The notes beneath the pieces are model-generated. The model was not told where the DNA came from. It saw only the letters and a program-made list of their open reading frames with translations, and ran no database searches. This document shows positions 1-30,341 of a stretch of DNA of 30,341 nucleotides, in pieces; positions within the stretch are counted from its first letter, which is position 1; each line of letters begins with the position of its first letter. The translations under genes and the position numbers were made by a program. This stretch comes from a virus, in IMG/VR virus record IMGVR_UViG_3300034093_002642, positions 1-30,341 of that record, one strand, 5' to 3'.

Positions 1-1354
1 CTCTGAAATCTAAGGTAACAAACCCTCTATATACAATGAAACCCATTCCTTCAGGTAATCTTTCTTGTATTTCTTCTACCGTTTCATCTATCCATAATTC
101 ATTTATTCTAAGAAGCATTTCTTTATCACGTTTAAATTCTTCTGGCACCGCTTTATCACCCAAGTGTTTTTCAAGCAATTCAAATTTATCCATACCATTA
201 GTTGCAATAAATCTACTTACTTCTTTTCCAGTCAATGAATGTAGAAAAGCCTTGATGTCTTCATCAGATAAAACCATAAGTTCAGTGTATACTGGGTTTA
301 ATTGATATCTATTTCTTTGATTAGGTTTCATATACTCATCAAACTTTCTTTTGCTTATTTGAGCATATCTTTTAAGAATTGCTGGTTTATTTTTAATAAA
401 GGCAAATCCTTCATCATCTAGTCCAATACCAAATGAAACATATAAATTTAATAAGTCATCTGGAAGTTGCATTAATTGATTATTTGTTATTGGTTTGGAA
501 ATAGTTGGATATATATCTAAATAATTTCTTTTTTCTTCATATGATAATCTTTTAAATTCCATATCAGAAATACCATTTTTAAATCTTACATGTTCTTTTC
601 TTTCTTCTTCTGTAAATGGTTTTGGTTGCAATACTTCATGTGCTGGTCCTAAGTTAGGGTTAATTGCCATAATTTCATCCCAACTCATTTGAGTATCATT
701 ATCATTTTGAGCTGAGGTAACAATATATTGTTTTGTTGTTAAATCATTTAAATTGACATTTTTTGGAACTTGAATTACAAAGAAATGGTATTTATTTTGA
801 AATTTACCACTAAATGTTGTTTTACCTAAATTCCAAAGTTTAAATTCTTCTTTTGTTGCTGGAATATCTTTAATAAAATAGAAAGCTGGTTCATAAGGTT
901 TAAATCTATATGTATAAAACATATTTGATGAATCTGACCTGGCTACACACCAACTATAAGGAAAACTACCTTTATATTTAATACATGCTCTAGGATTGTC
1001 AGCGTAAAATACTTCAATATTTGTATCTTTATAAACAGCTTCAGCTGATACATCAATATCATTGGTAGGTTTAGAAATAGCACTATATACTGGTCTTTTA
1101 CCACCAACATAATCTACCAACACTTCTAAATCATGAAAATCCTTATATGAATCAACATCATTTCTTTTATCTATTGGAACATTAATGTTGACTTCTGCGT
1201 CAAACATCTCTTTAAATTTTTTATCTCTAATATATTTAAATTTATCGATATATGATTTAACAATATCGGGGTCAAACCCTTGAGATATGAATTTTTTTGT
1301 TTGACTTTTAAAATCTTCATTAAGAAGTTCATTATATATATTGGTAAGCTTCAT
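1..1354 (-). CDS. Large SWC-motif phage protein, C-terminus outside window
   Basis: The open frame runs from the ATG at 1354 off the left edge, giving at least 451 residues. The N-terminus MKLTNIYNELLNEDFK has an LNE triplet near residue 12, the same position as in other leader-bearing proteins here. Around residue 125-140 it has ACIKYKG..PYSWCVARSD followed by an aromatic-rich YTYR stretch. A similar block (CVMYGQG.SWCIT, YNTYR, FVI, MPWDEI) is in the protein at 27007-29187, so the two look like diverged paralogues; here the matching end is MSWDEI. Proteins with this tryptophan-cysteine block occur in many environmental phages, with no function known to me. I cannot assign a role; a virion-associated protein is an inference from the leader. 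Confidence 0.8.
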   Translation of the reverse strand, partial: MKLTNIYNELLNEDFKSQTKKFISQGFDPDIVKSYIDKFKYIRDKKFKEMFDAEVNINVPIDKRNDVDSYKDFHDLEVLVDYVGGKRPVYSAISKPTNDIDVSAEAVYKDTNIEVFYADNPRACIKYKGSFPYSWCVARSDSSNMFYTYRFKPYEPAFYFIKDIPATKEEFKLWNLGKTTFSGKFQNKYHFFVIQVPKNVNLNDLTTKQYIVTSAQNDNDTQMSWDEIMAINPNLGPAHEVLQPKPFTEEERKEHVRFKNGISDMEFKRLSYEEKRNYLDIYPTISKPITNNQLMQLPDDLLNLYVSFGIGLDDEGFAFIKNKPAILKRYAQISKRKFDEYMKPNQRNRYQLNPVYTELMVLSDEDIKAFLHSLTGKEVSRFIATNGMDKFELLEKHLGDKAVPEEFKRDKEMLLRINELWIDETVEEIQERLPEGMGFIVYRGFVTLDFR

Positions 1355-1418
1355 GTTTGTGTTTTATAATAAATATCAACTATTTTTGAATATTCATTAA
1401 TAACTTTTAAAATGTTAG

Positions 1419-1492
1419 TACATCCACTAGGATTCGAACCTAGGACCCCTTGCATGTAAAACAAGTGCTCTAACCAACTGAGCTATAGATGC
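1419..1492 (-). tRNA. tRNA-Val (anticodon UAC)
   Basis: A full cloverleaf is visible. The acceptor GCATCTA pairs with TGGATGT (two G-U pairs), the T-arm is standard with TTCGAAT, and the anticodon loop TTTACAT sits between CTTGT and GCAAG. The discriminator is A and is followed by CTA, so 3' CCA is not encoded. It is the last gene of cluster A in the direction of transcription. Confidence 0.93.
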
Positions 1493-1498
1493 ATATTG

Positions 1499-1579
1499 TA
1501 CTCATGGTCGGACTCGAACCGACACGCCTTGCGACACCAGATTCTAAATCTGACGGGTCTACCATTCCCCCACACGAGC
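1499..1579 (-). tRNA. tRNA-Leu (anticodon UAG)
   Basis: The acceptor GCTCGTG pairs with CATGAGT. The anticodon loop TTTAGAA lies in a TCAGA/TCTGG stem. A long variable arm (TGTCGCAAGGCGT) marks a class II tRNA and supports Leu. Discriminator A is followed by CAA, so CCA must be added after transcription. Only 6 nt separate it from tRNA-Val. Confidence 0.93.
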
Positions 1580-1618
1580 TAGTTTTGCTTATCAAGGAAA
1601 GCATCGGTAAAACCTTTG

Positions 1619-1692
1619 TACCCCCGATGGGATTTGAACCCACACTGTACAGGGTTTAAGTCTGATGCCTCTTCCGATTGGGCTACAGGGGT
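1619..1692 (-). tRNA. tRNA with UAA anticodon, Leu-like but short variable loop
   Basis: The acceptor ACCCCTG pairs with CGGGGGT and the T-arm GTGGG/CCCAT is good. The anticodon loop CTTAAAC reads UAA (Leu codon UUA). Two oddities: the variable loop is only about 5 nt, whereas bacterial tRNA-Leu has a long arm, and the anticodon stem TCAGA/CCTGT has mismatches at both ends. It may be chimeric or decayed. Its first 10 nt overlap the 3' end of the HNH gene at 1683-2153, whose TAG stop lies inside the tRNA. CCA is not encoded. Confidence 0.7.
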
Positions 1693-2153
1693 CTTTTTTT
1701 GTTTCTAACTGTAGTTGTTTGGCTATGACAATTTGGACATAAAATTTTTAAATTTTCTAACCTATTATCCGTATTATCACCGTTGATATGTTCTAACTCT
1801 AAGGTTATTTCTTTACCATTCCATTCAACAATACCACATTCTTCACATTGTTTTGTTTTTATTCCTTCTTTGAATAATCTCTTTTTTAAACTATTACCGT
1901 TTTTATATGGTGAGTTTTCCACCAATGCATCGACTAATTCATAAGTTTTACCAAATGGGGTGAATTTTTCGCCTTGATTCCAAGCTGCACCAGTAAAATG
2001 ACTAGTATCAATTTCCCATTCTTTAAACTTAGCATATAATGTTTTGTAATTACCACCACATGCTTTCATATTCAACTCACGACATACACCAGCTACCGCT
2101 AATGATTTTCTAACCGCTTCTTCTAATTCTTCTTTAGTATGTTTATATCTCAT
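1683..2153 (-). CDS. HNH homing endonuclease (HNH-1)
   Basis: This 156-residue protein has an N-terminal helical part (residues 1-45) resembling a DNA-recognition region. Its C-terminal HNH zinc domain has CEECG near residue 100, LELEHINGDN with the catalytic His, then NRLENLKILCPNCHSQT. That is the usual layout of free-standing phage HNH endonucleases. It lies between the 5' half of a broken tRNA-Leu (2201-2233) and an intact UAA tRNA, and its stop codon is inside that tRNA. A promoter of the kind shared with the other homing genes (TTTAC-17-TATATTTA, 2159-2188) sits just upstream, with a 14-bp palindrome in its spacer. Confidence 0.88.
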   Translation of the reverse strand: MRYKHTKEELEEAVRKSLAVAGVCRELNMKACGGNYKTLYAKFKEWEIDTSHFTGAAWNQGEKFTPFGKTYELVDALVENSPYKNGNSLKKRLFKEGIKTKQCEECGIVEWNGKEITLELEHINGDNTDNRLENLKILCPNCHSQTTTVRNKKRPL

Positions 2154-2158
2154 ACTAA

Positions 2159-2188
2159 TAAATATATAGAATTCTATAAAAAAGTAAA
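2159..2188 (-). promoter_or_regulatory. Promoter of HNH-1 with palindrome
   Basis: On the minus strand TTTAC is followed by 17 nt and TATATTTA, a few bases before the ATG. The palindrome TATAGAATTCTATA (2166-2179) fills most of the spacer and overlaps the last base of the -7 box. It could bind a repressor. Confidence 0.6.
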
Positions 2189-2200
2189 CACTAAGTAAAA

Positions 2201-2233
2201 AAGTCCAGCGTGTCTACCATTCCACCACTCGGC
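2201..2233 (-). pseudogene. 5' half of a broken tRNA-Leu
   Basis: The minus strand reads GCCGAGT, then a Leu-type D-arm (GGTGGAATGGTAGACACG), then CTGGACTT, where the tRNA stops in the anticodon loop after U34. The rest (TCCAG and the long arm) is missing; instead poly-T and the HNH-1 promoter follow. The CTGGACTT stem and loop fit a tRNA-Leu(UAA). I found no matching 3' half ending in ACTCGGC in cluster A. Confidence 0.75.
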
Positions 2234-2247
2234 CAAAATGGAAATAA

Positions 2248-2403
2248 TTACTCTTCGATTTCCATTGGTGTTTCTTCTAAGCCTTCTTCAGCTAATTTAG
2301 CTTCTTCATAAGCTTTTGCACATCTATGATGCAGGAATTTTCCATTATTTACCGCAGCAACCCCTAGGATTGATTCTCCGCAATGTTCGCATGTAAATGT
2401 CAT
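2248..2403 (-). CDS. Small zinc-ribbon-like protein
   Basis: This 51-residue protein starts MTFTCEHCGESILG and has a later HHRC, so CxxC plus HxxC could bind one zinc. The C-terminal half is an acidic helix (EEAKLAEEGLEETPMEIEE). Codon use matches its neighbours and the gene fills the gap between two tRNA fragments. The function is unknown; small zinc proteins like this are common in phages and may act as DNA- or polymerase-binding modulators, which is only a guess. Confidence 0.7.
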   Translation of the reverse strand: MTFTCEHCGESILGVAAVNNGKFLHHRCAKAYEEAKLAEEGLEETPMEIEE

Positions 2404-2482
2404 ATCTTATTATTTTAATTCTTTTAAGCTCACGCTTATGTTATTTGTAGCTCATTTTATCACTAATTTGAGCTTTATCCAG

Positions 2483-2507
2483 AGGCGTGAACAGGATTCG
2501 AACCTGT
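2483..2507 (-). pseudogene. 3' half of a split tRNA, probably tRNA-Cys
   Basis: The minus strand has a perfect T-arm (ACAGG, TTCGAAT, CCTGT), then an acceptor half TCACGCC and discriminator T. U73 is typical of tRNA-Cys. The acceptor half pairs with the GGCACGA of the 5' half at 3100-3136 at five of seven positions, the two misses being central A-C and C-A. No D- or anticodon arm precedes it; the HNH-2 reading frame does. Confidence 0.7.
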
Positions 2508-2509
2508 TA

Positions 2510-2959
2510 TTATTTAATATTCTCATACCACCAACCAAATTGTTTAGATGTTCTGATTCTATGGCAATTAGCACATAAAACATTACATTTTTCTATTTCT
2601 GCTAATATAGTGGCCCAATTATACGAATATATCATAGACGAGATACCATATTTTTTTTCTTTTTCATCTTTATGGTCAAAATCTAAAACTATTGGATTAG
2701 ATTCGTCACAAACAACACAATGGTGTGTTTTAAAATATTCTAATAAATTTACCCTATTTTCAGATGTTTTTATTTTTTTTCTTATGTTAATACGTTCTAA
2801 ATATTCTTCTTTATATTTGGCGTAATGTTCTTTATTTTTTCTTTTTTCTTTATAACAACTTTTACATTGTGAATGTAATTTATTTGTTTTTTTATTTTTG
2901 AAAAAGAAATCACAAATTTCTTTTTCTTCACCACATTGTGTACATTTTTTTGTTTCCAT
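2510..2959 (-). CDS. Zinc-finger HNH homing endonuclease (HNH-2)
   Basis: The 149-residue protein begins METKKCTQCGEEK, a four-Cys finger (CTQC, CKSC) typical of this endonuclease group. A basic helix (residues 35-70) follows, then an HNH core: HHCVVCDE, VLDFDHKD, and KCNVLCANCHRIRT. I chose the ATG at 2959 over the upstream alternative because the promoter-flanking inverted repeat and the zinc finger both start there. The stop codon abuts the tRNA-Cys 3' half, and an intact tRNA-Cys lies just upstream, so the gene sits inside a disrupted tRNA-Cys locus. Confidence 0.88.
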   Translation of the reverse strand: METKKCTQCGEEKEICDFFFKNKKTNKLHSQCKSCYKEKRKNKEHYAKYKEEYLERINIRKKIKTSENRVNLLEYFKTHHCVVCDESNPIVLDFDHKDEKEKKYGISSMIYSYNWATILAEIEKCNVLCANCHRIRTSKQFGWWYENIK

Positions 2960-2984
2960 ATTTGTTTTTATTATAAATATGGAA
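2954..2984 (-). promoter_or_regulatory. Inverted repeat over HNH-2 promoter and start codon
   Basis: Perfect 10-bp arms TTCCATATTT (2954-2963) and AAATATGGAA (2975-2984) are separated by 11 nt. One arm contains the ATGGAA start of HNH-2. The other overlaps the likely -7 box CATATTTA. See the finding on this recurring layout. Confidence 0.6.
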
Positions 2985-2986
2985 TA

Positions 2987-3018
2987 AAACTGCAAAACAC
3001 AAAATTTATTTGCAGTTT
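2987..3018 (-). terminator. 10-bp hairpin after tRNA-Cys
   Basis: AAACTGCAAA (2987-2996) and TTTGCAGTTT (3009-3018) are perfectly complementary with a 12-nt loop, and a short T-rich run follows on the minus strand. It lies 2 nt past the tRNA-Cys 3' end and could end or help process the tRNA transcript. Confidence 0.45.
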
Positions 3019-3020
3019 AG

Positions 3021-3093
3021 AGCCGAAGGTTGGATTCGAACCAACGAATAGTGGTTTTGCAAACCACCCCCTTAACCACTTGGGTACATCGGC
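3021..3093 (-). tRNA. tRNA-Cys (anticodon GCA)
   Basis: The acceptor GCCGATG pairs with CTTCGGC (one T-T mismatch). The anticodon loop TTGCAAA sits in TGGTT/AACCA, the T-arm is standard, and discriminator T is typical of Cys. CCA is not encoded. The gene is flanked by a short direct repeat, ATTTATTTTGCAG at 3094-3106 and ATTTATTTGCAG at 3004-3015, and lies between the two halves of another tRNA-Cys. Confidence 0.92.
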
Positions 3094-3099
3094 ATTTAT

Positions 3100-3136
3100 T
3101 TTGCAGAGCCCTGTCTAACCACTCGGCCATCGTGCC
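3100..3136 (-). pseudogene. 5' half of a split tRNA-Cys
   Basis: The minus strand reads GGCACGA, TG, a D-arm (GCCGAGTGGTTAGACA), GGGCT and the loop CTGCAAA with anticodon GCA, then breaks off straight after the anticodon loop. No AGCCC stem partner follows. Its likely 3' half lies about 0.6 kb downstream at 2483-2507. Confidence 0.75.
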
Positions 3137-3143
3137 ATAAAAA

Positions 3144-3173
3144 AAACCCATTTAATTTGACTTAAATGGGTTT
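3144..3173 (-). terminator. Strong intrinsic terminator of the tiny peptide gene
   Basis: A 12-bp stem (AAACCCATTTAA / TTAAATGGGTTT) with a 6-nt loop is followed on the minus strand by eight T residues. It ends the transcript of the 24-codon gene at 3198-3272 and insulates it from cluster A. Confidence 0.85.
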
Positions 3174-3197
3174 CATATTTTGAATGATTAAATTTAA

Positions 3198-3272
3198 TCA
3201 ACAACCATAACCCATCGTGCCCACCACTAGTGAACATAATACAAGGACCAATAACATTGCTAAATTTTTCAT
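3198..3272 (-). CDS. Tiny hydrophobic peptide, 24 residues
   Basis: The ATG at 3272 opens MKNLAMLLVLVLCSLVVGTMGYGC, ending in TGA. After Lys2 it is one hydrophobic segment and it ends with Cys, so it could be a membrane peptide, a leader, or a lipopeptide-like product. Support for a real gene is the context: a near-ideal promoter (3324-3353), a leader with a small hairpin GTGGT/ACCAC (3291-3304), the short ORF, and a strong terminator 25 nt after the stop. The function is unknown. An RNA acting on its own with a chance ORF is the alternative. Confidence 0.5.
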   Translation of the reverse strand: MKNLAMLLVLVLCSLVVGTMGYGC

Positions 3273-3323
3273 TTTTATTTTAATTTTTATGTGGTTTCTA
3301 CCACGTTGTTTAATAAATATAAG

Positions 3324-3353
3324 CAAATATACAAAAAGATTCCTAATAGTCAA
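3324..3353 (-). promoter_or_regulatory. Promoter of tiny peptide gene
   Basis: On the minus strand TTGAC is followed by 17 nt and TATATTTG, a good match to the Bacteroidetes housekeeping consensus. It starts about 50 nt before the ATG at 3272. Confidence 0.75.
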
Positions 3354-3382
3354 GTATTTTATTGATTTATTTTTAAAATATA

Positions 3383-3413
3383 TTGACAATTTTTAAAATA
3401 TTCCTTATATTTA
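3383..3413 (+). promoter_or_regulatory. Promoter of GIY-YIG-like gene
   Basis: TTGAC at 3383 is followed by 18 nt and TATATTTA at 3406-3413. The ATG is at 3420, so transcription would begin at or next to the start codon, giving a nearly leaderless mRNA. Confidence 0.7.
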
Positions 3414-3419
3414 AGAATT

Positions 3420-3746
3420 ATGGGCTACGTTTACCTCTTATTACAAACCGACATTGATGGAAATTGTTCCCACAAAATAGGTATAACTAAAAACGACCCA
3501 AACCTTCGTTTAAAGCAATTGCAAACAGGTAATCCTAATAAAATAAGTCTTCTTAAACAATACTATTCAAAAAACTATCTAAAAGTAGAACAATGGATGC
3601 ACCGAAAACATTCTGGCTCCAAATCTGAAGCCAAGAATGAGTGGCGTATACTTACCGATGAGAATGTGTTCTCATTTATTGATGATTGTAAAGAAGCTGA
3701 TGAAACCATCAAATTCCTACTTGAAAATAATTCTCTTTATAAATAA
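3420..3746 (+). CDS. GIY-YIG-like nuclease domain protein (T5orf172/Mug113 type)
   Basis: The 108-residue protein opens MGYVYLLLQTDIDG, then HKIGITKNDPNLRLKQLQTGNP, which fits the compact GIY-YIG-like fold called T5orf172 or Mug113 (YVY..., KIG.T..P..R...L), with HRKH and EAKNEWR following. Proteins of this type occur in phages as single-domain nucleases of uncertain role. It is transcribed alone on the plus strand from its own promoter and overlaps the convergent nucleotidyltransferase gene by 10 nt. It lacks the NUMOD repeats of the larger GIY-YIG genes here, so homing is less clear. Confidence 0.75.
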   Translation: MGYVYLLLQTDIDGNCSHKIGITKNDPNLRLKQLQTGNPNKISLLKQYYSKNYLKVEQWMHRKHSGSKSEAKNEWRILTDENVFSFIDDCKEADETIKFLLENNSLYK

Positions 3747-4921
3747 AATTCTTTACGAATCCTTACCAATAAATCATTAACCAAATTCTTATCAACACTA
3801 TTTGGTAAGTCTGAATCTTCAAATACTGAATCCATATTTGCAATCGCAGCATCTGCAGTTTCAATTAGAGTTTCCAAATCAACTTCACCACGTCTAATTT
3901 TAAGAAGTTCTGCAGCATCTTGTCGTCTGACTTGTATACCTTCTCCACGACCAATTTCAGTAGCCATATTAATAAGTCTAATACAATGCATCATATTCTT
4001 TCCATCGATACGTTGACCATGTTCTTGTGTTTCAACATAACGAGCTTCATTACGGTTCTCTAACCATTCTTGATACTCTCTATAATCTTTACAATGCTCT
4101 GAGTAACCATCTTTGTTATAGATTAGGTTACAGATAGCTTTCTCACCTTTAGGAATGCTAGAAAGTCTTAATTGATTTGAAATACCATAATTAATCTTAC
4201 CATCTTCATCTTCATGACCAGTATTAATAAGTCCCTTATATCCGAAGCCCATTGATTTACCAGCATCTTTTCGAATTTCTTTTGAAGCTGTTCGTTTAGC
4301 TTCAGTATGTCTATCTGAATGTAATAACTCACTTACTTTATCATAAAATAAAGCATATACATCTCTAGCATTTGATAAATTAACAGCACCAATGTATTTT
4401 TCTTCAAACCTACCATCATTCCATTTTTTCCATGGAATGGTTTTTTCTCCATCAATAACATAACAGAAATCCAATAGGTCTTTACGAACTACTTTATCTT
4501 TCTCCCAATTTTGTTTTTTATTAAGACCCTTAGCTTTTTTAATTTGTTGTCTAGCATAACCCCCAAAACTATCCTTACATACTTTGGTAATAAACTTTTC
4601 CTTTTGTTCAAGGATAAGGTCAAACAATGGATGTTTGCTAATTATACAATCTTCTGGACTATTAAGAAGTTCTAGTACTGTTGGGTTGTTAGAACCCATA
4701 AGTTCTAGGAAACGTCTAATCTCCCATCCAGTATAATCCTTATTTACATTGATTTGTTCCACGTAACCAGTACCTAGAATGTTTTCCAGAGGTAGGATAT
4801 AAACAAATTTTTTGTCTACATCACTTTCAGGTGTCTGTGTTCCATATGCTTGAGAACCAATAATGGTTTCAAATAAGATAAGACCGTTATCTACAAGATA
4901 CTCATGTGTTATCTGTTTCAT
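3737..4921 (-). CDS. Predicted nucleotidyltransferase, DNA polymerase beta superfamily (YcgL/COG3541-like)
   Basis: The 394-residue protein has the nucleotidyltransferase signature GSQAYGTQTPESDVD at residues 22-36, where GS and the two Asp residues bind metal and nucleotide. A conserved TGWEIRRFLELMGSNNPTVLELL block follows at about 64-86. The C-terminal half is helical and charged. This matches a family of Pol-beta-like transferases often found in large phages and annotated only as predicted nucleotidyltransferases; the substrate is unknown (a tRNA end or a protein are options). It is followed downstream by the convergent GIY-YIG-like gene. Confidence 0.8.
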   Translation of the reverse strand: MKQITHEYLVDNGLILFETIIGSQAYGTQTPESDVDKKFVYILPLENILGTGYVEQINVNKDYTGWEIRRFLELMGSNNPTVLELLNSPEDCIISKHPLFDLILEQKEKFITKVCKDSFGGYARQQIKKAKGLNKKQNWEKDKVVRKDLLDFCYVIDGEKTIPWKKWNDGRFEEKYIGAVNLSNARDVYALFYDKVSELLHSDRHTEAKRTASKEIRKDAGKSMGFGYKGLINTGHEDEDGKINYGISNQLRLSSIPKGEKAICNLIYNKDGYSEHCKDYREYQEWLENRNEARYVETQEHGQRIDGKNMMHCIRLINMATEIGRGEGIQVRRQDAAELLKIRRGEVDLETLIETADAAIANMDSVFEDSDLPNSVDKNLVNDLLVRIRKEFYL

Positions 4922-4933
4922 ATTTTTATTAGT

Positions 4934-5206
4934 TTAAACATTATTTGCTTCTGAATAACTAGCTCTTACACCTTTGTTATACATTACTTTGGTTATAACA
5001 TTTATTAAATCATCAACTCTATTTATATGTAATTCACCATCAAGAACAAAGCCTTCTTTATCGTTACCAATCAATGTAAATTCTTCATCAATATGATTTG
5101 AACAAAATAAATCTAAACCTTCACTATCAATAGTTAGACTATAGATATCATTACCAATTTTTTCGAATCCCATACTTAATAGTATTTCTTTGTTTAATTT
5201 TTTCAT
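4934..5206 (-). CDS. Hypothetical protein, 90 residues
   Basis: The small protein (MKKLNKEILLSMGFEKIG...) has alternating strand-like and acidic stretches and no motif I recognise. It precedes the nucleotidyltransferase by 12 nt and is probably co-transcribed from the promoter at 5237-5268. Its start codon is preceded by an AT-rich leader with no Shine-Dalgarno, as usual for Bacteroidetes. The function is unknown. Confidence 0.7.
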   Translation of the reverse strand: MKKLNKEILLSMGFEKIGNDIYSLTIDSEGLDLFCSNHIDEEFTLIGNDKEGFVLDGELHINRVDDLINVITKVMYNKGVRASYSEANNV

Positions 5207-5236
5207 AATTTTATTTTTTATTTATTATTATTTTGG

Positions 5237-5268
5237 CAAATATATAATTTAATTTTTATATTACCAAA
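5237..5268 (-). promoter_or_regulatory. TTTGGTA-type promoter
   Basis: The minus strand has TTTGGTA, 17 nt, then TATATTTG. The same TTTGGTA box occurs before the DNA ligase and CCA-enzyme genes, suggesting a promoter class distinct from the TTGAC class. Confidence 0.65.
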
Positions 5269-5313
5269 TGTTTTGATATTTATTATTAAATAATAATATT
5301 ATGAAAACATTTG
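5265..5313 (+). promoter_or_regulatory. Inverted repeat spanning promoter and start of holin-like gene
   Basis: CAAATGTTTT (5265-5274) and AAAACATTTG (5304-5313) are perfect 10-bp arms 29 nt apart. The right arm lies in codons 2-5 of the gene at 5301, and the left arm abuts a -7-like GATATTTA. It also overlaps the divergent promoter of the 5206 gene. Confidence 0.5.
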
Positions 5314-5579
5314 CTATTAATCTTTTTAAAGACGAGAGAGGAAAAAACTCATCCAAAAGATTTCTTGGACTCATTGCTGGATTAACATTATGTATAACAT
5401 TATTTGTTAACAGTTTTTACGGGGCTAATTTTAAACCCTCTGATTCTTTAGTTAATGCTGTTGCTATGTTGTCTTTTGGTTGTTTAGGACTTGCCAGTGT
5501 AGATAAAATATGGGGAAAAACACCAGCCAAACCATCAGATGATGTAGTAAAAGATGATGTGGTAAAAGAAGATGAATAA
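5301..5579 (+). CDS. Two-TM membrane protein, holin candidate
   Basis: The 92-residue protein has a charged N-terminus (INLFKDERGKNSSKRF), a first membrane segment at about 22-42 (FLGLIAGLTLCITLFVNSFY), a short polar turn, and a second at about 50-70 (LVNAVAMLSFGCLGLASV). It ends in a charged DDVVKDDVVKEDE tail. This size and topology fit class II holins. No endolysin is next to it, so the call rests on topology alone; another small phage membrane protein is possible. It is the only plus-strand gene here that is not tied to a nuclease cassette, apart from the 71-residue gene at 16615. A strong palindromic terminator follows. Confidence 0.5.
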   Translation: MKTFAINLFKDERGKNSSKRFLGLIAGLTLCITLFVNSFYGANFKPSDSLVNAVAMLSFGCLGLASVDKIWGKTPAKPSDDVVKDDVVKEDE

Positions 5580-5582
5580 AAT

Positions 5583-5600
5583 AGGGCTGATATCAGCCCT
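5583..5600. terminator. Palindromic bidirectional terminator
   Basis: AGGGCTGATATCAGCCCT is a perfect 18-bp palindrome. T-rich sequence follows on the plus strand (TTATTTTA), and on the minus strand ATTTTATT. It ends the holin-like gene and could also end a minus-strand transcript starting near 5685. Confidence 0.7.
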
Positions 5601-5697
5601 TTATTTTATATACCCTTGTTTTATTAATTCATGTATGTAAGTGCTCTGTTCAATGTTTTTCTCGTTTTTAAAACTTTTAAATTAGAGTACAAATATA
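5601..5697 (-). ncRNA. Candidate small RNA, no gene seen
   Basis: On the minus strand a TTTGT-17-TATATTTG promoter (5690-5719, -7 box at 5690-5697) points into about 100 nt with no ORF longer than a few codons, then reaches the palindromic terminator at 5583-5600. Promoter, short non-coding body and terminator together suggest a small RNA. No family is recognised. Confidence 0.3.
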
Positions 5698-5746
5698 CAA
5701 CTATTTTTTAACACACAAATTATTTTTACTTTTATTTTTAAAATAC

Positions 5747-5787
5747 TTGACTTTTTATTATATATGTGTATATTTATAGTATATACA
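5747..5787 (+). promoter_or_regulatory. Promoter and operator-like repeat of RHH-GIY cassette
   Basis: TTGAC (5747-5751), 17 nt, then TATATTTA (5769-5776). The inverted repeat TGTATAT (5767-5773) / ATATACA (5781-5787) brackets the -7 box, a fitting site for the RHH protein encoded next. Confidence 0.65.
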
Positions 5788-5795
5788 ATTAAAAT

Positions 5796-5957
5796 ATGAA
5801 AAAACAAGAAAAAACACTTATTATGAGAATCGATGAAGATTTAAAAACCAGATTCAACCAAAAAGCTGAAGATAACTATATGTCATTATCAGCAAGAATA
5901 AAATATCTAATGAAAATGGATATTGAAGACAAAATAACGATAAAAAATGGAAAATAA
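5796..5957 (+). CDS. Ribbon-helix-helix (CopG/Arc-like) DNA-binding protein
   Basis: The 53-residue protein MKKQEKTLIMRIDEDLKTRF... has a beta-strand TLIMRID, helix A (EDLKTRFNQKAEDN), a YMSLSARIKYLM turn-helix, and a charged tail. This is the layout of CopG/Arc RHH repressors, which bind as dimers by the N-terminal strand. Its stop overlaps the start of the GIY-YIG gene by 11 nt, so the two are translationally coupled. The likely role is self-control of the cassette through the repeat at 5767-5787. A second RHH-nuclease pair lies at 7277-7961. Confidence 0.75.
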   Translation: MKKQEKTLIMRIDEDLKTRFNQKAEDNYMSLSARIKYLMKMDIEDKITIKNGK

Positions 5958-6672
5958 ACAAGGTATTTATAAAATACTAAATAATAAAACTAATAAAGTT
6001 TACATTGGTTCATCTATTAATATAAATAAAAGATTTAGAGAACATAAAAATTCTTTAGTTAAAAATAAACATAGGTCACCAAAATTACAAAATTCATATA
6101 ATATTCATGGGTTATCATTTTTTATTTTTGAAATAATTGAATTAGTGGACGATATAAATGAATTGTTAAAAAGAGAACAATTTTATATAGATAGTTTTAA
6201 TTCATACCATAATGGTTACAATTCTAGACCAAAAGCTGAATCAAATTACGGTAGAATAGTTTCTGATGAAACTAAGAAAAAAATTAGTGATAAATTAAAA
6301 GGTAATGTTGGTCCAAATAAAGGTTTAATTATGTCTGATGAGATAAAAGCTAAAATAAGTAAAACTAGAAAAGGTTGCGTATCTAATAGAAAAGGTTCTA
6401 AACATACTGAAGAATCTAAAATAAAAATGAGTGAAATTAGGAAAGGTATTAAATGGAACCCAAATTATATTGGTCCCAGTGAAGAAACAAAGAATAAAAT
6501 TAGAGAAACTATGTTAAAAAATGGAACTGGTGGAAGAAATAAAAAATGTATCATTGAAGGAACTGAATATAAATCTGGTAAAGATGCGTCAATTAAATTA
6601 AATATAAATTATGGTAAAGTAATTGAACGTATTAAATCTAAAAATTTTAAAGAATGGTTTTTTATTGAATAA
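5947..6672 (+). CDS. GIY-YIG homing endonuclease with NUMOD modules
   Basis: The 241-residue protein has a GIY-YIG nuclease domain at 1-95: QGIYKILNNKTNKVYIGSS (GIY..YIG), then RFREHKNSL with the catalytic Arg, and the Glu in KREQFYID. From about 100, repeated SDETKKKISDKLKG / SDEIKAKISKTRKG / TEESKIKMSEIRKG units are NUMOD3 DNA-binding repeats. The C-terminus (IIEGTEYKSGKDASIKLNINYGKVIERIKS) is a NUMOD1-like helix-turn-helix. It is the second gene of an RHH operon and overlaps the convergent 2H gene by 11 nt. Confidence 0.9.
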   Translation: MENKQGIYKILNNKTNKVYIGSSININKRFREHKNSLVKNKHRSPKLQNSYNIHGLSFFIFEIIELVDDINELLKREQFYIDSFNSYHNGYNSRPKAESNYGRIVSDETKKKISDKLKGNVGPNKGLIMSDEIKAKISKTRKGCVSNRKGSKHTEESKIKMSEIRKGIKWNPNYIGPSEETKNKIRETMLKNGTGGRNKKCIIEGTEYKSGKDASIKLNINYGKVIERIKSKNFKEWFFIE

Positions 6673-7183
6673 AACCATTCTTTATACATTCATGAAGATA
6701 TTTTGAATGCTCTTCCATAACACCATCACGAGCCCTTCCAATGCTCATGTGCATCCCAAAGTATGGTCTACCTAATCCTAATTCATTTCTAATGGCTTGA
6801 AGGCCTTCTCTTTCTTCGTTAGGAATATCCAACCACCAGATTCTATCATCAGTCTTAGGGTTTAAGTCTAATACAATATCAATTTTTTTTCCATCCCATT
6901 TAGTTTTAACATCTTCCCATAATTGAAGAATTTCTTCTTCTGACTTATCATTGTTCTGTGTTAAATCTCTCATAGAATCGTTTATGAATGATACGTGAGC
7001 TCCTCTGATTGGTTTGTTAAGGGTAATGTTATATCTTTTTTTTAGAAACCATGCGTAGTATTCACAAACATCACCTTCAATAAAAACCATAGCTATCTTC
7101 TTCCATGATGATTGGAATAAATGCTTGTTTGTTTTATCTTCTGGTTCAAAACCTATTTTTCCTATTAATTTGATTCTATCCAT
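6662..7183 (-). CDS. 2H phosphoesterase-like protein
   Basis: The 173-residue protein has two His-x-Ser motifs in the right spacing for a 2H fold: GAHVSF (His63) and GMHMSI (His145). Hydrophobic strands precede each (KKIAMVFIEG; KKIDIVLDLNP). 2H enzymes cleave or open 2',3'-cyclic phosphates and cyclic oligonucleotides; phage members include RNA-end repair enzymes and the anti-CBASS nuclease Acb1. The substrate cannot be read from the sequence. It sits between two RHH-nuclease cassettes, with its own promoter (TATATTTG, 7188-7195) just before the ATG. Confidence 0.6.
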   Translation of the reverse strand: MDRIKLIGKIGFEPEDKTNKHLFQSSWKKIAMVFIEGDVCEYYAWFLKKRYNITLNKPIRGAHVSFINDSMRDLTQNNDKSEEEILQLWEDVKTKWDGKKIDIVLDLNPKTDDRIWWLDIPNEEREGLQAIRNELGLGRPYFGMHMSIGRARDGVMEEHSKYLHECIKNGFIQ

Positions 7184-7223
7184 AATGCAAATATATAATT
7201 TTTTTTTAATATTATTAAATTAT

Positions 7224-7281
7224 TTTACTTTTTTTTCATATGTATTATATTTATATATATAATAAATGTTATACATATGAA
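7224..7281 (+). promoter_or_regulatory. Promoter and 11-bp inverted repeat of RHH-HNH cassette
   Basis: TTTAC (7224-7228), 17 nt, TATATTTA (7246-7253). The perfect arms TTCATATGTAT (7235-7245) and ATACATATGAA (7271-7281) enclose the -7 box and include the ATG at 7277. It is the best operator candidate in the window. Confidence 0.7.
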
Positions 7282-7435
7282 AAAAGAAAAACTAAAAGAT
7301 GTTGTTTGGCCAATAAGAATGTCACAGGAACTAAAAGATGAATTTAAAACTTATTGTGATAATAAGGGTTACTCAATGAATAAATTAATAAAAATACTAA
7401 TTAAAAAAGAAATTAAAAATGGGTTGGAATCTTAA
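7277..7435 (+). CDS. Ribbon-helix-helix DNA-binding protein, second copy
   Basis: The 52-residue protein has a strand VVWPIRMS, helix ELKDEFKTYCDNKG, the turn YSMNKLIKILIKKEIKN, matching RHH repressors. It is related in plan, not closely in sequence, to the RHH at 5796. It overlaps the HNH gene start by 17 nt. It was probably acquired together with the nuclease as a self-regulated unit, since it has a private promoter and lies on the strand opposite its neighbours. Confidence 0.75.
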   Translation: MKKEKLKDVVWPIRMSQELKDEFKTYCDNKGYSMNKLIKILIKKEIKNGLES

Positions 7436-7961
7436 TACTGAAGAAGGTCGTGAAGCTAAAAGAAAATATTATGCTGAATATAGACTTAAAAATAAAGATA
7501 AAATAAAAAAAATAGCTAAGAAATATAGAGATAATAATAAAACTACTATTAGTAATATCGATAAAATATATAGAGAAAAAAATAAAGATAAGATAAACAC
7601 ATATAGAAGAGAACGAATTTTAAAAGACCCTTTATATAGAATAACATCAAACATTAGGAGTTTAATTAGACAATCTTTTAGATATAAAGGTTTAAAAAAG
7701 AATACATTATCTGAAAAAATACTTGGGTGTACTTTTGAAGAATTTAAAAACCATTTAGAATCACTTTGGGGGCCATGGATGAATTGGGATAACTATGGTT
7801 TATATGAACCTAATAAACTAAATTACGGGTGGGATATAGACCACATAATACCGTTAAAAACTGGTAAAACAGAAGAAGATATAATTAAATTAAATCATCA
7901 TTTAAATCTTCAACCTTTATGTTCATATACTAACCGAAATATTAAGATGGACGATTTTTAA
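7419..7961 (+). CDS. HNH homing endonuclease (HNH-3)
   Basis: The 180-residue protein has a long basic N-terminal coil (residues 1-70, rich in Lys/Arg/Asn), a middle SEKILGCTFEEFKNHLESLW, and an HNH core WDIDHIIPL followed by LNHHLNLQPLCSYTNRNIKMDD. This is the standard layout of a widespread phage HNH family (GC...F..HLE.L...W.IDHI.PL). It is the second gene of an RHH cassette. Its last 20 nt overlap the convergent gene at 7942, so the cassette is inserted very tightly. Confidence 0.88.
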   Translation: MGWNLNTEEGREAKRKYYAEYRLKNKDKIKKIAKKYRDNNKTTISNIDKIYREKNKDKINTYRRERILKDPLYRITSNIRSLIRQSFRYKGLKKNTLSEKILGCTFEEFKNHLESLWGPWMNWDNYGLYEPNKLNYGWDIDHIIPLKTGKTEEDIIKLNHHLNLQPLCSYTNRNIKMDDF

Positions 7962-8502
7962 TCCAATTCTGCCAGTGAGGGTTATTCTGTCGTTCATATT
8001 GTATTTGGTGTTTTTTCATTGAAGTAAAATAATTCTTTGGAGAGAATGTTGTTGGGTCATAGATTGTTGGGCCTTTTTCATAACCAACACATTTAATTAC
8101 ATCAAGCAAGTCATTAGCATTAAGTTGTCCTCTTAAATCCAAAAGAATTTGTGCATCTATTTCAGCAGCTATTTGTTCACTTAAAATTGCGGTTAATTCT
8201 GCTTCAGCATCAATATTCCTAAAGGCAGTTAAATCTTGAATCATTTCAGGTGACCAGTAACTTTTTAACTTATGTGAACCATAAGCATCTGTATCTAGAT
8301 ATTCAACACCATGAGATTCAGCCCAATTCTTGAATATCTCTATACAATCTTCTCTATCAACACTAAATATCTTAGGTAATTCACGAATAATATCGTTACC
8401 ATATTCATGTTCATGATACCTATTAAAAAATATACCATCTTTAACATAGTAATACTTTTTAATATAGTTTAATATTTGACCAAACTTTCTAAATTCATCC
8501 AT
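7942..8502 (-). CDS. Protein with T4 gp23-like capsid segment
   Basis: The ATG at 8502 (MDEFRKFGQI) is preferred to the TTG six bases upstream, giving 186 residues. Residues 78-123 (KLKSYWSPEMIQDLTAF... DAEAELTAILSEQIAAEI) closely follow the T4 major capsid protein gp23 block LKAAYSIELAQDLRAVHG / DADAELSGILATEIMLEI. The rest does not look like a capsid protein: an N-terminal helical part and a C-terminal TFSPKNYFTSMKKHQIQY tail. A 186-residue protein cannot be a full HK97-fold capsid. It could be a capsid-interacting factor or a fusion relic. Promoter: TTGAC with TATACTTG just before the start. Confidence 0.6.
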   Translation of the reverse strand: MDEFRKFGQILNYIKKYYYVKDGIFFNRYHEHEYGNDIIRELPKIFSVDREDCIEIFKNWAESHGVEYLDTDAYGSHKLKSYWSPEMIQDLTAFRNIDAEAELTAILSEQIAAEIDAQILLDLRGQLNANDLLDVIKCVGYEKGPTIYDPTTFSPKNYFTSMKKHQIQYERQNNPHWQNWIKNRPS

Positions 8503-8540
8503 ATACAAGTATAAAGATAAATTTAGAATAAGTCAAGTTT

Positions 8541-9254
8541 TTAAGCTAATCTAAGCGGTTTTAAAAATTCTCTTAAGAATGCATTGGTGGGCCCACCAAT
8601 TTTATCAACCCATTTTTCGTAGTTGGCTTCGTTGCGTTCTTCTAATTCAGTTTCAACTTTCTTAGATGGTTTACGAACACCATAAGGTAATTTTTCTTCT
8701 TGAAAGTCTGGATAAAGAGTTCTATTAAAAACTCTTTCATCAACCAAGAAAACAAACGCTGTTAATTGGTCACCCAAATCTGGTTCATAGAACTCTGATG
8801 TGATAATACCATTAAAATACAATGCAGCTAAGTGCTGATTAAGGCTTCCCATTTTTTCTGGGTTATTGTTGGTAGTTCCACCATTAAGGATAATGAATGT
8901 TTTATCATTTTTAGCCCATTTATTATAAATTGCTTCATGTGGTGGTAATCCTTTAACATTTTGTTGATATTCGACTACTGCATGACCAAATTGAATTCCA
9001 GCATGTATTGTACCAGATAATTGATAGGCAACTAATCCATACATACGATATTCTAAATACATAACTGTCTTACGAGGCATTGAGTTAGCTTTAACTTTGC
9101 ATAACTCAATACGTCTTATAAATTCATCTGATGTTATTTTTTCTGTGTTATATGAATCTTCACATGACACCATGTCAGTATCCCATGACGAAATGTCAAG
9201 GATTCTCATATTAGCTGATAGGCACCAATCGTACCCTGTTCTTAAATCATTCAT
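8541..9254 (-). CDS. PTH2-like (peptidyl-tRNA hydrolase 2 fold) phage protein
   Basis: The 237-residue protein has a core resembling the PTH2 fold: a strand MYGLVAYQLSG (71-81), IHAGIQFGHAVVEYQ (83-97) matching the Q..HA helix, KTFIILNGG as the next strand, then a helix and FYEPDLGDQLTAFVFLVDE. EPDL..LTA recalls the PTH2 C-terminal strand. Such proteins occur widely in large phages without proven activity. If active it would recycle peptidyl-tRNA, in line with the other tRNA functions here. The assignment is by motif order only. A leader hairpin (9276-9293) lies between this gene and the one before it. Confidence 0.5.
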   Translation of the reverse strand: MNDLRTGYDWCLSANMRILDISSWDTDMVSCEDSYNTEKITSDEFIRRIELCKVKANSMPRKTVMYLEYRMYGLVAYQLSGTIHAGIQFGHAVVEYQQNVKGLPPHEAIYNKWAKNDKTFIILNGGTTNNNPEKMGSLNQHLAALYFNGIITSEFYEPDLGDQLTAFVFLVDERVFNRTLYPDFQEEKLPYGVRKPSKKVETELEERNEANYEKWVDKIGGPTNAFLREFLKPLRLA

Positions 9255-9275
9255 TTTTCTTTTGGTTTTTTACTA

Positions 9276-9293
9276 TTTACTATTGATAGTAAA
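9276..9293 (-). promoter_or_regulatory. Perfect hairpin in the intercistronic leader
   Basis: TTTACTAT / ATAGTAAA with a 2-nt loop lies directly after the TAG of the 9294 gene and about 20 nt before the ATG of the PTH2-like gene. It lacks a T-run, so mRNA processing or translational control is likelier than termination. Confidence 0.4.
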
Positions 9294-9497
9294 CTACCAA
9301 CTATCGTAGTCGGTTATGTCTTTTTCTATTGTATTATCACCCCATTTTATTATAACTTTTACGTTACAACCAATACCTGTATGGGTGAAACAATATGTTA
9401 TTTTTGCACTTAGATTATCACCATACACAATGTTAATCGCTTGTATCAATTTGTCTAATGTCTTTTGTTCTACTTCGTTTAATTCAAATGATGCCAT
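9294..9497 (-). CDS. Hypothetical protein, 67 residues
   Basis: The small protein MASFELNEVEQKTLDKLIQ... has an N-terminal amphipathic helix, then strands (KITYCFTHTG, CNVKVIIKWG) with two Cys. It overlaps the PARP stop codon by 1 nt (TAATG), so translational coupling to PARP is expected and a shared role is possible. The family is not recognised. Confidence 0.65.
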   Translation of the reverse strand: MASFELNEVEQKTLDKLIQAINIVYGDNLSAKITYCFTHTGIGCNVKVIIKWGDNTIEKDITDYDSW

Positions 9498-10789
9498 TAG
9501 TTTCCAATTTCAATTAAATGCGATACAGTACATTGTGCTGCGTTATAAACGATGTATTCATTGTTTCTTAAATCAGCACCACCTTTGGCAAATACTGAAT
9601 CGTAATCGTCTTTTTTCAATACTTTATCAGATAATGAATAACAACTAGATGTGTGGTTAAGGATTTCTTTTTGATTTCCTAAATGAACATCAAACAACGC
9701 TAAATATGCTTTATCATCACCACCTTTGGTCCAATAAGAACCTCTCAACGATGAATAACCGATAGATTTCTGTGCTTTATCAGCAAAGTAGATACCATCA
9801 CCAAACATACTACCAGTATGAACAGCACCAGAAGGTCTAATCAATAAACCAGTTTGTAAGATGTTAAACCAGTTCTCATTACGGGAACCATGCCAGTAAA
9901 GTCTTCTTTTCTTAACCTTAGCTTGTTCAAAGTGAGTGTCAAATACTTTTTGTGTTTTGGTATTAACAACCTTAAAGACTTGTTTAACTTGGTGAGCGTT
10001 AGGGCCCATAAGCTTAGTGACAAGAGCAAGTGTTTCAGTATCTTCTTCAACATCAACTCTAAGACCCATTTGGTCAAGGATTGTAATTTGGTCAACTTGT
10101 TCTTCTTCTGGAGCGTCAGCAGCGGCTTTTTGTTGTTTAATCAATTGAACCTGACCTGCCATCGTATCTAATGTAGATTGTTCTTGTCCAATGAATTTTT
10201 GTGCTTTTTCTAAGGAATTAACATCGTTTACATCATTGATAAGATAATCACGTACATTATCCATTCTTCTAGGGATAATGGTATATAATTTAAGTAACAA
10301 GTCATTGATGTCTTTCTTATCAACATTCAAGACCAATTTAAAACTAATAGTATCAATTAATTCCTGAGCAGCATTTACTTGTTGTTCAGATACAGCTTCT
10401 TGAGTAACCTTATAGTTTCTTTGGATTGCTTTGTTTGCAAAGCTCATTAATTGGTCGATAAGTCTTTTAACCACAGAGTTTTTAATCTCTTCAGTTTTAG
10501 CAGTAGCTGTTGAACCACTGGTAGCATCAATTACTGGTTCAGCTAAGAATTCAGTAACATCAGTATAACCTTTTGTTTTAGATAGTTTCTGTTTAAGAAC
10601 ACTATCCCATTTGCTTGAAGGTTTAATCTCAGTAGTTAAACTACGTCCAACTCTACCGTATTCACATTTGATAGTACCATCGGAAAGTTCTTCCATGATA
10701 TAAACTTTGTTACTATTATCAGTCATTCCGTTATCAACAGAAACATGAATTAATTTGGCGTATCTTAAACCGTTTTCTTTAATTATCAT
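9497..10789 (-). CDS. Poly(ADP-ribose) polymerase-like protein with WGR domain
   Basis: The 430-residue protein has a WGR-type domain at 1-85 (KVYIMEEL, CEYGRVGR), a helical regulatory region at about 105-240 (FKLVLNVDKKDINDLLLKLY, TIIPRR), and a PARP catalytic domain at 295-430. The catalytic triad is in place: His300 in YWHGS, Tyr334 in GDGIYFAD, and Glu411 in NEYIVYN; GSMFG and KSIGY are also typical. So it is probably catalytically competent, with Glu allowing polymer synthesis. WGR domains sense DNA ends in PARP1-3. In a phage it may modify host or defence proteins or act in DNA-end metabolism. Promoter: TATCTTTG at 10813-10820; a palindrome TTATCATGATAA (10783-10794) centres on the start. 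Confidence 0.9.
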   Translation of the reverse strand: MIIKENGLRYAKLIHVSVDNGMTDNSNKVYIMEELSDGTIKCEYGRVGRSLTTEIKPSSKWDSVLKQKLSKTKGYTDVTEFLAEPVIDATSGSTATAKTEEIKNSVVKRLIDQLMSFANKAIQRNYKVTQEAVSEQQVNAAQELIDTISFKLVLNVDKKDINDLLLKLYTIIPRRMDNVRDYLINDVNDVNSLEKAQKFIGQEQSTLDTMAGQVQLIKQQKAAADAPEEEQVDQITILDQMGLRVDVEEDTETLALVTKLMGPNAHQVKQVFKVVNTKTQKVFDTHFEQAKVKKRRLYWHGSRNENWFNILQTGLLIRPSGAVHTGSMFGDGIYFADKAQKSIGYSSLRGSYWTKGGDDKAYLALFDVHLGNQKEILNHTSSCYSLSDKVLKKDDYDSVFAKGGADLRNNEYIVYNAAQCTVSHLIEIGN

Positions 10790-10848
10790 GATAAATTATA
10801 TTAAATTCTTTGCAAAGATAAATTAATTATTTCAAATAAAAAATTTAA

Positions 10849-11052
10849 TCACCAATTTTTTGTTACGTCATCAAATAATCCTTGGTTATTAATAATCCAA
10901 TTATAGAATAAAGATTGCATATCTGGTGGTACCATGTTTCCATTTACGTAAACCACATCAGTTACAATCTCTAATTCTTGGCCACCTTGTAGTGGCATTC
11001 CTGGTGCTACTTCTGCAGCGTGTTTTAATCTAAAAACTTTATTTGTTATCAT
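10849..11052 (-). CDS. Hypothetical protein, 67 residues
   Basis: The protein MITNKVFRLKHAAEVAPGMPLQ... looks like a compact beta-rich fold (LEIVTDVVYVNGNMVP) with a C-terminal helix (MQSLFYNWIINNQGLFD). It has its own TTGAC promoter 15 nt upstream (11068-11097) and lies between PARP and an RNA ligase. The function is not recognisable. Confidence 0.65.
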   Translation of the reverse strand: MITNKVFRLKHAAEVAPGMPLQGGQELEIVTDVVYVNGNMVPPDMQSLFYNWIINNQGLFDDVTKNW

Positions 11053-11067
11053 AATTTTATTTTTTTA

Positions 11068-11097
11068 TAAAGATAACAAACAAAGTTCAAAAGTCAA
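11068..11097 (-). promoter_or_regulatory. Promoter of the 67-residue gene
   Basis: The minus strand has TTGAC, 17 nt, TATCTTTA, then the ATG about 16 nt further on. Confidence 0.6.
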
Positions 11098-11100
11098 CTA

Positions 11101-12141
11101 TTAAACCATTTTAAAGAACATCTCCCTTACTTTGCTGGAAAGATATTTATTTATTTCTTTAGGTTCAATGTTATTGGTTACCATAGTATCCATTTCTTCT
11201 TTTACTACATCATTTACAACCCATCTGATAACATCACCCATCTTTTTAACATCGATTGGTTCATCATTAATGAATGTATTTTCAAGTGCTTGATTGAAAC
11301 GACTTTCAGTAACTGCATATTCTACAAATTTTTGAATACCCTCCAATTTTTCAACATCAACACTTGCAAGAGTTTTAACCTTAGAACTAGAGTGTTTTTC
11401 ACCTTTCACCTTAAAGCGATGAGTGATACCTTTTACTTCAGTTGACCAAACAATACCTTCACCGATTCCAGAGAAGCCAAAAGCTTTCGCTACAGGACAT
11501 TCTTCTTCAACAGCGATAGTAAGTTCAGATAATTGATTTTGAACCAAAGCAGGCATGTTAAAATCAATATCAATTGAAAATGTTTCATAGTCATCAATAT
11601 TGTAGATTTTGTTTTCTGGTGATTTCAAATATGAATAATCAACCCAATAAGCTGGTTGGTTTTTTAATTCTTCTTCATCAGCAACGATTGGACTAATCTT
11701 AACCCCAAAAATAAAGAAAGATTTAGGGAGATTGGTAATACCAACACCTTTTTGAATATTACCACCACACCACTCACCATAAATAGTGACTGTATTATGT
11801 TCGTAACTAACATTAGTTTTTTCTTGAATCTCACGGAATAACTTATTAAAAGCATCTTTGTTAGATTCAGCAAAGAAAGCGAAAGCTGCGTTATCTTTTT
11901 CTGGTGTAATGATATTCTCACGAGATTGTGCCCAAAACCCACCATCTTTATTATAAGATACAGCAGCATTGGTTCCATGTAACTTAACAGTACCTTTAAA
12001 GGTAAGTGTTGGTTTAGGTAATGTATGGTCATAAATAGCATCACCATTTTCATCTAACCCAACATAGTTGTAATGTCTGTTTATATTCGTCACGACACTT
12101 CTAAACTGCTCGATAGACGGAAATTTTATCATTTTTTTCAT
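11101..12141 (-). CDS. RNA ligase, Rnl2-like nucleotidyltransferase
   Basis: The 346-residue protein has the covalent-nucleotidyltransferase motifs: I, KLHGTNAAV with Lys53; III, TIYGEWCGGNIQKGVGI; IV, GEGIVWS; V, RFKVKGEKHSS. The N-terminus (IKFPSIEQFRSVV) is as in phage RNA ligases of the Rnl2/PF09414 kind, while the helical C-terminus is longer. The reaction is ATP-dependent sealing of RNA 5'-phosphate and 3'-OH ends. With the Rnl1-type ligase at 15039 it gives the phage two RNA ligases, as in T4. The second ATG at codon 4 is an equally possible start. Confidence 0.82.
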   Translation of the reverse strand: MKKMIKFPSIEQFRSVVTNINRHYNYVGLDENGDAIYDHTLPKPTLTFKGTVKLHGTNAAVSYNKDGGFWAQSRENIITPEKDNAAFAFFAESNKDAFNKLFREIQEKTNVSYEHNTVTIYGEWCGGNIQKGVGITNLPKSFFIFGVKISPIVADEEELKNQPAYWVDYSYLKSPENKIYNIDDYETFSIDIDFNMPALVQNQLSELTIAVEEECPVAKAFGFSGIGEGIVWSTEVKGITHRFKVKGEKHSSSKVKTLASVDVEKLEGIQKFVEYAVTESRFNQALENTFINDEPIDVKKMGDVIRWVVNDVVKEEMDTMVTNNIEPKEINKYLSSKVREMFFKMV

Positions 12142-12155
12142 TTTATCTATTTTTA

Positions 12156-12818
12156 TTATTTAACTTTATTATGGATTGGTCGTTTTGAACGTGTTACACG
12201 TGTCCTGTTTAATAATATACCACCATCATCTCTTATTAAACCATATCTTAAAAATAAACCAGTGAAAGATTTATTTAAATCATCATTATCACCAGTAAAA
12301 TTATAAGTACCAATTATAATTCCTAAACCCCAATTATCACCAACCTGTGCAAAGATTGTTGATGAAATCTCAAGCATGATTGGCATTGTTTTAGAAAATG
12401 TATAACCAGCACCAATTGAAATTTCATTACTGAAAATACCATATTGACATGCATCCATTGTTAATCTACCCTGAATGTATAATTTATTTTCATTATGGTC
12501 TTGGTATTGTGTAATAATAGAATTATCTACCAAATAGCTATCAGAACTATAATTAATTAATTTAGCTTTACCAATAGCCAATCCAACATCTACCATACCT
12601 ATCGACTTACCAAATTCAATATTTTGAGTAATGCGTTCTGATAACGTCTCACCAAGTTGACCAGCACTCATCAAAGAAACAAACATACTTCTAACATACC
12701 ATGAACTTTTAACCTTAGTATTGATTACGGAATCTTTACTAATAGATAATGAATCTAGTTTAATTTGACTATAACCACTTATTGTGATTAACAACATGAC
12801 TAAAATTAATTTTTTCAT
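12156..12818 (-). CDS. Secreted outer-membrane beta-barrel-like protein
   Basis: I place the start at 12818 (MKKLILVMLLITISGYSQ), since this gives a clean signal peptide with a Flavobacterium-like SGYSQ cleavage region; upstream in-frame codons belong to the preceding intergenic stretch. The mature part (about 200 residues) is rich in alternating hydrophobic strands and glycine (SIGAGYTFSKTMPIMLEISS, DNWGLGIIIGTYNFTG, FTGLFLRYGL), which suggests an outer-membrane barrel of 8 or so strands. A phage gene for a host-surface protein points to superinfection exclusion or envelope change. The family is unknown. Confidence 0.65.
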   Translation of the reverse strand: MKKLILVMLLITISGYSQIKLDSLSISKDSVINTKVKSSWYVRSMFVSLMSAGQLGETLSERITQNIEFGKSIGMVDVGLAIGKAKLINYSSDSYLVDNSIITQYQDHNENKLYIQGRLTMDACQYGIFSNEISIGAGYTFSKTMPIMLEISSTIFAQVGDNWGLGIIIGTYNFTGDNDDLNKSFTGLFLRYGLIRDDGGILLNRTRVTRSKRPIHNKVK

Positions 12819-12819
12819 G

Positions 12820-13029
12820 TTAATTATTATCAGATAAAAATTGTTCAATTATTTCCTCTTCCTCTTCATCAGTTCCTTCTGCATCATTTAACCATTCAAT
12901 TGAATCAACCCCATATTCATCCCAAGAATCCCAAGTCGCATGAATAATGAACTTTCTTCCATCTTCCATTTCCCCATTATAATCGTAAAATGCGGAGATT
13001 AATTCTTCGCTACCGTAATCTATTTTCAT
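12820..13029 (-). CDS. Small acidic hypothetical protein
   Basis: The 69-residue protein has a beta-rich N-terminal part (MKIDYGSEELISAFYDYNG, KFIIHATWDSWDEYG) and ends in a Glu run (GTDEEEEEIIEQFLSDNN). The start overlaps the stop of the preceding TM gene as ATGA. Highly acidic small phage proteins can mimic DNA, but nothing more specific can be said. Confidence 0.65.
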   Translation of the reverse strand: MKIDYGSEELISAFYDYNGEMEDGRKFIIHATWDSWDEYGVDSIEWLNDAEGTDEEEEEIIEQFLSDNN

Positions 13030-13199
13030 ATTATTTTATTTTTATTTTTTATTATTGTTTCACTCATTTTTTTATTAAAGAAAAAATCTGATTTCTTTTT
13101 TACTTTATATCTTTGATAACCAAAAAATAAGATAAATAATATTACCAAAGGTAATAAGATACTAATTAAAATTCCGATTATTGTGAATATTATTTCCAT
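13026..13199 (-). CDS. Small single-TM protein
   Basis: The 57-residue protein MEIIFTIIGILISILLPLVI... has one hydrophobic helix at about 3-27, then a basic tail (GYQRYKVKKKSDFFF, KNKNKII). The predicted topology is N-out, C-in by the positive-inside rule. It begins 1 nt after the DNA ligase stop and its TGA overlaps the next ATG, so it is embedded in the ligase operon. The function is unknown. Confidence 0.65.
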   Translation of the reverse strand: MEIIFTIIGILISILLPLVILFILFFGYQRYKVKKKSDFFFNKKMSETIIKNKNKII

Positions 13200-13200
13200 A

Positions 13201-14607
13201 TTACGTTGTTATTAAAGATAATCCAATAGCTGAATTTTGAATTTCAATACATTCTTTTAAAGTATTTGCTTCTATTTTATCATCCCTAAAACCTTTAAAT
13301 GCTGGGTGAAGAAGTGAATAATTACCATTACTGTCATGTGATAAACCAGAACACTTAACTTCAATTATAGTACCTAATAATTTGTCTTGATTTTCTGTAA
13401 TTTCTTTCATTAAAGTTTCTTTTAATCCTTGTGGTCTTGTTTTTAGTTTACCACATAAACTTTCAACATTTAATGAACTAATAACATTTTCATTTTTAGT
13501 ACCTTTAGCCCCATAGTTAAATCCAGTAATTTTCAAATCTAAATCCAATTCCAATTTACATTTAATTTGCCATGTTGGTTTACCATCTTTCCACTCACCA
13601 TCCCATGCTTTAAGGATTGTTCCTTCTTCACCTGCAGCCAATACTTCTTGGAAGTGTGTCATTGCTTGTGCATAGTTATGAACTATAGTGCTTTCAATCA
13701 TTTTAACACTAGAAGAATTAGCATTTTCAATTAATCTTTCCAAATACGCTAAACGTTCAGCATACTTAAGTTTAGAAGCTTTGTTGAAATACTCATCAAC
13801 AGTAAGTCTATCCCATACGGTGTATCTGATTTTCTCTAAAGCACCAGTGAAACTACCATGCTTATCTTCAAAGTTGGTTATTTTCTTATCGTTTTCTTTA
13901 TCAGTTCTGGAATCACGTTTAGAACAAATATCAATAAGCGATGCAATGATACCATTTGACTCATAACGAGATACACCATCCATAGTTAACTCACCATTAA
14001 GTACGCAATCTTCGAAAGAAGTTAATTCTTCCAAGAATTTAGCACCAGTAAGGATTGTTGGTTCACCTTGGCGGCTTTCCATTTCAACTTCACCATTACG
14101 AACAATAGCGTTGCAATAACGACCATCCATTTTGATTTGTGATATTCCTTTGGCACCTTTTTCAAATACCTTACGAGCTTTCTTCTCATCAAACGATACA
14201 GCACCCATATAAGGAGTATCTTCAATAAGACCTTTGAATACTTTATTCATGTAAGTGGTACCTAAACCAATTTTACAATCTTTGTCAATGATACGCTCAA
14301 GAATATAAGCATCATCAGTAGATACACCACTTAAAAGAACTACAAGCCAATTTAATGCATCAGTACCAGTAATGCTTCTATCAGTAATACGTTTCAACCC
14401 ATCTAACGCCCATTCTAAAGTTTCACCACCATTGTTAATCCAACTGTATTCTGGAAGTTGTTTAATATAAAATTTAACCCTTTTAGAATTAGCTAAATAT
14501 AAAACACGTTTCAACAATTCATTGTCAACATATTTTGTAAGGATTGCAACCTTAGCATTTGTACCACCTTCAGCAGCAATTTCGTCAAAAATTTCTTTAA
14601 TTTTCAT
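13201..14607 (-). CDS. ATP-dependent DNA ligase, T4 gp30-like
   Basis: The 468-residue protein is close to T4 ligase in length and layout. Motif I is ISQIKMDGRY with Lys159, the same position as the T4 active-site lysine. Others visible are ESRQGEP (Ia), VLNGELTMDG (III), EEGTILKAWDGEWKDGKP (IV) and WQIKCKLELDLDLKITGF (V). The N-terminal helical domain (ALNWLVVLLSGVSTDDAY) is also as in T4-type ligases. It seals nicks in DNA using ATP. A TTTGGTA promoter lies at 14628-14658 and two or three small genes follow in the same transcript. Confidence 0.93.
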   Translation of the reverse strand: MKIKEIFDEIAAEGGTNAKVAILTKYVDNELLKRVLYLANSKRVKFYIKQLPEYSWINNGGETLEWALDGLKRITDRSITGTDALNWLVVLLSGVSTDDAYILERIIDKDCKIGLGTTYMNKVFKGLIEDTPYMGAVSFDEKKARKVFEKGAKGISQIKMDGRYCNAIVRNGEVEMESRQGEPTILTGAKFLEELTSFEDCVLNGELTMDGVSRYESNGIIASLIDICSKRDSRTDKENDKKITNFEDKHGSFTGALEKIRYTVWDRLTVDEYFNKASKLKYAERLAYLERLIENANSSSVKMIESTIVHNYAQAMTHFQEVLAAGEEGTILKAWDGEWKDGKPTWQIKCKLELDLDLKITGFNYGAKGTKNENVISSLNVESLCGKLKTRPQGLKETLMKEITENQDKLLGTIIEVKCSGLSHDSNGNYSLLHPAFKGFRDDKIEANTLKECIEIQNSAIGLSLITT

Positions 14608-14627
14608 AATGTTATTGTTTTAGAGTG

Positions 14628-14658
14628 CAAATATAATACTTATTTTTAAACTACCAAA
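14628..14658 (-). promoter_or_regulatory. TTTGGTA-type promoter of DNA ligase
   Basis: The minus strand has TTTGGTAG, a T/A-rich spacer, then TATATTTG. Almost the same sequence (TTTGGTAGTTTAAAAA) precedes the CCA-enzyme gene at 26963-26993. Confidence 0.7.
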
Positions 14659-15036
14659 TTAATTTTCTTCTTTTTCTTTTGCGTGGTCATCACATAGTGT
14701 ACATAACCAATTTTTAATTTTCCTATTGGTACCATCATTACCACATTTCTCACATGTTTTATATGATAGTCTTTCATATTTAGAAATAACTTCTTGATAC
14801 CCTTCAGAATATGTTTCAATATAGAATCTAAGCCCACCAAATTTTTCTTTAACCTGAGCAATTCGTTTATCCCAACCCAAAGCAATCAATTCATTTATAA
14901 GGTCTTTAATTAAAGGATACCAACCTTCATACACACTAAAATAATACGCATCAACGATTGGTCCTTTGTCTTCTCTATACGTTCTTTCTAATCCACCAAT
15001 GGAAACTAGAAATTCATCCATTTCTTCTTTACTCAT
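14659..15036 (-). CDS. Conserved phage zinc-ribbon protein
   Basis: The 125-residue protein has a conserved block GWYPLIKDLINELIALGWDKRI followed by QVKEKFGGLRFYIE, and a C-terminal zinc ribbon TCEKCG ... CTLCDDH (Cys4 with possible His). This two-part protein is common in large phages; no function is established to my knowledge. It lies 2 nt downstream of the Rnl1-type ligase and is probably co-transcribed with it. Confidence 0.75.
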   Translation of the reverse strand: MSKEEMDEFLVSIGGLERTYREDKGPIVDAYYFSVYEGWYPLIKDLINELIALGWDKRIAQVKEKFGGLRFYIETYSEGYQEVISKYERLSYKTCEKCGNDGTNRKIKNWLCTLCDDHAKEKEEN

Positions 15037-15038
15037 AA

Positions 15039-16163
15039 TTAAAGCATTTTATATAATAATTTATCATCGTATTTAAATATAAAGTCTTCAACAGACTCTA
15101 TTTTACCTTCTGCCAATCCAAAGTATAAACCTGTAAATGGTTTTAAGGTAGTGTTATCACATACCTCAAAAACTTTCATTGCATATCTCTTTTTTTCAGC
15201 TGGAGTTATTTCTTTAGGTTTAGCTAATCTCAATATTTCCCACGTAACATTTAACGTTTCAGTTAATTTATCGTAGTTTTCTTTTAACTTATAAAGTTCA
15301 TCTTTTCTTTCTGGGAAAGTTGATGCGAACTCTTCAATCTCATTAGTCTTAACTATTGTAAGGATATTATGTTCAGCTGTTTTACCTTTTAAGTGGTGAA
15401 CAGCCAGGTACGCTGGATTTTTTATTTTAACACGATTAAAATTAGCATCCACAACAACATACCCTTCTTCTGACCATGGCATACCTTCAAATGTATGTAA
15501 CAAAGCACCTATATCTTTCGCATTCAAGTCAAACTTTTTAACCAGTGGTAACCCAAGTGATATAGCAACCATTTCCAAGTCTTTTCCAGATAGTTCTACT
15601 AGAGTTTCTCTGTTTCTAACTGTAAGGATTGTAGCAGATGATTCACCATGTGGTTTAACCACTATATTATATGGTGTAGTTAATTCAAAAACGTATATGT
15701 GATTTTTATCTAACAAACAATTATTAAAATTATATTTGTTATTTACAGTATCCCAAAACAATTCATTGAATGTGGTACCCATTTTATTGTTTACTTCACC
15801 TTCACCTTCGGCTGTACCAGTAGTAGCAGCAAACCATGTTTCTTTATTCCAGTCCCAATATACTTGAATCATGGTACCATCTAGTTTTTCTAACACACTA
15901 GCAGTATTCCAATCTATTTTAGCTGCGTTATTCTCTTGTGAGTTAAAAAATTTTCTGAATGCTAGTGACATTACTTTCCATGTATCTATTTCAAGTATTA
16001 ACCCACGACAATCTTGCATCTCTGGCAACCCCATAAGAGTTGGTGACACTAGCTGGTCATATTTTAAAAGAATTTTTGAAGGGTATCTCTTAACCTTTAA
16101 TTGAAAGTCTAAGATTGTTTTTTCTAATCCGTGTTTAATTATATATTTTTGTATTGTTAACAT
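15039..16163 (-). CDS. rnlA: RNA ligase, T4 Rnl1-like
   Basis: The start at 16163 (MLTIQKYIIKHG) is chosen because it follows the previous stop by 4 nt; the protein is then 374 residues, like T4 Rnl1. Motif I is LEKLDGTM with Lys93, preceded by DCRGLILEID. Motif III is HIYVFELTTPYN, motif IV EEGYVVVD, and motif V VKIKNPAYLAVHHLKG. Rnl1 joins 3'-OH and 5'-phosphate ends of RNA; in T4 it reseals host tRNA-Lys cut by PrrC, with Pnk healing the ends. Here a Pnk-like kinase and a 2H phosphoesterase lie 0.7-2 kb upstream, so the set is consistent with tRNA repair. Confidence 0.87.
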   Translation of the reverse strand: MLTIQKYIIKHGLEKTILDFQLKVKRYPSKILLKYDQLVSPTLMGLPEMQDCRGLILEIDTWKVMSLAFRKFFNSQENNAAKIDWNTASVLEKLDGTMIQVYWDWNKETWFAATTGTAEGEGEVNNKMGTTFNELFWDTVNNKYNFNNCLLDKNHIYVFELTTPYNIVVKPHGESSATILTVRNRETLVELSGKDLEMVAISLGLPLVKKFDLNAKDIGALLHTFEGMPWSEEGYVVVDANFNRVKIKNPAYLAVHHLKGKTAEHNILTIVKTNEIEEFASTFPERKDELYKLKENYDKLTETLNVTWEILRLAKPKEITPAEKKRYAMKVFEVCDNTTLKPFTGLYFGLAEGKIESVEDFIFKYDDKLLYKML

Positions 16164-16167
16164 AATA

Positions 16168-16509
16168 TTATTCATCAATTGGTTCATCACCATTTTTTCT
16201 TCTTAAATCATTTATTCTTTTAATAAAATCATCATAGGTTTCACTTTTGTGTTTATCTTTTAAATAATTTGTATAATCATTATTATTTCTTTCCATATTT
16301 TCAACTATTTTCTTCGCAGAAAACATGGAACATATTTGACTAAGTAAATTAATATCTTTTTCATCATACATCAAACTACCCAACAAAACTAAAACACCAC
16401 CCGATTGTGATATCATTAAATCTTTAGAATTTTTACCTTCTAACATAAGGGTTTGACCCATTTCTATAAACTTAGCACTAAGGTCTAAGTGTCTATCTTC
16501 ATTTTTCAT
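16168..16509 (-). CDS. Hypothetical protein, 113 residues
   Basis: I start at the ATG 16509 (MKNEDRHLDLSAKF); the TTG upstream lies in the likely -7 box (TATTTTTG). The protein is mostly helical with a hydrophobic middle (SGGVLVLLGSLMY) and a charged C-terminal half (YTNYLKDKHKSETYDDFIKRINDLRRK) that could be a coiled coil. It leads the transcript for the Rnl1-type ligase. The function is unknown. Confidence 0.65.
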   Translation of the reverse strand: MKNEDRHLDLSAKFIEMGQTLMLEGKNSKDLMISQSGGVLVLLGSLMYDEKDINLLSQICSMFSAKKIVENMERNNNDYTNYLKDKHKSETYDDFIKRINDLRRKNGDEPIDE

Positions 16510-16614
16510 ATGATTAAATTTTGACAAAAATACAATATATTATAATAACAACCAAATAATATATTAATTATTTTTTTTTTTGTATTATTTTAATATTTAT
16601 AATAAACCAAAAAC

Positions 16615-16830
16615 ATGAAAAAAAATCTAATAAACCCAAGAGTTGTTTTTATAGAAACAGACAAAAGCGATGTTAAATCATACTATGCAAAAACAACAAC
16701 AAAAAAAAGTTCAACAACTGAAAAAAGTAGTCCTAATGGAGGTCGTGGGATAATAATAATAAGTCAATTTTTATTACAAGAAGATGGGTTTTATTTATTA
16801 CAAGAAGATGGGGCTAAACTTTACCTTTAA
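16615..16830 (+). CDS. Hypothetical protein with LLQEDG repeat
   Basis: The 71-residue protein has a Lys/Thr/Ser-rich middle (YYAKTTTKKSSTTEKSS), a GGRGIIIISQ hydrophobic stretch, and a C-terminal duplication FLLQEDGFYLLQEDGAKL. Similar short LLQEDG tails occur in other phage proteins of unknown function, often virion-associated. It is the only plus-strand gene between 8 and 30 kb and shares a convergent terminator with the 2H gene. The AT-rich 16510-16614 region should hold its promoter. Confidence 0.6.
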   Translation: MKKNLINPRVVFIETDKSDVKSYYAKTTTKKSSTTEKSSPNGGRGIIIISQFLLQEDGFYLLQEDGAKLYL

Positions 16831-16848
16831 CAATATAACATAAAACTA

Positions 16849-16872
16849 AAAAGAGAGCTATATAGCTCTCTT
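16849..16872. terminator. Bidirectional terminator between convergent genes
   Basis: AGAGAGCTATATAGCTCTCT is a palindromic hairpin with A-runs on the left and T-runs on the right. It overlaps the last codons of the 2H phosphoesterase gene and follows the LLQEDG gene by about 20 nt. Confidence 0.8.
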
Positions 16873-17247
16873 TTTTATTTCAGTTACTTCACCTGATAAT
16901 ATAAACATTCTTATATCTTGCCAATCAGTAATATCATTGCTCATTACAGGTTTACCCCCATCTGGATTAATAGCAACCGTTACGTGTGGTATTTTATTTT
17001 TGGTTTCAATATCACTTTGAACCGCAACAGCCATTGCCATATCACTAATACCAACTTTAGTTACTGCAAGAAGTTGTTCAGTACCCAAAATACTTTTATC
17101 TTTTAATTCACCCATGGTTATTGTCATATGATGTGCAATGATTTTGAAATTATCTGGTATTAAATATTTTAAATTATCTAATAATATTTTTCTAGATTCT
17201 TCATCTAATAACACACAACTATACAATACATTAGTTTCTCCTTCCAT
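16858..17247 (-). CDS. 2H phosphoesterase (RNA repair-like)
   Basis: The 129-residue protein has the paired motifs HHMTITMG (His40) and PHVTVAIN (His88) of the 2H superfamily, with a strand VLYSCVLLD at the N-terminus and SNDITDW near the end. It resembles the tRNA-ligase-type cyclic phosphodiesterase domain, which opens RNA 2',3'-cyclic phosphates. It lies 5 nt after the Pnk-like kinase gene, so the healing kinase and the CPDase-like enzyme are one operon. A role against cyclic-nucleotide defence signals is the alternative. Confidence 0.75.
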   Translation of the reverse strand: MEGETNVLYSCVLLDEESRKILLDNLKYLIPDNFKIIAHHMTITMGELKDKSILGTEQLLAVTKVGISDMAMAVAVQSDIETKNKIPHVTVAINPDGGKPVMSNDITDWQDIRMFILSGEVTEIKKRAI

Positions 17248-17252
17248 AATTT

Positions 17253-18449
17253 TTATTTATCAGTATAATCTTTTTTAAAAATCCATACATAACCACCAGC
17301 TTGTTTTCTTTTTCCATTACATACAGCATTAATATGAAAAATTTTTGTTTCGTTAAAAGCTTCAACACCAGATTTAAATTCTTTAATTTTATTACCATAC
17401 ATATCTAATTGAACTATTGGAACACTTAATTTTTCACTAACCATTGGTTTTTTTACACCTTTTCCAATTATTGATAGTTTATTTCTAGTTTCTTCAGATA
17501 CATTTTTACCAAACATTGGGTTTTTATTACCTTTTCTATCATCACCTTTACCAAACATTGGGTTTCCTATTCCACATCTATTTATTTTAGATTCTTCAGA
17601 CCATTTAGTACCTAATCTAGATTGACTAACAGAACAAATATTATAACCAAAATTTCTGTTTGTTGAATCATTTTCTAAAATATATTTCTCTTCCAATTTT
17701 AATAATTTTTCTATTTTTATATTATTAAAACTTTCAATTATTTCAAATTTGAAACTTTCTAACCCATGTTTATTGTATGATTTTTGCAAAATTGGATTTT
17801 CATGAGTACCATTTTTTAAATTATTAAAGTGTTGTTTTTTCCTTAACGATAAAGATTTACCAGTACTACCTATATACACTTTACCATTTTTTAAATTTAC
17901 TAAGTTATACACACCAACTTTATTATGATAGATATCTTTAGATGCTAAAATATTTTTTAGTGTTAACTCACCCAAATTTTTATATTTTTGAATCATTTTT
18001 ATTATCTTTTCTAATGGTACACCGTGTGAATTTCTTTTAGTTAATTCTTCTGGTGATAAATCATCAATTCCAATTTTAATAATTTTAATATTATCATCAG
18101 ATAATCCAAGTAATAACCCATTTTCAACATATTGTTTTATTTCACTTTTACTTAAATTAGTGTTATCAATAATACAAGGGGTAATACCATTTTTAATTGA
18201 ATTTATTGAATTATTAATATTAATTAAATGAGCTCTGGATAAATCAGAAAAATTCCCTGATTCAATCATTTTTTTAAAAAAATAGTTATAATCACCTAAG
18301 GATTCTATAACAGAATCGGTTGAGTGAATAACTCCTTTACCTACTATCTCTCTAGCTTTACTACTTTTACCAGAACCAGAAACACCAACCATAATGATTA
18401 ATTCTTGTTCTGGTCTAATTATTTCTATATTTAAAATATTTTTTTTCAT
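17253..18449 (-). CDS. Pnk-like polynucleotide kinase domain fused to GIY-YIG endonuclease
   Basis: The 398-residue protein is a fusion. Residues 1-165 form a P-loop kinase like the N-terminal half of T4 Pnk: VGVSGSGKSS (21-30), IIDNTNLS (93-100), and ELTKRNSHGVPLEKIIKM (135-152), matching T4 ELVKRNS...AVPIDVLRSM. Residues 178-270 are a GIY-YIG nuclease: GVYNLVNLKNGKVYIGST, RKKQHF. Two GNPMFGK/KNPMFGK NUMOD3 units and a NUMOD1-like tail (VQLDMYGNKIKEFKSGVEAF) follow. The Pnk phosphatase domain is absent and is replaced by the nuclease. It could be a homing gene that captured or truncated the kinase. A TATTTTTG box (18454-18461) lies just before the ATG. Confidence 0.85.
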   Translation of the reverse strand: MKKNILNIEIIRPEQELIIMVGVSGSGKSSKAREIVGKGVIHSTDSVIESLGDYNYFFKKMIESGNFSDLSRAHLININNSINSIKNGITPCIIDNTNLSKSEIKQYVENGLLLGLSDDNIKIIKIGIDDLSPEELTKRNSHGVPLEKIIKMIQKYKNLGELTLKNILASKDIYHNKVGVYNLVNLKNGKVYIGSTGKSLSLRKKQHFNNLKNGTHENPILQKSYNKHGLESFKFEIIESFNNIKIEKLLKLEEKYILENDSTNRNFGYNICSVSQSRLGTKWSEESKINRCGIGNPMFGKGDDRKGNKNPMFGKNVSEETRNKLSIIGKGVKKPMVSEKLSVPIVQLDMYGNKIKEFKSGVEAFNETKIFHINAVCNGKRKQAGGYVWIFKKDYTDK

Positions 18450-18486
18450 TTTGCAAAAATACTAATAATAAATGATATAAACAACT

Positions 18487-19053
18487 TTATTTAATATTAA
18501 TTATAGAAGGATTATAAACTATTATATGTTTTATATCTTCATAGTCTTTATTTACTATAATACCATCAATACCCAACGATACACAATTTCTAACAAATTC
18601 AACTGGATTATACCTATAAAAATCAATCCATACTTGGAGAATACAATCTTTTTCATTATCATTATATTCCATAGAATCTTCAATAAATGTTTGAATACCT
18701 CTTATTGGGTCTTCACCCCAATTTTGTGCCGAACCTTCCCAATCATCAGCCATCATAGCTAATTTTTTCATAAAAGGTCTTATTTTAACTTTGTTTATAG
18801 GAACCTCATCAAATAAAATATTAGGTTTTAAAATTACACTATAAACGTTTTCACCATAACGATTTGCCTCTTCTTCTGATGTTGTAAAATAAATACCAGG
18901 ACCTTCTCTATCAAATGCTTCTTGACCACCAACAAAATCATCAATAAATTTATTTATCTTGGTTGGGCTACCATGAAAGACATGATATTCTCCACCAGCA
19001 ATTGCTTCTGGTAATAATGATTCTCTAAGTTGTTGTCTAATTAATTTTTTCAT
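18487..19053 (-). CDS. ADP-ribosyltransferase-like protein with capsid-targeting-like leader
   Basis: The 188-residue protein starts MKKLIRQQLRESLLPEAIAG, a basic amphipathic leader ending in LPE, then enters an ART fold: YHVFHGSPTKINKF (His27), EGPGIYFTTSEEEANRYGE (Tyr55), VYSVILKPNILFDE, and at the end LGIDGIIVNKDY...IIVYNPSII. His and Tyr fit an H-Y-E type ART; the Glu position is less clear. Phage ARTs such as T4 Alt modify host RNA polymerase after injection. Here the leader suggests packaging into the head. It is the last gene of a three-gene cluster of similar design. Confidence 0.7.
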   Translation of the reverse strand: MKKLIRQQLRESLLPEAIAGGEYHVFHGSPTKINKFIDDFVGGQEAFDREGPGIYFTTSEEEANRYGENVYSVILKPNILFDEVPINKVKIRPFMKKLAMMADDWEGSAQNWGEDPIRGIQTFIEDSMEYNDNEKDCILQVWIDFYRYNPVEFVRNCVSLGIDGIIVNKDYEDIKHIIVYNPSIINIK

Positions 19054-19055
19054 AT

Positions 19056-19853
19056 TTAAAGTTGTTTTCTATATTGAATGAAATTTCTAAGTACCCAAAC
19101 AACTACATCATCAAATTCATCACTCTCGTAAAGACTTCTTCCACTCTTTACACTTTTAACCGCCCATTGACGTTCTTCACCTTCAGTAATAGGGATAATA
19201 CTCTTTGCTGTGTTGCCATAAAATATAACTTGTGGTTCTTCATCTCCATAATGCCATAATTCCATACCTGAAGCTCTAAAAATCACTGCTTCTTTGCCGT
19301 ATTTAAAACCACGACCATGATTGCTATGTGCATATCTTGCATATCTATCAATATCATAAGCAAAGTTATAACCACCGTATTTCTTTTCAAATTCACCCAA
19401 GTGTGTCGTCAATGCTAATTTATCTATTTCATCAACACCATATTTAAACCCTTGTCTGGCTATCCCTTCAGCATCGTCAGTAAAATGAATCAACCACTGG
19501 TTTTTAACTAATCTAGGGTTGTCAAAAAATGACCAAGCTGGTAAATCAGCATCATTTATGTTTAAATCATGGTCCATTATTTTATCATATAACCATTGAG
19601 CAAATTGATTGTATAGTTCTGGGTTTTTATCAAATAAAATATCAGTAATTTCATATGGTTCACCTTCAATGTCAGTTTCTAAACCCTCTTCATCTAAAAA
19701 CGTATCAAATTCATAAGGATATTCATGTGGTAAATAAGATTTCTTTTCTTCATCAGTCATTGAGAAATATCTTTTTAATGAAACCATTTCTTGTCCAACA
19801 AATTCAGTTAATAATGATTCTCGGAGTTGTTTTTTAATTAATTTTTTATCCAT
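19056..19853 (-). CDS. ART-fold-like protein with capsid-targeting-like leader
   Basis: From the ATG at 19853 (MDKKLIKKQLRESLLTEFVG) the protein has 265 residues and a leader nearly identical to that of the next gene, ending in LTE. A helical acidic region (30-110) follows, then a core LIHFTDDAEGIARQGFKYG (121-139), KLALTTHLG, GGYNFAYDID, and VIFRASGMELWHYGD...VIFYGNTAKSI. His-Phe-Thr, the GF..G turn and GGYNFAY recall ART-fold active sites, but the match is weaker than for its neighbour. The start overlaps the kinase-like gene by 8 nt. Ending at 19056, it lies 2 nt from the next start. Confidence 0.55.
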   Translation of the reverse strand: MDKKLIKKQLRESLLTEFVGQEMVSLKRYFSMTDEEKKSYLPHEYPYEFDTFLDEEGLETDIEGEPYEITDILFDKNPELYNQFAQWLYDKIMDHDLNINDADLPAWSFFDNPRLVKNQWLIHFTDDAEGIARQGFKYGVDEIDKLALTTHLGEFEKKYGGYNFAYDIDRYARYAHSNHGRGFKYGKEAVIFRASGMELWHYGDEEPQVIFYGNTAKSIIPITEGEERQWAVKSVKSGRSLYESDEFDDVVVWVLRNFIQYRKQL

Positions 19854-20868
19854 AATATTCATCCCACACATCTGACGTTATTCCATAATCAATCATTACA
19901 ATAGTATCTTCACCATTTCTTTTTACTAATCCATATGAATTAAGTTTACATAAATCACCAACAGGTACCTCATATCCACCTAAAAAAGAAAAAATATCTT
20001 TAATAAATTCATTTTCCCACATAGCATCAACTGTTTCTTTATCTATATTGTATTTTCTAATATATCTAGCTTTTTGTGGGTTATTATTCGAATAGTAATT
20101 ACTAATGGCCCCACAATAATCATCAAAAGTAAAACCAATAACTTGTTGAAAAATTTGTGGTGTTACTTTTCTAGCCAATTCCATTTCAATCCATAAATCA
20201 TTGTCATCATAAGCAAATACTCTAGCAGTAATATCTTTAATGTCATGATAATTGGAATTTGTTGCTTCAACATCGTTTTGAGCAAGACCTTTTTTATTTT
20301 TAGCAATTTTTAATACTTTGGTATCATCAACCATATAAACAATTCTGGAGGACCCAGAAGAAATTCTCTTTAGTCTTTCTTGACAATATTGAATCCGCTT
20401 GTTATAGCTGGTTAGTTTTGAGAATTCTTTTAAATCAAAGTTTGTTGGATAGTCTTCTTCCAAATATGATTCAATTAGCTTATGAGTTAAGCTTTCGGAT
20501 AGTCTTTTTTTAATAAACGTCTTAGTTTCATCTAAACTATCTAACATAAATTTACAATTTGGAAATAATATTATCTCACCAGTACTACCATTTCGCATAG
20601 TAATAATAGCATCATAACCAGCATTCATTAATTTTTCAGTTAAACGTTTACCTTTGGCTTTGTATTTTTTTGCTAATTCGTATTTGTAGGAAATAAGTGT
20701 GTCATCATCAACATCGATAATAAGTGGATTTCTAATATCAGCTTGACCCTCAACCCATGGCTTATCAAGTTTTCGGTCAAAATCTTTTTCAAGGACATAA
20801 GTTCCTGTTGGTTCAACATCTTGACCAAACATCGACCCATAATTTTGGGCTTTCTCCATATTTTTCAT
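19846..20868 (-). CDS. Truncated ART-like segment fused to protein-kinase-like domain
   Basis: I use the ATG at 20868 (MKNMEKAQNYGSMFG); those at 20883 or 20859 are possible. Residues 7-107 look like the second half of an ART-type domain (AQNYGSMFG, IRNPLIIDVDD, LMNAGYDAIITMRNG, EIILFPN); the H-containing N-terminal half is missing. At 115-133 a leader-like TKTFIKKRLSESLTHKLIES recurs inside the protein. Residues 165-335 look kinase-like: GSSRIVYMVDDTKVLKIAKNKKG with a Lys as in VAIK, an IEMELA hinge, and TIVMIDYGIT as a DFG-like motif. Such proteins are frequent in large phages. The gene begins just downstream of tRNA-Ser. Confidence 0.6.
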   Translation of the reverse strand: MKNMEKAQNYGSMFGQDVEPTGTYVLEKDFDRKLDKPWVEGQADIRNPLIIDVDDDTLISYKYELAKKYKAKGKRLTEKLMNAGYDAIITMRNGSTGEIILFPNCKFMLDSLDETKTFIKKRLSESLTHKLIESYLEEDYPTNFDLKEFSKLTSYNKRIQYCQERLKRISSGSSRIVYMVDDTKVLKIAKNKKGLAQNDVEATNSNYHDIKDITARVFAYDDNDLWIEMELARKVTPQIFQQVIGFTFDDYCGAISNYYSNNNPQKARYIRKYNIDKETVDAMWENEFIKDIFSFLGGYEVPVGDLCKLNSYGLVKRNGEDTIVMIDYGITSDVWDEYYG

Positions 20869-20924
20869 TATCGTTAATAACATAATAGTGTTTATTGATA
20901 AATATGTAGATTTATATAAAAGTG

Positions 20925-21011
20925 CGGAGAGCAAGGGAATCGAACCCTCACCGCTATTACACGGAACACCTTAGCAGGGTGCCACCACAAACCAATATTA
21001 GTCTACTCTCC
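20925..21011 (-). tRNA. tRNA-Ser (anticodon GCU)
   Basis: The acceptor GGAGAGT pairs with GCTCTCC. The anticodon loop CTGCTAA lies in GCACC/GGTGT, and a long variable arm (TCCGTGTAATAGCGG) and discriminator G fit Ser. CCA is not encoded. Confidence 0.93.
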
Positions 21012-21018
21012 AATTTAG

Positions 21019-21091
21019 TACCCCCACAGGGATTCGAACCCCGATTATACATCTTAGAAGGATGTTGCATTTCCATTTATGCTATGAAGGC
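21019..21091 (-). tRNA. tRNA-Arg (anticodon UCU)
   Basis: The acceptor GCCTTCA pairs with TGGGGGT through several G-U pairs. The anticodon stem ACATC/GATGT holds CTTCTAA, and the T-arm has TTCGAAT. Discriminator A is followed by CTA, not CCA. It reads AGA, the preferred Arg codon in these AT-rich genes. Confidence 0.9.
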
Positions 21092-21097
21092 AAATAA

Positions 21098-21718
21098 TTA
21101 TGCTCTACCTATTACCCAGTTTTGTTCAAGCCAAATTTCAAGGACTTCTTTTTTTATTTTTTTGTTCTCACCATCTTTGGTTATCCAACAAGTACCATAT
21201 TGTGAATTTGCTTCACCAATACCTGTATTTTTTCTTTGTTCAGACATTATTTTTTTAGTTTCTTCTGAGTGATTTTTTCCAATCCAATCATAAGATTTTT
21301 TATCTAAATGTAATTGTTTCATATTGTTAGAAACTATCTTTCTATGTTTCTCACTAAATTCTAAATCTTGTTCTAATTTATTTTTAAGAGCGTCACCACC
21401 ACGTTTTGAAATTTCATAACTAATAAACCCACCACAACCACCTTCTTTAAGGTTCATACATTTACCGTCAGAAATCAATTCTTTAGTAACAATCTCGGAT
21501 TCTCTAAAAACCAACGCTTCTTTAGAATCACAAAATTCTAGAATTTCTTTAGTATGTTTTTCCACACCATATTTTCTTATACTACGTTTTAGTATTCTTC
21601 CGCTACCCATGTATCCATCTTCTAATGTATATGCACTATGCATACCAACATACCATTTTCCTGTTACATTACATGTTGTTTTATATATGTAATGTATATT
21701 TCTTACTTTTCTTGCCAT
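21098..21718 (-). CDS. GIY-YIG homing endonuclease in tRNA cluster B
   Basis: The 206-residue protein has GIY-YIG-type motifs at 8-30 (HYIYKTTC, GKWYVGMHS), a MGSGRILKRSIRKYG loop, and the Glu-bearing FRESEIV. A long C-terminal part has NUMOD3-like HSEETKKIMSEQRKNTG and a WI..DGENKKI helix-turn-helix tail. This is similar to T4 Seg-type homing enzymes. It sits between tRNA-Arg(UCU) and tRNA-Arg(ACG), ending 6 nt from the former. It has its own promoter and a start-codon inverted repeat (21718-21766). Confidence 0.88.
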   Translation of the reverse strand: MARKVRNIHYIYKTTCNVTGKWYVGMHSAYTLEDGYMGSGRILKRSIRKYGVEKHTKEILEFCDSKEALVFRESEIVTKELISDGKCMNLKEGGCGGFISYEISKRGGDALKNKLEQDLEFSEKHRKIVSNNMKQLHLDKKSYDWIGKNHSEETKKIMSEQRKNTGIGEANSQYGTCWITKDGENKKIKKEVLEIWLEQNWVIGRA

Positions 21719-21766
21719 ATGTTATATCTTTTATAATAAATATAACATAAAGGACAAAAAAGTCAA
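21718..21766 (-). promoter_or_regulatory. Promoter and inverted repeat of the cluster-B GIY-YIG gene
   Basis: The minus strand has TTGAC (21762-21766), 17 nt, TATATTTA (21737-21744). Perfect 10-bp arms TATGTTATAT (21718-21727) and ATATAACATA (21740-21749) flank the region between -7 box and ATG. Confidence 0.65.
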
Positions 21767-21767
21767 G

Positions 21768-21840
21768 TAGCCCTACAGGGATTCGAACCCCAATTCTAGC
21801 ATTCGTAGTGCTAAGTCCTATCCAGTTGAACGATAGAGCC
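21768..21840 (-). tRNA. tRNA-Arg (anticodon ACG)
   Basis: The acceptor GGCTCTA pairs with TAGGGCT, and the stem TAGCA/TGCTA holds the loop CTACGAA. A34 would be deaminated to inosine by host TadA to read CGN codons. CCA is not encoded. The GIY-YIG promoter begins 2 nt after its 3' end. Confidence 0.93.
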
Positions 21841-21845
21841 ATTTG

Positions 21846-21923
21846 TAGCGAGTATGGGAGCCGAGCCCATTTATTCATCTTTATGAGGGATGAACGTTTT
21901 CCAATAACCCTCGCCATTACGCT
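21846..21923 (-). tRNA. Degenerate tRNA-like sequence with CAU anticodon
   Basis: A cloverleaf can be drawn with anticodon loop CTCATAA in CATCC/AGATG and a T-stem ATGGG/CCCAT. However, the T-loop reads CTCGGCT instead of TTCNANT, the D-loop is long, and the acceptor (AGCGTAA/ACTCGCT) has three mismatches. It overlaps tRNA-Asn by 2 nt. It may be a decayed tRNA-Met or Ile2, or an unusual functional one. Confidence 0.5.
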
Positions 21924-21995
21924 CCTCAGCCAGGCTTTGAACCTGGAACTTCCACTTTAACAGAGTGGCACTCTAACCAATTGAGTTACTGAGGA
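21922..21995 (-). tRNA. tRNA-Asn (anticodon GUU)
   Basis: The acceptor TCCTCAG pairs perfectly with CTGAGGA. The anticodon stem CCACT/AGTGG holds the loop CTGTTAA, and the T-loop is TTCAAAG. Discriminator G is standard for Asn. CCA is not encoded. Confidence 0.93.
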
Positions 21996-22046
21996 ATTTA
22001 TTACCAGCCAAATCTATACTTTAAATACAACATTTGGCTGATATTG

Positions 22047-22120
22047 TTGCCTCGCTGGGGCTCGAACCCAAGACCTACGCATTATGAGTGCGGTGCTCTA
22101 ACCATCTGAGCTACAAGGCA
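22047..22120 (-). tRNA. tRNA-Met (anticodon CAU)
   Basis: The acceptor TGCCTTG pairs with CGAGGCA, the D-arm AGCTCAGATGGTTAGAGC is regular, and the loop is CTCATAA. The fully paired first acceptor base and normal D-arm favour elongator Met over initiator; Ile2 with lysidine is the alternative. CCA is not encoded. Confidence 0.9.
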
Positions 22121-22128
22121 ATATTTAG

Positions 22129-22200
22129 TAGGCATGTTGGGACTCGAACCCAAAATACAAAAGTATCAGTCTTGCGTGATAACCATTTCACCACACACCT
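22129..22200 (-). tRNA. tRNA-Ile (anticodon GAU)
   Basis: The acceptor AGGTGTG pairs with CATGCCT, the anticodon loop CTGATAC lies in CAAGA/TTTTG, and the T-arm has TTCGAGT. Discriminator A, no encoded CCA. Confidence 0.88.
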
Positions 22201-22204
22201 ATTT

Positions 22205-22223
22205 TGGAAGTCTATGACTTCCA
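22205..22223 (-). promoter_or_regulatory. Perfect hairpin before tRNA-Ile
   Basis: TGGAAGTC / GACTTCCA with a 3-nt loop spans the last codons of the 63-residue ORF and ends 5 nt before tRNA-Ile. It has no T-run, so it is more likely an RNA-processing mark between mRNA and tRNA than a terminator. Confidence 0.4.
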
Positions 22224-22403
22224 TTGTGTTTTTCGGTTATACTTCCAAGTTTTATGTTCTCTATATTTGTGAGAGAACTGACCTTTTCTGTAATAAACAC
22301 CCTCATCCCAATAAGGTGGGTATTCAAATTTTAACCAAATAATTCTGTAATCTTTAGAACAAGTTGCTTTTTTCAACTTCATTCTGTTTGTGTTTACACT
22401 CAT
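22212..22403 (-). CDS. Small basic hypothetical protein within tRNA cluster
   Basis: The 63-residue ORF (MSVNTNRMKLKKATCSKDYR...) is rich in Lys, Arg, Trp and Tyr (IIWLKFEYPPYWDEG, HKTWKYNRKTQWKS), which suits a nucleic-acid-binding role. It fills a gap between tRNA-Ile and tRNA-His, on the coding strand. No family is recognised, but the amino-acid mix is not that of a random AT-rich frame. Confidence 0.5.
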   Translation of the reverse strand: MSVNTNRMKLKKATCSKDYRIIWLKFEYPPYWDEGVYYRKGQFSHKYREHKTWKYNRKTQWKS

Positions 22404-22474
22404 AACTTTTCAGTCTATTGTTTAGTAGACCTCAAAGCATATCAAATTCTTTTTTCATTTTTTTATTATATTTG

Positions 22475-22546
22475 GGTATAACCACGGTATCGAACCGAGT
22501 TCTTCAGATTCACAGTCTGACGCTTCACCTTAAAGCTTGAAATACC
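22475..22546 (-). tRNA. tRNA-His (anticodon GUG)
   Basis: The loop CTGTGAA lies in TCAGA/TCTGA and the D-arm GCTT/AAGC is good. An extra 5' G (position -1) faces C73, the mark of tRNA-His. The acceptor has two T-T mismatches and the T-stem one. CCA is not encoded. Confidence 0.85.
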
Positions 22547-22573
22547 ATATTTAGTTTATCTTTACCTCATTTC

Positions 22574-22661
22574 TGCGGTGATAATCGCCTGTAACTTTAA
22601 AAGTTATAAACTATGCGGTGATTATCTGGCTATTCTCCGCATTTTTGCGGTGATTAGCTTT
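22574..22661. repeat. Three TGCGGTGAT repeats between tRNA genes
   Basis: TGCGGTGATAATC (22574), TGCGGTGATTATC (22614) and TGCGGTGATTAGC (22646) recur within 85 nt, spaced 40 and 32 nt. Between them are the hairpins CCGCA/TGCGG (around 22637-22650) and TAACTTT/AAAGTTA. No gene or tRNA is seen in 22547-22662. Confidence 0.55.
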
Positions 22662-22662
22662 G

Positions 22663-22733
22663 CACGTCCAGAGGGATTCGAACCCCCATCAACGCTTTTG
22701 GAGAGCGTGATGCTACCGTTGCACCATAGACGT
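22663..22733 (-). tRNA. tRNA-Trp (anticodon CCA)
   Basis: The acceptor ACGTCTA pairs with TGGACGT, the anticodon stem ACGCT/AGCGT holds CTCCAAA, and discriminator G is typical of Trp. CCA is not encoded at the 3' end (GCAAAG follows). Confidence 0.93.
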
Positions 22734-22739
22734 ATTTTG

Positions 22740-22831
22740 AAGAAGGAGTGGGACTCGAACCCACACATCCGTTTTACGGGACCCTCCGCTTTCAAGGCGG
22801 CTGCCGCTAGACCAACTCGGCTTACCCTTCC
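22740..22831 (-). tRNA. tRNA-Ser (anticodon UGA)
   Basis: The acceptor GGAAGGG pairs with TCCTTCT, the loop CTTGAAA lies in GCCGC/GCGGA, and a long variable arm (GGGTCCCGTAAAACGGATGT) confirms class II. Three bases instead of two lie between acceptor and D-stem, and the discriminator appears to be T rather than the usual G. It is first in cluster B. CCA is not encoded. Confidence 0.88.
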
Positions 22832-22834
22832 ATT

Positions 22835-23014
22835 TTATTCTTTTATATCAACAAAGATAATGGTAAACCCACCTTCTTTTTGAAATCTTAATTCACCATG
22901 ATAACCACTTGCATCAGCTATCTTTCTATACTTGTCAACTATGAGGTCAAAATCTTTCATTAAGTTAACAGTTTTTTCTTTTCCTAAATTTCTCACTAGA
23001 TTTCCCATATTCAT
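22835..23014 (-). CDS. Small hypothetical protein, 59 residues
   Basis: ATG at 23014, reading MNMGNLVRNLGKEKTVNLMKDFD..., with a helix, KYRKIADASGYHGELRFQKE and a final strand GGFTIIFVDIKE. Balanced composition and good codon use support a real gene. Its stop is 3 nt before tRNA-Ser(UGA), so mRNA and tRNA cluster B are probably one transcript. The start lies 6 nt after the terminator T-run of the peptide gene upstream. The function is unknown. Confidence 0.65.
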   Translation of the reverse strand: MNMGNLVRNLGKEKTVNLMKDFDLIVDKYRKIADASGYHGELRFQKEGGFTIIFVDIKE

Positions 23015-23020
23015 TAAAAT

Positions 23021-23056
23021 AAAAAAACCTGACTAGTTTTGATGTAGTCAGGTTTT
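23021..23056 (-). terminator. Strong intrinsic terminator
   Basis: AAAACCTGACTA / TAGTCAGGTTTT forms an 11-12 bp stem with a 9-nt loop, followed on the minus strand by a run of seven T. It ends the transcript of the 33-residue peptide gene. Confidence 0.85.
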
Positions 23057-23078
23057 AATTGTTATATTTTGTTTTGAG

Positions 23079-23180
23079 TTATACTTCCGTACCACCTTGA
23101 CAATTACACATACCTGCTACTGGGCGACTATTACGTCTCCAATTGCTAATCGATATCATATGTATGTTAATTGTTGTCAT
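23079..23180 (-). CDS. Tiny Cys-containing peptide, 33 residues
   Basis: The ATG at 23180 opens MTTINIHMISISNWRRNSRP, continuing VAGMCNCQGGTEV. The mix of a polar N-terminal half and a CNCQGG end resembles a small modified peptide or a tiny regulator, but no family is recognised. It has the same gene plan as the 24-residue peptide at 3198: an ideal promoter (23207-23237), a short leader, and a strong terminator 20 nt after the stop. This privately controlled unit lies next to tRNA cluster B as the other lies next to cluster A. Confidence 0.5.
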   Translation of the reverse strand: MTTINIHMISISNWRRNSRPVAGMCNCQGGTEV

Positions 23181-23206
23181 TTTTTTGTTTGTTTTTAATT
23201 TCTTTG

Positions 23207-23237
23207 CAAATATACTAACTTATTTAATACAAGTCAA
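23207..23237 (-). promoter_or_regulatory. Promoter of the 33-residue peptide gene
   Basis: The minus strand has TTGAC, 18 nt, TATATTTG, followed by CAAAG. The match to the Bacteroidetes consensus is near perfect. The AT-rich stretch 23238-23325 upstream shows nothing else. Confidence 0.75.
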
Positions 23238-23325
23238 GTTTTTTGCTATTTTTTTTTTAATCTTTTTGTGTTTATTATTAAATATGTACAAAGATACAAA
23301 AAGTTTAAATACTATGCAAGTTTTT

Positions 23326-23943
23326 TTAATTTAATTGTAAATCTTTTGTTGTAAAATATTGTTTTAAATCAATACCTTTATCTTTAGCGTCATTTAAACT
23401 AATGGTTTCTGGTGTTTTACCATCTTGCCATATACTTTCGGGAGTGGCTAATAATATATCATCATAATTTATTATTGTAGCATTTATTTGAGGTATTTTT
23501 CCCATTTTAAAAGCACCTAATCTATGATTTCCATCTATAACAGCATATTTACCTGAAAGTAATGGATGTTCGATTGCTACTACTGGTTTAAAAGATTTCC
23601 AACCACCATTTTTAGCGTTTTGAATCATATTATCCACATATTGTTTTACCTCGGTTCCATCAGGTAATTTACCTGATGTGAAGTATTTATAATCTTTATT
23701 AGGTTCGTTTCCTAATGCATCTGCCACATTTATAATTTTATTTTGTCCAATTATAGGTGAAGGGTCTACACCTTTAAAATTAGGATAAATAATAAATTTT
23801 TTAGAAATATCTTTTGGTTTTATCGTTTCTTCATCAACACGTTTGATAGAATTAAATGTTTTAGCAAAGTTTTCAACAATAACTTTTTCTCTTTGATTGA
23901 TGATTTCTTTTTTATCAACTTCGTTTAATATAATTTTTTTCAT
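23326..23943 (-). CDS. ParB/sulfiredoxin-fold-like protein with short leader
   Basis: The 205-residue protein begins MKKIILNEVDKKEII, with LNE at residues 6-8 as in other leader proteins here. At about 130-165 it has PVVAIEHPLLSGKYAVIDGNHRLGAFKMGKIPQINATII, where DGNHRLGAFK is the signature box of the ParB/Srx fold (D-G-x-H-R). That fold hydrolyses nucleotides or acts as a nuclease, kinase or ADP-transfer enzyme in different families. Surrounding parts are unassigned. SIKRVDEE near residue 32 recurs as SIKRIDEN in the gene at 24055. Confidence 0.6.
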   Translation of the reverse strand: MKKIILNEVDKKEIINQREKVIVENFAKTFNSIKRVDEETIKPKDISKKFIIYPNFKGVDPSPIIGQNKIINVADALGNEPNKDYKYFTSGKLPDGTEVKQYVDNMIQNAKNGGWKSFKPVVAIEHPLLSGKYAVIDGNHRLGAFKMGKIPQINATIINYDDILLATPESIWQDGKTPETISLNDAKDKGIDLKQYFTTKDLQLN

Positions 23944-23955
23944 AATACTATTTTA

Positions 23956-24057
23956 ATATAAATATTCTATAATATTAAAAAAATTCAGCTGTTATATATA
24001 CACCACCACTTTCATTAATCAATTCTCTGCGTTTTAACCAATCTTTAATATTATTTA
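23956..24057. repeat. 102-bp direct repeat, copy 1
   Basis: This copy matches 24517-24618 at 101 of 102 positions, offset 561 bp. It carries the last 27-28 codons of the C39/GNAT gene plus about 20 bp of downstream sequence. Confidence 0.92.
23975..24057 (-). pseudogene. C-terminal fragment of the C39/GNAT gene
   Basis: The frame reads LNNIKDWLKRRELINESGG then VYITAEFF and a stop, the same end as the intact gene at 24536-25414. Nothing upstream continues it, so it is a duplicated remnant. The last codon (TAA) of the 24055 gene lies in this copy in another frame. Confidence 0.85.
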
Positions 24058-24501
24058 ATTAACTGTGTTATAAATTATTCGATTCATTTGGTCATTAAAT
24101 ACTGGATTTTTATCTTTTCCAATTATTTTATTCGCTGATTTATCAAATAGTATTTTATGATGTGGTAAATAAAGATATCTATTACCGTTATAATAAATAA
24201 AGAAAAAATCTTTACGTTTAATACTTTCTTGATATTGTTCTTCATCAGTAAAATGTGGTATTTGAGTATTAAACGATGTATTATCAGTATTAATACTCAA
24301 ATATTTAAGGTTTGCTGGAACATAAGAATAATCATCGCCAGTTAAATTATATAAAATATTTACCTCGTTATGATTAGTACCAATATAAGGTGGTTTATCG
24401 TTTTCATCGATACGTTTTATTGAATCTTTATTTTCGACATATCTTTGTTCAGTTAATAAATTAACTTTTTGAATGTTTAATTTTTTTTCTATCCTTCTCA
24501 T
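24055..24501 (-). CDS. Leader-bearing hypothetical protein
   Basis: The 148-residue protein starts MRRIEKKLNIQKVNLLTEQR, with an LTE triplet at residues 15-17, then SIKRIDENDKPPYIGTN. The rest is strand-rich with many aromatics (DDYSYVPANLKYLSINTD, DFFFIYYNGNRYLYLPHHKI). The fold is not recognised. The gene is bracketed by the 102-bp repeats, so it came with, or was displaced by, the duplication. Leader similarity to the 23326 protein suggests the two are processed alike. Confidence 0.65.
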   Translation of the reverse strand: MRRIEKKLNIQKVNLLTEQRYVENKDSIKRIDENDKPPYIGTNHNEVNILYNLTGDDYSYVPANLKYLSINTDNTSFNTQIPHFTDEEQYQESIKRKDFFFIYYNGNRYLYLPHHKILFDKSANKIIGKDKNPVFNDQMNRIIYNTVN

Positions 24502-24516
24502 TTATATTAAGTTTAT

Positions 24517-24618
24517 ATATAAATATTCTATAATATTAAAAAAATTCAGCTGTTATATATACACCACCACTTTCATTAATCAATTCTCTGCGTTTTAACC
24601 AATCTTTTATATTATTTA
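24517..24618. repeat. 102-bp direct repeat, copy 2
   Basis: The functional copy, forming the 3' end of the C39/GNAT gene and the leader region of the 24055 gene. The single mismatch is at 24608. Confidence 0.92.
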
Positions 24619-25414
24619 GACCTTTTGCTTGTTGTCCCCAAATATAATCAACACCAAGAGTTTTAGGGTAGTCTTTAAGTCTGTTTCCCCAACCTCTACC
24701 TCTTATGGATTCATCAATTGCTAAAAGAACACCTTCAACACCTTTTAAATCATGAAAATCTAAATGACGTAATTGACTATTACCTATCAAATAAGCACCA
24801 CGTATATTATTATCCCTATCAATTATCATTGCTGATTTTTCTAGGTCAGTTTGATTTTCAACAACTATATTGAAATAACCTTCGGTAATAACGTGTGTAA
24901 AGTAAGGGAACGACCATTCCATAATTTCATTAAGTCTTTCTTTTGGTATACCTTGTTTTATTACAAGCATTTCAATTTCATAAAATTCATAGTGTCTTCC
25001 AATCCAAATAGTACTTAATTCTTCTTCACTATATGTCATTTCACCTTGCCATGGGTCATTTGCATAATATTTATTATCATCATACCCACTTATAATAATC
25101 CAATGTGGAATACCATGAGTAAAAGTTCTAAGCATTGGTAAATTACCATTATCTAGAACTGATTTTAAATGTTGGAATGGTTCTTGCGATTTTACATGAT
25201 GGATATAATTCATACCCAATGCATTCATACCTTTTTCAAGTCTTTCTGGTGGAGTACCAGTTATATTATCAGTACCACAAAAATCACAAATTTCCATGAT
25301 TGAGTAGTGCTGTTTTTTAGGTGTTTGTGGAAGTGCTTCGTAGGCCATCATTATACATGTTGGACCGCAGCTAATTCCATTAGGTTGTTGGTAATGTTTA
25401 ATAATCTGTTTCAT
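24536..25414 (-). CDS. C39-like cysteine peptidase fused to GNAT-type acetyltransferase
   Basis: The ATG at 25414 (MKQIIKHYQQPNG) is chosen; the longer frame runs into the acidic gene upstream. Of 292 residues, 1-130 match a C39-type papain-like fold: GISCGPTCIMMAYEAL with Cys16, HWIIISGYDD with His104, and YYANDPW with Asn119/Asp120. Residues about 165-290 look like GNAT: SAMIIDRDNNIRGAYLIG, VEGVLLAIDESIRGRGWGNRL (acetyl-CoA loop R-G-x-G-x-G/N) and DYIWGQQAKGLNNIKDWLKRR. The pairing of a protease-like and an acetyl-transfer domain could process and modify one substrate. It overlaps the upstream gene by 17 nt. Confidence 0.75.
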   Translation of the reverse strand: MKQIIKHYQQPNGISCGPTCIMMAYEALPQTPKKQHYSIMEICDFCGTDNITGTPPERLEKGMNALGMNYIHHVKSQEPFQHLKSVLDNGNLPMLRTFTHGIPHWIIISGYDDNKYYANDPWQGEMTYSEEELSTIWIGRHYEFYEIEMLVIKQGIPKERLNEIMEWSFPYFTHVITEGYFNIVVENQTDLEKSAMIIDRDNNIRGAYLIGNSQLRHLDFHDLKGVEGVLLAIDESIRGRGWGNRLKDYPKTLGVDYIWGQQAKGLNNIKDWLKRRELINESGGVYITAEFF

Positions 25415-25772
25415 AATTAATATCGTCATAGTCGTCTTCATCTTCATCATCGAAATCTGAATCTTCTTCACCTATAACTTGTTCTAAGAATGCTTCACCT
25501 ATAAAGGTTCCAAATTCATCGTTAAACAATCGTTTTAATGTTTTTGCTTCATCTAAGGATATTTCTTTAAATTCAATCCTAGATAATAAATCTTCACCAT
25601 CTGAAAATTCTAATTGAAATTGGTTATCTTCACCAAATTCATATACGAAATCCCATGTAATGCTTAATGCTAATTCTTCGAAGTTTTCAACTTCTCTTTC
25701 ATTCATGACAATAAAACCACTAATTTCGATTTCATTTACCACGCTGCTAAATTTTGCCAAATATTTTGCCAT
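25398..25772 (-). CDS. Acidic hypothetical protein
   Basis: The 124-residue protein is mixed alpha/beta (MAKYLAKFSSVVNEIEISGF, ELALSITWDFVYEFGEDN) and ends in a strongly acidic tail (EEDSDFDDEDEDDYDD). The tail could bind basic proteins or mimic DNA. Its ATG lies in one arm of a perfect 16-bp inverted repeat (25763-25811). The family is not recognised. Confidence 0.7.
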   Translation of the reverse strand: MAKYLAKFSSVVNEIEISGFIVMNEREVENFEELALSITWDFVYEFGEDNQFQLEFSDGEDLLSRIEFKEISLDEAKTLKRLFNDEFGTFIGEAFLEQVIGEEDSDFDDEDEDDYDDINYETDY

Positions 25773-25820
25773 TGTTATTAATTTTTATTATAAATATAAC
25801 AATGGCAAAATAAAAATCAA
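25763..25820 (-). promoter_or_regulatory. Promoter with 16-bp perfect inverted repeat at start codon
   Basis: ATTTTGCCATTGTTAT (25763-25778) and ATAACAATGGCAAAAT (25796-25811) are perfect arms 17 nt apart. On the minus strand one arm is ATAACA plus the first codons ATGGCAAAAT. The other lies in the spacer of TTGAT-17-TATATTTA (25791-25820). Both the -7 box and the probable start site lie between the arms. Confidence 0.75.
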
Positions 25821-25825
25821 TATTA

Positions 25826-26959
25826 TTATAATAATTTTTGGAAATTATCAGTTTCCATTTTCTCTATGGCTTTACCTAATTCAGGACCAGGTTTTATATT
25901 GAATTTACTCATCGCCTCTGGTCCAGTTACAGTTAACCTAAAATTTTCAAAAGCATCTAATAACTGTGATGATATACCCTCGTTAGTACCAAAGTTTCTA
26001 ATTTGGTCATTATTAACACCAGAAGTTTGTTGTATCTTTTTTAATAAGTAAGCTGTATTAACATCTAACTTTAATAACGATATTAAAAATACAATAGCTT
26101 TAATTTCATCTGCTGAGTATTTCAATTCATTTAATTTCTTTCTCAATACCTCAATACTATTATCTTTTAATAATCTAGCCAATAATACTACGTAATCATC
26201 TCCTTTGTAATCTAGGTTTCTTCTAAAGACTCTTCTATCAACATTTAAATTAGGAAAAACCCAATCAAACAATTTGTATTTATCTAACATCAATAAATAA
26301 CCATCTGTTGATTTGGCTGATATGATACCTTTGATAAATTCATCTCTAATTCTTTCACCAGAAATTCCAACAAGACTTGCATCTTTTTGCAATGCAGCAT
26401 CGACATTAGGGTCTAAATCACTTCCAAATCTACCAGCAAATCTAATTGCTCTTAAGATTCTAAGCCTATCCTCACCAAATCTATCTTCAGCAGCACCTAC
26501 AGTCCTCACTATACCTCTTTTAAGGTCATTTACACCACCAACTAAGTCAACTATCTCTTTGGTATCAATATCAAAAAATAATGCATTACAGGTCAAATCT
26601 CTACGTAAGATATCTGTTTCGATATTAGTAAATACAACCGATTCAGGTCTTCTACCTGAACCGACATCTTGACGCATAGTTGCTATCTCAAATTCGTGAG
26701 TATTGGTAATTACATTGATTACTCCAAATGCTTTTCCCGTTACTAAAATGTTAATAACAAACTCCTGATATTCCAACAATGCAATAACCTTTTCTGGTAC
26801 TGCATTGGTAACCAAATCAAAATCCTTGGGTATCGTTCCCAACACAGCATCACGAACAGCCCCACCAATCAAAAATAATTCAAACCCTTCAATTCGAAAA
26901 ATTTTGTGTATCAATTTTACCTCATTAGGTAAATCTATATTTTGTTTTATTTTTATCAT
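25826..26959 (-). CDS. cca: CCA-adding enzyme / class II tRNA nucleotidyltransferase
   Basis: The 377-residue protein has the class II motifs in order: GGAVRD (32-37), KDFDLVTNA with the metal-binding Asp46/Asp48, RRDLTCNALFFD, and EDRLRILRAIRFAGRFG (motif D with the nucleotide-selecting EDxxR). A helical body and tail follow. It adds CCA to tRNA 3' ends. None of the phage tRNAs in this window encodes CCA, so this enzyme can mature them and can rebuild CCA ends nicked by host defences. The promoter is of the TTTGGTA class (26963-26993), the ATG 4 nt past TATCTTTG. Confidence 0.92.
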   Translation of the reverse strand: MIKIKQNIDLPNEVKLIHKIFRIEGFELFLIGGAVRDAVLGTIPKDFDLVTNAVPEKVIALLEYQEFVINILVTGKAFGVINVITNTHEFEIATMRQDVGSGRRPESVVFTNIETDILRRDLTCNALFFDIDTKEIVDLVGGVNDLKRGIVRTVGAAEDRFGEDRLRILRAIRFAGRFGSDLDPNVDAALQKDASLVGISGERIRDEFIKGIISAKSTDGYLLMLDKYKLFDWVFPNLNVDRRVFRRNLDYKGDDYVVLLARLLKDNSIEVLRKKLNELKYSADEIKAIVFLISLLKLDVNTAYLLKKIQQTSGVNNDQIRNFGTNEGISSQLLDAFENFRLTVTGPEAMSKFNIKPGPELGKAIEKMETDNFQKLL

Positions 26960-26962
26960 GTT

Positions 26963-26993
26963 GCAAAGATATAATTATTTTTTAAACTACCAA
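26963..26993 (-). promoter_or_regulatory. TTTGGTA-type promoter of the CCA gene
   Basis: The minus strand has TTTGGTAGTTTAAAAAA, then TATCTTTG, then CAAC and the ATG. The transcript leader is nearly absent. Confidence 0.65.
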
Positions 26994-27006
26994 ATATTAT
27001 CTAGAA

Positions 27007-29187
27007 TTATATTCTAGATAATATAAACTCTTTGTCATCTGGCATATATTTGTCAATTATTGGTTCCATATATGGGTATAATTCTTTCTTGTAAAGAATA
27101 TTTGTCATATCATATTTATCCAATTGTTTAAGTATCGAATCTGGTAAGTATTGGATTACCTTAGGAGCAGATTTAATCAAATCAATCATATAGTTCATAC
27201 TAATCTTATTATAAAATTGACGCACTAGAATTGGTTTATCACGTATCATACTGTATATTCTATATTCATCCATTTTATCAATACGTTCATCAGGTATATA
27301 TTTTAAGGCTTTTGGATTTTTTACTATTATGTCTTTTAAATCATAATCAGTAATATTATTAATCCTATCACCTAATTGTTTAAACAGTGTCGGTTGATTT
27401 GATAAAACCTTTTCAAGGTCATAAGAACTATCAACAAACCTCAACAATTCTGGTTTATAAACAAAAGCCTTGGCTTTAGTATCATATAACAAAGTATATC
27501 TAAGTGCATCAAATTCTTCTTTAGTATTTATAACAATATATTTATCTCTTATTAACAAAGGAAGCAAATTACCATATTTTAATCTATCTAAAAGGTCTAA
27601 TTTTTTTTCTTCTGATACATTATCTAATATTGCTTTATAACTACTAGAGTCTTTTTCTAATATATTAGATAATTGCCATGTACCTATTTCATCAAAACCT
27701 TCTGTTTTAACTAAATACTTAGCTAATTCAGGGTAATCGTAAATTAACAACGATACTTGATGTTTCGACAATTTATTTAAATTTTCTTTAACTTCAGGTG
27801 ATTTAATGATACTATTTTCAGCATAAATAGCACAAAATAAGTCATTACCATCATTTAAATCATATCTGTCTATATTTATCTTAACTGATGGTAACAATTT
27901 TTTTATATTCTGTAATTCATCATAGTCCAGTTTTGTTTGATTAATACCACTTCTCCACGCATCAGAAACACCAGTGTTATTACCATTTACCCTAAGCATC
28001 AAATATTTTTTAATACTGTCTTCAGACATAAATTTATAAAAAGAATCGCTAAGTAGAACATTGCTATCAATTTTTAATTTTATAATACGATTTATTTGAG
28101 TTGGTGATAGAACTTCTTCATATAATTTGCTATCTATATACCTGTTAACAAAATAACCAACTTCAATAAGACTATCCATGGTTTCTTTTCGCAGGCTTTT
28201 TAATTGTTCTAAATTAAAAGCCATTTGGTTTGTAGCTAAATCTCTAATAAAATCAGCTGGTGTGACTTGAGAACCATTTATTATAAGTCCTTTTATGCTT
28301 CTATCAACAAGGTCTTGCAAATCATCACCAACAAAATTAGCCTTAACCTTATCCAATAATTCAGCATATCTATTCTCATCGTCAGTAATTTCTCTATATG
28401 GAAAATATCTTTCTAGACCTTGTAAGTTAGGTAATTGTTGTTCTATTTCATCCCATGGCATTGCATCGCTTGAACTACCGCTTCTTTCACCAGTATTGCT
28501 TCTATCAGCAATTGCGTATCCTCTATAACCATAATTCATTATAACAAATTTATGTTCATTACCTTGTATATTTTTTTGTAAAACAAAATAAGGTGTTGCC
28601 TTATAGCTAAGTCTATATGTGTTGTAATAGTTCAATTCAGGTTTGGTTATACACCATGATTCACCTTGTCCATACATAACACATTTAGCCTTGGTATTGG
28701 TATCCAAAATAATAACATTATCATTTTCAAATACAATATCTTCATCTTTAGGGTTATATATTGTATTTCCTTGTTTTATTTCACTATCTTTAATCCAACG
28801 ATTATTATTAACCAAATCAACCAATCCACTTTCAATTTTTTTCATTGAGAATGGCATTGCTGATTGACCTAATGATTTAATGTTGGTAATATAAGCATCC
28901 AAGTATTTTTTAGCCAATTCTTTGTTTTCTGGGAATGAGGAAGTTTTAATTAAATTATTTAATGTTGATTCGTACCATTTATTAAAAACAACATCAAATT
29001 GTTCTTTGGTTTTATATTGTTGAATATCACCAATTTCATTTCTAAACAAACTAGCAATAGCTAATTTATTTATCATATTTTCAGATGTATCATTAAATTT
29101 TTTAGTTAATATATCTAGTGTTTTTTTACCATAAATCTCATTTATAGCTAATCCTTCTCTAAGTAATTGTTTAATTATATTCTTCAT
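27007..29187 (-). CDS. Large SWC-motif protein with capsid-targeting-like leader
   Basis: The 726-residue protein starts MKNIIKQLLREGLAINEIYG, a basic leader with INE at residues 15-17. Near residue 165 it has AKCVMYGQGESWCITKPELN, YNTYR, FVLQKN, KFVIMNYG and MPWDEI, the block shared with the protein at 1-1354. The C-terminal 450 residues are mostly helical with a degenerate repeat built around P-x-L and YLP/YIP turns (DYPELAKYL, NPKALKYIPDERI, APKVIQYLPDSIL), likely a helical-repeat scaffold. The function is unknown; large packaged or virion-associated protein is inferred. Confidence 0.75.
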   Translation of the reverse strand: MKNIIKQLLREGLAINEIYGKKTLDILTKKFNDTSENMINKLAIASLFRNEIGDIQQYKTKEQFDVVFNKWYESTLNNLIKTSSFPENKELAKKYLDAYITNIKSLGQSAMPFSMKKIESGLVDLVNNNRWIKDSEIKQGNTIYNPKDEDIVFENDNVIILDTNTKAKCVMYGQGESWCITKPELNYYNTYRLSYKATPYFVLQKNIQGNEHKFVIMNYGYRGYAIADRSNTGERSGSSSDAMPWDEIEQQLPNLQGLERYFPYREITDDENRYAELLDKVKANFVGDDLQDLVDRSIKGLIINGSQVTPADFIRDLATNQMAFNLEQLKSLRKETMDSLIEVGYFVNRYIDSKLYEEVLSPTQINRIIKLKIDSNVLLSDSFYKFMSEDSIKKYLMLRVNGNNTGVSDAWRSGINQTKLDYDELQNIKKLLPSVKINIDRYDLNDGNDLFCAIYAENSIIKSPEVKENLNKLSKHQVSLLIYDYPELAKYLVKTEGFDEIGTWQLSNILEKDSSSYKAILDNVSEEKKLDLLDRLKYGNLLPLLIRDKYIVINTKEEFDALRYTLLYDTKAKAFVYKPELLRFVDSSYDLEKVLSNQPTLFKQLGDRINNITDYDLKDIIVKNPKALKYIPDERIDKMDEYRIYSMIRDKPILVRQFYNKISMNYMIDLIKSAPKVIQYLPDSILKQLDKYDMTNILYKKELYPYMEPIIDKYMPDDKEFILSRI

Positions 29188-29214
29188 ACCTATAAATATC
29201 TATTAAAATAAAAA

Positions 29215-29231
29215 AGGGCCCATAAGGCCCT
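29215..29231 (-). terminator. GC-rich terminator after the dNMP kinase gene
   Basis: AGGGCC / GGCCCT with a 5-nt loop is flanked by six to seven T on either strand. It overlaps the last codon of the kinase gene, ends that transcript, and separates it from the large SWC gene. Confidence 0.75.
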
Positions 29232-29739
29232 ATTTTTTTAATATGTTTCCAAGTCTTTTAACTCGTTCCCTAAATTGAGCTTCTGTACCATTATTATCAA
29301 CGATTATATCAGCACATGATTTATCTATGTTGAATGAACTCGCATCTTCCAAAGGTAATCTTTCACTTGCATCAATCCAAATAACCAAATCAAAAAGTCC
29401 TTGTTTGATACATTCTTCAATCTCACCCCTATCTCGCATGCCGACATAACAATCTGCCATTGCTAGAATACCCTTAGCAAGCTTGGCTTTATCATCTTTG
29501 TTATAATCACAAATCATTTCATACCATTCTTGTCTATGATTCATACGGTCCTCAAAACATTCAATAGATGTTGTGTATCCGTATTTTTCTTTTAATTCAT
29601 CATAAATGAATATATCAGCAGCAGCTTGTGATGATGAAATAAATGTTAATCCAAACTCATCTCTGAGAATTTCAGCAAATGTATCTTTCGCATGCCTGGC
29701 GTGACCCACAATAAGAAGTGAGGGTAGTTTATTTTCCAT
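29230..29739 (-). CDS. Deoxynucleoside monophosphate kinase-like protein
   Basis: I use the ATG at 29739 (MENKLPSLLIVGHARHAKDT), giving 169 residues; the longer frame overlaps the gene upstream. The P-loop is GHARHAKDT (12-20), a variant with the Lys-Asp-Thr seen in dNMP kinases. SSSQAAADIFIY, FEDRMNHRQEWYEMI, YVGMRDRGEI and WIDASERLP follow the lid and NMP-binding order of phage dNMP kinases, and ADIIVDNNG closes the fold. It would supply dNDPs for phage DNA synthesis. Confidence 0.65.
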   Translation of the reverse strand: MENKLPSLLIVGHARHAKDTFAEILRDEFGLTFISSSQAAADIFIYDELKEKYGYTTSIECFEDRMNHRQEWYEMICDYNKDDKAKLAKGILAMADCYVGMRDRGEIEECIKQGLFDLVIWIDASERLPLEDASSFNIDKSCADIIVDNNGTEAQFRERVKRLGNILKK

Positions 29740-29743
29740 ATAT

Positions 29744-30283
29744 TTAAGCTTCAAATAAAGAATAATTATCACCTGTATTTCTGGTATCACCAAAATCACC
29801 ATCTAATTCTTCACCATCATAATGTAATGATGTAATTAGTTCAAAAGCACCATCTAATAATTCAACAACCACTGGTGTTAACAATTTTGGGTTAAATTCT
29901 TCAGTTTCCAAATCAAATATTCTAAATTGACCTTTTTGCATTGATTCAACAATGAAATAGTTATCATTGTAAAAATGAAAAGTAGTTTCAAAACTATCAT
30001 AATCAAATGAAAAATTTTTATCAGATTTCCAAACTTCATTCCCATCTTCATCTTCAACAACAATTTCCATAGTATTTATTAACTCTTCATTATCAAAATA
30101 AAGACCATTAACAATATCATCAGAATCATAAATACTATCAAGTTCTAATACATCACAAATTTCTTCATTAGTCATCTCACCATCAGAAACATTATTTTCT
30201 GTAAATGTTTCTAATTGTTCTTCACTTATTGTATGGATAATTGCATCACAACCATATCCACTTACGGTTATTTTATATTTCAT
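29744..30283 (-). CDS. Acidic hypothetical protein, 179 residues
   Basis: The protein is rich in Asp/Glu and aromatics (NVSDGEMTNEEICDVLELD, FDNEELINTMEIVVEDEDG) and seems to contain two beta-rich parts (MKYKITVSGYGCDAIIHTIS; NYFIVESMQKGQFRIFDLE). It ends 4 nt before the dNMP kinase ATG, so they are probably co-transcribed. No family is recognised. Confidence 0.7.
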   Translation of the reverse strand: MKYKITVSGYGCDAIIHTISEEQLETFTENNVSDGEMTNEEICDVLELDSIYDSDDIVNGLYFDNEELINTMEIVVEDEDGNEVWKSDKNFSFDYDSFETTFHFYNDNYFIVESMQKGQFRIFDLETEEFNPKLLTPVVVELLDGAFELITSLHYDGEELDGDFGDTRNTGDNYSLFEA

Positions 30284-30341
30284 TATTCAGCGTTTATCTC
30301 TTGAGATTCATTATTTAACTTCTCTCTATGAATATCCATAT
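30283..30341 (-). CDS. Partial gene, C-terminus only
   Basis: The frame ends MDIHREKLNNESQEINAE and TAA, overlapping the next ATG by one base (TAATG). It continues past the right edge, so the true length and product are unknown; the ATG at 30339 may be internal. Confidence 0.55.
   Translation of the reverse strand, partial: MDIHREKLNNESQEINAE

Follow-up and report, generated by a model that had tools for sequence, protein, structure and literature searches.

The window, the whole 30,341-nt stretch of DNA that was analyzed, is a 30-kb AT-rich fragment (29.6% GC) that comes from an uncultured virus and carries 13 tRNA genes. Its minus strand holds nearly all of the larger genes, including the seven genes named below and their leaders. 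A second IMG/VR contig (G004, 62.8 kb) is 100% identical to positions 3259-30341 of the window, and combined they cover about 66 kb of one phage. Searches with the protein encoded at 27007 and with the leader itself retrieved more distant relatives. These relatives include contigs of 306-369 kb, all metagenomic and possibly incomplete, which places the window phage in a large-phage lineage. The relatives are AT-rich as well; Bacteroidota are a tentative guess at the host. An initial annotation had named seven proteins with short leaders ending in L/I-x-E. All seven strings were found in the window sequence. The leaders of the genes at 18487, 19056, and 27007 stand in full and that of 19846 stands as an internal copy; those of 23326 and 24055 do not hold, and that of the gene at 2-1354 is of a different kind.

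The distinctive leader is MKxxIKKLLRE-x-L-[LI]-x-E. The gene at 18487..19053 encodes a 188-aa ART-PolyVal protein (PF18760, E = 1.2e-8; 36.3 bits versus a cutoff of 31.2) that begins MKKLIRQQLRE↓SLLPE↓ (arrows mark predicted cuts) and has a profile score of 25.7. By sequence and consensus, its leader of 16 aa is encoded at 19006..19053 and contains two L-x-E sites, LRE and LPE. Full-length homologs occur in GAP32/CBB-type jumbo phages. The gene at 19056..19853 encodes a 265-aa protein of unassigned family with the leader MDKKLIKKQLRE↓SLLTE↓ (profile score 31.7), whose 17 codons span 19803..19853 by profile and consensus; the true start of this gene is probably 19853 rather than 19871. An ortholog with 79% identity in contig G006 bears the same kind of leader. 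Two of the seven proteins had been described as ART-like. The profile match bears this out for the 18487 protein, and the 19056 protein has no Pfam or PHROG match and no homology to solved structures, its likeness to an ART being by eye only. Structure models were set aside because the 19056 protein reached a pLDDT of 49 and the N-terminus of the 27007 protein one of 54. The 726-aa protein encoded at 27007..29187 begins MKNIIKQLLRE↓GLAINE↓ (profile score 29.8; 17 leader codons at 29137..29187 by profile and consensus). Its body is common to G001-G003 and G006, and searches of phage records with this protein and with the capsid-neighbor proteins gave no match.

The leader also occurs internally. 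The open reading frame at 19846..20934 joins, in frame, an ART-like C-terminal piece (by eye) and a leader-bearing kinase-like protein. The internal leader, TKTFIKKRLSE↓SLTHKLIE↓, lies at 20470..20526 with a profile score of 10.5, and the nearest ATG start candidate is at 20547. In G006, a free-standing ortholog of the second half (gene 213046, 69% identity) comes directly after the 19056 ortholog and begins MKDFIKQKLSENLVHE. Because this ortholog is separate and starts with the leader, the supposed domain junction marks where a second gene, fused in frame, begins. The reading frame matches phrog_4301 (E = 1e-13), a family with no assigned function; its second half and the G006 ortholog have no Pfam match, and their kinase-likeness is by eye. 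A second case is gene 47405 of G001, where an internal VRVKNMLRENFVTE marks the boundary to a domain that G003 and G006 encode as a leader protein in its own right. With an internal copy of this kind, a fused gene could still give rise to two trimmed proteins.

The bare L/I-x-E motif was dropped as evidence for a leader, as it lies near background: its N-terminal enrichment is just 1.35-fold, and it falls within the first 25 residues of 445 of 1493 proteins (30%) of related phages. Since the motif is this common, KIILNE in the gene at 23326..23943 (profile score -13.8) and VNLLTE in the gene at 24055..24501 (profile score -9.8) are not above chance and provide no evidence for a leader. A homolog search with the 23326 protein found no leader-bearing relative, and no relative of the 24055 protein was found outside the window phage. 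The upstream regions of these two genes are near-identical. The gene at 2..1354 is a weaker case. By alignment, its product is akin to the N-terminal part of the 27007 protein, and it appears to have its own leader, MKLTNIYNELLNE↓, which does not match the IKKLLRE leader (profile score -1.4). The [LI]LNE ending is kept in a 60%-identical homolog (MKLTNIYNELLNE↓DFKSQ versus MKISHIFQEILNE↓DFKSQ).

The longer core of the leader is N-terminally enriched 18-fold as [LIVM]LRE and 19-fold as [IVL][IVRK][KRNQ]x[IL]L[RK]E (343 proteins). Profile matches scoring at least 12 in the first 30 residues versus elsewhere number 9:1 in G005, 6:1 in G015, 12:3 in G006, and 3:0 in the window phage, with the rest of the proteins offering about 5 times more positions. 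Strong N-terminal matches number 6-12 per contig of more than 300 kb, and in G005 unbiased motif discovery puts the LRE leader in first and fifth place. Scanning IMG/VR at the DNA level with the pattern M-K-x-[I/F/L]-I-K-x-L-L-[R/K..]-E returned at least 80 readable loci; of the 89 readable matches among those listed, 83 start an ORF of 50 aa or more. The same scan of prokaryote genomes (257 Gb) returned 87 stretches. Among the matches listed, 80 of the 83 ORF-starting viral ones score at least 20, versus 0 of the 28 ORF-starting prokaryotic ones, a comparison that reflects in part the training of the profile on viral matches. Consensus positions M1, K2, I5, K6, L8, L9, and E11 are set by the search pattern itself, but the unfixed positions are still conserved, with K/Q at 7, R at 10, L at 13, and E at 16. 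A second [LI]xE at exactly 14-16, two residues past LRE, is present in 24 of 91 non-redundant leaders among the matches listed, against 1.2 expected at this fixed spacing (p = 4e-24). The 18487 and 19056 leaders, which have QLRE, fall outside the scan pattern and are therefore independent cases. The peptide is kept while its codons vary, with six Leu codons used at L8. The leader is basic and amphipathic, and a helix is predicted at low confidence.

The proteins behind the leader are diverse. Among the matches listed, 100 leader proteins have bodies in 41 unrelated clusters, and in a set of 86 leader proteins Pfam assigns ART-PolyVal six times, NUDIX five times, and GNAT four times, with single matches to a CCA-adding enzyme, GP88, and a kinase domain. 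Also common is a small HExxH protein. A PNK-like enzyme has the leader in G005 and G006 and none in the window phage and G015; a CCA-adding enzyme has it in G006 and, again, none in the window phage and G015. For both enzymes, homology begins just past the leader. ArdC-like proteins were rejected as tagged cargo because the leader is inconsistent between orthologs. In this family of large, uncultured bacterial viruses, dozens of unrelated proteins bear one short N-terminal tag that is probably cut off. The idea of a cargo tag is known from T4. A limited literature search found no description of an IKKLLRE leader, and both the tag and the greater part of its cargo appear to be novel.

In G001 and G003, genes for terminase, portal, an S77 protease (phrog_207, PF03420), an acidic scaffold-like protein, and the major capsid protein stand in T4 order, and the T4-type order of the head module is kept in G005, G006, and G015. 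Peptidase_S77, counted in leader-bearing contigs only, is encoded in 14 of 31 contigs among the matches listed, with one copy in each of the three contigs above 300 kb (306-369 kb). The initial annotation had called for a gp21-type protease in the phage genome. Close relatives encode one, so the reading is not undercut by a lack of the enzyme; the ~66 kb known of the window phage, part of a genome, contain no protease gene, which counts against it. The capsid proteins share ENQAS(S/T/N)LLTE↓(S/A)T, the T4 gp23 counterpart being GSFLTE↓A. The capsid LLTE is a candidate cut site that resembles the end of the 19056 leader, ESLLTE. A leader gene adjoins the capsid gene in G001, G003, G005, and G006.

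Leader genes and head genes also share a promoter-like motif, ATATTTAT, which clusters just 5' of genes (74 seen versus 3.7 expected in G005). It lies 5' of 20 of 34 leader genes versus 172 of 1459 others (p = 2e-10) and also precedes gp17-, gp18-, gp21-, and gp25-type genes. In the window, promoter-like copies are found by sequence 5' of the genes at 2-1354 (1369..1376, minus strand), 23326 (23958-23965), and 24055 (24519-24526), and directly 5' of 27007 (29192..29199, minus strand), where the copy follows a terminator-like GC-rich inverted repeat and T run. A gp41-type helicase gene has the motif too; the assignment as a strictly late promoter was therefore dropped, and we regard it as one of the main promoters of the phage, without assigning it to the late class.

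The key result is a leader swap on a homolog of the 19056 protein. This homolog (38% identity) is encoded in G041 (110 kb), which also encodes a divergent S77. It has the N-terminus MKNNQRKIPNFSEFLNE, starts KIPNFSEFLNE↓, and is locally similar to the 19056 protein only past the leader. Its leader (NFSEFLNE) resembles T4 TYQEFIAE and recurs on about ten further proteins of this contig. In G041, the motif [FY]x[EQ..][FY][LIV]xE occurs at 13 N-termini versus six internal sites in nine times more sequence, a 17.5-fold enrichment, and four motif-bearing genes sit directly beside the S77 gene. As a positive control, the motif finds MKTYQEFIAE in T4 at 65416 and 65834, which by their leader would be internal-protein genes, and gp61.1 (MKTFKEFIKE); the T4 count of three is too small by itself for significance. 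In the 462-kb phage LR756500, which has an S77 match, the motif is found at 23 N-termini (MKYIKEYEEFILE and variants), and the tag MKYIKEYEEFIxE is on about 22 proteins. In G041 and LR756500, unbiased motif discovery places these T4-like families first among N-terminal motifs; in G005, G006, and G015, the T4-like motif does not rise above background. A zincin of cyanophage B23 (MNYKQFLRE) is suggestive of a second swap and was set aside, B23 having no clear leader family. The chances are about even that each large S77 phage uses a lineage-specific N-terminal head tag (IKKLLRE; TFxEFIxE in G041; MKYIKEYEEFIxE in LR756500), with cargo genes adopting the local tag as they pass between lineages.

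The GAP32/CBB orthologs of the 18487 ART have another leader, MKKLMEDISAIME↓G. The strongest N-terminal family in CBB is MLPFPRLxEYGN, and no leader family of the IKKLLRE type was found there. The 18487 ortholog, CBB_455, is missing from the 55 proteins that mass spectrometry identified in CBB virions (PMC5259590 Table 4), which counts against packaging. Because CBB has no IKKLLRE-type leader, this absence says little, and CBB virion proteomics was dropped as a direct test.

The modular leader, the S77 protease and head module of the relatives, the capsid sites, the shared promoter motif, and the leader swap together make it probable that MKxxIKKLLRE(xL[LI]xE) is a capsid-targeting propeptide of one T4-related large-phage lineage, cut by S77 and loading host-takeover and counter-defense enzymes. 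The absence of sequence likeness between the IKKLLRE leader and the T4 capsid-targeting sequence (CTS), MKTYQEFIAE, counts against this assignment. We infer a route in which the short basic, probably helical leader would dock unrelated cargo onto the prohead core, and the gp21-type Peptidase_S77 prohead protease would cleave behind the Glu of LRE and also behind the second L/I-x-E in leaders that have one. Once trimmed, the cargo (ARTs, GNATs, NUDIX, HExxH, kinase-like, and tRNA-repair enzymes) would stay in the head with the DNA, be part of the virion, and enter the next host as infection begins, where its presumed roles would include action on host or defense proteins. The initial proposal of T4-style, protease-cut leaders on takeover proteins thus survives the computational tests and is partly supported: 23326 and 24055 have no real leader, that of 2-1354 is different, and only the 18487 protein is an ART by profile.

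The leader could also be a localization or docking helix for a target other than the capsid, such as a membrane, a replication compartment, or the host polymerase, with L-x-E incidental to an amphipathic K/L/E-rich helix. Its basic, amphipathic character and low-confidence helix prediction fit this role, and the tagged CCA-adding and PNK-like enzymes could function inside the infected cell at a late stage and need no packaging. However, orthologous cargo swaps to a T4-CTS-like leader in an S77-encoding phage, the second L/I-x-E is at fixed spacing, and leader genes adjoin the capsid gene and share the head-module promoter motif, which makes this explanation improbable. It is more doubtful still that the leader is a functionless peptide within a mobile 5' cassette, made up of promoter and gene start, that spreads by recombination. 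Although the promoter-like motif often accompanies the leader, and 23326 and 24055 have near-identical upstream regions, 14 of 34 leader genes are without the motif, the peptide is kept despite codon change (six Leu codons at L8), positions left free in the search (K7, R10, L13, and E16) are conserved too, and internal leaders occur at fusion junctions (19846; G001 47405).

Under a third explanation, the tagged proteins would belong to the head itself, as minor structural or core components, and would not be injected effectors. A conserved leader protein adjoins the capsid gene in several relatives, and T4 IPIII provides a precedent, as it also aids head assembly (PMC9026906). We consider this very unlikely, as the cargo is mostly enzyme-like (ART, NUDIX, GNAT, and CCA enzyme), varies between relatives, and is dispersable.

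Capsid targeting by this leader would resemble several known systems. The CTS of T4 IPI-IPIII is N-terminal, about 10-19 residues long, present on unrelated bodies, and ends in L/I-x-E for cutting by gp21 (PMC9026906, section 2.6). The leader described here is likewise short and N-terminal, with unrelated bodies and an L/I-x-E ending. It differs in its sequence (IKKLLRE rather than TYQEFIAE), in its far more numerous and more varied cargo, in the second L/I-x-E past the first, and in its presence at internal fusion junctions. T4 Alt, a packaged ADP-ribosyltransferase, shares with the 18487 protein an ART-type cargo and a short cleavable-looking leader, whereas the 18487 protein is of the ART-PolyVal family, is much smaller, and is a candidate for packaging. 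In phiKZ and SPN3US, many proteins are packaged in the head and ejected, and propeptides are cut after Glu by a gp21-related protease. Glu-cut propeptides on packaged proteins are the common element, the cutting here being predicted; unlike these phages, the present lineage has one shared tag family and T4-type portal, capsid, and terminase genes. Polyvalent proteins contain ART-PolyVal, zincin, and further enzymatic domains, the same candidate injected effectors as here, for which entry together with the phage DNA has been proposed (Iyer et al. 2017, PMC5512222). Those domains form long multidomain chains, whereas here they are mostly separate small leader-bearing proteins with occasional fusions.

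For large phages, knowledge of the proteins that enter with the DNA comes mainly from proteomics on virions of a small number of cultured phages. A recognizable tag would allow packaged proteins to be predicted by sequence search among the several hundred unknowns per phage, would give exact predicted cut sites that can be checked by mass spectrometry, and would point to early-acting effectors against host defenses. The T4 CTS is already a tool to load proteins into phage heads, and a leader that works in trans could likewise serve for head loading. If tags are indeed lineage-specific, the whole injected set of a large phage could be worked out from its sequence alone, with tRNA-repair and tRNA-maturing enzymes among the proteins that arrive at time zero.

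Leaders resembling the capsid-targeting sequence of phage T4 (MKTYQEFIAE type) also occur in other phages. In the 462-kb uncultured phage LR756500.1, approximately 22 proteins whose genes are spread over the record (e.g., at 13446, 180972, and 313382) bear a leader of the phage's own family, MKYIKEYEEFI(L/N)E. Given its strong resemblance to the T4 sequence, the proteins bearing this leader are predicted to form a large packaged set. In T4 itself, gp61.1 (NC_000866, 18966-19130) begins with MKTFKEFIKE|D, a close likeness to the same targeting sequence, and is possibly an additional packaged protein. Phage CBB (KU574722) has the N-terminus MLPF(P/S)RxxEYGN in common among 11 proteins; this is a separate leader family.

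Proteins that appear by eye to combine an ArdC-type antirestriction N-terminal domain with an HExxH peptidase are encoded in the related contig G003 (15913-17427) and in G004 (17668-20253), a 62.8-kb contig of the window phage. Some of these proteins have leader-like starts, and the leader varies between orthologs. The window also encodes a PARP-type polymerase homolog (9497-10789, minus strand), which is 41% identical to an LR756500 protein and 33% identical to proteins of Cellulophaga phages phi17:2 and phi4:1.

A PNK-like and cyclic-phosphodiesterase-like protein is encoded by a single gene in the related contigs G005 and G006 and is split in the window (16858-18449, minus strand), where the PNK part is continued by a GIY-YIG homing endonuclease carrying NUMOD3, and the cyclic-phosphodiesterase-like part forms its own ORF. 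Within a 188-aa ORF (7942-8508, minus strand), a 47-aa stretch is 72% identical to the major capsid protein of the same lineage. Similarly small ORFs of this kind, with a capsid fragment, are also found in G005 (16062-16463) and G006 (226364-226822); a stand-alone fragment retained across several phages could act as a decoy or regulator.

Window segments 23944-24013 and 24502-24571, upstream of the minus-strand genes 23326 and 24055, respectively, are nearly identical, which marks them as a local duplication comprising the end of the 24536 gene and the promoter motif. In G005, G006, the related contig G015, and the window phage, the element ATATTTAT(A) occurs on the coding strand in the 40 nt preceding gene starts at approximately 15-25 times expectation, and is apparently the chief promoter element of this lineage.
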